Source: Siphonodentalium dalli
Taxonomy: Eukaryota > Mollusca > Scaphopoda > Gadilida > Siphonodentaliidae
Assembly (NCBI GenBank): GCA_032622095.1
Contig: CP136066.1
Location: 98,353,319-98,417,318 of the forward strand
Direction: 5' to 3'
Length of the DNA: 64,000 nucleotides
The notes beneath the pieces were generated by a model. It saw only the letters and a list, made by a program, of their open reading frames with translations. It had not been told where the DNA came from and ran no database searches. Every line of letters begins with the position of its first letter. Within the stretch, counting starts at the first letter, position 1. Shown one piece after another: positions 1 to 64,000 of the stretch. The translations under genes and the position numbers were made by a program.

Positions 1-481
1 TTGATATTGTTGTCGATAGTTAGTTTTTATCCAGCAATTCCCTGTCCCGTGCAGTGGTGACATATCCGTAGAAAATGGCATTGGAAGCGTCGATCACCAT
101 CCGCCGATTTCCGAAGGAGATTTGAATATTTTGTATAGCGGACATACTTCTAACACACAAGTTGGCCATCGAAACAAAAGTTGCACTTGTGTCAAGAGAT
201 ACATTCAGAAGAGTAGGAGAATACGACGGGTTGGAATATGTTACCAGCATAAGTATGAGCTTAATTAAAAAATACCATGGGGATAGCTGTTCGAATGATT
301 TGCCAACGGAAGTCAAATTCTCGGCCAATTTTGTAAAAATAAATAAGAATACACAAAGATTTGCATGGGAATAAATCATCACGTGTAACTCAAATGACCG
401 TGCATGACCAACCAATGTAATAACACAGTAATGTGGATTAACACTAACGAACAATGTGCCTGGTATCAGGCTGAATGGTAG
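1..481. other. Stretch without a supported gene
   Basis: A minus-strand open frame (454-20, 144 codons) crosses most of this stretch. Its last third reads like ordinary protein, but I found no convincing acceptor site, signal peptide or family motif. It may be a terminal exon of a gene or a chance frame. Confidence 0.3.
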
Positions 482-679
482 ATGGTGGGCAGTGGTATAT
501 TGTCAATTAACAATAGTCGGATACGACCCCAGGATTCTAGCCACAAAAAAACACTTCTTAAACAAATTGGCATCACTAACAACGACATGTGTGATTTATG
601 TAAGGAACATCCACAATTCGTCAGGGAATGTGTAATATTCAAACGGTTTTGGAACTCATTGGATAAAATCGGTGTATGA
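482..679 (+). pseudogene. Degraded 3' end of a non-LTR retrotransposon (LINE) reverse-transcriptase ORF
   Basis: A 65-residue open frame carries a cysteine pair followed by a late cysteine and an FW pair (MCDLCKEHPQF, then VRECVIFKRFW). This is the arrangement of the zinc-binding segment found at the carboxyl end of many LINE ORF2 proteins, after the reverse transcriptase domain (zf-RVT-like, CxxC...C...FW). In an intact element it would belong to the protein that nicks the target and copies the RNA. Nothing recognisable as polymerase precedes it and the frame stops directly after the motif, so it would be a 5'-truncated dead copy. The assignment rests on one short motif; a chance ORF is possible. 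Confidence 0.4.
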
Positions 680-959
680 CACATCAAATATAGCAAGTAC
701 ATTATCTGTGAAATCAGCTTCATTCGAGTTTAATGATACTACACAAACGGATAGCTTTCTAAAATTCCAACTAATATCTGCGAGAAATTAAATACATAAA
801 GCTAAACTCTCCAGAATACACCAAACCTTATTTAGCTAAGGAATTATTTGACGGCATATAAAGGTATATATAGCTAATTGTTTCTCCAAATAATGGCGGT
901 ATAATGCATTCTTTCGGCAATAGACATGTTGGGTAGACTTAATAAAGTAAATTCGAAAA

Positions 960-1545
960 GTGTCAGCCCACGTCGCCCGTGTCGCACATATAAGATTCCG
1001 AGCGTCCCCAAACTCGCGTGTTCTTCACAACATGAATATGAATATTGGATATATAGGTCCCAACATAAAAATAATATATATTGTGTGAAGATCCATATAT
1101 GCTATCCCCGGTGATGCTGATCACTCAGCTTGTATAATAGGCAGGGCCGTGTCGCACATATAAGATTCCGAGCGTCCAACTCGCGTGTTCTTCACAACAT
1201 GAATATTAATATTGTCCCCGGCGATGCTGATCACTCAGCTTGTATAATAGGCAGGGCCGTGTCGCACATCTAAGATTCCGAGCGCCCAAACTCGCGTGTC
1301 TTCACAACATGAATATTAATATTGTCCCCGGCAATGCTGATCACTCAGCTTGTATAATAGGCAGGGCCCGTGTCGCACATCTAAGATTCCGAGCGTCCAA
1401 ACTCGCGTGTTCTTCACAACATGAATATGAATATTGGATATAGGTCCCAACATAAAAATAATATATATTGTGTGAAGATCCATATATGCTATCCCCGGCG
1501 ATGCTGATCACTCAGCTTGTATAATAGGCAGGGCTGTCTCGCACA
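960..1545. repeat. Tandem minisatellite with long (~165 bp) and short (~111 bp) unit forms
   Basis: The anchor GTGTCGCACAT recurs near 979, 1148, 1258 and 1370, with a degenerate copy near 1530. The units share a segment around CTCGCGTGTTCTTCACAAC and another around GATGCTGATCACTCAGC. Spacings of about 169, 110, 112 and 160 bp show that two units carry an extra ~58 bp AT-rich segment (around 1047-1100 and 1437-1490) that the others lack. The alternation of long and short units suggests unequal exchange or deletion within the array. Confidence 0.85.
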
Positions 1546-1611
1546 TCTCTTGTGTGGTAATTGTAATTCGTGGAAATAATAATCCGAGGTGGCCATTTTC
1601 AGTTATCTATT

Positions 1612-1975
1612 ATAGTCGGATTCCTTATGTCATTTTGCATTTTTGGTTTGTTAAAAAGCGATCTGAAAACGGATTATGTAGGCCTAGTAGGTGTGTTTTC
1701 AGGATTGACTTGTTTCCATTCTTGAATTTTGGCGGGGTCGGCCTATATCGGGGTCAACATAATTTAGAGAGCGTTTCGTATTTACAGAAATCGATAGATG
1801 GTGCCAGCTGGCGTGTGGTCATTGGTTGCGATTTGAAACTTCTCCAAACTACTAGATTTGACCGTTACATATATTTAAAAAACATTTGATGTGATCGGTT
1901 CATTCTTGTTGGCTACAGTTGTGATCAAAATTTAACACTGAGCCCTATGGAGATTCTAGTACTTTGGATAAATGG
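1612..1975 (+). repeat. Dispersed repeat beginning TAGTCGGATTCCTTATGTC (copy 1)
   Basis: This segment is matched in reverse complement at about 36800-37147, from the TAGTCGGATTCCTTATGTC end through to the motif around GAACTGATCACATCAAA. The same end motif appears in reverse orientation near 6440-6462, followed by related but more divergent sequence. The tail is locally duplicated: the block around GTGATCAAAATTTAACACT (near 1921) recurs near 2095 as GCGATCAAAATTTAATACT, about 175 bp on. It is a dispersed element of unknown class; no transposase frame is visible. Confidence 0.7.
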
Positions 1976-2199
1976 CGCCATTTTGCGTATTATGATATGC
2001 GCGTACTGATATTCCTAAAAAAAATACTAAATATGAAACACAGACGTAGTTTTAAAAAGAATGGATGTGATCAGATGATTCTTGCTAGGTACAGTTGCGA
2101 TCAAAATTTAATACTTAACCCTATGAAGAATTTCGTGTTATGCTCAAACGTTGATTGTAATATATCTTATTGGAAATCGTGCGCAACTATATATGTAGA

Positions 2200-3945
2200 C
2201 TAACACTCGTGTTTGACCCACTGTAGCTATCCGTGATTTAATAGATGCAATATATGATATAGTTATGCTTCAAGATACAGAAATTGGCAAAAATAAGTGT
2301 CGAATGGTTTTGTAATTTCGATAATATGCAGCATGTTGAATCAAACGAAAATAATCACAACAAGTCTGTTCACGATGTGATTACATATTATATTATCATC
2401 GGAGTCTATCCCACATGCACTGAGAGAATCTGTGTTTTCGCAGGATTTGTGCTACTGATAAATGGACATTTTTGTGCAGCTGAGATCTTTACTATATCGG
2501 TATCATGGGTATAGGCTTTGCTTTCACACTACCCACGCCAGTTACATTTGGCCAACTTCAGTACAGCGACTGAAACCCAACATTCACCATCAATATTCTG
2601 ACCACACGCTTCGTGTAAGGCTGTGAAAATCAAGTAAATTCAAATTTCCACTAAAGTAGAGCTTAATGAGTAAAATAGATAAACCATATTTGCATTTTCC
2701 TGCAAATTCCGAGTAGGTGCTTAGTAACCGTTACTAATGAGCTATCGGGACCGGTGGCAAAGTCTCCCGATCTTATAATGATCAGTGGCATATGCAGAGC
2801 ATGGCTGCATAGTTTTAGACATACGTGTGCGGCGTGCCCAACTTTGAACAAAACCAGCACAATGTAATTAGACACTGACTACATTAAGGCAATACGAATG
2901 AATGATTAGTACACCATTGTGGCATTTGATTATCAACCGTTGCTAACCGTAAATAAGACATATGGTTCACTTTGACGGCCAGGTATATCTAAAATTTCAC
3001 ATTTGGGTATTAACTGCATCGGAAACGCAAACGTTGAATTACGACCCTATCAGCTACAATTGCAATTTCCAGTGAATTCCCGGTAATTTCCTAGACTAAG
3101 TTTCTCGATCTTATAATGATCAATGGTCCAATGGGAACTAACATGTACAGTTTCATATCTGTGTCACCATTTGAACATAACCAATACCATCCGACTATAG
3201 ACACTATCTAATTGATGGGAAAATACCACGGCCCAGAGCGTTGATCGGTTCAAAGCCATGCAAGTATAGTATTGGGGTGAGAACGATCCATTGAGCCTAA
3301 GTCGATGGTTTGTTCACAACAGATGGAGTCATGATACATTATAAAGGATGATGGAAGGGTCCCCTCAACTATGTTCTTCGACACAGCATTGTCAACGCAC
3401 TGTGTCACTTGCATCTTACTGTGTTGTACTATATATAAGACCATGCACATAATGCACATATATATCTTCTTATAAATAAATTATCTCTTAGAAAGTGTCT
3501 TGCCTATTTATACTGACAATTTATTTTTATTCCTGTGGCAAAGGATTTGATGGAGTGATTTGTTATGTTGACTAAGGTGTTAATTTAGTATGTGAAACAT
3601 GTATCACGGGGGTGTATATCGAGTGGACGGAGAAAGCGTTTTCTTTATCATCAGATGAACATAATTTAAACTCCCAATTTTGAAAAACCCGACCAGGAAT
3701 TATAGAACAACCATCTATATATGCCCAGCAATATTTAGCAATACATATGGACATGATAACATTGTTAACGTTTTTAAACAATACCACCCTATAGCCACAT
3801 GTATGGCTAAACATATCATTGGCATAGATGAGTTGTTGTAGTTGTTTACATTGATGCTGGTCGGGTTTCTCCATGTTTAATACTAAAACAGAATGATCCA
3901 TAAGCTACGGTGGATGGTTTAGGACATGGAAAATTGTTTTTTTTC
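2200..3945. other. Gene-poor stretch with a weak ~345 bp duplication
   Basis: The phrase CGATCTTATAATGATCA occurs near 2768 and again near 3106 with loosely similar flanks, suggesting an old direct duplication. A 109-codon minus-strand frame (3901-3572) has no recognisable motif. No supported gene was found. Confidence 0.35.
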
Positions 3946-4989
3946 TATTTCGTGGCCACGAAATACTAATTTGTGGCGAATTATACCTGATTGACCTTTG
4001 CATATATCCAGATACCTTTATGGTATGGTTACACTTGATTATGTTTTAGAAACAATGCGTACGATAGCAGAGAAGCTACTATAACCCCAGTATGGCGTGT
4101 ACCCGGGCTATATGGGGATATGAACGTCCGATATAAACTATAGCCCAGAGAGAACGGGGAAACACGGGTCAGGTGGCTCCAAGACTGAATATTCATTAGT
4201 TTTTACCACAAGGGATCGAATGGGAATGACATTTCACTCGGCATATTGGCCGATTTAAGTCAAATAAGGGGTTTTGTAGGGTGGGCCCAAAAACAGACTT
4301 ATAAATATGCACACCTTTCAACCATACCCGATCCAAAATGGTCGCCGCTCGGAAGGGGTCAAATAGGGTACACATTATTTCTCGGTCACTTGACCGATAT
4401 AGATCAAATAAAGGGTGTTGTACGGTGGCTCGCAAATCAAGCTAAATGTTCACACCTTCAACCCATTCGAGCGAAAATGATAACTGATCAGAGGGGTCCA
4501 TATATGGTACCATGCAATTGCCCCCCCCCCCCCCATTTTAGGTCGAATACAGTGTGTTGTAGGGTGACCCCTGGTGAGACAAACTAAATATTCACCCGCT
4601 TTCACCATCCCCGATCCAAAACGGCCACCCCAGATGGGTTCAAATATGGCACCTATACAATGTATCGGCCCCTTAACCGTTTGATGTGGTATAATTGGTG
4701 CTGTATGGTGGCCCCAAGATATACTGATGTCGTGGGTGCCCTATGTGGCCCACCCCCAGGACGGCGGCAACTTTGGATCGGGTTGGTGAAAGGGGTGATT
4801 ACTTAATTTGTTTTACGGGCCATCCTACAACACCCTTTACCTCAAATCGCCGTGGCTCATGCCAATATGGTGGACAACTACAACCAGATCATCTCTATCC
4901 GCTTCCATTACAACAATGGGACTGACGATCGTATATCACAATTAGTTATTTCGTGGCCACGAATTAGTTATTTCGTGGCCACGAATTAA
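3946..4989. mobile_element. Putative 1.04 kb non-autonomous element with palindromic terminal repeats
   Basis: The left end holds the perfect 20 bp palindrome TATTTCGTGGCCACGAAATA (3946-3965) followed by a degenerate copy (3968-3982). The right end holds two copies of TTATTTCGTGGCCACGAATTA (4946-4966, 4968-4988), 22 bp apart. Read inward from each side, the ends align as inverted repeats made of two palindromic modules. The interior has about five tandem ~145 bp units, with GGTGGCTCC or TTGTAGGGTG-type anchors near 4171, 4274, 4418, 4555 and 4700. One further unit lies in the opposite orientation at about 4760-4860. No transposase frame is present and no target duplication was evident, so the transposon reading is an inference from structure. 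Confidence 0.55.
4521..4534 (+). repeat. Poly-C tract
   Basis: An uninterrupted C-run inside one internal unit of the palindrome-ended element. The length may be unreliable in assembly. Confidence 0.8.
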
Positions 4990-5504
4990 TAAAAATAAAT
5001 ATTCCCATGACCTAAAAGTTTTGACTGACACTTACAGAAATATGACTCGCAGAATTGTTAGCACACAACTCCGTCTTATGCGGTACTTCGTCCTGGCAAT
5101 AAACATTAATTTTGTCAACAAAAAAAACAAAAAAAACATCAATCAATTTTACAACGACATCCTGAAACTTTAGTCATGATAAACATTACATTTGTAGAAT
5201 AGTGGACATTATCACTGAAGCACGTGATTGTGATGTATATGATTGATGTGAGCCACATTTTTTATCAACTATTGTATCTGGTGTCCTGACTATATTGCAA
5301 GTGAATTTGTAGTTACGATAGATTACATGTAAGAGCCATGCATATATGATAGCCAGTAAGTTCCACCACTGAACATTTGAGTAAATTGTCAAACGCTCTA
5401 TTGGGTCCAACGTTAGTTTTCCAACTGTAGTACACTTCCCGCGGAGACTTATCTGACGACACCATTCTCAACAATACATTTCAGAGTCATACTTGACATA
5501 TGTG
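4990..5504. other. Gene-free stretch
   Basis: AT-rich sequence with only short frames on either strand; no repeat structure or gene signal recognised. Confidence 0.4.
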
Positions 5505-5835
5505 CATAATTTCAACTCGCACCATTCATGAAAAAGCTAATCGTGTTAGGTAATATCTGTTTAATCAGGAAACGCTCTTTAAATTTGTAAAACCGTCCAA
5601 ACAATTTGTTTCCACTAAAATGTCAGACTGGAAACAAGTAGACTCTGAAAGTAGACCGCCATATTTGACAATTTTGTTAATTTCAACTCGCACATCCACC
5701 AGAAGGTTAGTTATGAGGATTAATATTTGTTTAATAATCAAAAGCTCTTTAAATTCTTAAAACAGTCCAAAAATTATTATTTTTCCAATAAAATTTCAAC
5801 TGGAAAAAGGTAAACTCTGAAAGTAGACACGCTAT
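5505..5835. repeat. Two tandem ~175 bp units, related to the dispersed TAGTCGGATTCC family
   Basis: AATTTCAACTCGCAC near 5510 recurs near 5684. In both copies it is followed by similar text: GCTCTTTAAATT, then CAGTCCAAA or CCGTCCAAA, then CTGGAAA...GTAGACTCTGAAAGTAGAC or a variant. A third partial copy starts near 6320 (TTTCCACTAAAATATCAAG...) and leads to the terminal motif GACATAAGGAATCCGACTA near 6440. The whole 5505-6470 interval therefore looks like diverged or nested copies of one repeat family. Confidence 0.65.
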
Positions 5836-6478
5836 TGATAAATAAACCGTTCGCATGTCGTTTTAGACAATCCTAAATTGCGCGACCGTTGTTTTCGACC
5901 AAAGGAATCTTATTTGTAAAATCAGCGAGGGTGGGGGTAGGGTTAGCTTCTCTGCGATATCTTTACCAAAAATCGATGTATCGAAGTTTTGTTTATGGCA
6001 TATGATCAATATATCCTTGTAGATTGTTCATGTTCGTCTATATGTGATGTAGCTGATTTTAAGAATATACAATACCTTAATATTTGGGAAAGAACATTTA
6101 AAATGCAGTCATAAATACAATTCATCTGATGATTTTATGATAAAATTCCACATTAAGATATGTAATTAAGTAACTTGTGGCAAGATCTATCCATGTTTTC
6201 CGATTTCTAAGAACAAAGAAAGCCACTTACCGAACTTGCTATGCGTAATAGCATGTTTTTTATTACCAGGTGGACGGGAAAAAATAGAGGGGTACACAAA
6301 CAAAAGCCTCACATAAACCTATTTCCACTAAAATATCAAGCTGGAAACAGGTAGATTCTGAAAATAGACACACTGGTGGTATAGAAACTGTTTTTATATC
6401 GCTTTTAACATTCCGAAAACGCGCGACCATTTTTTTCGACATAAGGAATCCGACTATTATATATTTTGGAAGATCTGT

Positions 6479-6511
6479 CTGTGTGTGTGTGTATCTGTGT
6501 GTCTGTGTGTT
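6479..6511 (+). repeat. (GT)n-rich microsatellite
   Basis: Interrupted TGTGTG runs precede a TCGCGATGAACTCGAAAACGG-type sequence. That layout is a recurrent repeat-start in invertebrate genomes, from general familiarity; I cannot name the family. Confidence 0.7.
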
Positions 6512-7098
6512 CGCGATGAACTCGAAAACGGCCGACCCGATTTCGATGAAACTTCGTATGTGAGGATACTATCGGTCGGGAAGTGGCATAGGCGTATTAA
6601 TTTTCAGATCCGAGGTCAACTTTTCACGTGCCGAGGTCAAATCTGTTTTTACGCTGTGTTACGGGACTTTCATTTGAGTTCGGTGCTTACAAATCGATTC
6701 GAAACAGCGCGAATATTAAAATGCCAGTCATAATAACGACACTGTGATAATCTTTCGTGTTTCCTCTTTCCAACGATATATAATGCGTATGTATCCGTTT
6801 TAGCTGTCTGCCTCAATTATCAAGAAGAAGTGGTACTATCTTCCATCGGGATAAAAACAATGCGTAACTTCTATGACGTCGTTAGAGGTCATAACGCTAG
6901 ATCACGTTAACGCTTAACCGGCTGATGCATTTGACTGTTTCAGACGTATTGGCGATATCTCGGGCACCGATGGTAATTTATCTTTACTTGATAATTAATG
7001 AACGTGTGTATATGAGGCGCATTTATATACTTGAGTGGAAATCAAATCGGGTTAAACTGGCGGATTTTTACGGACGAAATTTGATGCATAGGGTATCT

Positions 7099-7147
7099 CG
7101 GTATCCGCTGGGCCGATTTCCCGGTATCCGCTGGGCCGATTTCCACC
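7099..7147 (+). repeat. Short tandem duplication (~24 bp x 2)
   Basis: CGGTATCCGCTGGGCCGATT occurs twice in succession (near 7099 and 7123), differing at the joint only. Confidence 0.85.
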
Positions 7148-7149
7148 AT

Positions 7150-8376
7150 TTTTGGGGTGTTGGTGTTTGACCCCACCTGACCTTGACCTTCAAAATGGTC
7201 AATTCAAGGTCAAAGCCCGGACGAAGTCGGGTCACCTTCTAGTGTTTATATAATTACTTGCCAACAACCGTCTACGAGCAACGTTAATTATGATTGGTTA
7301 TGATAAACGCGATCATCCAATCGCTACATAGGCGGCTCGGAAGACGAGATCAAGAGGTCATAGCGCCTGTCAAAGGTCAAGATATTTATGGGAACACATG
7401 TGTTCGTTCAATAGTATTGCAGATTCAAAGCTCCCCCAGCATCGAATGTGTGTGTATGTTTCATGCAGAGCCAACTGGCTTGGTCGCTTAGTGACCTACG
7501 CCCACTGACCTTATACATCATGCTAGGATAGGATAGGATATCATAGGATAATATTTTATTTCACATTGTACGTTAATGCATTATAATATAAGTGAATTAT
7601 TATACGTATCGTGTGGAGTGCCGTCTACCCGACACACATGATTGATAGAATACAATCAATAATGGCTACATAAATAATTTAAAAATTTCACTATAATTTT
7701 CAGATTTGATTGATATTTAAATTGTATTTAGATATAAATATGGATTCCAGCGAATAAACAAATATGTTTCAGATGGGTGGATATAAATGGATATGAATGG
7801 ATATGCAACGGTTAATTTTCTCAATGACAAATTATGGAGTATTTTTTGGCTGCATTTACTGAGGGGTATTAATAAGAATTTGCTCACACACTACATAAAG
7901 TATGTTCAACAGTCGTTTAAAATAATATCGGTTCTTTAAAACTTGTCAATGTGTGAACAAACCCCAGCGCGCTAACTTATGAATAATGCAATTAAATGTA
8001 TTATTCGTGTATAAATGTCACAGTTGAATGCCCTTATTATTTACAACCAGGCATTGGACGAGATATGTTTTTAAATCAATGTGCACTTAATTTTAAATCA
8101 GTTATGCGCGCATGCTCACTCGGAATAGCCCATGTATCTCTACAAATCGATTGGCTCCAATGAGTGAGGTGCTAGGGCCGATATGACTCCCGACGACTGT
8201 TTGGAGCGGACGTACCATCTTAAACATATATCAGTTCCATGTTGTCACCCGTCAAAAGTAACTGTTGACTGTCTTGTATCCCTCGATAATTTTGATTGTA
8301 TGTTTGTGTGGAGAAATTCTGCTCTGTGAGCGAAATATCAATACTTGTGTCAGTTTCACATAAACGTCAGTGGAGG
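7150..8376. other. Stretch upstream of the 8.4 kb exon, no gene seen
   Basis: Contains a small GGATA-type repeat at 7521-7548 and otherwise AT-rich sequence. Any promoter of the following exon should lie here, but I recognise no TATA box in a decisive position. Confidence 0.35.
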
Positions 8377-8671
8377 ATGACCCGAAACGATGTGGTTCGC
8401 GTATGCGCATTGGCGCTTGTGACATTAATTCTTAAAAATCAGATATGTTTTGGACTTTCTGGAAAATGTGACTTTGTGGCATATTCTGGAGTGGTCACGC
8501 CTGTGGTTACACGAAACCTCACTACCAACCATTGTGTGAGCAGAGTAAAGTGTGCGACAATGTGTTGTGAGACTTCTTGGTGCCAGCTCATACGTTATGA
8601 TAAATATCTGGCTGCTTGCTTTATGTCGCAGGGGAATCGTGGAGGTCATACGGGAGTTATGATAAAAAGAG
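8377..8671 (+). CDS. First coding exon of a small secreted cysteine-rich (PAN/apple-like) protein
   Basis: The frame starts at the ATG at 8377. I prefer it over the upstream in-frame ATG at 8296 because a hydrophobic leader (VCALALVTLIL) follows at once, as in a signal peptide. The mature part has cysteines in the order C...C...C..MCC...WC...C, with SWCQLIRYD before the last one, reminiscent of PAN/apple modules in which paired cysteines pin a helix to a sheet. A good donor (AAAGAG|GTGAGG) ends the exon at 8671 in phase 1; the open frame beyond it is intronic. A decayed copy of its second half lies 220 bp downstream. Later exons were not found. A PAN-like fold is inferred from spacing only; another disulfide-rich secreted family is possible. 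Confidence 0.55.
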
Positions 8672-8894
8672 GTGAGGCATTTATATGGTTCACATTATTC
8701 TATGGGACTCGTGAGTATGAAACTCACCGGTTCTTATAGTTTCTTAGAAACTTCTTCACGAATATATATTTAGTTTTAGTCAAGTTAGGCTATATACCCA
8801 ATTACGAGTTGGTAAATTGGATAAATATGAATGTGTATCAACATAAAAGTGTATAAAATAGGCTATTTCAATCTATAACTATTTGTTTATGTAG

Positions 8895-8999
8895 TGAACC
8901 TTTGTGGTGTCAGTTCATTACTTATGATAAATCTTCTGTGGCTTGCTTTGTGTCGGTCGGTAGGAAGCATAGAGTGCATACGGGGTTGATGTTAACAAG
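8895..8999 (+). pseudogene. Partial duplicate of the 8.4 kb cysteine-rich exon, donor site lost
   Basis: This segment reads LWCQFITYDKSSVACF in the same frame where the upstream exon reads SWCQLIRYDKYLAACF. The similarity continues through HTG, then V or L, then M up to the exon end. At the end the parent has GAG|GTGAGG while the copy has GAGTCAAC, so the splice donor is gone. It is a tandem half-exon duplication that has decayed, or an alternative exon with a different donor; the former is more likely. Confidence 0.6.
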
Positions 9000-9002
9000 A
9001 GT

Positions 9003-9345
9003 CAACAATGTAAAACAAACTGAACGGTACAACTAAATATCATGTAAAATCTAGCCAATTCAAAGAACTTAACAAAACTGAACATAATCGAGGCAAACCA
9101 GATATTCCAAGATTTAAAATAAGATTTAAAATAAGTAACTACATGTATAATCACACTGAAGATGTACAAGCAGTCGTTAACAATGTAAAACAAACGTTAA
9201 TGTAAAACTAAAACTCCCGTAAAATCTAGCCAATTGAAAGAACATGACAAACCTGAACATAATTCAGGCAAACCAGACATTCCAAAATTTAAAATAAGTA
9301 ACTACACGTATAATCACATTGAAGATGTACAAGCACGCGTTAACA
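9003..9345. repeat. Two tandem ~172 bp units
   Basis: AACAATGTAAAACAAAC opens both copies (near 9005 and 9179). TCTAGCCAATT, GGCAAACCAGA and GAAGATGTACAAGCA recur in order. The first copy has a small internal duplication, AAGATTTAAAAT twice near 9110-9130. Confidence 0.85.
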
Positions 9346-9623
9346 GACATACTCCTTGTTCGACGATAATCAATATTGATAAAATATCAAACTAGTCTGT
9401 TACTTGCTATAGATAGTTTTAAATCAGAACATGTATATATTTGTGAATAATTATGTTCAATATCAACCTAATTGTAGACCAGATGTACGCTCTGTGCAAT
9501 ATAGGTTTCCACTGAGGCCCGCGTCATCCAACATAATAACGAAAACAGTCCACTTTGTTTCTATGAATATAAAAGAGTAGAATATGTATGTCGTGTGCTC
9601 GTAGTGCACGCGGTGGTCGCATG

Positions 9624-11895
9624 CTTCTAACGCGGGAACGTCCGACGCTTAATAAAGTAAGCCTTCTAACGCCCCCCCCCCCCCCCGACGCTTAATAAAG
9701 TAAGCCTTCTAACGCCCCCCACCGATGCTGAATAAAGTAAGCCTTATAACGCCCCCCCCCCGACGCTGAATAAAGTAAGCCTTCTAACGCCCCCCCCGAT
9801 GCTGAATAAAGTAAGCCTTCTACCCCCGCAGACGCTGAATAAAGTAAGCCTTCTAACGCGCCCTCCCCCCGATGCTGAATAAAGAAAGCCTTCTACCCCC
9901 GCAGACGCTGAATAAAGTAAGCCTTATAACGCCCCCCCCCGACGCTGAATAAAGTAAGCCTTCTAACGCCCCCCCCCCCGATGCTGAATAAAGTAAGCCT
10001 TCTACCCCCGCAGACGCTGAATAAAGTAAGCCTTATAACGCCCCCCCCCCGACGCTGAATAAAGTAAGCCTTCTAACGCCCCCCCCCCGACGCTGAATAA
10101 AGTAAGCCTTCTAACGCCCCCCACGATGCTGAATAAAGTAAGCCTTCTAGCCCCGCAGACGCTGAATAAAGTAAGCCTTCTAACGCGCCCCTCCCCCCGA
10201 TGCTGAATAAAGTAAGCTTCTACCCCCGCAGACGCTGAATAAAGTAAGCCTAATAACGCCCCCCCCCCCCACGACGCTGAATAAAGTAAGTCTTCTAACG
10301 CCCCCCCGACGCTGAATAAAGTAAGCCTTCTAACGCCCCCCCACCCGATGCTGAATAAAGTAAGCCTGCTAACGCCCCCCCCACCCGATGCTGAATAAAG
10401 TAAGCCTTCTAACGCCCCCCACCGATGCTGAATAAAGTAAGCCTTATAACCCCCCCCCCGATGCTGAATAAAGTAAGCCTTCTACCCCCGCAGACGCTGA
10501 ATAAAGTAAGCCTTCTAACGCGCCCCTCCCCCCGATGCTGAATAAAGTAAGCCTTCTACCCCCGCAGACGCTGAATAAAGTAAGCCTTATAACGCCCCCC
10601 CCCCCGACGCTGAATAAAGTAAGCCTTCTAACGCCCCCCCCCCCCCCGACGCTGAATAAAGTAAGCCTTCTAACGCCCCCCCCCGATGTTGAATAAAGTA
10701 AGCCTTCTACCCCCCGCAGACGCTGAATAAAGTAAGCCTTCTAACGCCCCCCCCCCGATGCTGAATAAAGTAAGCCTTCTAACGCCCCCCCCCCCCCCCG
10801 ATGCTGAATAAAGTAAGCCTTCTACCCCCGCAGACGCTGAATAAAGTAAGCCTTCTAACGCGCCCCTCCCCCGTCCGACGCTAAATAAAGTAAGCATTCT
10901 AACGCCCCACCCCCGACGCTGAATAAAGTAAGCCTTCTAACGCCCCCCCCCCCGATGCTGAATAAAGTAAGCCTTCTACCCCCGCAGACGCTGACTAAAG
11001 TAAGCCTTCTAACGCGCCCTCCCCCGTCCGACGCTAAATAAAGTAAGCATTATAACGCCCCCCCCCCCCGACGCTGAATAAAGTAAGCCTACTAACGCCC
11101 CCCCCCAACGCTGAATAAAGTAAGCCTTCTAACGCCTCCCCCGACGCTTAATAAAGTAAGCCTTCTAACGCCCCCCCCAACGCTGAATAAAGTAAGCCTT
11201 ATAACGCCCCCCCCCCCGACGCTGAATAAAGTAAGCCTTCTAACGCCCCCCCAACGCTGAATAAAGTAAGCCTTCTAACGCCCCCCCCCCCGACGCTGAA
11301 TAAAGTAAGCCTTCTATCGCCCCCCCCCCCCGACGCTGAATAAAGTAAGCATACTAACACGACCCCCAACGCTGAATAAAGTAAGCCTTCTAACGCCCCC
11401 CCCCCAACGCTGAATAAAGTAAGCCTTCTGACCCCCCCCCCAACGCTGAATAAAGTAAGCCTTCTAACGCCCCCCCCAACGCTGAATAAAGTAAGCCTAC
11501 TAACGCCCCCCCCCCAACGCTGAATAAAGTAAGCCTACTAACGCCCCCCCCCCCCAACGCTGAATAAAGTAAGCCTTCTAACGCGCCCCCCAACGCTGAA
11601 TAAAGTAAGCCTTCTAACGCCCCCCCCCCCCCAACGCTGAATAAAGTAAGCCTACTAACGCCCCCCCCCCAACGCTGAATAAAGTAAGCCTACTAACGCC
11701 CCCCTCCCAACGCTGAATAAAGTAAGCCTACTAACGCCCCCCTCCAACGCTGAATAAAGTAAGCCTACTAACGCCCCCGCCCCCCCCCCCAACGCTGAAT
11801 AAAGTAAGCCTTCTAACGCCCCCCCCCCGACGCTGAATAAAGTAAGCGTTCTAACGCCCCCCCCCCCCCGACGCTGAATAAAGTAAGCCTTCTAA
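9624..11895 (+). repeat. Minisatellite array, left block (AATAAAGTAAG / poly-C units)
   Basis: Tandem units of about 34-40 bp read GAYGCTGAATAAAGTAAGCC, then TTCTAACGCC, then a C-run of roughly 5 to 18. In this block GATGCTGAA and GACGCTGAA units dominate, with recurring CCCCGCAGACG junctions. On the minus strand the units give short glycine-rich repeated peptides (RLTLFSVGGG or EGLLYSASGGG depending on frame). These shift frame wherever the C-run changes, so they are not taken as genes. The block ends at the insertion starting at 11896. Confidence 0.97.
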
Positions 11896-13488
11896 GGTGA
11901 CGTTCACACATAGCCGGCGAAGCCGTTACCCGGCGAACCCGTTAGCCGGCGAAGGTTGGGCAGAGTGTTTACACATCGCCGGCGAAGATACGCATATATT
12001 CATGTGTCTCCTTTACTTCATAATAGTTTTCGTTTTAGTTCTCACTGAACTGCAATATGATATTGCTGTACACCTGTAAACATCTAGCCGCTTCCTGTTA
12101 GAGATATGGTTGGGCAGTATAGTGAAATGAAACTTTTTAGAAATGGAAATGCCGAAATTATTAATATCCAACTCAAACTTTCAGGTATTGCTATTGGTAA
12201 TTTTATAGATATTTAAAAAACATTTTTAATGGTTTGTTTTGGTTCACAAACTTCACATACAGCCTGTGAAGTGAGTGTCGCACCAAAAGCATGGCCATTG
12301 TCAGTTTTGAGATCTGTTCGTCGCATACATCTACAAATTGGTGTCTAATCATTCGGATTGGATTTTATATTATATATATAAGTTTCAACATCGCGAATCA
12401 AATGTGACACATTTTCCGTTTGCACATTATACAATAAAATATGTTTTTCATTTTACTCGGGCGTTCACCATGTCCATGTATACAGGGCCGAGGCGATGGG
12501 GGTGTCTCATCCCAACTTTAATCAAAATATTCAAAAGCTGGAAATTTCATACCTGTGCAATAGTTGGACATTTGACATCAGCAATATGATGAAATTGTTC
12601 TCGTAGTTTTATTTTCAACAATTTGTTATTGGTGATTTCTTTAGGCAACATTTGCTTATTTTTTTACCAAATTGTTGGACTGAAATGACCATCAGTTGGA
12701 AATGATCCAACCTTATTAGAGGTGCGTCAAGTTTGGAAAATGTCCAACAATTGGAAATCTTAAGGCTGGATGCTAGGATTTTGCAATTTTCAGGATTCAG
12801 ATTAAAAAAAATTCTCACACCTGACCATAACCACGGTCGGTCGATAAATTCCAAAGATGAACAGTCCCACACCTCCAAATCAGGCCCTCTAGACCCGTCC
12901 CTGTGTCAATATGTCCACGGCGCACTCAGATTTAGATTATTGAACTAATTGTCCATTAAGTTTGAATCCACAGAAACGTGCCATCCCATTTCTTCCATAT
13001 ATATATATGGACATACATGTACATGAATTAATTCCCTCGAATGCGCAACAAATGTACCATGCACATGCAGAGTACGTGTACCATCATCGGTTAGTATTTA
13101 TAATAATAGCTTATAACCAAGGTGCGTGACCACCGACCTGACAGCTGATTAGAGACAATCAAACTGGCACACTGACCAATATATACACAGGCGAAAAGCG
13201 GGCTGGTCTATCAGCGATTGCACAATAATATTGTTCGAGTTAATTGTTGAAAGGAAATCACCCATGACGGCATGACCCCAGATAAACATCTAACTTAACC
13301 GCAGAGCGAATTAGAATCCATACGACAATCAGGTGCTTGTACTAAAGCATTTTTAACAAAAAGTTGAAAACTGTATAGCTGAGTATCCGGATAGCCGTAA
13401 TTCTTATCCGGCGAAGTATAAACACTCTATTGTTATCGCTGCCGGCTACAGCGAATGCGATCTTCGCCGGGTAATGTATAAACACCCC
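11896..13488. mobile_element. 1.6 kb insertion splitting the minisatellite, with imperfect inverted ends
   Basis: The satellite stops after TTCTAA at 11895 and resumes with CTAACACGCC at 13489. The insertion ends are related in inverted orientation: GACGTTCACACATAGCCGG on the left against GGTGTTTATACATTACCCGG read in from the right, each leading to CCGGCGAAG. Several further CCGGCGAA motifs lie near both ends. TAA (or CTAA) borders both sides. A three-base TAA duplication would suit a PIF/Harbinger-type element, but CTAA also belongs to every satellite unit, so the duplication cannot be proved. No transposase is visible; the element would be non-autonomous. Confidence 0.65.
12483..12903 (-). 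mobile_element. Nested diverged copy of the CAGGG-ended element inside the satellite insertion
   Basis: The left end CAGGGCCGAGGCGATGGGGG and right end CCTCTAGACCCGTCCCTG resemble the ends of the element at 33684-34685, CAGGGATGTGGCTAGAGG and its inverse. The interior matches that element in reverse complement: GGAAATTTCATACCTG, then CATCAGTTGGAAA, then CCAACCTTA appear in matching order. Flanking duplications are not clean. It is shorter than the other copy, so probably internally deleted. Confidence 0.55.
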
Positions 13489-16400
13489 CTAACACGCCCC
13501 CCCCCAACGCTGAATAAAGTAAGCCTTCTAACGCCCCCCCCCCCAACGCTGAATAAAGTAAGCCTTCTAACGCCTCCCCCCGACGCTGAATAAAGTAAGC
13601 CTTCTAACGCCCCCCCGACGCTGAATAAAGTAAGCCTTCTAACGCCCCCCCCCAACGCTGAATAAAGTAAGCCTTCTAACACGCCCCCCCAACGCTGAAT
13701 AAAGTAAGCCTTCTAACACGCCCCCCCCCCAACGATGAATAAAGTAAGCTTTCTAACGCCTCCCCCCGACGCTGAATAAAGTAAGCCTTCTAACACCCCC
13801 CCCCAACGCTGAATAAAGTAAGCCTTCTAACACGCCCCTCCAACGCTGAATAAATTAAGCCTACTAACGCCCCCCCCGGACGCTGAATAAAGTAAGCCTT
13901 CTAACGCCCCCCCGGACGCTGAATAAAGTAAGCCTTCTAACGCCCCCCCGACGCTTAATAAAGTAAGCATTCTAACGCCCCCCCCCGACGCTTAATAAAG
14001 TAATCCTTCTAACACCCCCCCCCGACGCTGAATAAAGTAAGCCTTCTAACGCCCCCCCCCGACGCTGAATAAAGTAAGCCTTCTAACGCCCCCCAAACGC
14101 TGAATAAAGTAAGCCTGCTAACGCCCCCCCAACGCTGAATAAAGTAAGCCTACTAACGCCCCCCCCAACGCTGAATAAAGTAAGCCTTCTAACGCACCCC
14201 CCCCCGACGCTGAATAAAGTAAGCCTACTAACGCCCCCCCCCCCAACGCTGAATAAAGTAAGCCTACTAACGCCCCCCCCCCCAACGCTGAATAAAGTAA
14301 GCCTACTAACGCCCCCCAAACGCTGAATAAAGTAAGCCTGCTAACGCCCCCCCCCCAACGCTGAATAAAGTAAGCCTTCTAACGCCCCCCCCCCCCGACG
14401 CTGAATAAAGTAAGCCTACTAACGCCCCCCCAACGCTGAATAAAGTAAGCCTACTAACGCCCCCCCCAACGCTGAATAAAGTAAGCCTACTAACGCCCCC
14501 CAAACGCTGAATAAAGTAAGCCTGCTAACGCCCCCCCCAACGCTGAATAAAGTAAGCCTTCTAACGCCCCCCCCAACGCTGAATAAAGTAAGCCTTCTAA
14601 CGCCCCCCCCCGACGCTGAATAAAGTAAGCCTACTAACGCCCCCCCCCAACGCTGAATAAAGTAAGCCTACTAACGCCCCCCCCCAACGCTGAATAAAGT
14701 AAGCCTACTAACGCCCCCCCCCCCCCGACGCTGAATAAAGTAAGCCTTCTAACGCCCCCCCAACGCTGAATAAAGTAAGCCTTCTAACGCCCCCCCCCGA
14801 CGCTGAATAAAGTAAGCCTTCTAACGCCCCCCCGACGCTGAATAAAGTAAGCCTACTAACGCCCCCCCCCCAACGCTGAATAAAGTAAGCCTTCTAACGC
14901 CCCCCCCCGACGCTGAATAAAGTAAGCATACTAACCCCCCCCCCCGACGCTGAATAAAGTAAGCCTTCTAACGCCCCCCCCCCCAACGCTGAATAAAGTA
15001 AGCCTTCTAACGCCCCCCCCCGACGCTGAATAAAGTAAGCATACTAACCCCCCCCCGACGCTGAATAAAGTAAGCCTTCTAACGCCCCCCCCCCCAACGC
15101 TGAATAAAGTAAGCCTTCTAACGCCCCCCCCCCGACGCTGAATAAAGTAAGCATACTAACCCCCCCCGACGCTGAATAAAGTAAGCCTCCTAACGCCCCC
15201 CCCCAACGCTGAATAAAGTAAGCCTTCTAACGCCCCCCCCCAACGCTGAATAAAGTAAGCCTTCTAACGCCCCCCCCAACGCTGAATAAAGTAAGCCTTC
15301 TAACGCCTCCCCCGACGCTGAATAAAGTAAGCCTACTAACGCCCCCCCAACGCTGAATAAAGTAAGCCTACTAACGCCCCCCCGACGCTGAATAAAGTAA
15401 GCATACTAACGCCCCCGCCCCCCCCAACGCTGAATAAAGTAAGCCTTCTAACGCCTCCCCCAACGCTGAATAAAGTAAGCCTTATAACGCCTCCCCCCGA
15501 CGCTTAATAAAGTAAGCCTTCTAACGCCCCCCCCCCCCCGACGCTTAATAAAGTAAGCCTTCTAACGCCCCCCCAACGCTGAATAAAGTAAGCCTTATAA
15601 CGCCCCCCCCCGACGCTGAATAAAGTAAGCCTTCTAACGCCCCCCCCGACGCTGAATAAAGTAAGCCTTCTAACGCCCCCCCCCCCGACGCTGAATAAAG
15701 TAAGCCTTCTATCGCCCCCCGACGCTGAATAAAGTAAGCCTACTAACACGCCCCCCCCAACGCTGAATAAAGTAAGCCTTCTAACGCCCCCCCCAACGCT
15801 GAATAAAGTAAGCCTTCTAACCCCCCCCAACGCTGAATAAAGTAAGCCTTCTAACGCCCCACCCCCAACGTTGAATAAAGTAAGCCTACTAACGCCCCCC
15901 CCCCCAACGCTGAATAAAGTAAGCCTTCTAACGCCCCACCCCCAACGTTGAATAAAGTAAGCCTACTAACGCCCCCCCAACGCTGAATAAAGTAAGCCTT
16001 CTAACGCCCCCCCCAACGCTGAATAAAGTAAGCCTTCTAACGCGCCCCCAACGCTGAATAAAGTAAGCCTTCTAACGCGCCCCCAACGCTGAATAAAGTA
16101 AGCCTTCTAACGCCCCCCCCCAACGCTGAATAAAGTAAGCCTACTAACGCCCCCCCCCCCAACGCTGAATAAAGTAAGCCTACTAACGCCCCCCCTCCCA
16201 ACGCTGAATAAAGTAAGCCTACTAACGCCCCCCCCAACGCTGAATAAAGTAAGCCTACTAACGCCCCCGCCCCCCCAACGCTGAATAAAGTAAGCCTTCT
16301 AACGCCCCCCCCCCCGACGCTGAATAAAGTAAGCGTTCTAACGCCCCCCCCCCGACGCTGAATAAAGTAAGCCTTCTAACACGCCCCCCCCCCGACGCTG

Positions 16401-19400
16401 AATAAAGTAAGCGTTCTAACGCCCCCCCCCCCGACGCTGAATAAAGTAAGCCTACTAACGCCCCCGCCCCCCAACGCTGAATAAAGTAAGCCTTCTAACG
16501 CCCCCCCCCCGACACTGAATAAAGTAAGCGTTCTAACGCCCCCCCCCGACGCTGAATAAAGTAAGCATTCTAACGCCCCCCCCCCCCCCAACGCTGAATA
16601 AAGTAAGCATTCTAACGCCCCCCCCCGACGCTGAATAAAGTAAGCCTTCTAACGCCCCCCCCCGACGCTGAATAAAGTAAGCCTTCTAACACGCCCCCCC
16701 AACGCTGAATAAAGTAAGCCTTCTAACACGCCCCCCCAACGATGAATAAAGTAAGCTTTCTAACGCCTCCCCCCGACGCTGAATAAAGTAAGCCTTCTAA
16801 CACTCCCCCCCCAACGCTGAATAAAGTAAGCCTTCTAACGCCCCCCCCCCCGACGCTGAATAAAGTAAGCCTTCTAACGCCCCCCCAACGATGAAAAAAG
16901 TAAGCCTTCTAACACGCCCCCCCCCAACGATGAATAAAGTAAGCCTTCTAACGCCTCCCCCCGACGCTGAATAAAGTAAGCCTTCTAACACGCCCCCCCC
17001 CAACGCTGAATAAAGTAAGCCTTCTAACACGCCCCCCCCAACGCTGAATAAAGTAAGCCTTCTAACACCGCCCCCCCAACGTTGAATAAAGTAAGCCTTC
17101 TGACGCCCCCCCCCGACGCCTGAATAAAGTAAGCCTTCTAACGCCCGCGTCCCCCCAACGCTGAATAAAGTAAGCCTTCTAACGCCCCCCCCGAAGCTGA
17201 ATAAAGTAAGCCTTCTAACACGCCCCCCCCCAACGCTGAATAAAGTAAGCCTTCAAACCCCCCCCCCCCGACGCTGAATAAAGTAAGCCTTCTAACGCCC
17301 CCCCCGACGCTGAATAAAGTAAGCCTTCTAACGCCCCCCCCCCGACGCTGAATAAAGTAAGCCTTCTAACGCCCCCCCCCCAACGCTGAATAAAGTAAGC
17401 CTGCTAACGCCCCCCCCCCCAACGCTTAATAAAGTAAGCCTTCTAACGCCCCCCCCCCCCCCCAACGCTGAATAAAGTAAGCCTACTAACGCCCCCCCCA
17501 ACGCTGAATAAAGTAAGCCTACTAACGCCCCCACCCAACGCTGAATAAAGTAAGCCTTCTAACGCCCCCCCCGACGCTGAATAAAGTAAGCCTTCTAACG
17601 CCCCCCCCCCCCCGACGCTGAATAAAGTAAGCCTTCTAACGCCCCCCCCAACGCTGAATAAAGTAAGCCTGCTAACGCCCCCCCCCCAACGCTTAATAAA
17701 GTAAGCATTCTAACGCCCCCCCCCAACGCTGAATAAAGTAAGCCTACTAACGCCCCCCCCAACGCTGAATAAAGTAAGCCTGCTAACGCCCCCCCAACGC
17801 TTAATAAAGTAAGCCTTCTAACGCCCCCCCCCCAACGCTGAATAAAGTAAGCCTACTAACGCCCCCCAACGCTGAATAAAGTAAGCCTACTAACGCCCCC
17901 ACCCAACGCTGAATAAAATAAGCCTTCTAACGCCCCCCCCCCGACGCTGAATAAAGTAAGCCTTCTAACGCCCCCCCCGACGCTGAATAAAGTAAGCCTT
18001 CTAACACGCCCCCCCCCCAACGCTGAATAAATTAAGCCTACTAACGCCCCCCCCCAACGCTGAATAAAGTAAGCCTTCTAACGCCCCCCCCCCGACGCTG
18101 AATAAAGTAAGCCTTCTAACACGCCCCCCCCCCACCAACGCTGAATAAAGTAAGCCTACTAACGCCCCCCAACGCTGAATACAGTAAGCCTTCTAACGCC
18201 CCCCCCCCCCAACGCAGAATAATGTAAGCCTACTAACGCCCCCCAACGCTGAATACAGTAAGCCTTCTAACGCCCCCTCGACGCTTAATAAAGTAAGCCT
18301 TCTAACGCCCCCTCGACGCTTAATAAAGTAAGCCTTCTAACGCCCCCCCCCCCGACGCTTAATAAAGTAAGCCTTCTAACGCCCCACCCGACGCTTAATA
18401 AAGTAAGCCTTCTAACGCCCCCCCGACGCTAAATAAAGTAAGCCTTATAACGCCCCCCCCCCACGCTTAATAAAGTAAGCCTTCTAACGCCCCCACCCCG
18501 ACGCTGAATAAAGTGAGCATTCTAACGCCCACCCCGACGCTTAATAAAGTAAGCCTTCTAACGCCCCCCCGACGCTTAATAAAGTAAGCTTCCTAACACC
18601 CCTCCCCCCGACGCTTAATAAAGTAAGCCTTCTAACGCCCCCCCCCCCGACGCTTAATACAGGAAGCCTTCTAACGCCCCCACCCCCGCCCGACGCTTAA
18701 TAAAGTAAGCCTTCTAATGCCCACCCCGACGCTTAATACAGTAAGCCTTCTAACGCCCCCACCCCCCGCCCGACGCTTAATAAAGTAAGCCTTCTAACGC
18801 CCACCCCGACGCTTAATACAGTAAGTCTTCTAACGCCCCCACCCGACGCTGAATAAAGTAAGCCTTCTAACGCCCACCCCGACGCTTAATAAAGTAAGCC
18901 TTCTAACGCCCACCCCGACGCTTAATACAGTAAGCCTTCTAACGCCCCCACCCCCGACGCTGAATACAGTAAGCCTTCTAACGCCCCCGCCCGACGCTTA
19001 ATAAAGTAAGCCTTCTAACGCCCACCCCGACGCTTAATAAAGTAAGCCTTCTAACGCCCACCCCGACGCTTAATACAGTAAGCCTTCTAACGCCCCCACC
19101 CCCCGCCCGACGCTTAATAAAGTAAGCCTTCTAACGCCCACCCCGACGCTTAATACAGTAAGCCTTCTAACGCCCACCCGACGCTTAATACAGTAAGCCT
19201 TCTAACGCCCCCGCCCGACGCTTAATAAAGTAAGTCTTCTAACGCCCACCCCGACGCTTAATACAGTAAGCCTTCTAATGCCCCCACCCGACGCTGAATA
19301 AAGTAAGCCTTCTAACACCCCCCCCGACGCTTAATAAAGTAAGCCTTCTAACGCCCACTCCGACGCTTAATACAGTAAGCCTTCTAACGCCCACCCGACG

Positions 19401-22400
19401 CTTAATACAGTACGCCTTCTAACGCCCCCGCCCGACGCTTAATACAGTAAGCCTTCTAACGCCCACCGACGCTTAATACAGTAAGCCTTCTAACGCCCCC
19501 ACCGACGCTTAATACAGTAAGCCTTCTAACGCCCACCCGACCCTTAATACAGTAAGCCTTCTAACGCCCCCGCCCGACGCTTAATAAAGTAAGCCTTCTA
19601 ACGCCCACCCCGACGCTTAATACAGTAAGCCTTCTAACGCCCCCACCCGACGCTGAATAAAGTAAGCCTTCTAACACCCCCCCCGACGCTTAATAAAGTA
19701 AGCCTTCTAACGCCCACCCCGACGCTTAATACAGTAAGCCTTCTAACGCCCACCCGACGCTTAATAAAGTAAGCCTTCTAACGCCCCCCCCCGACGCTTA
19801 ATACAGTAAGCCTTCTAACGCGGAACCCCCCGACGATGCATAAAGTAAGCCTTCTAACGCCCCCTCCCCGACGCTTAATAAAGTAAGCCTTCTAACGCCC
19901 CCCCCCGACGCTTAATAAAGAAAGCCTTCTAACGCCAACACCGACGCTTAATAAAGTAAGCCTTCTAACGCCCCACCCCCGACGCTTAATAAAGTAAGCC
20001 TTCTAACGCGGGCCCCTCCGACGCTTAATAAAGTAAGCCTTCTAACGTCCCCCCCCCCCCGACGCTTAATAAAGTAAGCCTTCTAACGCCCCCCCCCTAC
20101 GCTTAATAAAGTAAGCCTTCTAACGCCCCCCCCCGACACTGAATACATTAAGCCTTCTAATGCACCCCCCCGACGCTGAATAAAGTAAGCCTTCTAACGC
20201 CCCCCCCCGACGCTGAATAAAGTAATCCTTCTAACGCGGAACCCCCGACGATGCATAAAGTAAGCATTCTAACGCCCCCCCCCCGACACTGAATACATTA
20301 AGCCTTCTAACGCTCCCCCCGACGCTTAATAAAGTAAGCCTTCTAACGCGGGCCCCCTCCGACGCTGAATAAAGTAAGCCTCTGAACGCGGCCCCAGACG
20401 CTGAATAAAGTATGCCTTCTAACACCCCCCCCGACGCTTAATAAAGTAAGCTTCCTAACGCCCCCTCCCCCCCGACGCTTAATAAAGTAAGCCTTCTAAC
20501 GCACCCCGACGCTGAATAAAGTAAGCCTTCTAACGCCCACCCCCGACGCTTAATAAAGTAAGCATTCTAACGCCCCCACCCGACGCTGCATAAAGTAAGC
20601 CTACTAACGCCCCCCACCGACGCTGCATAAAGTAAGCCTTCTAACGCCCCCCCCCCGACGCTTAATAAAGTATGCCTTCTAACGCCCCCCCCCCCCCCGA
20701 CGCTTAATACAGTAAGCCTTCTAACGCCCCCACCCCCCGACGCTGAATACAGTAAGCCTTCTAACGCCCCCCGCCCGACGCTTAATAAAGTAAGCCTTCT
20801 AACGCCCACCCCGACGCTTAATAAAGTAAGCCTTCTAACGACCCCCCAACGCTTAATAAAGTAAGCCTTCTAACGCCCCCCCCCCAACGCTGAATAAAGT
20901 AAGCCTACTAACGCCCCCCAACGCTGAATAAAGTAAGCCTACTAACGCCCCCACCCAACGCTGAATAAAATAAGCCTTCTAACGCCCCCCCCCGACGCTG
21001 AATAAAGTAAGCCTTCTAACGCCCCCCCCCCCCCGACGCTGAATAAAGTAAGCCTTCTAACACGCCCCCCCACCAACGCTGAATAAAGTAAGCCTACTAA
21101 CGCCCCCCCAACGCTGAATACAGTAAGCCTTCTAACGCCCCCCCCCCCAACGCAGAATAATGTAAGCCTACTAACGCCCCCCCCCCCAACGCTGAATACA
21201 GTAAGCCTTCTAACGCCCCCCTCGACGCTTAATAAAGTAAGCCTTCTAACGCCCCCTCGACGCTTAATAAAGTAAGCCTTCTAACGCCCCCCCCCCGACG
21301 CTTAATAAAGTAAGCCTTCTAACGCCCCACCCGACGCTTAATAAAGTAAGCCTTCTAACGCCCCCCCGACGCTGAATAAAGTAAGCCTTATAACGCCCCC
21401 CCCCACGCTTAATAAAGTAAGCCTTCTAACGCCCCCACCCCGACGCTGAATAAAGTGAGCATTCTAACGCCCACCCCGACGCTTAATAAAGTAAGCCTTC
21501 TAACGCCCCCCCCGACGCTTAATAAAGTAAGCTTCATAACACCCCTCCCCCCGACGCTTAATAAAGTAAGCCTTCTAACGCCCCCCCCCCGACGCTTAAT
21601 ACAGGAAGCCTTCTAACGCCCCCACCCCCCGCCCGACGCTTAATAAAGTAAGCCTTCTAATGCCCACCCCGACGCTTAATACAATAAGCCTTCTAACGCC
21701 CCCACCCCCGCCCGACGCTTAATAAAGTAAGCCTTCTAACGCCCACCCCCGACGCTTAATACAGTAAGTCTTCTAACGCCCCCACCCGACGCTGAATAAA
21801 GTAAGCCTTCTAACGCCCACCCCGACGCTTAATAAAGTAAGCCTTCTAACGCCCACCCCGACGCTTAATACAGTAAGCCTTCTAACGCCCCCACCCCCGA
21901 CGCTGAATACAGTAAGCCTTCTAACGCCCCCGCCCGACGCTTAATAAAGTAAGCCTTCTAACGCCCACCCCGACGCTTAATAAAGTAAGCCTTCTAACGC
22001 CCACCCCGACCGCTTAATACAGTAAGCCTTCTAACGCCCCCACCCCCCGCCCGACGCTTAATAAAGTAAGCCTTCTAACGCCCCACCCCGACGCTTAATA
22101 CAGTAAGCCTTCTAACGCCCACCCGACGCTTAATACAGTAAGCCTTCTAACGCCCCCGCCCGACGCTTAATAAAGTAAGTCTTCTAACGCCCCACCCCGA
22201 CGCTTAATACAGTAAGCCTTCTAACGCCCCCACCCGACGCTGAATAAAGTAAGCCTTCTAACACCCCCCCCCGACGCTTAATAAAGTAAGCCTTCTAACG
22301 CCCACTCCGACGCTTAATACAGTAAGCCTTCTAACGCCCACCCGACGCTTAATACAGTACGCCTTCTAACGCCCCCGCCCGACGCTTAATACAGTAAGCC

Positions 22401-25400
22401 TTCTAACGCCCCACCGACGCTTAATACAGTAAGCCTTCTAACGCCCCCACCGACGCTTAATACAGTAAGCCTTCTAACGCCCACCCGACGCTTAATACAG
22501 TAAGCCTTCTAACGCCCCCGCCCGACGCTTAATAAAGTAAGCCTTCTAACGCCCACCCCGACGCTTAATACAGTAAGCCTTCTAACGCCCCCACCCGACG
22601 CTGAATAAAGTAAGCCTTCTAACACCCCCCCCGACGCTTAATAAAGTAAGCCTTCTAACGCCCACCCCGACGCTTAATACAGTAAGCCTTCTAACGCCCA
22701 CCCGACGCTTAATAAAGTAAGCCTTCTAACGCCCCCCCCCCCGACGCTTAATACAGTAAGCCTTCTAACGCGGAACCCCCCGACGATGCATAAAGTAAGC
22801 CTTCTAACGCCCCCCCTCCCCGACGCTTAATAAAGTAAGCCTTCTAACGCCCCCCCCCGACGCTTAATAAAGAAAGCCTTCTAACGCCAACACCGACGCT
22901 TAATAAAGTAAGCCTTCTAACGCCCCACCCCCGACGCTTAATAAAGTAAGCCTTCTAACGCGGGCCCCTCCGACGCTTAATAAAGTAAGCCTTCTAACGT
23001 CCCCCCCCCGACGCTTAATAAAGTAAGCCTTCTAACGCCCCCCCCCCTACGCTTAATAAAGTAAGCCTTCTAACGCCCCCCCCCCCCCCCGACACTGAAT
23101 ACATTAAGCCTTCTAATGCACCCCCCCGACGCTGAATAAAGTAAGCCTTCTAACGCCCCCCCCCCCCCGACGCTGAATAAAGTAATCCTTCTAACGCGGA
23201 ACCCCCGACGATGCATAAAGTAAGCATTCTAACGCCCCCCCCCCGACACTGAATACATTAAGCCTTCTAACGCTCCCCCGACGCTTAATAAAGTAAGCCT
23301 TCTAACGCGGGCCCCTCCGACGCTGAATAAAGTAAGCCTCTGAACGCGGCCCCAGACGCTGAATAAAGTATGCCTTCTAACACCCCCCCCGACGCTTAAT
23401 AAAGTAAGCTTCCTAACGCCCCTCCCCCCGACGCTTAATAAAGTAAGCCTTCTAACGCACCCCGACGCTGAATAAAGTAAGCCTTCTAACGCCCACCCCC
23501 GACGCTTAATAAAGTAAGCATTCTAACGCCCCCACCCGACGCTGCATAAAGTAAGCCTTCTAACGCCCCCCACCGACGCTGCATAAAGTAAGCCTTCTAA
23601 CGCCCCCCCCGACGCTTAATAAAGTATGCCTTCTAACGCCCCCCCCCCCCCCCCCGACGCTTAATACAGTAAGCCTTCTAACGCCCCCCACCCCCGACGC
23701 TGAATACAGTAAGCCTTCTAACGCCCCCGCCCGACGCTTAATAAAGTAAGCCTTCTAACGCCCACCCCGACGCTTAATAAAGTAAGCCTTCTAACGCCCA
23801 CCCCGACGCTTAATACAGTAAGCCTTCTAACGCCCCCCACCCCCGCCCGACGCTTAATAAAGTAAGCCTTCTAACGCCCACCCCGACGCTTAATACAGTA
23901 AGCCTTCTAACGCCCACCCGACGCTTAATACAGTAAGCCTTCTAACGCCCCCGCCCGACGCTTAATAAAGTAAGCCTTCTAACGCCCACCCCGACGCTTA
24001 ATACAGTAAGCCTTCTAACGCCCCCACCCGACGCTGAATAAAGTAAGCCTTCTAACACCCCCCCGACGCTTAATAAAGTAAGCCTTATAACGCCCACCCC
24101 CGACGCTTAATACAGTAAGCCTTCTAACGCCCACCCGACGCTTAATACAGTACGCCTTCTAACGCCCCCGCCCGACGCTTAATACAGTAAGCCTTCTAAC
24201 GCCCACCGACGCTTAATACAGTAAGCCTTCTAACGCCCCCACCGACGCTTAATACAGTAAGCCTTCTAACGCCCACCCGACGCTTAATACAGTAAGCCTT
24301 CTAACGCCCCCGCCCGACGCTTAATAAAGTAAGCCTTCTAACGCCCACCCCGACGCTTAATACAGTAAGCCTTCTAACGCCCCCACCCGACGCTGAATAA
24401 AGTAAGCCTTCTAACACCCCCCCGACGCTTAATAAAGTAAGCCTTCTAACGCCCACCCCAGACGCTTAATACAGTAAGTCTTCTAACGCCCCCCACCCGA
24501 CGCTGAATAAAGTAAGCCTTCTAACGCCCCACCCCGACGCTTAATAAAGTAAGCCTTCTAACGCCCATCCCGACGCTTAATACAGTAAGCCTTCTAACGC
24601 CCCCACCCCCGACGCTGAATACAGTAAGCCTTCTAACGCCCCCGCCCGACGCTTAATAAAGTAAGCCTTCTAACGCCCACCCCCGACGCTTAATAAAGTA
24701 AGCCTTCTAACGCCCAACCCGACGCTTAATACAGTAAGCCTTCTAACGCCCCCACCCCCCCGCCCGACGCTTAATAAAGTAAGCCTTCTAACGCCCACCC
24801 CGACGCTTAATACAGTAAGCCTTCTAACGCCCACCCGACGCTTAATACAGTAAGCCTTCTAACGCCCCCGCACGACGCTTAATAAAGTAAGCCTTCTAAT
24901 GCCCACCCCGACGCTTAATACAGTAAGCCTTCTAACGCCCCCACCCGACGCTGAATAAAGTAAGCCTTCTAACACCCCCCCCGACGCTTAATAAAGTAAG
25001 CCTTCTAACGCCCACCCCGACGCTTAATACAGTAAGCCTTCTAACGCCCACCCGACGCTTAATACAGTACGCCTTCTAACGCCCCCGCCCGACGCTTAAT
25101 ACAGTAAGCCTTCTAACGCCCACCGACGCTTAATACAGTAAGCCTTCTAACGCCCCCACCGACGCTTAATAACGCCCCCACCGACGCTTAATACAGTAAG
25201 CCTTCTAACGCCCACCCGACGCTTAATAAAGTAAGCCTTCTAACGCCCCCCCCGACGCTTAATACAGTAAGCCTTCTAACGCGGAACCCCCCGACGATGC
25301 ATAAAGTAAGCCTTCTAACGCCCCCTCCCCGACGCTTAATAAAGTAAGCCTTCTAACGCCCCCCCCCCCCCCCCCGACGCTTAATAAAGAAAGCCTTCTA

Positions 25401-28400
25401 ACGCCAACACCCCGACGCTTAATAAAGTAAGCCTTCTAACGCCCCACCCCCGACGCTTAATAAAGTAAGCCTTCTAACGCGGGCCCCTCCGACGCTTAAT
25501 AAAGTAAGCCTTCTAACGTCCCCCCCCCGACGCTTAATAAAGTAAGCCTTCTAACGCCCCCCCCCCCTACGCTTAATAAAGTAAGCCTTCTAACGCCCCC
25601 CCCCCCGACACTGAATACATTAAGCCTTCTAACGCACCCCCCCCGACGCTGAATAAAGTAAGCCTTCTAACGCCCCCCCCCCCGACGCTGAATAAAGTAA
25701 TCCTTCTAACGCGGAACCCCCGACGATGCATAAAGTAAGCATTCTAACGCCCCCCCCCCCGACACTGAATACATTAAGCCTTCTAACGCTCCCCCGACGC
25801 TTAATAAAGTAAGCCTTCTAACGCGGGCCCCTCCGACGCTGAATAAAGTAAGCCTCTGAACGCGGCCCCCGACGCTGAATAAAGTATGCCTTCTAACACC
25901 CCCCCCCCCCCGACGCTTAATAAAGTAAGCTTCCTAACGCCCCTCCCCCGACGCTTAATAAAGTAAGCCTTCTAACGCACCCCGACGCTGAATAAAGTAA
26001 GCCTTCTAACGCCCACCCCCCGACGCTTAATAAAGTAAGCATTCTAACGCCCCCACCCGACGCTGCATAAAGTAAGCCTTCTAACGCCCCCCACCGACGC
26101 TGCATAAAGTAGGCCTTCTAACGCCCCCCCCCGACGCTTAATAAAGTATGCCTTCTAACGCCCCCCCCGACGCTTAATACAGTAAGCCTTCTAACGCCCC
26201 CCCCCCCCCCGACGCTTAATAAAGTAAGCCTTCTAACGCGGGCCCATCCGACGCTGAATAAAGTATGCATTCTAACGAGCCCCCCCGTCGACGCTGCATA
26301 ATGTAAGCCTTCTAACACCCCCCCCCCCGTTAACAAAATAAGCCTTCTAACGCCTCCCCCGACGCTTAATAAAGTAAGCCTTCTAACGCGACCCATCCCC
26401 ACGACGCTGAATAAAGTAAGCCTACTAACACGCCCCCCCCCCCCAACGCTGAATAAAGTAAGCCTTCTAACGCCCCCCCAACGCTGAATAAAATAAGCCT
26501 TCTAACCCCCCCCCCCCAACGCTGAATAAAGTAAGCCTTCTAACGCCCCCCCCCCAACGCTGAATAAAGTAAGCCTACTAACGCCCCCCCCAACGCTGAA
26601 TAAAGTAAGCCTACTAACGCCCCCCCCAACGCTGAATAAAGTAAGCCTTCTAACGCGCCCCCCAACGCTGAATAAAGTAAGCCTTCTAACGCCCACCCCC
26701 CCCCCAACGCTGAATAAAGTAAGCCTACTAACGCCCCCCCCCAACGCTGAATAAAGTAAGCCTACTGACGCCCCCACTCCCAACGCTGAATAAAGTAAGC
26801 CTACTAACGCCCCCCCCAACGCTGAATAAAGTAAGCCTACTAACGCCCCCGCCCCCCCAACGCTGAATAAAGTAAGCCTTCTAACGCCCCCCCCCCGACG
26901 ATGAATAAAGTAAGCGTTCTAACGCCCCCCCCGACGCTGAATAAAGAAAGCCTTCTAACACGCCCCCCCCCCCAACGCTGAATAAAGTAAGCCTTCTAAC
27001 GCCCCCCCAACGCTGAATAAAGTAAGCCTTCTAACGCCTCCCCCCGACGCTGAATAAAGTAAGCCTTCTAACACCCCCCCCCCCAACGCTGAATAAAGTA
27101 AGCCTTCTAACATGCCCCCCCAACGCTGAATAAATTAAGCCTACTAACGCCCCCCCCCAACGCTGAATAAAGTAAGCCTTCTAACGCCCCCCCCCCCCCA
27201 ACGCTGAATAAAGTAAGCCTTCTAACGCCCCCCCAACGCTGAATAAAGTAAGCCTTCTAACACGCCCCCCCCAACGCTGAATAAAGTAAGCCTTCTAACA
27301 CGCCCCCCCCCCAACGATGAATAAAGTAAGCCTTCTAACGCCCCCCCCCCGACGCTGAATAAAGTAAGCCTTCTAACACGCCTCCCCAACGCTGAATAAA
27401 GTAAGCCTTCTAACACGCCCCCCCAACGCTGAATAAATTAAGCCTACTAACGCCCCCCCCAATGCTGAATAAAGTAAGCCTTCTAACACGCCCCCCCCCA
27501 ACGCTGAATAAAGTGAGCATTCTAACGCCCCCCCCCCCCCCCCCGACGCTGAATAAAGTAAGCCTTCTAACGCCCCCTCCGACGCTGAATAAAGTAAGCC
27601 TTCTAACACGCCCCCCCCCCAACGTTGAATAAAGTAAGCCTTCTGACGCCCCCCCCCGACGCTGAATAAAGTAAGCCTTCTAACGCCCGCCACCCCCAAC
27701 GCTGAATAAAGTAAGCCTTCTAACGCCCCCCCCCGACGCTGAATAAAGTAAGCCTTCTAACACGCCCCCCCGACGCTGAATAAAGTAAGCCTTCAAACGC
27801 CCCCCCCCCCGACGCTGAATAAAGTAAGCCTTCTAACGCCCCCCCCGACGCTGAATAAAGTAAGCCTTCTAACGCCCCCCCCCCCCCGACGCTGAATAAA
27901 GTAAGCCTTCTAACGCCCCCCCCCAACGCTGAATAAAGTAAGCCTGCTAACGCCCCCCCAACGCTTAATAAAGTAAGCCTTCTAACGCCCCCCCCCCCCA
28001 ACGCTGAATAAAGTAAGCCTACTAACGCCCCCCCCAACGCTGAATAAAGTAAGCCTACTAACGCCCCCACCCAATGCTGAATAAAGTAAGCCTTCTAACG
28101 CCCCCCCCCCCCCGACGCTGAATAAAGTAAGCCTTCTAACGCCCCCCCCCCCGACGCTGAATAAAGTAAGCCTTCTAACGCCCCCCCAACGCTGAATAAA
28201 GTAAGCCTGCTAACGCCCCCCCCCAACGCTTAATAAAGTAAGCCTTCTAACGCCCCCCCCCCAACGCTGAATAAAGTAAGCCTACTAACGCCCCCCCAAC
28301 GCTGAATAAAGTAAGCCTACTAACGCCCCCACCCAACGCTGAATAAAGTAAGCCTTCTAACGCCCCCCCCCCCGACGCTGAATAAAGTAAGCCTTCTAAC

Positions 28401-31400
28401 GCCCCCCCCCCCCGACGCTGAATAAAGTAAGCCTTCTAACACGCCCCCCCAACGCTGAATAAATTAAGCCTACTAACGCCCCCCCCAACGCTGAATAAAG
28501 TAAGCCTTCTAACGCCCCCCCCCCCCCGACGCTGAATAAAGTAAGCCATCTAACACGCCCCCCCCCAACGCTGAATAAAGTAAGCATACTAACGCCCCCC
28601 CCAACGCTGAATACAGTAAGCCTTCTAACGCCCCCCCCCCAACGCAGAATAATGTAAGCCTACTAACGCCCCCCCCAACGCTGAATACAGTAAGCCTTCT
28701 AACGCCCCCTCGACGCTTAATAAAGTAAGCTTTCTAACGCCCCCTCGACGCTTAATAAAGTAAGCCTTATAACGCCCCCACCCGACGCTTAATACAGTAA
28801 GCCTTCTAACGCCCCCTCGACGCTTAATAAAGTAAGCCTTCTAACGCCCCCCCCCCGACGCTTAATAAAGTAAGCCTTCTAACGCCCCACCCCGACGCTT
28901 AATAAAGTAAGCCTTCTAACGCCCCCCCCCCCGACGCTGAATAAAGTAAGCCTTATAACGCCCCCCCCCCCCCCCACGCTTAATAAAGTAAGCCTTCTAA
29001 CGCCCCCACCCCGACGCTGAATAAAGTAAGCATTCTAACGCCCACCCCGACGCTTAATAAAGTAAGCCTTCTAACGCCCCCCCCGACGCTTAATAAAGTA
29101 AGCTTCCTAACACCCCTCCCCCCGACGCTTAATAAAGTAAGCCTTCTAACGCCCCCCCCCCCCGACGCTTAATAAAGTAAGCCTTCTAACGCCCACCCCG
29201 ACGCTTAATACAGTAAGCCTTCTAACGCCCCCACCCCCGCCCGACGCTTAATAAAGCCTTCTAATGCCCACCCCGACGCTTAATACAGTAAGCCTTCTAA
29301 CGCCACCACCCCGGCCCGACGCTTAATAAAGTAAGCCTTCTAACGCCCACCCCGACGCTTAATACAGTAAGTCTTCTAACGCCCCCACCCGACGCTGAAT
29401 AAAGTAAGCCTTCTAAAGCCCACCCGACGCTTAATAAAGTAAGCCTTCTAACGCCCACCCCGACGCTTAATACAGTAAGCCTTCCAACGCCCCCACCCCC
29501 CGACGCTGAATACAGTAAGCCTTCTAACGCCCCCGCCCAACGCTTAATAAAGTAAGCCTTCTAACGCCCACCCCGACGCTTAATACAGTAAGCCTTCTAA
29601 CGCCCCCCACCCCGCCCGACGCTTAATAAAGTAAGCCTTCAAACGCCCACCCCGACGCTTAATACAGTAAGCCTTCTAACGCCCACCCGACGCTTAATAC
29701 AGTAAGCCTTCTAACGCCCCCGCCCGACGCTTAATAAAGTAAGCCTTCTAACGCCCACCCCGACGCTTAATACAGTAAGCCTTCTAACGCCCCCACCCGA
29801 CGCTGAATAAAGTAAGCCTTCTAACACCCCCCCGACGCTTAATAAAGTAAGCCTTCTAACGCCCACCCCGACGCTTAATACAGTAAGCCTTCTAACGCCC
29901 ACCCGACGCTTAATACAGTAAGCCTTCTAAAGCCCCCGCCCGACGCTTAATACAGTAAGCCTTCTAACGCCCACCCGACGCTTAATACAGTAAGCCTTCT
30001 AACGCCCCCACCCGACGCTTAATACAGTAAGCCTTCTAACGCCCACCGACGCTTAATACAGTAAGCATTCTAACGCCCCCGCCCGACGCTTTATAAAGTA
30101 AGCCTTCTAACGCCCACCCCGACGCTTAATACAGTAAGCCTTCTAACGCCCCCACCCGACGCTGAATAAAGTAAGCCTTCTAACACCCCCCCGACGCTTA
30201 ATAAAGTAAGCCTTCTAACGCCCACCCCGACGCTTAATACAGTAAGCCTTCTAACGCCCACCCGACGCTTAATAAAGTAAGCCTTCTAACGCCCCCCCCC
30301 CGACGCTTAATACAGTAAGCCTTCTAATGCGGAACCCCCCGACGATGCATAAAATAAGCCTTCTAACGCCCCCTCCCCGACGCTTAATAAAGTAAGCCTT
30401 CTAACACCCCCCCCCCCGACGCTTAATAAAGTAAGCCTTCTAACGCCAACACCCCGACGCTTAATAAAGTAAGCCTCTAACGCCCCACCCCCGACGCTTA
30501 ATAAAGTAAGCCTTCTAACGCGGGCCCCTCCGACGCTTAATAAAGTAAGCCTTCTAACCTCCCCCCGACGCTTAATAAAGTAAGCCTTCTAACGCCCCCC
30601 CCCCTACGCTTAATAAAGTAAGCCTTCTAACGCCCCCCCCCCCCCCGACACTGAATACATTAAGCCTTCTAACGCCCCCCCCCCCCGACGCTGAATAAAG
30701 TAAGCCTTATAACGCCCCCCCCCCCCGACGCTGAATAAAGTAATCCTTCTAACGCGGAACCCCCGACGATGCATAAAGTAAGCATTCTAACGCCCCCCCC
30801 CCCCCAACACTGAATACATTAAGCCTTCTAACGCTCCCCCGACGCTTAATAAAGTAAGCCTTCTAACGCGGGCCCCTCCGACGCTGAATAAAGTAAGCCT
30901 CTGAACGCGGCCCCCGACGCTGAATAAAGTATGCCTTCTAACACCCCCCCCCCCCCCCCGACGCTTAATAAAGTAAGCTTCCTAACGCCCCTCCCCCCGA
31001 CGCTTAATAAAGTAAGCCTTCTAACGCACCCCGACGCTGAATAAAGTAAGCCTTCTAACGCCCACCCCCCGACGCTTAATAAAGTAAGCATTCTAACGCC
31101 CCCACCCGACGCTGCATAAAGTAAGCCTTCTAACGCCCCCCACCCGACGCTGCATAAAGTAAGCCTTCTAACGCCCCCCCCCCGCCCCGACGCTTAATAA
31201 AGTAAGCCTTCTAACGCCCCCCCGACGCTTAATACAGTAAGCCTTCTAACGCCCCCCCCCGACGCTTAATAAAGTAAGCCTTCTAACGCGGGCCCATCCG
31301 ACGCTGAATAAAGTATGCATTCTAACGAGCCCCCCCCCCCCGTCGACGCTGCATAATGTAAGCCTTCTAACACCCCCCCCCCCGTCCGACTCTTAACAAA

Positions 31401-31972
31401 AAATAAGCCTTCTAACGCCTCCCCCGACGCTTAATAAAGTAAGCCTTCTAACGCGACCCATCCCCACGACGCTGCATAACGTAAACTTTCTAACGCCCCC
31501 CCCCCCCGACGCTTAATAAAGTAAGCCTTCTAACGCGGAACCCCCCTCCCCGACGCTTAATAAAGTAAGCCTTCTAACGCACCCCGACGCTTAATAAAGT
31601 AAGCCTTCTAACGCCCCCCCCCCCCGACGCTTAATAAAGTAAGCCTTCTAACGCCCCCACCCGACGCTTAATACAGTAAGCCTTCTAACGCCCCCGCCCC
31701 CCCGCCCGACGCTTAATAAAGTAAGCCTTCTAACGCCCCTACCCGACGCTTAATAAAGTAAGCCTTCTAACGCCCCCCCCCCCCGCCCGACGCTTAATAA
31801 AGTAAGCCTTCTAACGCCCCCCCCCGCCCGACGCTTAATAAAGTAAGCCTTCTAACGCCCCCACCCGACGCTTAATACAGTAAGCCTTCTAACGCCCCCC
31901 CCCCCCCGCCCGACGCTTAATAAAGTAAGCCTTCTAACGCCCCCACCCGACGCTTAATAAAGTAAGCCTTCT
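13489..31972 (+). repeat. Minisatellite array, main block with higher-order duplications
   Basis: This continues the same ~34-40 bp unit. Sub-blocks differ in the start of the unit: AACGCTGAATAAAG dominates at about 13.5-18.2 kb and 26.4-28.7 kb, while GACGCTTAATAAAG or GACGCTTAATACAG dominates at about 18.2-26.4 kb and 28.7-31.97 kb. Rare units mark large-scale copying. CGGAACCCCCCGACGATGC occurs at 19821, 22771, 25282 and 30330. AACGCAGAATAATG occurs at 18211, 21149 and 28641. Spacings near 2.95 kb, 2.51 kb and 5.05 kb recur for independent markers, showing segmental duplication of multi-unit blocks. From span over unit length, both blocks together hold very roughly 570-600 units. Confidence 0.97.
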
Positions 31973-32097
31973 TCGGATATCCAGAATATGAAGAACCGGA
32001 ATTAATACAAACTCGCGCGATTCTCACAGGCGACATTGGCGACAATTTAAAAGTTCAGGGCGTATCCAACTTAGATATCAAATCAGGCGACATTTAA

Positions 32098-32587
32098 AGG
32101 CACGTGAGACCTTAGTTGTCGAAAATATTCATACTTGTTCCAATCACCGTAAACAGAACAACATTAAAACGCATACAGTTTCGTTCATATATACCATGAC
32201 CATCGCGTAAACAGCATGTTATCATAAAGACCTACTATATTTTACCTAAGCAAGAGCCTGATTGTATTACATAAGAGAGCACAATGCTACTGGCTAATCA
32301 CACAAATGGCATAAACGCTCTTTATTACTTCCATATCAGGAATTCACCAACAAAGAACGCTCTTTATGTTTACCACCATAATATAAACAAACACCAGAAA
32401 AGAAACTTTTGATGCTTTTGTTTACATAACAATGGTCAAACATATGACAATAACATACTGTTTATGCGATATTTCTTATTTGTGTACGGACAAAGTCTGT
32501 CTAAATTTTGATGTTCTTTCTGTTTGTGGCGGTTTTTGACGGGTGGAATATTTTCACAGGATACCCACCGCAAGGCCAACTGTACCT
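32098..32587 (+). mobile_element. TTAA-type MITE, AGGCACGTGAGRCC family (copy 1)
   Basis: About 490 bp closely matching 59834-60314 in direct orientation, with unrelated flanks. Ends are TTAA|AGGCACGTGAGACCTTAG and, read inward from the right, AGGTACAGTTGGCC. The right target copy has decayed to TTCA. The interior includes a repeated AACGCTCTTTAT motif. TTAA target sites with AGG ends are typical of piggyBac- or Kolobok-like non-autonomous elements. There is no coding capacity. Confidence 0.8.
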
Positions 32588-33683
32588 TCAACTGACACAT
32601 TCTCGGTAATAACAACGCTTAACCGTAGTGTAATGTTAGGCAAGGATTTGTTATCATCCAATAATGTATGCATCTATTTCGACCTACATACTTTCAGAGT
32701 AAACGGGACAATGTTTCATAAGAGTAATAGCGTATTTGTAGCCATCATACTCAGACTTGAAACACCATGCAATCTGGGCTCACACCATGCATATTCACCA
32801 ACGGTAAAAGGTTGTAACAAATTATATCATTCTGAATTTCTTAGTGTTAATCAAATTGAAAGAGGATTTTTAGCCAAAAACCCTGGAGTAGAAGTTTCAG
32901 AGACAGTTCTCAAAGCTCATAATGCTGAAATCCCAACTAATTAAAAAAAATACATTTTATTTCTGACAAGCAGAGATCAGAGGAGACATGTATATTAAGG
33001 TCAAAATTACATGGAGCGATAAATTGTTCGTCTCCTTGCGTTCAAACCAACAATCCGTCATAAATTTTGTGAAATAAAATTTAGCAGTATAAATAAGAAT
33101 TTCGTTATTCATGAAATACTTAGAAGGAAAAACCCACAGTCCTTTTTCACAACCGAAAATGCAAACCACCCCCTCGAATGTGTTCATTTCCAAGCAACGG
33201 CTATACAAAACAGGGCCATGGTAAATGAAATGTCTGTGCAATTTAACAAGGGCATTATAAATAATCGGTTCAAGAGACCAATTCAGTTAATTTAACCATA
33301 CCTGATGCATGGGACATCGACATTTATATAAAATTTAACTGAGCAGTATAGAAATAATCGGTTCGAATAACCAATTGAGTTAATTTAAACTCCCACGCAA
33401 TCAAACCCTTAACTCGAACGAATAGTATAATTCAATAACAGTATACGGATCGCAAAGACAACTTACACGTCATTTCGAGTCGCACAATGCATGTTTCTAA
33501 CGTAAGGTCATACCAACAGATGAACTTTATTATTTACGCAGTGAGGATAATCGTTACCTCAATGGTTATGTATATTAACTGGCAGCAAACTCAAATTTAA
33601 AACATATATAGATGCTGTACATAATATACATCATACCATGGTCATACTCGCACGCGTAAGTGATGTATGGTAATCACTCATTG
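32588..33683. other. Gene-free stretch with a small ~95 bp duplication
   Basis: AATAATCGGTTC...CCAATT...GTTAATTTAA occurs near 33261 and again near 33355. A 133-codon plus-strand frame beginning inside the MITE at 32543 and a 94-codon minus frame (33241-32957) show no domain and no splice context, so neither is called. Confidence 0.4.
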
Positions 33684-34685
33684 CAGGGATGTGGCTAGAG
33701 GGTCTCCGCTGGGGGGGTGTCCACCTTGGGAATTTCCAACTGCACCCCCCCCCCTTGAGTCGGAATCACACCAACTTTTTGCATAATTCCATTTGCACCC
33801 CCCCCCTTGTACCTCATGCTCAGGCCTAATTTCCTATATATTCATAAGCCAGCTACCGACAACAGACCAAGAAACACCGGGCCGACCATGGTTGTTTGAC
33901 CCGGTGTGAGAAAATTTTGAAAAGTTTATACAAGAAAATCGCAAATCCTAGCGTCTAGACTGGCTTTCCTAGTGTTGGAAATTTCAAACCTCATGCTCCC
34001 CTCAGGTTGGAAAATTCTTCAACTGATGACCATTTATGTCTACAAGTTTGACCAAATGTAGTAAAATATTGTTTTGCTAAACTAATTAGCAGTTTTGTAT
34101 TGGCCATGTGGATGGGGCAATGACACACCGGGCCGACCATGGTTCGGCCCGGGGTGCGAAAATTTTGAAATCTGAACAAGAAAATCGCAAAATCCTAACA
34201 TCTAGACTAGCCTCAAGCCTTCCTACTGTTGGAAATTTCAAACCCTACACCCCCACTTAGTTTGGAAAATTTCCAACTGATGACAATTCCAATGACAATG
34301 TTGACCAATTGTATGACAATATTGTTTTCTTAAATTAACTAGAAGTTTTTGACTGGCCACGGGGGAGGGACCAGGACACAAGCTTTCCAAGTGTTGGAAA
34401 TTTCCAACCTGTCACCCCCCTAAGGTTGGAAAATTTCCAACTGATGTCCATTTCTGTCAAAAATTTTGACAAAAAATAGGAACATATGCAAATATTGGTC
34501 GAAAAACAATAAATTCCCCCAATAAATTGTTTTATAATCAAACTACAAGAACATTTTCAACCTATTGTTGGTGTGAAATTTCGTTGTGGCAGGTATGAAA
34601 TTTCCAACTATTGAAAATATAGCTCTCTGCTGGGGGGGGGGTGAGACACCCCCCACACCCCCCCCCCTCTAGCCACATCCCTGCC
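33684..34685. mobile_element. ~1.0 kb hAT-like non-autonomous element with CAGGG ends and internal ~250 bp repeats
   Basis: Inverted ends are CAGGGATGTGGCTAGAGGG at 33684 and its complement ending at 34683. TCACTCATTG lies just outside on the left (33674-33683) and again at 34686-34695, giving an 8-10 bp target duplication with one or two extra bases at the right joint. CAGGG/CAGTG ends with 8 bp duplications are typical of hAT elements. Inside are about three tandem ~250 bp units, anchored by ACACCGGGCCGACCATGG near 33875 and 34124 and a weaker third near 34375. Each carries mirrored TTGGAAATTTCCAAC-like motifs. G/C homopolymers lie near both ends. No transposase frame is present. Confidence 0.75.
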
Positions 34686-34695
34686 TCACTCATTG

Positions 34696-35470
34696 TCTTG
34701 GTGATGTATGGTAATCACGCATTGTCTTGGTGATGACCATATATCGGCACTGACACACAACACAGGTCACAAATGATAACAAAGTCACAACCAAGATTTG
34801 CTGGTTGATAGTAAATGAAGATGACATACAATATTCGTATATAGGCAAGCCTTTATATTGTCAACGGCAGTCAACCTATTACCAAATATATGGACGCTAA
34901 CATTAGAACATAGCATAACTTCATGTGTAGGCAATACTAAATGTACTGATAAGACTGGAGATTTCATTGTAAATATATTTTTATTGAGTGAACAAAATGA
35001 CTTCTCAAACAGCCGCACCCAATCACCCATGCATATACGTACATGATAGATTCGCGATTGCCAAAGTTACATAATATGTTATGTACATACATAATAAATA
35101 ACAGTGTTGTATAGCTTAAAATCCACCGCAGTGATCTAAAACGCGTGACATGTTAAAGATAACATGCAATTGCAAATATAAGACATAGTTATGGACATCA
35201 ACAAAAGTAGAACTATTAGTGAGATGTTATAAATATTACAGAAGCGCATAAAATCACGAATCGAAAAAATAATTAAAAAGTTACTCGTAAATTGGAGGTG
35301 ATAGCATGCTAAAAAAAATAACAGCGAAAAAATGGGGTTAAATGGCGAACGGGAAACGTGCTAAATATGCAAATAGGAACGATACAAAGTAACAATAGTG
35401 TTAGTGTGTATAAGCCACACTCATTATTTCACCAATTGCTACGTACAAACTTACACCGATGGCATGCTTA
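34696..35470. other. Gene-free stretch, begins with a ~33 bp tandem repeat at the insertion site
   Basis: GGTGATGTATGGTAATCAC and CATTGTCTT recur around 33660, 34700 and 34730, so the CAGGG element landed in a pre-existing short tandem repeat. The remainder is AT-rich without a supported gene. Confidence 0.45.
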
Positions 35471-35862
35471 TCTATTGACACACTAGCATACACAAGACAT
35501 TTAAAATGGAAAAAGCAAAAGCTTATTCAAAGCCACACCTATCGCAAACTGAATGTACATACAACACAAAGATTCAATTTAGATCAGTCATCAGTTATAT
35601 CTATTGACACACTAGCATACACAAGACACTTAAAATGGAAAAAGCAAAAGCTTATTCAAAGCCACACCTATCGCAAACTGAATGTACATACAACACAAAG
35701 ATTCAATTTAGATCAGTCATCAGTTATATCTATTGACACACTAGATTACACAAGACACTTAAAATGGAAAAAGCAAAATACACTTAAAATGGAAAAATCC
35801 ACACCTATCGCAAACTGAATGTACATACAACACAAAGATTCAATTTAGATCAGTCATTGATT
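35471..35862 (+). repeat. Three tandem 129 bp units, open in frame
   Basis: TCTATTGACACACTAG starts units at 35471, 35600 and 35729. The first two are nearly identical; the third contains a short internal re-duplication around CACTTAAAATGGAAAAA. Because 129 is a multiple of three, a plus-strand frame stays open through the repeat (35459-35818). It lacks a signal, a domain or splice context, so I treat it as a consequence of the period and not as a gene. Confidence 0.9.
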
Positions 35863-36567
35863 CGAAGATAGGATACCAAATTTCATCAATTTTTTTTTTC
35901 CACAAATTCACATACATATAAAAAATGGCACTAACCTTGCTCATCTAAAATAAACCTGTGAATATTTTATCATATTCATTCATAATTCAAATGCACACAA
36001 TTACACGAGAATTAACAAATTACACGATAATTAACAAACTCAAATAATTACAAACAAGAAAACAAAAAGAATCGCACCGAAATTGTATGTGCTTTCTGAT
36101 TATTATAGTTTGCAAGTCATCCAATCAACAGTAACCGAAACATATATGCACAGCTTTGTGGCATGTAATATGACATGTTCGCAGCAGTATACGGATATAC
36201 GGTAAATTAAGAAATGAATGTCGTGGGTGTGTGTTATTTGGGGATACGGCGCTGTGGTAGTTGTGGTACATTTTATGTGACCCCAAAGACCACAGAGCCG
36301 TGTTCCCGGCGAATAACAAACACACCGGCTACAACATTTCTTATATCTATATAGCTTTTTGATGATTTATTCCCATATAATGCAGAGTGTATTCTTATTT
36401 ATTTTCACAAAATCTGCCGATAATTGGAGACTATCCCACGCATCACATTAAGTCAGCCCTGAAAACGAGTTCCATACTCTTAGCTATGATAACGTGATCG
36501 ATATAAACATGTTCCCAGCAGTACCTTTAAAAACAAAGCCGTATTCAGTAAGAATTAATATATGCAT
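35863..36567. other. Gene-free stretch
   Basis: AT-rich, with a local duplication of ACACGA(G/T)AATTAACAAA near 36003-36042. No gene signal recognised. Confidence 0.4.
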
Positions 36568-36622
36568 GTACGCTCTATGTACGCTATATGTACGCTATAT
36601 GTTCGCTCTATGTACGCTCTAC
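36568..36622 (+). repeat. ~12 bp tandem repeat (GTACGCTMTAT)
   Basis: About five successive copies of TATGTACGCT-type units with single-base differences. Confidence 0.85.
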
Positions 36623-36799
36623 ACTGCAACTCGTCTTCCTGTTAGCATCCGAAGTTGACGGCCACCCTATTCATAAATGGTATTCAGACTGTTTAAAGGC
36701 CACATTGCATCCACGCTTTAATTGTCACTCGTAATTCATACCTCACAGTTATACTGAGCTAACAAATGGAATACCACTATGATTTTTACTTACAAAATA

Positions 36800-37147
36800 T
36801 ATAGAGGATCTCCATAGGGCTCAGTGTTAAATTTTGATCGCAACTGTAGCCAGCAAGAATGAACTGATCACATCAAATTTTTCAAAAATAAATGTAAGGG
36901 TCATAGCTAGTAGTTTTGAGAACTTTCAAATCGCATCGATCACCATTCGCCAGATGGCACAATCGATCGTTTTCTGTAAATACGAAACGCTCTCTAAATT
37001 ATGTTGACCCCGATTTAGGCTGACCCGCCAAAATTCAAGAATGGAAACAAGTCAATCCTGCAAACACACCTACTAGGCATACATAATCCGTTTTCAGATC
37101 GCTTTTAACAAACCAAAAATGCAAAATGACATAAGGAATCCGACTAT
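36800..37147 (-). repeat. Dispersed repeat, TAGTCGGATTCC family (copy 2, inverted)
   Basis: Reverse complement of roughly 1612-1975, ending in GACATAAGGAATCCGACTA. Matching landmarks include AAATACGAAACGCTCTCTAA, TATGTTGACCCCGATTTAGG and GGCTCAGTGTTAAATTTTGA. Together with 1612-1975 and the weaker 6330-6462 copy it defines a dispersed family of unknown class. Confidence 0.75.
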
Positions 37148-37788
37148 ATGTATAGAATTATATTGTGCCTAAAAACTAAGTGTCTGCATGGCATGAGCGA
37201 TTTAGCTGACAATTTCTCAGAAAGAAAATAGAAAATAAACTTGCCAAGTTACCGATATATTAAAACTTCGGAACGGAAATCACAAGTGTTACATTGTTAA
37301 AAGAGCAAATTTATTTAGTTTTATATAATAAAATACTGAGGTGGGATATTTGAAGAATCGTGCATTTTGTGATAAAAGCATTAAACTTGGTATATACGTA
37401 TACTCGTATATGAACTTATTCTCAGGAATGTTTTTAAGCTTAATTCCATCGGTTGTATTGATATGTTGGTAACCATGGTTACGGCGGCCATCTTGTTTGT
37501 GTGTTTGTCTGCAAGAATGGCATACTTTCATCTATAAAATCCTCTATACCAATATGTATGTGTATAACTCTATATATATGGGACTTGATCAAGTTATAAG
37601 ATGGCAGAAATTTAATTATATCTAACATCTTTAAACGATATAATGAGTCTATAAAGGTGTTATCATTCAATTCCAGCCATCTTATAAGGAAATAATAATT
37701 ATCCTTTGTAACCAATGTATAGTACTATAACAACACCTGTTTATCGTAAATATAAGAGTATGTTCAAATTATGGGAGAAACAATGAAG
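37148..37788. other. Gene-free stretch
   Basis: Contains GGTAACCATGGTTACGGCGG near 37470, preceded by a GCATTTTGTGATAAAAGCA motif. A similar pairing (GCATTTTGTAGTAAAAACA, then CCGTTGCCATGACAACC) lies at about 40330-40445, suggesting one more diverged dispersed repeat. No gene is supported. Confidence 0.4.
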
Positions 37789-38304
37789 ATTTTTTTGATG
37801 CGGTCATTTCAGAGTTTGACACAAATATTCGCAAAAAACGCACTGAATTATCTAACTTAGGATTCCAACTAGTTATAGGATCTATACTCTGTCTACTATC
37901 TGAATTCACGACTCTCTGCGAGAAAATAAATCGAACAGTTTTCATTGCATATTTAATTTTTGTTGGCAGCCATTTGCAGATCTAATTTATTTCTTGGAGA
38001 GAAAATCACCGTAACACAACATATAATGTCCAAAAAGACGAACTGTCTGCCAGATCTGCAAACGTGGTTGAACAATATTTATGTCCTTTTATGTTGTTTT
38101 GGTTCTGCAGGCGGCAACCAAAAAAAATAAATAAATAAATAAAATATTCAATGAAACATGTTTGATTGATTTTCTCGCAGACATGAAGTCATGATTTCAG
38201 ATAGTAGACAGGGTATAGACTCTAATTGATTCCTTAGCTAGATAATGTAGTGCTTTTTTTCCAAATATTTCTTGTCAAACTCTCAAATGACCGCCTAAAA
38301 AAAT
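37789..38304. mobile_element. Palindromic MITE (~0.5 kb foldback)
   Basis: The left arm, starting ATTTTTTTGATGCGGTCATT, is matched by the right arm in reverse complement along nearly its whole length. The pairing covers the GAGTTTGACA, TATCTAACTTAGGA, CTGTCTACTATCTGAA and CTGCGAGAAAAT landmarks. The centre carries an AAATA-type simple repeat near 38126-38150. It has no coding capacity. Superfamily is unknown; no target duplication was recognised. Confidence 0.75.
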
Positions 38305-38688
38305 CCCACCTTTAAAACACTTTAATTTTTTAATTAGAACATACCTCTTATATTGTGATATAAATTATTCAATCATAACTGATGTTATTGCATGTTTTTG
38401 TGACGAACTGTACCAAACATACTGGAACAGATTTGAAAACTCGGTTCAAACTAAGGCAAACCAAATCACCTGAGCATTGCAACATATATATTAACTCTCC
38501 CACCAAAAGGGTGTTGTTTATCCTGCTGGACTATAGAATAGTGTTAGTGTTTGTAAATAATTAGGAAAAAACCCATCAGGAAATAAATTGGCAAGCACCG
38601 GAATAAAAATGAAATTCTTCGTCAGATCCATGTATCATAGTATACAACCGTGATATGTCATTTGAGAGTTACAAAATTACTGCATATT
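38305..38688. other. Gene-free stretch
   Basis: AT-rich sequence between two MITEs with only a 60-codon chance frame. Confidence 0.4.
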
Positions 38689-39083
38689 TGTGACCCGCCA
38701 TATCAAATCCAGTCGGAAGTCGGGATTTTTTTTACCCTGTGCCAATACAATTTTTTACGATTTTAATAATTTGTTCTTGTATTCTTTAACAATTTTTATA
38801 ATTTCACCAATACAGAGCCCCAGACAAACATGAGCAGACGACACTCTTCTATGTGCTTCTATATATGTGTGGGGCTCCCTGCAGGATAATGGATGTTTTT
38901 TTATTTTATGTCCTAAAAATTGTAAGAAACATTTATTTAAAAAACATGATAAAAAATTGTTAAGCCAATGTATTCTCTTATATATGCGAGGCGACCTATG
39001 GTCGACTCGCATATATAAGAAAATGCATTGGCACAGGATAAAAAATTCCCGACTTCCGACTGGATTTCATATGGCGGGTCACA
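38689..39083 (-). mobile_element. MITE with TGTGACCCGCC ends and a subterminal hairpin (copy 1)
   Basis: Inverted ends TGTGACCCGCCATATCAAAT extend over about 45 bp. Inside the right end lies a strong hairpin: CCAATGTATTCTCTTATATA, then GCGAGGCGACC, then its complement ending GCATTGG. The element is matched by 61990-62450 in opposite orientation. That copy has such a hairpin at both ends, so this one has lost the left one. Confidence 0.88.
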
Positions 39084-39249
39084 TTTGTTTAGCCATGCGT
39101 ATAGTCTGAAAGTTGTGGTAGTGTCGGCCGGGGTCTGATTTTACCAACACCGTTATACGGTGGCAATAGACATGTACTGCGTGTATATTACTTTGAGTCA
39201 CATTTGGATATCAGGGGAGAGGTACTGATAAGTTTTCGAGTTTAATTAT

Positions 39250-39650
39250 ACCCCCACATTTCGGAGAATAAACTCCTGGATTGACTGTCCGTCAGTCCGC
39301 GGGGACATGTCTCAGCCATGCATTGGTTATGAGATCTGAATGAAATTTGGTATGGATGTGTGCTATCATGCCTTTCATGCTTTCAAATAGGTGAAAATTA
39401 TGTTGCTAAAATTTATCATTCTAGAGTTATGCTTCTTTGTTTATCTGGAAAACTTCGTTTTGTGTCGATCCGGGAGTATTATATCTCAGCCATGGGTTAT
39501 CGGATCTGAATTAGTTTTGGTATGACGGTTCGTAATCGCGACTGCTTTCAAAAGAGTGCGCTAATGACGTTGATTACATTTCGGTTCTAGAGTTATCGTT
39601 CTTTGTTTATTTTTAATTTGGGCTCCACTCTGTCCACCGACACACGAAAA
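39250..39650 (+). repeat. Dimeric ~165 bp repeat
   Basis: The phrase CTCAGCCATG...GGTTAT...GATCTGAAT...TTTGGTATG occurs near 39310 and 39485. Each copy is followed by GCTTTCAAA and then TCTAGAGTTAT...CTTTGTTTAT. It resembles a dispersed invertebrate repeat; I cannot name the family. Confidence 0.65.
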
Positions 39651-40730
39651 CGTATCTATAATTTTGACTTATTAGCGCGCGCACCGCGTGTATACTGTTC
39701 GGCAATTTCTTGATAGCCGTGGTCCCATGGGCATTTTATTTATAGATAATTGGTTTTTCCGGTTTAAAAGTCGAACTGCGCGACCAGGAGGCCGAGTCCG
39801 GTAAAAGGTGTAGTTGGGAATTTCAATTTCGTTTATTGTCCTTCACATTATTATGCCAATAATGCTGATTTTTGGTTTGTGACAAGCTATGTCAATTACC
39901 AATAAAAGAAATTTAAAAGATAATTTGTAAGTCTTATATTTCAACTTTTATAGATATGTTTCGTTCTGCAGCCCACTGAGGGTTGTAGTCGGAGACGGCC
40001 GCCGGTTCGTTAATTATGTGCTGGTTGTTATTGTTATTTTAACGGAATTCTGAGTTGGTCATTCGCGAAACCAATATATTTTATATTCTATAATTACAAT
40101 CATGGGTATATAATATATGATCTTGAGTGCGTTAGCATTTCTGACTATGGTTTTCTTGTGTAACATGTCTTTTTTCTGGGCTGCTGTCAAACGTAAAGTA
40201 CGTGGCCATTTTTTGTTGCTAAGGAAACGGTATGTAATCCATCCATATTATACATAGTTTGAGAAACATCTCAGCAGCCAGGATACACACTATAGTGTTG
40301 CGAATTGTGCCGTGAATAGATGGTAACATAATGCATTTTGTAGTAAAAACACTAAATTTGGCACACACGAACAACACGTGAATATAAGTTAATTGGGATA
40401 TCACGCAGAGCTGCAAATTGCCTACCGTTGCCATGACAACCATTTTGGGGAAAACGTCAGTTTGTCTTCAAATTCTAGATATTATATGAATTGTTATGGA
40501 ACATACAGGAAATGCATGCCTGTTCGCATGTAGAAACGTATCACTCACCTCTGAATCCTTTGCCATGACCCTGAAAAAGGATTAAATGCGTCAGTTTACC
40601 GTAGCAACGAGTGTGTATTTTATTTTATAAACCGGTTCACACCCCTCGGCCAATAAAATCGATTAAATCCATCACTCAGATGGCTGGCCATAATCCCCAT
40701 ATATGGAGGTGTGCCAGTACTAATAGATAG
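39651..40730. other. Gene-free stretch
   Basis: No supported exon. Contains the diverged repeat near 40330-40445 noted for 37.3 kb. Confidence 0.4.
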
Positions 40731-40738
40731 ACCATATT

Positions 40739-41924
40739 CAGTGTTCGCGCTGTCGGTAGCCAAATTAGCCAATGGCTAATCTTTTTCGAATTTGGCTAAT
40801 AAAAATTTCATTTGGCTAAACTTTTGGCTAAACTTTTTTTGAACCCAAATGGAGACTGAAAACATGGAGCAAGAAAGCTAATTGATAAAAGCGCTCAATA
40901 GATCGACATTCAAGAAGAAGTTAGGTGACGAAAGTATTTCATTATTTTCGTACTTATGAAATATCGTACAAAGGGAATCCCGATCGACAACTCTATCAAC
41001 CAAGCGATCACAAAGTGATATGCAATCATCTTTAGTTTTCACAAGACGGACATTCAAAGACGCGTGGACATTAAACCGTGGTTGAATTATGACAATTTGA
41101 AGAAAGCAATGTTTTGTAAAGTGCATTGACGCCGATATATAAGCAATTTGTTCGTAACATGTGCAGGCTGTTTTAATCTGGAGAAAGATTACGTCACTCT
41201 GCACGAAGCAGCAAAAGGTCATTATTAATTTTTACATTTAATCCCCTAATCCCCCATTAAGCCCATTGTCTGTCTGGTCACTCACGGCGCGCTTGCACAA
41301 TGCATGTTTATGATGACATTGTATTTATGACGGTCGAGGTTTATGAGCACCAAGTGTAAGACAATAGCTTAATCAGCCAAATGTGAATCACGACAGATAT
41401 TTTGTGGCTATTTGTCGTCAATACCGATACAGTCAAAATAATATGCATACTTTTATGACAGATTGTAATTTGATAATGGCGTAACAATATTAAGTTATTA
41501 GTTTCCAGATGTCACTTAGATATTTTCGCAAGGATAAATATTTAATGATTTAAAAATAGATATTGATATAAAACAAAAAAATAATGACATTAAGAAGGAC
41601 AATCCCGGGTTACCCCCCCCCCCCCCCCCCCCCCGAAATCACTCTTTCACATAAAGATTAATAAATTTTTAATAAATGATATATATAAAAATACTTCTAG
41701 TTCATCAAAATTATTTAAATTATTGTGTATTTTACCTTTGTCTGTTAGATTTTATGTTTTAGTCATTAATTGTGAACCGACCAGAAAACGATGATTTAAT
41801 TTGGCCAATTTGTTTTTTAATTTGGCCAAAAAACATTTGGCTAAAGTTTTTTTCATTTGGCTAATAAAATTTTCATTTGGCTAAACTTTTGGCTAAAGTT
41901 TTTTTCGGTCCAGCGCGAACACTG
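40739..41924. mobile_element. Non-autonomous hAT element with 8 bp target duplication
   Basis: Inverted ends CAGTGTTCGCGCTG are exact at 40739-40752 and 41911-41924. ACCATATT flanks both sides (40731-40738 and 41925-41932), a perfect 8 bp target duplication. CAGTG ends with an 8 bp duplication identify the hAT superfamily. Subterminal ATTTGGCTAA motifs crowd both ends, and a ~40 bp block around TTTCATTTGGCTAAACTTTT occurs near each end in direct, not inverted, orientation. The interior holds only a 114-codon minus frame without recognisable transposase residues, and a poly-C run at 41611-41634. Confidence 0.93.
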
Positions 41925-41932
41925 ACCATATT

Positions 41933-42940
41933 TCTTGTATGAATCTGTATGTCGCCGGGGCCAAAATATAGACTTGAGCTATAACTCACCCAGAAATTGA
42001 GATTAATTGGAGAGTAATTGAACAGGAGAGCAGAGCGGAAGGTATGACATTCTAACATTCTTCTACCGATGCCCAAGCGGGTTATAAACTATACATAATA
42101 CTTATGTGCGTTCAGATGCGATTTAATTATTTTTGCTTTCATGCACAGGGGGCGGACAAAAATTCAAGACACGTATGTTGGGGGTGAGCAGAAAATCAGT
42201 TGTTTTCCCACCAAAATATTTTGTTTTCCTTCATGATGAAGTAATGTGTAGTCCTAGAAGTTCAACAAATATAATTTAAACCCTTTAAACTACATTTAGA
42301 CATTCACATGTTGTATATGTGGCATGCACACGTGGGGGCCTCTGGGCTGATATATTCAGTTTGTTCATATTTTACTGCACCACAAGTTCTCATTTCAACC
42401 GTCTCATGGATATATAACCTGACATAACATATAACTACATATAGCATCAATGAGATAAAATAACTTTTCAAATAAACATTTATTTTCAATAAAGTAAACA
42501 AATATGCTGGTTAGTTAACAAGAAAAGAAATAGGGGGTATCCAATGTATCCTGAAATACCTGCAGATTTGAATGGATATTAGAAGTATATATCATGAGTG
42601 ACGACAGTGTATATGTTCATATTGCATCCCATGTAGATGAGATAATACAAATATCTACTAAATTTTTGTAGAGGCTATGTATATTATTATGTATTATTAA
42701 ATTTATATATGTTTAAATTTCTTCATTTGTAAACTGTTCCCCCAATAAATTGGCGCATCCATAAGTCCTTACATCTGTCTACTTTGAATGACAACTTCAG
42801 TCATGGTTAATGCATGAGTGGTCGTGATTAATGATCGAGTGGCTAGAAATATATATAGAACTAGAATATCAAAGCATTGTGAGGGCTTGAGACATTTTCG
42901 TTCTGACAGTCCAGTCAAAATGCCATTAAATGATTGTTAT
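41933..42940. other. Gene-free stretch
   Basis: AT-rich; only chance frames. No repeat structure recognised. Confidence 0.4.
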
Positions 42941-44359
42941 AGGTCGCCCGTAACTGAAGTTGTGCCGATTGATTCATGTGATTGAATATTGATTATGCAG
43001 TCTGAAACGTTAATCTTCCTTCATGTGACGTCACACGAGGGACTACTAGCGACATACAGTGTCAGACTTGAAAGGCAGTCTCAATTGGCTTGTATTTACT
43101 CGTTGTTTGCACAGATACGGCTGGACCATCGGAGCTGAAAAGTTGCACATATGAAAACTTTATCCCGGGGAATCTTATTAGGTCCCGCTGACATCAAATT
43201 TCTTAAAAGGGCACTAATAATTAATTACATTAGATAATTAATTATATACACAACATTGTTGCAATCTGGTCGGTACAATTGCAACACGTGGATAATTTGA
43301 CACGTAGAGTGTCATGAGATAGATGCCGTTGACGTCAGATGGCATAATGGGCATATATGAACAACACAGAGCGTTCCTTGTGTAGAAAAATTGTTACAGA
43401 TGGGTCTCCTGACCAGGGGAATGGCATGGGATAGGCTCATCGTCTCATGTTCCATCACCCATGCATAATGGCTGAACTGAGAATAAAACATTATATACTT
43501 ACCTTTGATCTCAGATGACTTAAAGTGGGATTAATAGATTATATGATAATATAAAAAGCGTTTATTATCATTCCAGAAGATGTGTGGGGAAATTGGTGGC
43601 CGATTTTAAATAACAGTCTAACACCTCTATCCTGATTCCATTTACGACATGTATATACACAACGCGACATATATGTAACCCCTGACTAATACTCGTCCTA
43701 TCATATGGTTTTACCACCAATTTCCCACATATCTTCTAGACTGATAATATACTTTTTTTATTGATAATATAATTTATTCCCCTTTTAAGTCAGCGGAAGT
43801 CAAAGGTAAGTAAGTAGTGCTTTATTCTCAGCCAGTATACAACTATCCACTGACATTCCCCTGGTCAGGTGACCCATCTGTAAAATTGTTATACATAAGG
43901 AACACTCGTTATTGCTCACATTTGCCCCTTTAAATCATCTTAGGTCAACGGCATCTATCGCATTATACTCTATACTTGTCAATTTATCCACGTGTTTAAA
44001 TTTTCACCGACCAGATTGTGTCCATTTTGAGCATATATTCAATTATTTAATTGAATTCATTATTAGTGCCCCCTTAAGACATCTTATGTCAACAGGACCG
44101 ATATAATAATATTCCTCTGGTCAAATTACCCATATGTATACATTTTCAGTTCCGATGGTCCAGTCGTTTCTGCATAAACAATCAGTTTCGATAAAAGCCA
44201 ATTGCGACAGGCTTTCAAGTGTGACACTGTGAGTCGCTAGTAGTCCCTCGTGTGACGTCACACGAAGGAAGATTAACGATTCAGACTGCATAATTCTTAA
44301 ATTATCTTAATGTAATATTCAATCGCATTAATCGTCATAACTTCAGTTACGGGCGACCT
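42941..44359. mobile_element. 1.4 kb imperfect palindrome (foldback-type element)
   Basis: Starts AGGTCGCCCGTAACTGAAGTT at 42941 and ends with its complement at 44359. Pairing continues inward through TCTTCCTTC(A/G)TGTGACGTC, GTCACACGAGGGACTACTAGC, GGACCATCGGA, GGTCTCCTGACCAGGGGAAT and the segment around 43590/43730. The midpoint is near 43650. Arms differ by many substitutions and small indels, so the inversion is old or the arms have diverged. CRE-like TGACGTCA sits in both arms. No target duplication or coding region was found. Confidence 0.85.
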
Positions 44360-44500
44360 GTCACAAAAATCTTTTCGGCAACGTGCTCAATGGATTAGAG
44401 GGCATTAATAAAAATACACCGGTGTAATCCTTTACGGCATCTAAAGATATTTAAAGGATACATATGGATTTTGGGTGCATACCATAATTATTTCATGAGT

Positions 44501-44542
44501 GACTAGTAGTGGAAATATCAATTGATATTTCCACTGCTAGTC
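44501..44542. other. 42 bp near-perfect hairpin
   Basis: GACTAGTAGTGGAAATATCA and its complement meet at CAATTG with one mismatch. It sits just beyond the 1.4 kb palindrome and could extrude as a cruciform; function unknown. Confidence 0.85.
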
Positions 44543-45046
44543 CCTCTTAATAGGTGATTCACTCAAAACACCATAGGTGTTCTATTTATTATACGTTTTA
44601 ACCATATCGATACTTATTTGTAATGTATTAATACTCCTTAATTAATGCCAATTATTTCTCACAAAGCGTACATAACAGTTCAGTTGAAAATTGATTGTTG
44701 TTGTCACCAGCTGATAGTCAACGAACCACTTTCAAATGGCTACAAATTAGTCTTCCGCTAAAGAAAATATTTCCCACAAATTATCAAATAATTATGGACG
44801 AATGCTAATTTAATATCCTAAAACAACATAGTCGGATTATTCAGAACTATTTTTGACCATGGATACCTACCATCCACAATAATAATGTTAGCCCGAAACA
44901 TTAGCAAGGGCAATAAATACCTGGGGTACATCGTAGAGTGCCCCCTCTTCCACAAATATTTTGGACGGCTCATAATTACAGTCTAATAGATATACGAAAG
45001 ATTGATTCCAGATTTGTTAGTCATAATAATATATGTATCTACTTAC
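44543..45046. other. Probable intron of the minus-strand cysteine-rich gene
   Basis: Lies downstream (minus strand) of a good donor at 45046-45041. No acceptor or second exon was convincingly found in it. Confidence 0.35.
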
Positions 45047-45364
45047 CGGGTTTCTTTGGTAAATATATGCTGTATCCCCCTTTGTCGTCAGTGTCGTAAT
45101 ATTTTGTGTTGAGCATGAGCTTAGAATGCAGTTGTCAGGTCCCGCACGTTCTGTGGTGTACGTGGCAGATTTGCAAACTTGATATTTCAGACACAAGCCT
45201 CCACACTCAATGTCGCTCTCAGCGGAAACTGATTGTGTATTGGTGAAGTTTGTCGTCTTTCCTGGCACTATCTCAAAAGTCGCGCTTTGTAGTGTTATGC
45301 ATCTACAGCCAATTAATAGAGTTATTAGACACACCAACAGAAAAAGTTTCTGACATCCAGCCAT
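45047..45364 (-). CDS. First coding exon of a secreted PAN/apple-like protein
   Basis: The frame opens at the ATG at 45364, chosen because MAGCQKLFLLVCLITLLIGC is a textbook signal peptide; an in-frame ATG six codons upstream would displace it. The mature segment has IECGGLC, then VCKSATY, then NCILSSC. This is the spacing expected for a PAN/apple module, in which ECAxxC...C...C disulfides frame a small sheet for binding protein or sugar. The exon ends at 45047 with ACCCG|GTAAGT, a strong donor, in phase 0 after 106 codons; the open frame beyond is intronic. Later exons are not identified. It is not obviously homologous in sequence to the plus-strand exon at 8377, though both are short, secreted and cysteine-rich. 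Confidence 0.65.
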
Positions 45365-46138
45365 CGTATATACACTTGACAAGACTAATCAACATATAAC
45401 GTTGGTTCAATCGCTGTGAAATCTCAAATATAATTATTTGTCCACAATGCATCTCGTTCATTGTCTCAATAAACTCCCAGTTCTCGGGTCTGAACCATTC
45501 AATATTATCAGACCTTTGTGTCTTTGTGTGATGAATTCACAGGATTTAAGCCAGTGTGTATTTCCTCATATAACTGCCACGCTCCGAGTAAACCAAGTAG
45601 TTGAACCGTGATTTATAAAGCGAATGGTTGTGGCGATGCCATGGATGTCTTCCGGCCAAGCACAATATCGAAAATGCAACTTGTGCCGTCGTCATGGTCG
45701 CCGAAGACTTGAATGTTTCAAGCTGCTATAGCAATATTGATTCACTCAAAACGAAATGAAAACAATTCGTTGAGATCTATATATAAAGGTCACCATTAAT
45801 GTCTTATTTCTGCATGACCGTTATCGTCAATGCACTATTTAAAAAAAACAATTAAAACAAAACACGAGAGATGAATGCACCAGACCCAAGCTGGGCTAAT
45901 ATCACTGACTATATATATACGGTCACCCAACACGCACGTCCCGTTCGACATGTCCCTGTATTGTGTTGATTGATAAACCAGCTGGTCGGGTCTCAGTCGA
46001 CGGCGATATGGATTCCGGGCCAGCTACCACACAATCGCTGACTATATTATAATTAATCTGCCTTCAAAATTATATATCATTTATCGTGATAAAAAAGGTA
46101 AGGTGATGATACAATCGTTTAATATATTGTTTACATAC
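45365..46138. other. Upstream region of the 45.3 kb exon and candidate intron of the 46.3 kb exon
   Basis: No repeat or further exon recognised; any promoter of the 45.3 kb gene should lie here. Confidence 0.35.
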
Positions 46139-46472
46139 GTTTTCTGATAGAGCGACAAATCGAAATTCTCTGAAAAACTAGGCTTTCCTGATATACGCAT
46201 GTTTGATGCCATCATGCTCGGGAAAGGCTGCCCGCTATTCGAAGCGCCCAATTGACCTAATCCGAAGACATACAGGCAAGATAACTCCCGCCCACATTTC
46301 TGCATGGACGTAAAGTCTATTATAGAACAGTACCGGGACGGGACTCGGACCAAAACAGCATCAACCCATTCAACCGATATCCGAAGCTGTTGTGGACCGT
46401 GCAAACTTGGTCGAGTGTTATCACAACAAAGATTCTTGGAAGTACACGTAATTTTCATCGGAGCCTGCTCTG
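46139..46472 (-). CDS. Candidate internal exon, unknown cysteine-containing protein
   Basis: On the minus strand CCTAATTTTTAG|CAGAGC provides an acceptor and AGAAAAC|GTATGT a donor. Between them a frame is open for about 110 codons, with composition less AT-rich than the surroundings. The peptide includes CTSKNLCCD, RISVEWVDAVLVRV and GLGQLGASNSG; I recognise no family. It lies 775 bp upstream of the signal-peptide exon at 45364 on the same strand, so it belongs to a different transcript unless that start is wrong. A chance frame with good borders remains possible. Confidence 0.45.
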
Positions 46473-46656
46473 CTAAAAATTAGGTTCCTCTTGGAACACT
46501 ATGTTGGTTCTCAGCATCTTAAATTTATTGTCAAACGTGCTGAATTTGCTATACTGTCAAGATCTTACCAAGAATTACGTCGCTCACTGAAGTACCGTTA
46601 ACATCTCTTCAAAGTAGTAATATCCAGGAAATTAAAATAAGTCAGAAGATTTTGTC

Positions 46657-46760
46657 TTACAGAGTGACTGATTGTAAATTTGAGGTGATGGCTTCATCAA
46701 CTCTTGATGCCAAATCCTCTTCTTCTCTGTCAGACTTCGTGAGCATTTGTTCACACTCAC
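46657..46760 (-). pseudogene. Possible carboxyl-terminal coding fragment cut by a MITE
   Basis: Reading on the minus strand from the MITE border, the frame gives ECEQMLTKSDREEEDLASRV, then about 13 more residues and a TAA. It is charged and helical in character, unlike nearby noncoding sequence. Upstream the frame runs into the MITE end at 46764. It may be the last codons of a gene broken by insertion, or an exon whose alternative end is the donor-like CTCT|GTAAGA inside the same stretch. No family is recognised. Confidence 0.25.
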
Positions 46761-47036
46761 TTAAAGGTACTCGATTCGATCAGACGGTCCATATACCATC
46801 AATATACAACAACAACATTTCTTCAAAATACTGCTAACCCATGTCAACTATGGTATCAAATTTCCCAAAACTTGTTATTTATCAACATTTTGTTCAACAA
46901 AATATGGCCATATTATCACTAAAGTATCACGAAATTTGACTGTATTACCACTTGATTTTAGAGTTATCCATCTTCAATTTTACCCGAGACCCTCCGTTTG
47001 TCCACGTGTTTCTGGGCCACATATTATTACACATCT

Positions 47037-47044
47037 CGAGAAAT
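47037..47044 (+). other. Left target-site duplication of the foldback element (CGAGAAAT)
   Basis: CGAGAAAT directly precedes the element's first base and recurs directly after its last (57062-57069). In the related MITE at 60617 the equivalent stretch, read in reverse complement, is CATCTCGAGAAAATAACAAA, uninterrupted. Confidence 0.93.
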
Positions 47045-47449
47045 CGGTGTGACTAATTACCGCCCGGGACCGCCCGGGGACCGCCCGGGGACCGCCCGGG
47101 ACCGCCCGGGCGGCCCAACGAGCCCGTGGACACAATATCTCGACGGTATAACGTAGCGACATGCCACCTGAGGGCAACATAGAAAAATTTACTCGCTCGC
47201 TCGTCTCCGGCCGGTCATATTAACCCCACAAATGCCGATATTGGCTAAAAGAGCCTGGGTGATTACTGGTGTCTTCGTGTGTGTTCAGACAGATTATTTT
47301 GGTGATTCTCGGTAGTGCAATAAGTGCAATACACCTGAGTGTTAATTCCATGTATTGACTCGTTGACGCGTCCACGGCCGATGTTATTAACCCCTCAAAT
47401 TCCGGTAAAATAGTGTATAAACAAAAGAACCTTGGAACCGCCCGGGACC

Positions 47450-49004
47450 GCCCGGGCGGCCCCATGGGCCCGTGGACACTATATCTCGACGTTATAACAT
47501 AGCGACATACCCCACGAGGTCAACATACAAAATGTTACTCCCTCGCTCGACCCCGGCCGGCGTTATTAACCCCTCAAAATCCGATAAAATGGTAAATAGA
47601 CAAAAAGAACATTAGGACCGCCCGGGACCGCCCGGGTGGCCCCACGTGCCCGTGGACACAATATATCGACGTTATAACGTAGCGACATACCCCATGAGGT
47701 CAACCTAGAAAATGTTACTCGCTCGCTCGACCCCGGCCGGTGTTATTAACCCCTCAAAATCCGACAAAATGGTATATAGACAAAAAGAACATTGGGACCG
47801 CCCGGGACCGCCCGGGTGGCCCCACGTACCCGTGGACACAATATCTCGACGTTATAACGTAGCGACATACCCCATGAGGTCAACCTAGAAAATGGTACTC
47901 AATCGCTCGACCCCGGCCGGTGTTATTAACCCCTCAAAATGGTAAATAGACAAAAAGAACATTAGGACCGCCCGGGACCGCCCGGGTGGCCCCACGTGCC
48001 CGTGGACACAATATCTCGACGTTATAACGTAGCGACATACCCCACGAGGACAACCTATAAAATGTTACTCGCTCGCTCGACTCCGACCGGTGTTATTAAC
48101 CCCTCAAAATCCGATAAAATGGTATATAAACAAAAAGAACATTGGGACCGCCCGAAACCGCCCGGGAGGCCCCATGGGCCCGTGGACACTATATCTCGAC
48201 GTTATAACGTAGCGACATACCCCATGAGGTCAACCTAGAAAATGTTACTCGCTCGCTCGACCCCGGCCGGTGTTATTAACCCCTCAAAATCCGATAAAAT
48301 GGTATATAAACAATAAGAACATTGGGACCGCCCGGGAGGCCCCATGGGCCCGTGGACACTATATCTCGACGTTATAACGTAGCGACATACCCCACGAGAT
48401 CAACCTACAAAATGGTACTCGCTCGCTCGACTCCGGCCGGTGTTATTAACCCCTCAACATCCGATAAAATGGTATATAAACAAAAAGTACATTGGGACCG
48501 CCCGGGAGCGCCCGGGAGGCCCCATGGGCCCGTGGACACTATATATCGACGTTATAACGTAGCGACATACCCCACGAGGTCAACCTACAAAATGGTACTC
48601 GCTCGCTCGACTCCGGCCGGTGTTATTAACCCCTCAACATCCGATAAAATGGTATATAAACAAAAAGAACATTGGGACCGCCCGGGACCGCCCGGGACCG
48701 CCCGGGAGGCCCCATGGGCCCGTGGAGACTATATCTCGACGTTATAACGTAGCGACATACCCCATGAGGTCAACCTAGAAAATGTTACTCGCTCGCTCGA
48801 CCCCGGCCGGTGTTATTAACCCCTCAAAATCCGATAAAATGGTATATAAACAATAAGAACATTGGGACCGCCCGGGACCGCCCGGGACCGCCCGGGAGGC
48901 CCCATGGGCACGTGGACACTATATCTCGACGTTATAACGTAGCGACATACCCCACGAGGTCAACCTACAAAATGGTACTCGCTCGCTCGACTCCGGCCGG
49001 TGTT
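47450..49004 (+). repeat. Left-arm ~180 bp tandem units of the foldback element
   Basis: Units contain ATATCTCGACGTTATAACGT, CTCGCTCGACCCCGGCCGG, TGTTATTAACCCCTCAAAAT, GGTATATAAACAAAAAGAAC and then one to three copies of the 10 bp subrepeat GACCGCCCGG. Unit length is 180 bp where complete; 10 bp losses (such as the missing CCGATAAAAT near 47940) give 170 bp units. Since 180 is a multiple of three, a repeated 60-residue peptide frame stays open across units, but 10 bp length changes break it repeatedly. There are no start, splice or domain signals, so it is not called as a gene. Confidence 0.95.
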
Positions 49005-52000
49005 CTTTTTGTTTATATACCATTTTATCGGATTTTGAGGGGTTAATAACACCGGCCGGAGTCGAGCGAGCGAGTAACATTTTGTAGGTTGACCTCGTGG
49101 GGTATGTCGCTACGTTATAACGTCGAGATATTGTGTCCACGGGCACGTGGGGACACCCGGGCGGTCCCAATGTTCTTTTTGTCTATATACCATTTTGTCG
49201 GATTTTGAGGGGTTAATAACACCGGCCGGGGTCGAGCGAGCGAGTAACATTTTCTAGGTTGACCTGATGGGGTATGTCGCTACGTTATAACGTCGAGATA
49301 TTGTGTCCACGGGCACGTGGGGCCACCCGGGCGGTCCCGGGCGGTCCTAATGTTCTTTTTGTCTATTTACCATTTTATCGGATTTTGAGGGGTTAATAAC
49401 GCCGGCCGGGGTCGAGCGAGGGAGTAACATTTTGTAGGTTGACCTCGTGGGGTATGTCGCTATGTTATAACGTCGAGATATAGTGTACACGAGCCCATGG
49501 GGCCTCCCGGGCGGTCCCGGGCGGTCCCAATGTTCTTTTTGTTTATATACCATTTTATCGGATGTTGAGGGGTTAATAACACCGGCCGGAGTCGAGCGAG
49601 CGAGTACCATTTTGTAGGTTGACCTCGTGGGGTATGTCGCTACGTTATAACGTCGAGATATAGTATCCACGGGCCCATGGGGCCTCCCGGGCGTTCCCGG
49701 GCGGTCCCAATGTTCTTTTTGTTTATATACCATTTTGTCGGATTTTGAGGGGTTAATAACACCGGCCGGGGTCGAGCGAGCGAGTATCATTTTCTAGGTG
49801 GGGTATGTCGCTATGTTATAACGTCGAGATATAGTGTCCACGGGCCCATGGGGCCTCCCGGGCGTTCCCGGGCGGTCCCAATGTTCTTTTTGTTTATATA
49901 CCATTTTGTCGGATTTTGAGGGGTTAATAACACCGGCCGGGGTCGAGCGAGCGAGTATCATTTTCTAGGTGGGGTATGTCGCTATGTTATAACGTCGAGA
50001 TATAGTGTCCACGTGCCCATGGGGCCTCCCGGGCGGTCCCGGGGGACCCAATGTTCTTATTGTTTATATACCATTTTATCGGATTTTGAGGGGTTAATAA
50101 CACCGGCCGGAGTCGAGCGAGCAAGCAACATTTTGTAGGTTGATCTCGTGGGGTATGTCGCTACGTTATAACGTCGAGATATAGTGTCCACGGGCCCATG
50201 GTGCCTCCCGGGCGGTTTCGGGCGGTCCCAATGTTCTTTTTGTTTATATACCATTTTATCGGATTTTGAGGGGTTAATAACACCGGCCGGAGTCGAGCGA
50301 GCGAGTAACATTTTGTAGGTTGACCTCGTGGGGTATGTCGCTACGTTATAACGTCGAGATATTGTGTCCACGGGCACGTGGGGCCACCCGGGCGGTCCCG
50401 GGCGGTCCCAATGTTATTTTTGTTTATAAACCATTTTGTTGGATTTTGAGGGGTTAATAACACCGGCCGGGGTCGAGCGAGCGAGTAACATTTTCTAGGT
50501 TGACCTCATGGGGTATGTCGCTACGATATAACGTCGAGATATTGTGTCCACGGGCACGTGGGGCCACCCGGACGGTCCCGGGCGGTCCCAATGTTCTTTT
50601 TGTCTATATACCATTTTGTCGGATTTTGAGGGGTTAATAACACCGGCCGGAGTCGAGCGAGCAAGCAACATTTTGTAGGTTGACCTCGTGGGGTATGTCG
50701 CTATGTTATAACGTCGAGATATAGTGTCCACGGGCCCATGGTGCCTCCCGGGCGGTTTCGGGCGGTCCCAATGTTCTTTTTGTTTATATACCATTTTATC
50801 GGATGTTGAGGGGTTAATAACACCGGCCGGAGTCGAGCGAGCGAGAACCATTTTGTAGGTTGACCTCGTGGGGTATGTCGCTACGTTATAACGTCGAGAT
50901 ATAGTGTCCACTGGCCCATGGGGCCTCCCGGGCGTTCCCGGGCGGTCCCAATGTACTTTTTGTTTATATACCATTTTGTCGGATTTTGAGGGGTTAATAA
51001 CACCGGCCGGGGTCGAGCGAGCGAGTATCATTTTCTAGGTGGGGTATGTCGCTATGTTATAACGTCGAGATATAGTGTCCACGTGCCCATGGGGCCTCCC
51101 GGGCGGTCCCGGGGGACCCAATGTTCTTATTGTTTATATACCATTTTATCGGATTTTGAGGGGTTAATAACACCGGCCGGAGTCGAGCGAGCAAGCAACA
51201 TTTTGTAGGTTGATCTCGTGGGGTATGTCGCTATGTTATAACGTCGAGATATAGTGTCCACGGGCCCATGGTGCCTCCCGGGCGGTTTCGGGCGGTCCCA
51301 ATGTTCTTTTTGTTTATATACCATTTTATCGGATTTTGAGGGGTTAATAACACCGGCCGGAGTCGAGCGAGCGAGTAACATTTTGTAGGTTGACCTCGTG
51401 GGGTATGTCGCTACGTTATAACGTCGAGATATTGTGTCCACGGGCACGTGGGGCCACCCGGGCGGTCCCGGGCGGTCCCAATGTTATTTTTGTTTATAAA
51501 CCATTTTGTTGGATTTTGAGGGGTTAATAACACCGGCCGGGGTCGAGCGAGCGAGTAACCTTTTTCTAGGTTGACCTCATGGGGTATGTCGCTACGATAT
51601 AACGTCGAGATATTGTGTCCACGGGCACGTGGGGCCACCCGGGCGGTCCCGGGCGGTCCCAATGTTCTTTTTGTCTATATACCATTTTGTCGGATTTTGA
51701 GGGGTTAATAACACCGGCCGGAGTCGAGGGAGCAAGCAACATTTTGTAGGTTGACCTCGTGGGGTATGTCGCTATGTTATAACGTCGAGATATAGTGTCC
51801 ACGGGCCCATGGTGCCTCCCGGGCGGTTTCGGGCGGTCCCAATGTTCTTTTTGTTTATATACCATTTTATCGGATTTTGAGGGGTTAATAACACCGGCCG
51901 GAGTCGAGCGAGCGAGTAACATTTTGTAGGTTGACCTCGTGGGGTATGTCGCTACGTTATAACGTCGAGATATTGTGTCCACGGGTACGTGGGGCCACCC

Positions 52001-55000
52001 GGGCGGTCCCGGGCGGTCCCAATGTTATTTTTGTTTATAAACCATTTTGTTGGATTTTGAGGGGTTAATAACACCGGCCGGGGTCGAGCGAGCGAGTAAC
52101 ATTTTCTAGGTTGACCTCATGGGGTATGTCGCTACGTTATAACGTCGAGATATTGTGTCCACGGGCACGTGGGGCCACCCGGGCGGTCCCGGGCGGTCCC
52201 AATGTTCTTTTTGTCTATATACCATTTTGTCGGATTTTGAGGGGTTAATAACACCGGCCGGAGTCGAGGGAGCAAGCAACATTTTGTAGGTTGACCTCGT
52301 GGGGTATGTCGCTATGTTATAACGTCGAGATATAGTGTCCACGGGCCCATGGTGCCTCCCGGGCGGTTTCGGGCGGTCCCAATGTTCTTTTTGTCTATAT
52401 ACCATTTTGTCGGATTTTGAGGGGTTAATAACACCGGCCGGGGTCGAGCGAGCGAGTAACATTTTCTAGGTTGACCTGATGGGGTATGTCGCTACGTTAT
52501 AACGTCGAGATATTGTGTCCACGGGCACGTGGGGCCACCCGGGCGGTCCCGGGCGGTCCTAATGTTCTTTTTGTCTATTTACCATTTTATCGGATTTTGA
52601 GGGGTTAATAACGCCGGCCGGGGTCGAGCGAGGGAGTAACATTTTGTAGGTTGACCTCGTGGGGTATGTCGCTATGTTATAACGTCGAGATATAGTGTAC
52701 ACGAGCCCATGGGGCCTCCCGGGCGGTCCCGGGCGGTCCCAATGTTCTTTTTGTTTATATACCATTTTATCGGATGTTGAGGGGTTAATAACACCGGCCG
52801 GAGTCGAGCGAGCGAGTACCATTTTGTAGGTTGACCTCGTGGGGTATGTCGCTACGTTATAACGTCGATATATAGTATCCACGGGCCCATGGGGCCTCCC
52901 GGGCGTTCCCGGGCGGTCCCAATGTTCTTTTTGTTTATATACCATTTTGTCGGATTTTGAGGGGTTAATAACACCGGCCGGGGTCGAGCGAGCGAGTATC
53001 ATTTTCTAGGTGGGGTATGTCGCTATGTTATAACGTCGAGATATAGTGTCCACGGGCCCATGGGGCCTCCCGGGCGTTCCCGGGCGGTCCCAATGTTCTT
53101 TTTGTTTATATACCATTTTGTCGGATTTTGAGGGGTTAATAACACCGGCCGGGGTCGAGCGAGCGAGTATCATTTTCTAGGTGGGGTATGTCGCTATGTT
53201 ATAACGTCGAGATATAGTGTCCACGTGCCCATGGGGCCTCCCGGGCGGTCCCGGGGGACCCAATGTTCTTATTGTTTATATACCATTTTATCGGATTTTG
53301 AGGGGTTAATAACACCGGCCGGAGTCGAGCGAGCAAGCAACATTTTGTAGGTTGATCTCGTGGGGTATGTCGCTACGTTATAACGTCGAGATATAGTGTC
53401 CACGGGCCCATGGTGCCTCCCGGGCGGTTTCGGGCGGTCCCAATGTTCTTTTTGTTTATATACCATTTTATCGGATTTTGAGGGGTTAATAACACCGGCC
53501 GGAGTCGAGCGAGCGAGTAACATTTTGTAGGTTGACCTCGTGGGGTATGTCGCTACGTTATAACGTCGAGATATTGTGTCCACGGGCACGTGGGGCCACC
53601 CGGGCGGTCCCGGGCGGTCCCAATGTTATTTTTGTTTATAAACCATTTTGTTGGATTTTGAGGGGTTAATAACACCGGCCGGGGTCGAGCGAGCGAGTAA
53701 CATTTTCTAGGTTGACCTCATGGGGTATGTCGCTACGATATAACGTCGAGATATTGTGTCCACGGGCACGTGGGGCCACCCGGACGGTCCCGGGCGGTCC
53801 CAATGTTCTTTTTGTCTATATACCATTTTGTCGGATTTTGAGGGGTTAATAACACCGGCCGGAGTCGAGCGAGCAAGCAACATTTTGTAGGTTGACCTCG
53901 TGGGGTATGTCGCTATGTTATAACGTCGAGATATAGTGTCCACGGGCCCATGGTGCCTCCCGGGCGGTTTCGGGCGGTCCCAATGTTCTTTTTGTTTATA
54001 TACCATTTTATCGGATGTTGAGGGGTTAATAACACCGGCCGGAGTCGAGCGAGCGAGAACCATTTTGTAGGTTGACCTCGTGGGGTATGTCGCTACGTTA
54101 TAACGTCGAGATATAGTGTCCACTGGCCCATGGGGCCTCCCGGGCGTTCCCGGGCGGTCCCAATGTTCTTTTTGTTTATATACCATTTTGTCGGATTTTG
54201 AGGGGTTAATAACACCGGCCGGGGTCGAGCGAGCGAGTATCATTTTCTAGGTGGGGTATGTCGCTATGTTATAACGTCGAGATATAGTGTCCACGTGCCC
54301 ATGGGGCCTCCCGGGCGGTCCCGGGGGACCCAATGTTCTTATTGTTTATATACCATTTTATCGGATTTTGAGGGGTTAATAACACCGGCCGGAGTCGAGC
54401 GAGCAAGCAACATTTTGTAGGTTGATCTCGTGGGGTATGTCGCTATGTTATAACGTCGAGATATAGTGTCCACGGGCCCATGGTGCCTCCCGGGCGGTTT
54501 CGGGCGGTCCCAATGTTCTTTTTGTTTATATACCATTTTATCGGATTTTGAGGGGTTAATAACACCGGCCGGAGTCGAGCGAGCGAGTAACATTTTGTAG
54601 GTTGACCTCGTGGGGTATGTCGCTACGTTATAACGTCGAGATATTGTGTCCACGGGCACGTGGGGCCACCCGGGCGGTCCCGGGCGGTCCCAATGTTATT
54701 TTTGTTTATAAACCATTTTGTTGGATTTTGAGGGGTTAATAACACCGGCCGGGGTCGAGCGAGCGAGTAACCTTTTTCTAGGTTGACCTCATGGGGTATG
54801 TCGCTACGATATAACGTCGAGATATTGTGTCCACGGGCACGTGGGGCCACCCGGGCGGTCCCGGGCGGTCCCAATGTTCTTTTTGTCTATATACCATTTT
54901 GTCGGATTTTGAGGGGTTAATAACACCGGCCGGAGTCGAGGGAGCAAGCAACATTTTGTAGGTTGACCTCGTGGGGTATGTCGCTATGTTATAACGTCGA

Positions 55001-56690
55001 GATATAGTGTCCACGGGCCCATGGTGCCTCCCGGGCGGTTTCGGGCGGTCCCAATGTTCTTTTTGTTTATATACCATTTTATCGGATTTTGAGGGGTTAA
55101 TAACACCGGCCGGAGTCGAGCGAGCGAGTAACATTTTGTAGGTTGACCTCGTGGGGTATGTCGCTACGTTATAACGTCGAGATATTGTGTCCACGGGTAC
55201 GTGGGGCCACCCGGGCGGTCCCGGGCGGTCCCAATGTTATTTTTGTTTATAAACCATTTTGTTGGATTTTGAGGGGTTAATAACACCGGCCGGGGTCGAG
55301 CGAGCGAGTAACATTTTCTAGGTTGACCTCATGGGGTATGTCGCTACGTTATAACGTCGAGATATTGTGTCCACGGGCACGTGGGGCCACCCGGGCGGTC
55401 CCGGGCGGTCCCAATGTTCTTTTTGTCTATATACCATTTTGTCGGATTTTGAGGGGTTAATAACACCGGCCGGAGTCGAGGGAGCAAGCAACATTTTGTA
55501 GGTTGACCTCGTGGGGTATGTCGCTATGTTATAACGTCGAGATATAGTGTCCACGGGCCCATGGTGCCTCCCGGGCGGTTTCGGGCGGTCCCAATGTTCT
55601 TTTTGTTTATATACCATTTTATCGGATTTTGAGGGGTTAATAACACCGGCCGGAGTCGAGCGAGCGAGTAACATTTTGTAGGTTGACCTCGTGGGGTATG
55701 TCGCTACGTTATAACGTCGAGATATTGTGTCCACGGGTACGTGGGGCCACCCGGGCGGTCCCGGGCGTTCCCAATGTTATTTTTGTTTATAAACCATTTT
55801 GTTGGATTTTGAGGGGTTAATAACACCGGCCGGGGTCGAGCGAGCGAGTAACATTTTCTAGGTTGACCTCATGGGGTATGTCGCTACGTTATAACGTCGA
55901 GATATTGTGTCCACGGGCACGTGGGGCCACCCGGGCGGTCCCGGGCGGTCCCAATGTTCTTTTTGTCTATATACCATTTTGTCGGATTTTGAGGGGTTAA
56001 TAACACCGGCCGGAGTCGAGCGAGCAAGCAACATTTTGTAGGTTGACCTCGTGGGGTATGTCGCTATGTTATAACGTCGAGATATAGTGTCCACGGGCCC
56101 ATGGTGCCTCCCGGGCGGTTTCGGGCGGTCCCAATGTTCTTTTTGTTTATATACCATTTTATCGGATTTTGAGGGGTTAATAACACCGGCCGGAGTCGAG
56201 CGAGCGAGTAACATTTTGTAGGTTGACATCGTGGGGTATGTCGCTACGTTATAACGTCGAGATATTGTGTCCACGGGCACGTGGGGCCACCCGGGCGGTC
56301 CCGGGCGGTCCCAATGTTATTTTTGTTTATAAACCATTTTGTTGGATTTTGAGGGGTTAATAACACCGGCCGGGGTCGAGCGAGCGAGTAACATTTTCTA
56401 GGTTGACCTCATGGGGTATGTCGCTACGTTATAACGTCGAGATATTGTGTCCACGGGCACGTGGGGCCACCCGGGCGGTCCCGGGCGGTCCCAATGTTCT
56501 TTTTGTCTATATACCATTTTGTCGGATTTTGAGGGGTTAATAACGCCGGCCGGGGTCGAGCGAGGGAGTAACATTTTGTAGGTTGACCTCGTGGGGTATG
56601 TCGCTATGTTATAACATCGAGATATAGTGACCACGGGCCCATGGGGCCGCCCGGGCGGTCCCGGGCGGTTCCAAGGTTCTTTTGTTTATA
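49005..56690 (-). repeat. Right-arm ~180 bp tandem units of the foldback element
   Basis: Reverse-complement of the left-arm unit. Unit types recur in order: CGGGCACGTGGGGCCACC versus CGGGCCCATGGTGCCTCC cores, and GTCGAGCGAGCGAG versus GTCGAGCGAGCAAG or GTCGAGGGAGCAAG variants. This gives higher-order structure, with a 3,212 bp tandem duplication (49169-52380 and 52381-55592) and 540 bp three-unit repeats in 54.8-56.4 kb. Confidence 0.95.
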
Positions 56691-57061
56691 CACTATTTTA
56701 CCGGAATTTGAGGGGTTAATAACATCGGCCGTGGACGCGTCAACGAGTCAATACATGGAATTAACACTCAGGTTTATTGCACTTATTGCACTACCGAGAA
56801 TCACCAAAATAATCTGTCTGAACACACACGAAGACACCAGTAATCACCCAGGCTATTTTAGCCAATATCGGCATTTGTGGGGTTAATATGACCGGCCGGA
56901 GACGAGCGAGCGAGTAAATTTTTCTATGTTGCCCTCAGGTGGCATGTCGCTACGTTATACCGTCGAGATATTGTGTCCACGGGCTCGTTGGGCCGCCCGG
57001 GCGGTCCCGGGCGGTCCCCGGGCGGTCCCGGTCGGTCCCCGGGCGGTAATTAGTCACACCC

Positions 57062-57069
57062 CGAGAAAT
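57062..57069 (+). other. Right target-site duplication of the foldback element (CGAGAAAT)
   Basis: Second copy of the 8 bp sequence at 47037-47044, followed by AACTAACTTC. Joining the left flank to this right flank restores a sequence that aligns continuously with the MITE relative near 60770-60800. Confidence 0.93.
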
Positions 57070-57205
57070 AACTAACTTCAAAAATCGATATATGATCACT
57101 CTGAAAATTGATGTGTGGGTTCCTCGACTAGAATCAAATATGTTTTACCCCCGAAGCCAAAGAAATAGTAATTTAGGAGCGTCTGATCTGATTGAGTGCC
57201 TTTAA

Positions 57206-58318
57206 GCAAGCACATTTGGAGCAATGGGCACTCATACTGAGTTCGTGTCTCCATAAATATGACATATTATAATATCACATTTGGTAAATTCATGTAATAT
57301 TTGGGATGAATTGAATAATATTTACACGATATTTTATAAATTGCTGTATTCATGACGACTACTGGTGACAAAAGAGCCATCCCCTTAAATTTTTTAAAAG
57401 ATTAAAGAGAAATAAATTTTACACAAATTGTCTGTTTTAGTTGGATCGACGTATAGCCTAGACTGAATCCCTCACACATCTCGCGCATGTACACATTCGC
57501 TGTGAAGCAGATGCCCCTAATAGCAACCACCAAGGGTGCTTATACCTAAGGCAGGTGAATGACGTCATATATTTTTTTCTATATCCATCAGTGATTTTTC
57601 AAGATCGCGGGTATAGATTTTGGAGAAGTTGTCACGTGACTTCCGGTTAGCAACCGTGTGGAGATTGCAAAAATTCGCGGAATTGGATATGAAGCATCGC
57701 GATAAAAATGAAAGTAACTACTTCACAACTTACGAAAAATTCACATGTGATTTAAGTCTATTAATTTCATTTAGACCAATTTCGTTGGTCAGCTTAATGA
57801 AAACGAAAAATGAAGAAGTCATGACGATAATCCAGACAAGATTTTACAATCCACGACACGTCTTGTCAATTTGGCATGTCGTCTCCGTCGTGACCACTAC
57901 ATGATGTTACATAAATTATTCTTAGCGTTATGTCGCCGAGAAAAGGCAAATTTAAGGCACATCATGTGTGGTTGCTCCACTACGTGTCACGTACGATTCA
58001 TATTATACGAGCACGTATGAGCAGCGTCAGATTGCTAATCTGACTGTCCTATTTGAGATTTATCTGGCCATCACCCAAAAGAGATGGGTGCTTGTGGAAA
58101 CACCCCATTCAAGACACCTCAGTAACATTTCGTGGAAAGATAAGACAACTTGTGTTATATGACAGTAAAATTCATTTAATGTATCAACCACAATCAATGG
58201 AATAGAAAACTTAAACGTCAACAATCAATGTGTATACATGTAGACAGTAAACTTCGACAATCAATGCGTATATATGTAGACAATTATGCAAGCAGTATCA
58301 CTGGTGCACTTTTCAGAG
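57206..58318. other. Stretch without a supported gene
   Basis: A 94-codon plus frame (57620-57904) lacks motifs and splice context. Short repeats TCAATG(T/C)GTATA(C/T)ATGTAGACA occur near 58226 and 58261. Confidence 0.4.
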
Positions 58319-58785
58319 TTTAAATGCCCACTTAATTTTCGAGTCACTGATTATTTGTTTATAGTGTCTTGATATACGGTATTAATTACAATCTAGGCCA
58401 TAACATATGATTAAAATACTATAATTCATCACCATTTATGCCCACAGAGAAATAGAAAACAGCTGGAATTATAGAAAGATTACCCCCGTTTTGGCTCCTA
58501 GAATGCAATATAATTCAAACTAAAAATGTATTTTCAATGGAAGGGGAATAACTCTAGCTTTAAGATTTAGAGTTATTCCCCCTCCATTGAAAATAATACA
58601 ATTTGAACTACAATCCAGGTGAAAAAGACACGTCAGAAACTCAAGAAAAACAACATGTTCACAGTTTATTACACCGGATAAGTTGATAATACAATGTTTT
58701 GGAGCTTCCTGTTTCAAATGGTATATAATATGGCGTATATTTTATATATGTGATCTGGGAAGTCGAAAATTAAGTGGGCCTTTCA
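58319..58785. mobile_element. MITE-like element with central hairpin
   Basis: Inverted ends GCCCACTTAATTTTCGA lie at 58326-58342 and, complemented, at 58763-58779. A central hairpin at about 58511-58615 pairs TTTTCAATGGAAGGGGAATA and ACTCTA with their complements. There is no coding capacity and no certain target duplication. Confidence 0.6.
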
Positions 58786-59829
58786 AGTTAAAGACATCTT
58801 CAGAGTTCCAGATCCCTAGCTACAACAACAACATGATTATTTGATCTTTTTCTCCTAATGGACCTTGAAAACCAAATTGACATATAAACTGACAGCATTT
58901 CCAAACAATGTAATTTTGACAATTAACGCAATGATAATTACTGTCCCTCTAAATGATGCACTAAATTTATAACAAAAAATATTTGTAATACTGATTAAGG
59001 TAATACTTTCTTGTTCCAAACAACGAGTTGTTCTATACACTAGATATGAGTACTAATGCATTGAAATAGAACATTAATTCTGCGTCTTTCAAGATTGAAT
59101 ATAAGAAAGACTATTGGTTTGGAAATGAACACCATTGGTTGGGAAATAATATAAATTAAATATAATAAAAACAATTCTAGTCCAAAGGTAATCAACAAGA
59201 TATTAGTAGATCAATTATGTAATTATGATTAATCTTGAAGTGTTCTAGTATATAGTTGCTGGAATTATCATACCATTGGAAAACTGGGTCAAATAATATT
59301 AGACTAACATATATTGAAAGCATGCATGCTCATTGATAATACAATATACATGTATCACTATCAGAAAACGATTAATTGGTTTAAACCTGATAAATATAGA
59401 AAGCTCGTAAATATGCGAAGACTAAGAAACAACTACCCAGTATTCAAATGCTAAAGTTATCACTGATTGGTAAAATATCTCCTCATTTGCTTAACGTTTT
59501 TCTCTCAAGCATTCGAATGCTAAGACGCAATCACTGAACGAAGACAAATTAAATGACATTCGTGTTCGATTAGGGTTTTAACATTGTTTTAACTGGGACA
59601 AAGTCAATGGTTATGTGCAGTCATGTTTTGTAAAACTGATATGTTGTTGTAACCGGAGGTCTGGAACACAGAATACATCTCTGGGGCAACATATAATATT
59701 CAAGTGTAATTTATAGTTTAACCTATGCATGTTATATTATGGACAACTTGAAAGAGAGATACCCAAAACCACAGGTATATCCACGTTAGACTATCATCAT
59801 TCATAATGAACCGTGACATAATTTTGTTC
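58786..59829. other. Gene-free stretch
   Basis: AT-rich sequence with no exon or clear repeat recognised. Confidence 0.4.
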
Positions 59830-59833
59830 TTAA

Positions 59834-60314
59834 AGGCACGTGAGGCCTTAGTTGTCGAAAATATTCATATTTGTTCCAATCACCGTAAACAGAAAAACAT
59901 ACAGTTTCGTTCATATATACCATGACCATCGCGTAAACAGCATGTTATCATAAAGATTTACTATATTTTACCTAAGCAGGAGCCTGATTGTGTTACAGAA
60001 GACAGCACAATGCTGCTGGCTAATCACACACAAATGGCATAAACGCTCTTTATTCGTTCCATATCAGGAATTCACCAACAAAGAACGCTCTTTATGTTTA
60101 CCATCATAATATAAACAAACACCAGAAAAGTAACTTTTTATGCTTTTGTTTACATAACAATGGTCAAAGATATGACAATAACATACTGTTTATGCGATAT
60201 TTCTTATTTGTATACGGACAAAGTCTGTTGTTTTGTTGTTCTTTCTGTTTGTGGCGGTTTTTGACGGGTGGAAATATTTTCACAGGATACCCACCGCCAA
60301 GGTCAACCGTACCT
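59834..60314 (+). mobile_element. TTAA-type MITE, AGGCACGTGAGRCC family (copy 2)
   Basis: TTAA flanks both sides (59830-59833, 60315-60318). Ends are AGGCACGTGAGGCCTTAG and, inward from the right, AGGTACGGTTGACCTTGG. The body closely matches 32098-32587 in the same orientation, with small indels. This copy keeps both target duplications, so it defines the element's limits. Confidence 0.88.
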
Positions 60315-60499
60315 TTAATCATTACTTTCACACAAAACAAAGTTAATTTGAGGATGATAAGTTGCTCTAAGGATATTGTCAGTTATAACGAAGGAACAGT
60401 CTTCTAGTTATCCACATACATGTAGTACGGGCGTCACACGTATGTAAACTACAAGGTATGACTCTCACATGCCGAATGTATCACTAATATCTTGCTCCA

Positions 60500-61375
60500 T
60501 CAATTTATTACATTGAACAATCAACTTGTTATTTATCAGCTTAGTTATCGAAATCAATTGCTTATTTGTTGTATTGATTAATCAAATTATTATATTGACT
60601 AATTTATCAAACTTAAAGGTACTCAATCCGAACAGAGGGTCCTCTTCTCAACAGATTCCAACAACAACAATCCGACCAGAGGGTCTTATATTACTATTTC
60701 TTTGGCTTTGGGGGTAAAAAATATTTGATTCGAGTCGAGGAACCCATCAAACAAAGCTCAGAGTTATTAGATATTGATTTTTGAAATTTGTTATTTTCTC
60801 GAGATGAGTACTAATAATTGCCGTCAGTTTCGTAACCTGCGCGAGATGTGTACACCAATCACAATTCAAACAGACAAGGATGGATAACTCTAAAATCAAG
60901 AGGTAATAATAACGCAATTTTGACTGAGTTCTGGGCCAGAAAGTATTCCCGATAATGAAAAATAATACATTTCTAAAATCGATATCTAACAAATCTGAGC
61001 TTTGATGGGTGACTTCCTCGACTCGAATAAAATATTTTTGACCCCCAAAGCCATTGAAATAGTAATTGAGAGGAGTTTTATCGGATTGAGTACCTTTAAA
61101 CAATCAAATTTGTTATCTTGATTAAACAACTATGTTATCTTGACTAATCACAATTTATTATCTTGAATAATCAATTGAGTTGTCTTTATTAATCAACTTA
61201 TTATCGATCTTAATTAATCAACTCAACTAACTTTATAAATCAACAAAGATATATTGATTAATCAACTAATTAATTTGTTTAATCACCAGTTTACTTAAAG
61301 TTAATATCATCTATAATTAACTCGGTTATCTTAATTAGACAAATTAACTAACTTCATTATTCAAACTAATTAGCT
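60500..61375. repeat. Diverged AT-rich TTGATTAATCAACT-type tandem repeat, split by a MITE
   Basis: Motifs such as TTATCTTGATTAATCAACTA recur irregularly every ~25-35 bp on both sides of the MITE at 60617-61095. Confidence 0.65.
60617..61095 (+). mobile_element. Intact TTAA-type MITE, AGGTACTCRATYCGA family
   Basis: TTAA lies at 60613-60616 and 61096-61099. Inverted ends are AGGTACTCAATCCGA. The 479 bp body is itself partly palindromic: GGTAAAAAATATTTGATTCG (60712 on) mirrors the segment around 61020-61045, and AAAGCTCAGAGTTATTAGAT mirrors ATCTAACAAATCTGAGCTTT. It is the reference copy for the broken element at 46765-57201. Confidence 0.92.
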
Positions 61376-61515
61376 TGATTGTATTGGTCGATGGAATATA
61401 GCTACCAATTCGACCAGCTGGCGATCGAGCGACAAGTGAAAGTCTTTCTTGAGCACACTCCATGTTTGATGATATGCTCCAGAAGGTCAACCGTGTTGTT
61501 TTACCAATGTTATTG

Positions 61516-61686
61516 CTACAACAAGGAGCATGACCTCGAATGAATGGCGGCCGATCGCGGTGACGTCAGCAATGGTGTCACGTGCGAAATCGTTTGGGAT
61601 TGCCCGGGATGAGGTTGCGAATATGATGATGACGTATGCGTAGGACTCTGGTAGACCGCTGCCTCTGGTGGTGCAATCAGTTGTTT
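61516..61686 (-). CDS. TIR-domain protein, terminal exon (Ser/Pro/Gln-rich tail)
   Basis: Acceptor GCTTTCTTTGCAG| lies at 61687-61699. Read in the phase set by the preceding exon (phase 0), the frame is open for 56 codons and ends in TAG at 61518-61516. It starts KQLIAPPEAAVYQSP and continues as a Ser/Pro/His/Gln-rich, probably disordered tail with no hydrophobic segment. A disordered tail after a TIR domain is plausible in signalling adaptors. No AATAAA is evident just downstream. The link to the upstream exons is inferred from phase and strand only; a 463 bp MITE and other sequence lie between. Confidence 0.55.
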   Translation of the reverse strand, partial: KQLIAPPEAAVYQSPTHTSSSYSQPHPGQSQTISHVTPLLTSPRSAAIHSRSCSLL

Positions 61687-61989
61687 CTGCAAAGAAAGCA
61701 GACGAGATGTATATCAACCCACACACTAGAGAGGTTCAGCAACGTTTATGAGCAACTTGTAACGTGAGTTACTATGGATATCGACATAGCGACGCATCTA
61801 AGCCACATGTGGAAAACGTACGAGTCCATGGTAGTCGCTTAGCGTATCGTTGCGTACGTGATAAGGCCGGGTTTATTGTGTCTACGTTAAACCGACGACA
61901 TGCAGAGGACTAATCGGGGGTTAATTTCGACAATGTGTTATGTAATAAGTCAAGGAACAGCATAGATTGCAGTTACAGTCATGTATATA

Positions 61990-62450
61990 TGTGACCCGCC
62001 GTATCAAATCCAGTCGTAAGTCGGGATTTTTTTAACCCTGTGCCAATGTATTCTCTTATATATGCGAGTCTACCATAGGTCACCTCGCATATATAAGAGA
62101 ATGCATTGGCTTAACAATTTTTTATCATGTTTTTTAAATAAATGTTTCTTACAATTTTTAGGACATAAAATAAAAAAAACATCCATTACCCTGCAGGGAG
62201 CCCCACACATATATATAAGCACATAGAAGAGTGTCGTCTGCTCATGTTTGTCTGGGGCTCTGTATGGGTGAAATTATAAAATTGTTAAAGAATACAAGAA
62301 AACATTATTAAAATTGTAAAAAATTCTTAGGCCAATGCATTCTCTTATATATGCGAGGCGACCTATGGCCGACTCGCATATAAAAGAGAATGCATTGGCA
62401 CAGGGTAAAAAAATCCCGACTTCCGACTGGATTTGATATGGCGGGTCACA
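61990..62450 (+). mobile_element. MITE with TGTGACCCGCC ends and two subterminal hairpins (copy 2)
   Basis: Same family as 38689-39083, opposite orientation. Inverted ends TGTGACCCGCCRTATCAAAT are followed on each side by a hairpin built from CCAATGCATTCTCTTATATA and GCGAG, with a central GACCTATGG-type loop. It lies in the last intron of the TIR gene. TA-rich flanks (TATA left, TACA right) hint at a TA target but do not prove it. Confidence 0.9.
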
Positions 62451-62818
62451 TACATGTATACGCAACAACTCTGTCTCACATTGCTTAACCATTTCTGGAA
62501 GCAGACGAAAGATAACAAACATGCAGAGGAAGTCATATTTATTGGAGGACAATGTTCAGATAGTAAATTCAACAAACGTGGTCGTTTTATTGAACTTACT
62601 ATATCAACATTTTATATGAGAACTACTCGTCGATGAGTATTTACTATAGATAGGGTAAACTAATTTTCGAAAAGCCCGAACTGTATGTGTTCTCTACAAC
62701 CGTATCCACAATTTAAAGATGCTGCCATTTCGAGCTTTCGTGTAGTTTCATGCCGCTGCATTTATGACATCTGCACACCAATGTACTTTGCTACCCAGAC
62801 GCCACATGGTTTACATAC

Positions 62819-62997
62819 CTTATTTTCCGTTACCATGGAGTCGATTCGGCATGAGATAGCATCTTCTGGTAGCATGCTCGTGTGATAGATATTTATTTTA
62901 TCCTTCAAACTGTTAAATTTGTCAGAAAGAGGACTTAATGTCCCGGATGGAGGCCAATCAACGTCATCATCCAAGAACACAAGTAGAATAGGCAAAC
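62819..62997 (-). CDS. TIR-domain protein, middle exon (second half of TIR)
   Basis: Acceptor TTTGCTTTCCAG|GT starts the exon at 62997 and donor AATAAG|GTATGT ends it at 62819. The first two bases complete the Gly codon split from the exon at 63986-63826, and the frame then reads LPILLVFLDDDVDWPPSG. In TIR domains this position holds the fourth beta strand, an I/V-rich stretch followed by acidic residues and a proline-containing loop, before the last helix. After it come LSDKFNSLKDKINIYHTS and a helical end. The exon closes in phase 0, matching the frame of the exon at 61686. Confidence 0.75.
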
Positions 62998-63825
62998 CTG
63001 GAAAGCAAATTTCAATCTCGTAGTAACCAGGACTCGGTCATAGCCAATCAGAAGGTAGACGCGTGGATGTCTGATGCGAAACGTAGGCGGTGACGTCATA
63101 CTGCGAAGAAAGCCCTAGTATATAGCACTTGTAGTAAAGGGTGTAGTAAAGGGTGTCGGAATGTTTTAGACTATCGAACGCGTAGGCGAGTGGTTATATA
63201 TATAAAACCCTTGGAATCTACTGAATTCATTCTTCAGTTTCTATCCATTTAAATATTGGCATGATATACATTTAATTTAGACGGATATAAGTTAGCAAAC
63301 GACAGTTTAGAGGACAAATTCCGACGATTAATTTTATAATTAAAATAACCAAAATACCATAGGAATCTCTTATCACCCTTCATCTAGTGAGAAATGCTAA
63401 AAAAATGATTTCTAAAATATTTCTGACAAAAGCTAAAGATACAATAATCGCTCCTAAATGACTATAAATTTCATTGGCTTCAGGGTAACATATTTTATTC
63501 GAGTTTGATACCAATTTCCGTTGTTGAACAAAATGTTCATATATAATACTTTTTGGAAAAATTTCTACTAGATTTGACAGTGGTTCGCATTATTTTTGTG
63601 TAATTAATCGATTCTGATGACTAAAGTGTAGTTTGAAGACATATTGTTGTTGGAATCTGATGATACTGGGACCATCGAATCGGATTGTGTCCTTTTAAAT
63701 ATATTTAAATACAAATTAAAGTTATAGAGTTTAAAAAAATCGGCTCGCGAACTTTTTTTTCCAGCATAGTCCAGTGCATGTATTGTTAAGACTCTGAAAC
63801 GCTGCAATATTGTACATAAACTTAC
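62998..63825 (-). other. Intron between the two TIR-coding exons
   Basis: Bounded by GTAAGT (minus strand from 63825) and TTTGCTTTCCAG (ending 62998). A phase 1 intron. The interior is AT-rich with no repeat recognised. Confidence 0.7.
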
Positions 63826-63986
63826 CACTGTCGAAGGCGATTCTGCACTCTTTGAACATCGATTCGCTATTATAGTTCGAGTCTGATAACATCATTATCA
63901 CAGCATTGCTTGAGCATATTATATTCTCTATGGACGGAGATTCGTGAGTATTAGCGGATTTCTTCACATCGTACCTCTCCATCAAC
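63826..63986 (-). CDS. TIR-domain protein, exon coding the central TIR segment (gene runs off the window)
   Basis: The acceptor ATTCAACTTTCAG| precedes 63986 and donor GACAGTG|GTAAGT ends the exon at 63826 in phase 1. The peptide includes SIENIICSSNAVIMMLSDSN followed by YNSESMFKECRIAFDSG. This is the classic middle of a TIR domain: a helix beginning I..(I/G)I..S, a buried strand ending in LS.NY, then S...(W)..E...A. The Trp usual in the WxxxE region is replaced by Ser/Met, while the Glu is kept. TIR domains act in Toll/IL-1 signalling by self-association and, in some branches, as NAD hydrolases; which applies is not decidable here. The N-terminal strand (FDAF-like box) and start codon lie beyond position 64000. 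Confidence 0.78.
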
Positions 63987-64000
63987 CTGAAAGTTGAATA

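What the first reader, a model, noticed from the sequence alone, without database searches (positions are those of the whole stretch)
47037..57069. A 10 kb foldback transposon with no core, an 8 bp target duplication and a readable empty site
The element is flanked by CGAGAAAT on both sides, has inverted ends (C/G)GGTGTGACTAATTACC, and is otherwise only two opposed arms of ~180 bp units. Removing it and one CGAGAAAT restores CATCTCGAGAAATAACTAAC in the host MITE, which aligns with the reverse complement of the relative at 60617-61095 (CATCTCGAGAAAATAACAAA). That is direct structural evidence for transposition of a very large, purely repetitive unit. I know of no described family with this terminal sequence and unit, but could not search.
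Basis: partly seen in the sequence, partly recalled or inferred. Interest (0 to 1): 0.9.

Follow-up and report, generated by a model that had tools for sequence, protein, structure and literature searches.

The report
Satellite-armed foldback Mutator-like transposon
This 10-kb stretch is an inserted mobile element built of two opposed arrays of a 180-base repeat and flanked by an 8-base target duplication; its 16-base end occurs 848 times in the same 2.2-Gb (likely animal) genome, and it was likely moved by a Mutator-type transposase encoded in its longer relatives.

Summary
The element spans 47045-57061 between two CGAGAAAT copies; flanks joined with one copy match two local relatives best. 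Its 16-base end occurs 848 times (420+428) in the window's 2.2-Gb genome, and exact 8-base duplications flank copies at 50 distinct sites, so it is a transposon family and not a rearranged satellite. All 35 copies read (window included) have opposed arms matching the window's; cores run from none to 12.4 kb. An 18.85-kb copy with an exact duplication carries an open MULE transposase frame, 99% identical to the one characterised here (closest solved fold of its predicted model: the IS256-family ISCth4). The window copy is best read as a non-autonomous foldback MULE. One claim is not supported: that the core-less unit itself moved. Ten core-less copies have ten different centre junctions and the window's is unique in the genome, so cores may be lost after insertion. 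A side result: 49 of 50 exact-duplication sites have one C-GGTG and one G-GGTG end (the 50th T and G), although the arm sequence behind the tip is tied to neither. New family, known kind (compare Tetris, Tm1).

The parts
47037..47044 (+). left copy of the 8-bp target-site duplication CGAGAAAT
   Evidence: empty-site control
47045..57061 (.). whole foldback element, 10,017 bp, no core
47045..47061 (+). left tip, C-end: CGGTGTGACTAATTACC
47059..47110 (+). subterminal decamer array (GGGACCGCCC type); the exact decamer GGGACCGCCC occurs 79 times in the element, 0 times in the rest of the window
47045..47374 (+). left terminal domain: one diverged unit plus about 115 bp of non-unit sequence
47375..49004 (+). 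left array, about 9 units of 180 bp
48990..49060 (.). centre where the arms meet, hairpin with a loop of about 44 bp; this junction is unique in the genome at up to 2 mismatches
49005..56731 (-). right array, about 42 units of 180 bp in the opposite orientation
49175..52459 (-). one copy of a 3,285-bp (18-unit) tandem duplication inside the right array
   Evidence: 5 mismatches
52387..55671 (-). other copy of the 3,285-bp duplication (73 bp overlap with the first because the shift is 3,212)
56732..57061 (-). right terminal domain
57045..57061 (-). right tip, G-end (read inward): GGGTGTGACTAATTACC
57062..57069 (+). right copy of the duplication CGAGAAAT
60617..61095 (-). relative of the host repeat without the element (empty site)

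Best explanation
The region is one insertion of a foldback DNA transposon family, whose copies share their ends and opposed arms and sit between exact 8-bp duplications at 50 sites, and it was likely moved in trans by the MULE (Mutator-like) transposase that the longest copies encode. Shown: shared ends, duplications at 50 sites, opposed arms in all 35 copies read, a MULE transposase inside copies with the same ends, and cores of every size from 12.4 kb to none. Inferred: that the transposase binds the decamer-rich tips and arms; that it cuts both ends and inserts with an 8-base stagger; that the arms grow and shrink by unequal exchange like a satellite, as the 3.2-kb near-exact duplication suggests; and that cores are lost again and again by arm-to-arm joining, before or after insertion.
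For: 16-mer end 848 times in the genome, 420 forward and 428 reverse, backward control 0+2. Of 34 pairs fetched from contig C1, 21 have an exact 8-bp duplication; of 43 pairs from further scans outside one shared host octamer, 34 are exact, all different, against 0.8 expected by shuffling. All 34 fetched copies and the window have arm sequence in opposite orientation at the two ends. 21 of 23 cores compared share a match of more than 120 bp with another core, as if cut down from longer ones; for example the 608-bp L037 core is 99% identical to one end of the 12.4-kb core of L065/L066. That core has a 404-aa frame matching PF10551 MULE (E 5.7e-6, 27.1 bits against a cut-off of 27.6) and PF00872 (E 0.0011, also under cut-off); 79 homologues include named proteins from Haliotis, Mytilus, Littorina and the coral Paramuricea; of seven homologues scanned one passes the PF10551 cut-off and two pass PF00872. 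The candidate DDE residues (assigned by position, inferred) are D159 in 18 of 18 aligned rows, D81 in 16 of the 17 rows that cover it, E278 in 17 of 18; the predicted model has them in the RNase H order (mean pLDDT 73.8), and its only PDB matches with E up to 0.001 are four chains of ISCth4. Four near-identical frames exist, three open and one with a stop; the three others are collinear with the L065 core over about 4 kb. The C4 copy spans 18.85 kb between exact GTACCCAT duplications, and a 9.8-kb copy on C8 with exact ATATTTAT duplications holds a 90% identical transposase remnant. The unit is not a large free satellite: 98 of 100 listed exact unit places (C1 up to 108 Mb) lie within 10 kb of an exact terminus, and the genome count of 1,906 is of the size expected from about 4.7 per fetched copy without the window, 5.3 with it.
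Against: No transposition was observed. The window copy itself encodes nothing, so its link to the transposase rests on shared ends and arms. 13 of 34 pairs and 9 of 43 lack an exact duplication (some may be old, some mispaired, rearranged or duplicated with their host). The copy in which the transposase was found (L065/L066) has two mismatches in its octamers; for the C9 and C3 transposase copies only one end lay in the fetched stretches. The frame's own PF10551 and PF00872 scores are under the curated cut-offs. The structural match to ISCth4 is weak by TM-score (0.31-0.37), and the N-terminal part of the transposase lies in a separate frame. Array lengths may contain assembly errors.
Confidence: 0.9

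Rival explanations
1. A local rearrangement of a satellite array that happens to be flanked by an octamer repeat.
For: The inside is almost entirely tandem repeats, with satellite-like higher-order structure.
Against: Same ends with exact 8-bp duplications at 50 distinct sites; of 100 listed unit places only 2 lie more than 10 kb from an exact end; an empty site is readable.
Confidence: 0.01
2. The element inserted with a core and became core-less at this site afterwards (long inverted arms deleting the middle), so that the core-less form has never moved.
For: 10 core-less copies examined, 10 different centre junctions; the window junction is unique in the genome. Long palindromes are known to lose their centre (established knowledge, recalled).
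Against: Only one junction was searched genome-wide; core-less copies with intact duplications are common (11 of 35 copies read have no interior stretch over 25 bp without a match to the arm, 7 of these with exact duplications), and their ends are intact, so nothing visible bars them from moving.
Confidence: 0.5
3. A foldback of another superfamily (P/Galileo, hAT, Merlin, KDZ) with 8-bp duplications; the MULE in L065/L066 is a nested passenger.
For: 8-bp duplications alone fit several superfamilies (recalled); nested elements do occur in cores, for example a LINE reverse transcriptase frame in L047.
Against: Three other near-identical transposase copies are collinear with the L065 core over about 4 kb, one of them between exact duplications, and a remnant lies in the C8 copy; both ends of the 12.4-kb core recur in short-core copies (L056 at one, L035, L037, L050, L057, L058 at the other); MULE duplications of 8-11 bp are the rule (passage in PMC6446971).
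Confidence: 0.05

Closest known systems
Tetris of Drosophila virilis (PMC4079207; abstract, section 10 and part 1 of section 16 read)
   Same: Foldback with a flanking domain and internal tandem repeats (about 220 bp) in the inverted repeats, variable middle, 8-10 bp duplications, array size changes by duplication
   Different: Inverted repeats up to 1,735 bp (here one arm of 8,057 bp); no transposase found there (here a MULE gene inside the family); Tetris repeats also form free satellite arrays, here almost none seen in the part listed; three structurally complete copies there
Tm1 of Meloidogyne (PMC3169594; abstract and passages read)
   Same: Foldback-like inverted repeats with tandem units, MULE transposase, mostly 9-bp (8-10) duplications, and non-equivalent tips (motif A1 at one end, A2 at the other, in 24/39 and 20/22)
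   Different: Units of about 14 bp, not 180 bp; tips differ over 7 bp, here over one base; transposase placed in the Phantom subclass (subclass here not determined)
Drosophila FB/NOF (recalled) and Galileo (abstracts in a search listing, and a passage)
   Same: Foldback architecture with repetitive inverted arms
   Different: FB has short units and 9-bp duplications (recalled); Galileo is of the P superfamily
Sea urchin TU elements (recalled; sea urchin foldbacks are cited in the passage)
   Same: Modular foldback with tandem repeats in the arms and 8-bp duplications (recalled)
   Different: Sequence and transposase not compared; no record was available here
MuDR-6_HM, a cnidarian MULE (one table row seen in PMC6446971)
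   Same: MULE listed with an 'Ovarian Tumour Gene' motif, taken to be OTU; here PF02338 OTU lies in the same 12.4-kb core, E 2.5e-6
   Different: No inverted repeats are listed for it; relationship not tested

Membership tests
Foldback (FB-like) transposons | Long inverted arms made of tandem units, able to fold into a hairpin | tested here: met
Foldback (FB-like) transposons | Arm length varies between the two ends and between copies | tested here: met
   (window 1,960 and 8,057 bp)
MULE superfamily | DDE transposase of MULE type in copies with these ends | tested here: met
   the frame itself is 0.5 bit under the PF10551 cut-off, homologue P0012 above it
MULE superfamily | Target duplication of 8-11 bp | tested here: met
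   8 bp at 50 distinct sites
MULE superfamily | Transposase acts on these ends | not testable with these tools
   needs biochemistry
Autonomous element | Complete transposase gene between intact ends with a duplication | tested here: inconclusive
   C4 copy: exact duplication and an open 402-aa frame for the catalytic part; in L065 the upstream part is a second frame 840 bp away with GT..AG borders, taken as an intron; transcription unknown
Tetris family | Sequence identity with Tetris ends or TIR-220 | not tested
   no Tetris sequence was compared; architecture only
P / Galileo | THAP-type P transposase | tested here: not met
   the transposase found is MULE type
hAT | hAT transposase with 8-bp duplication | tested here: not met
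   duplication length fits, the transposase found does not
Satellite DNA | Large free arrays away from elements | tested here: not met
   98 of 100 listed unit places within 10 kb of an exact end; C1 up to 108 Mb only, the rest of the genome by count alone

The most novel reading that the evidence does not exclude
The two ends of an inserted copy are a matched pair: the base outside GGTGTG is the same on one strand at both ends (C..C or G..G) at 49 of 50 sites, yet the arm behind the tip is free to be of either lineage. This is what would result if the element moves as a circle in which the two ends are separated by one base pair (CACC-S-GGTG) whose two strands are shared out between the new ends, that is, copy-out/paste-in as in the bacterial IS256 relatives, not known to me for any animal MULE; or else the transposase obeys a one-C-end-plus-one-G-end pairing rule.
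Probability: 0.2. Interest if true: 0.75.

Novelty: new member of a known kind. Interest (0 to 1): 0.45.

Why it matters
Foldback elements often lack a known transposase (Tetris is an example). Here one genome holds the whole series, from 18-kb copies with a MULE transposase to a core-less copy of 10 kb that is little but repeats, with hundreds of ends to work with. It shows a repeat array that evolves like a satellite while confined to mobile arms, shows recurrent independent loss of the core, and gives a sharp, cheap test of how such elements move: is a circle with a one-base junction made?

Tried and rejected
Similarity of the 17-base terminus to the internal unit: local score 8, reached by 175 of 1,000 shuffles, dropped. 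Matches of the 16-mer in viral contigs (10) and genome contigs (13) continue with unrelated sequence; a unit pattern gave 0 in viral contigs. Idea that C-ends and G-ends are two inherited arm lineages: on a tree of 46 terminal domains from 23 copies the label needs 16 changes against 15.7 for shuffled labels, 331 of 500 shuffles as low (L046 and L065/L066, with 1 and 2 mismatched octamer bases, were included, as were both L032 and L039 of one host site; L049 was left out as a near-copy of L032). Idea that the two arms of one copy are homogenised with each other: in only 3 of 33 copies compared (L040, L054, L061) is the copy's own other end the best or equal-best match for both ends, so not general. 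Target preference: octamers oriented by end base show no asymmetry by eye in 20 sites; a G/C first base is common (17 of 20 on the + strand), not tested further. Naming the organism: the PAN-domain ORF found no homologue, the LINE reverse transcriptase only unnamed ones among the 120 listed; the named transposase homologues are mostly molluscs and a coral, a hint only. No match in Rfam at gathering scores, no tRNA.
Full report
WHAT WAS CHECKED. The window is contig C6:98353319-98417318 of a 2.23-Gb assembly in 9 contigs. The element sits at 47045-57061 between two CGAGAAAT octamers. Its outer 376 bp match at 371/376 across the two ends, its left arm matches the outer right arm at 93.3% over 1,960 bp, and the inside is an inverted pair of arrays of a 180-bp unit, about 9 units left and 42 right. 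The arms meet at about 49004 with a loop of roughly 44 bp. Joining the flanks with one octamer aligns with two relatives of the host repeat better than with none or two copies (alignment).

A FAMILY, NOT A REARRANGEMENT. The 16-base end occurs 420+428 times in the genome; the same pattern read backwards occurs twice. Only the first 100 places were listed, all on C1. From these I fetched 34 +/- pairs less than 20 kb apart. 21 of 34 have an exact 8-bp duplication; three of these (L032, L039, L049) are the same host site, leaving 19. Four genome scans with the end preceded by an octamer whose first and last bases are complementary (239 ends listed of 265 counted, because one search lists 100 of 126; one search also required C or G as the end base) gave 65 neighbouring pairs. 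22 of them have the octamer GTCCAACC/GGTTGGAC; of the three such copies read, two share all 199 flanking bases on both sides nearly identically and the third shares about 70 and 150 bp, so an element was carried along inside a host repeat. Of the other 43 pairs, 34 are exact and all different, 4 have one mismatch, 5 have two; shuffled partners give 0.8 on average, at most 6. Five of the 34 are already among the 19. With the window and the C4 copy that makes 34 + 14 + 1 + 1 = 50 distinct sites with exact 8-bp duplications.

ANATOMY OF THE FAMILY. All 34 fetched copies and the window have sequence of the window's arm in opposite orientation at the two ends (in the shortest ones little more than the terminal domain); 11 of 35 have no interior stretch over 25 bp without a match to the arm, and the others have cores of 0.3 to 12.4 kb. 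21 of the 23 cores compared share matches with others, mostly at 89-99% identity, a few at 67-88%; L052 and L053 share none. Lengths of the 34 exact pairs run from 170 bp to 12.2 kb. The unit is rare outside: 98 of 100 listed exact 27-mers, on C1 up to 108 Mb, lie within 10 kb of an exact end, and 1,906 in the genome compares with about 1,980 expected from 4.7 per fetched copy (about 2,230 if the window is included) times about 420 copies.

THE TRANSPOSASE. The 12.4-kb core of the 18.2-kb copy L065/L066 has a 404-aa frame that matches MULE (PF10551, 27.1 bits, cut-off 27.6) and Transposase_mut (PF00872, 18.4 bits, cut-off 21), and elsewhere an OTU protease domain (PF02338, above cut-off). 79 homologues were found. 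In an alignment of 18 rows D159 is invariant, E278 is missing in one row and D81 in one of the 17 rows that cover it; their role as the DDE triad is inferred from position. The predicted model has the RNase H order with these residues on an early strand, after a later strand and in a helix behind a helical insert, and Foldseek's only matches at E up to 0.001 are four chains of ISCth4; the paper on it relates it to IS256, states that IS256-family transposases resemble those of MULEs and reports 8-bp duplications (PMC7780238, passages). The catalytic frame and an upstream frame homologous to the N-terminal part of relatives (by reading side by side) are 840 bp apart with CAG|GTATGC and TTTCTAG|G borders, read as an intron (inferred). 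The genome has 110 matches, a lower bound (103 of 1,458 candidates scored); four are 99-100% identical, three with an open frame and one with a stop. The C4 copy spans 18.85 kb with exact GTACCCAT duplications. A C8 copy of 9.8 kb with exact ATATTTAT duplications encloses a 90% identical remnant with one stop.

HOW IT LIKELY WORKS. The window copy has intact ends and a duplication but no gene, so it was likely moved by transposase from the long copies. The decamer GGGACCGCCC, 79 times in the element and nowhere else in the window, is a candidate binding site (inferred). The arrays change like a satellite: the right arm holds a 3,285-bp duplication of 18 units with 5 mismatches, and three-unit higher-order repeats.

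WHAT IS NOT SHOWN. Ten core-less copies have ten different centre junctions (the 211-bp copy L064 was not examined), and the window's junction occurs once in the genome at up to two mismatches. So this copy may have lost its core after it landed. I cannot decide between the two; three more junction searches did not complete.

THE ENDS COME IN MATCHED PAIRS. The base just outside GGTGTG is C at one end and G at the other, read inward, at 49 of the 50 exact sites; the 50th has T and G. In the three scans that allowed any base, the 203 listed ends are 106 C, 96 G, 1 T, 0 A. The 9 non-exact pairs are all C with G. Of the 13 non-exact pairs, 9 are C with G, two have another base (L052, L053) and two are same-type (L047, L060); these last may be ends of different insertions. 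The label does not follow the arm sequence behind it. Two readings remain. Either the tips are non-equivalent, as in Tm1, where two different 7-bp motifs cap the ends (PMC3169594); or the base is the shared spacer of a circle junction, as copy-out/paste-in would leave if one base pair is retained. In ISCth4 and IS256 the spacers are several bases long (6-8, and 5-7 or 19), so this is an analogy only. A paper whose title likens MULE transposition to hAT, Transib and V(D)J recombination (seen in a reference list; not held) suggests cut-and-paste and speaks against the circle reading. Simple inheritance of two tips, with exchange of the arms behind them, is a third and duller possibility.

COMPARISON. 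Tetris is closest in build, Tm1 in transposase and tips. The combination of kilobase arrays of a 180-bp unit, a MULE transposase in the same family and a one-base end polarity did not turn up in my searches (by listing; plus the passages cited), but each ingredient is known, hence a new member of a known kind.

Noticed in passing
9642-11895 and 13494-31972: About 21 kb of a 37-bp satellite (CCGACGCTGAATAAAGTAAGCCTTCTAACGCCCC type) in two arrays.
   Followed up: no
46759-57218 (interrupted), 60617-61095, 63449-63698: Three copies or part-copies of the host repeat that was hit, two of them with TTAAAGGTACTC-like ends.
   Followed up: partly
C1:1973918 and 21 other pairs listed: 22 foldback copies share the octamer GTCCAACC and, in the three read, flanking sequence: a host repeat seems to have carried the foldback to new places.
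   Followed up: partly
one search list, e.g. C1:249192040, C6:180098916: 15 single C-ends with the same octamer CTGTTCAG and no partner end in the list, as if one truncated copy was multiplied inside another repeat.
   Followed up: no
45017-45388 (-) and 8296-8739 (+): PAN_1 domain ORFs (E 4.5e-5, above cut-off; the second weak, under it) in a window with few long ORFs.
   Followed up: no
38755-39140 and 62020-62555: Two copies of a repeat whose mechanical translations share long stretches.
   Followed up: no
L066:991-1554 (-): OTU-like cysteine protease domain inside the transposase-bearing core.
   Followed up: partly
L047, core: A LINE-like reverse transcriptase frame nested in a foldback core.
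   Followed up: no
L001-L006, L008-L010: Nine IMG/VR contigs carry the 16-mer in one identical, unrelated context.
   Followed up: no
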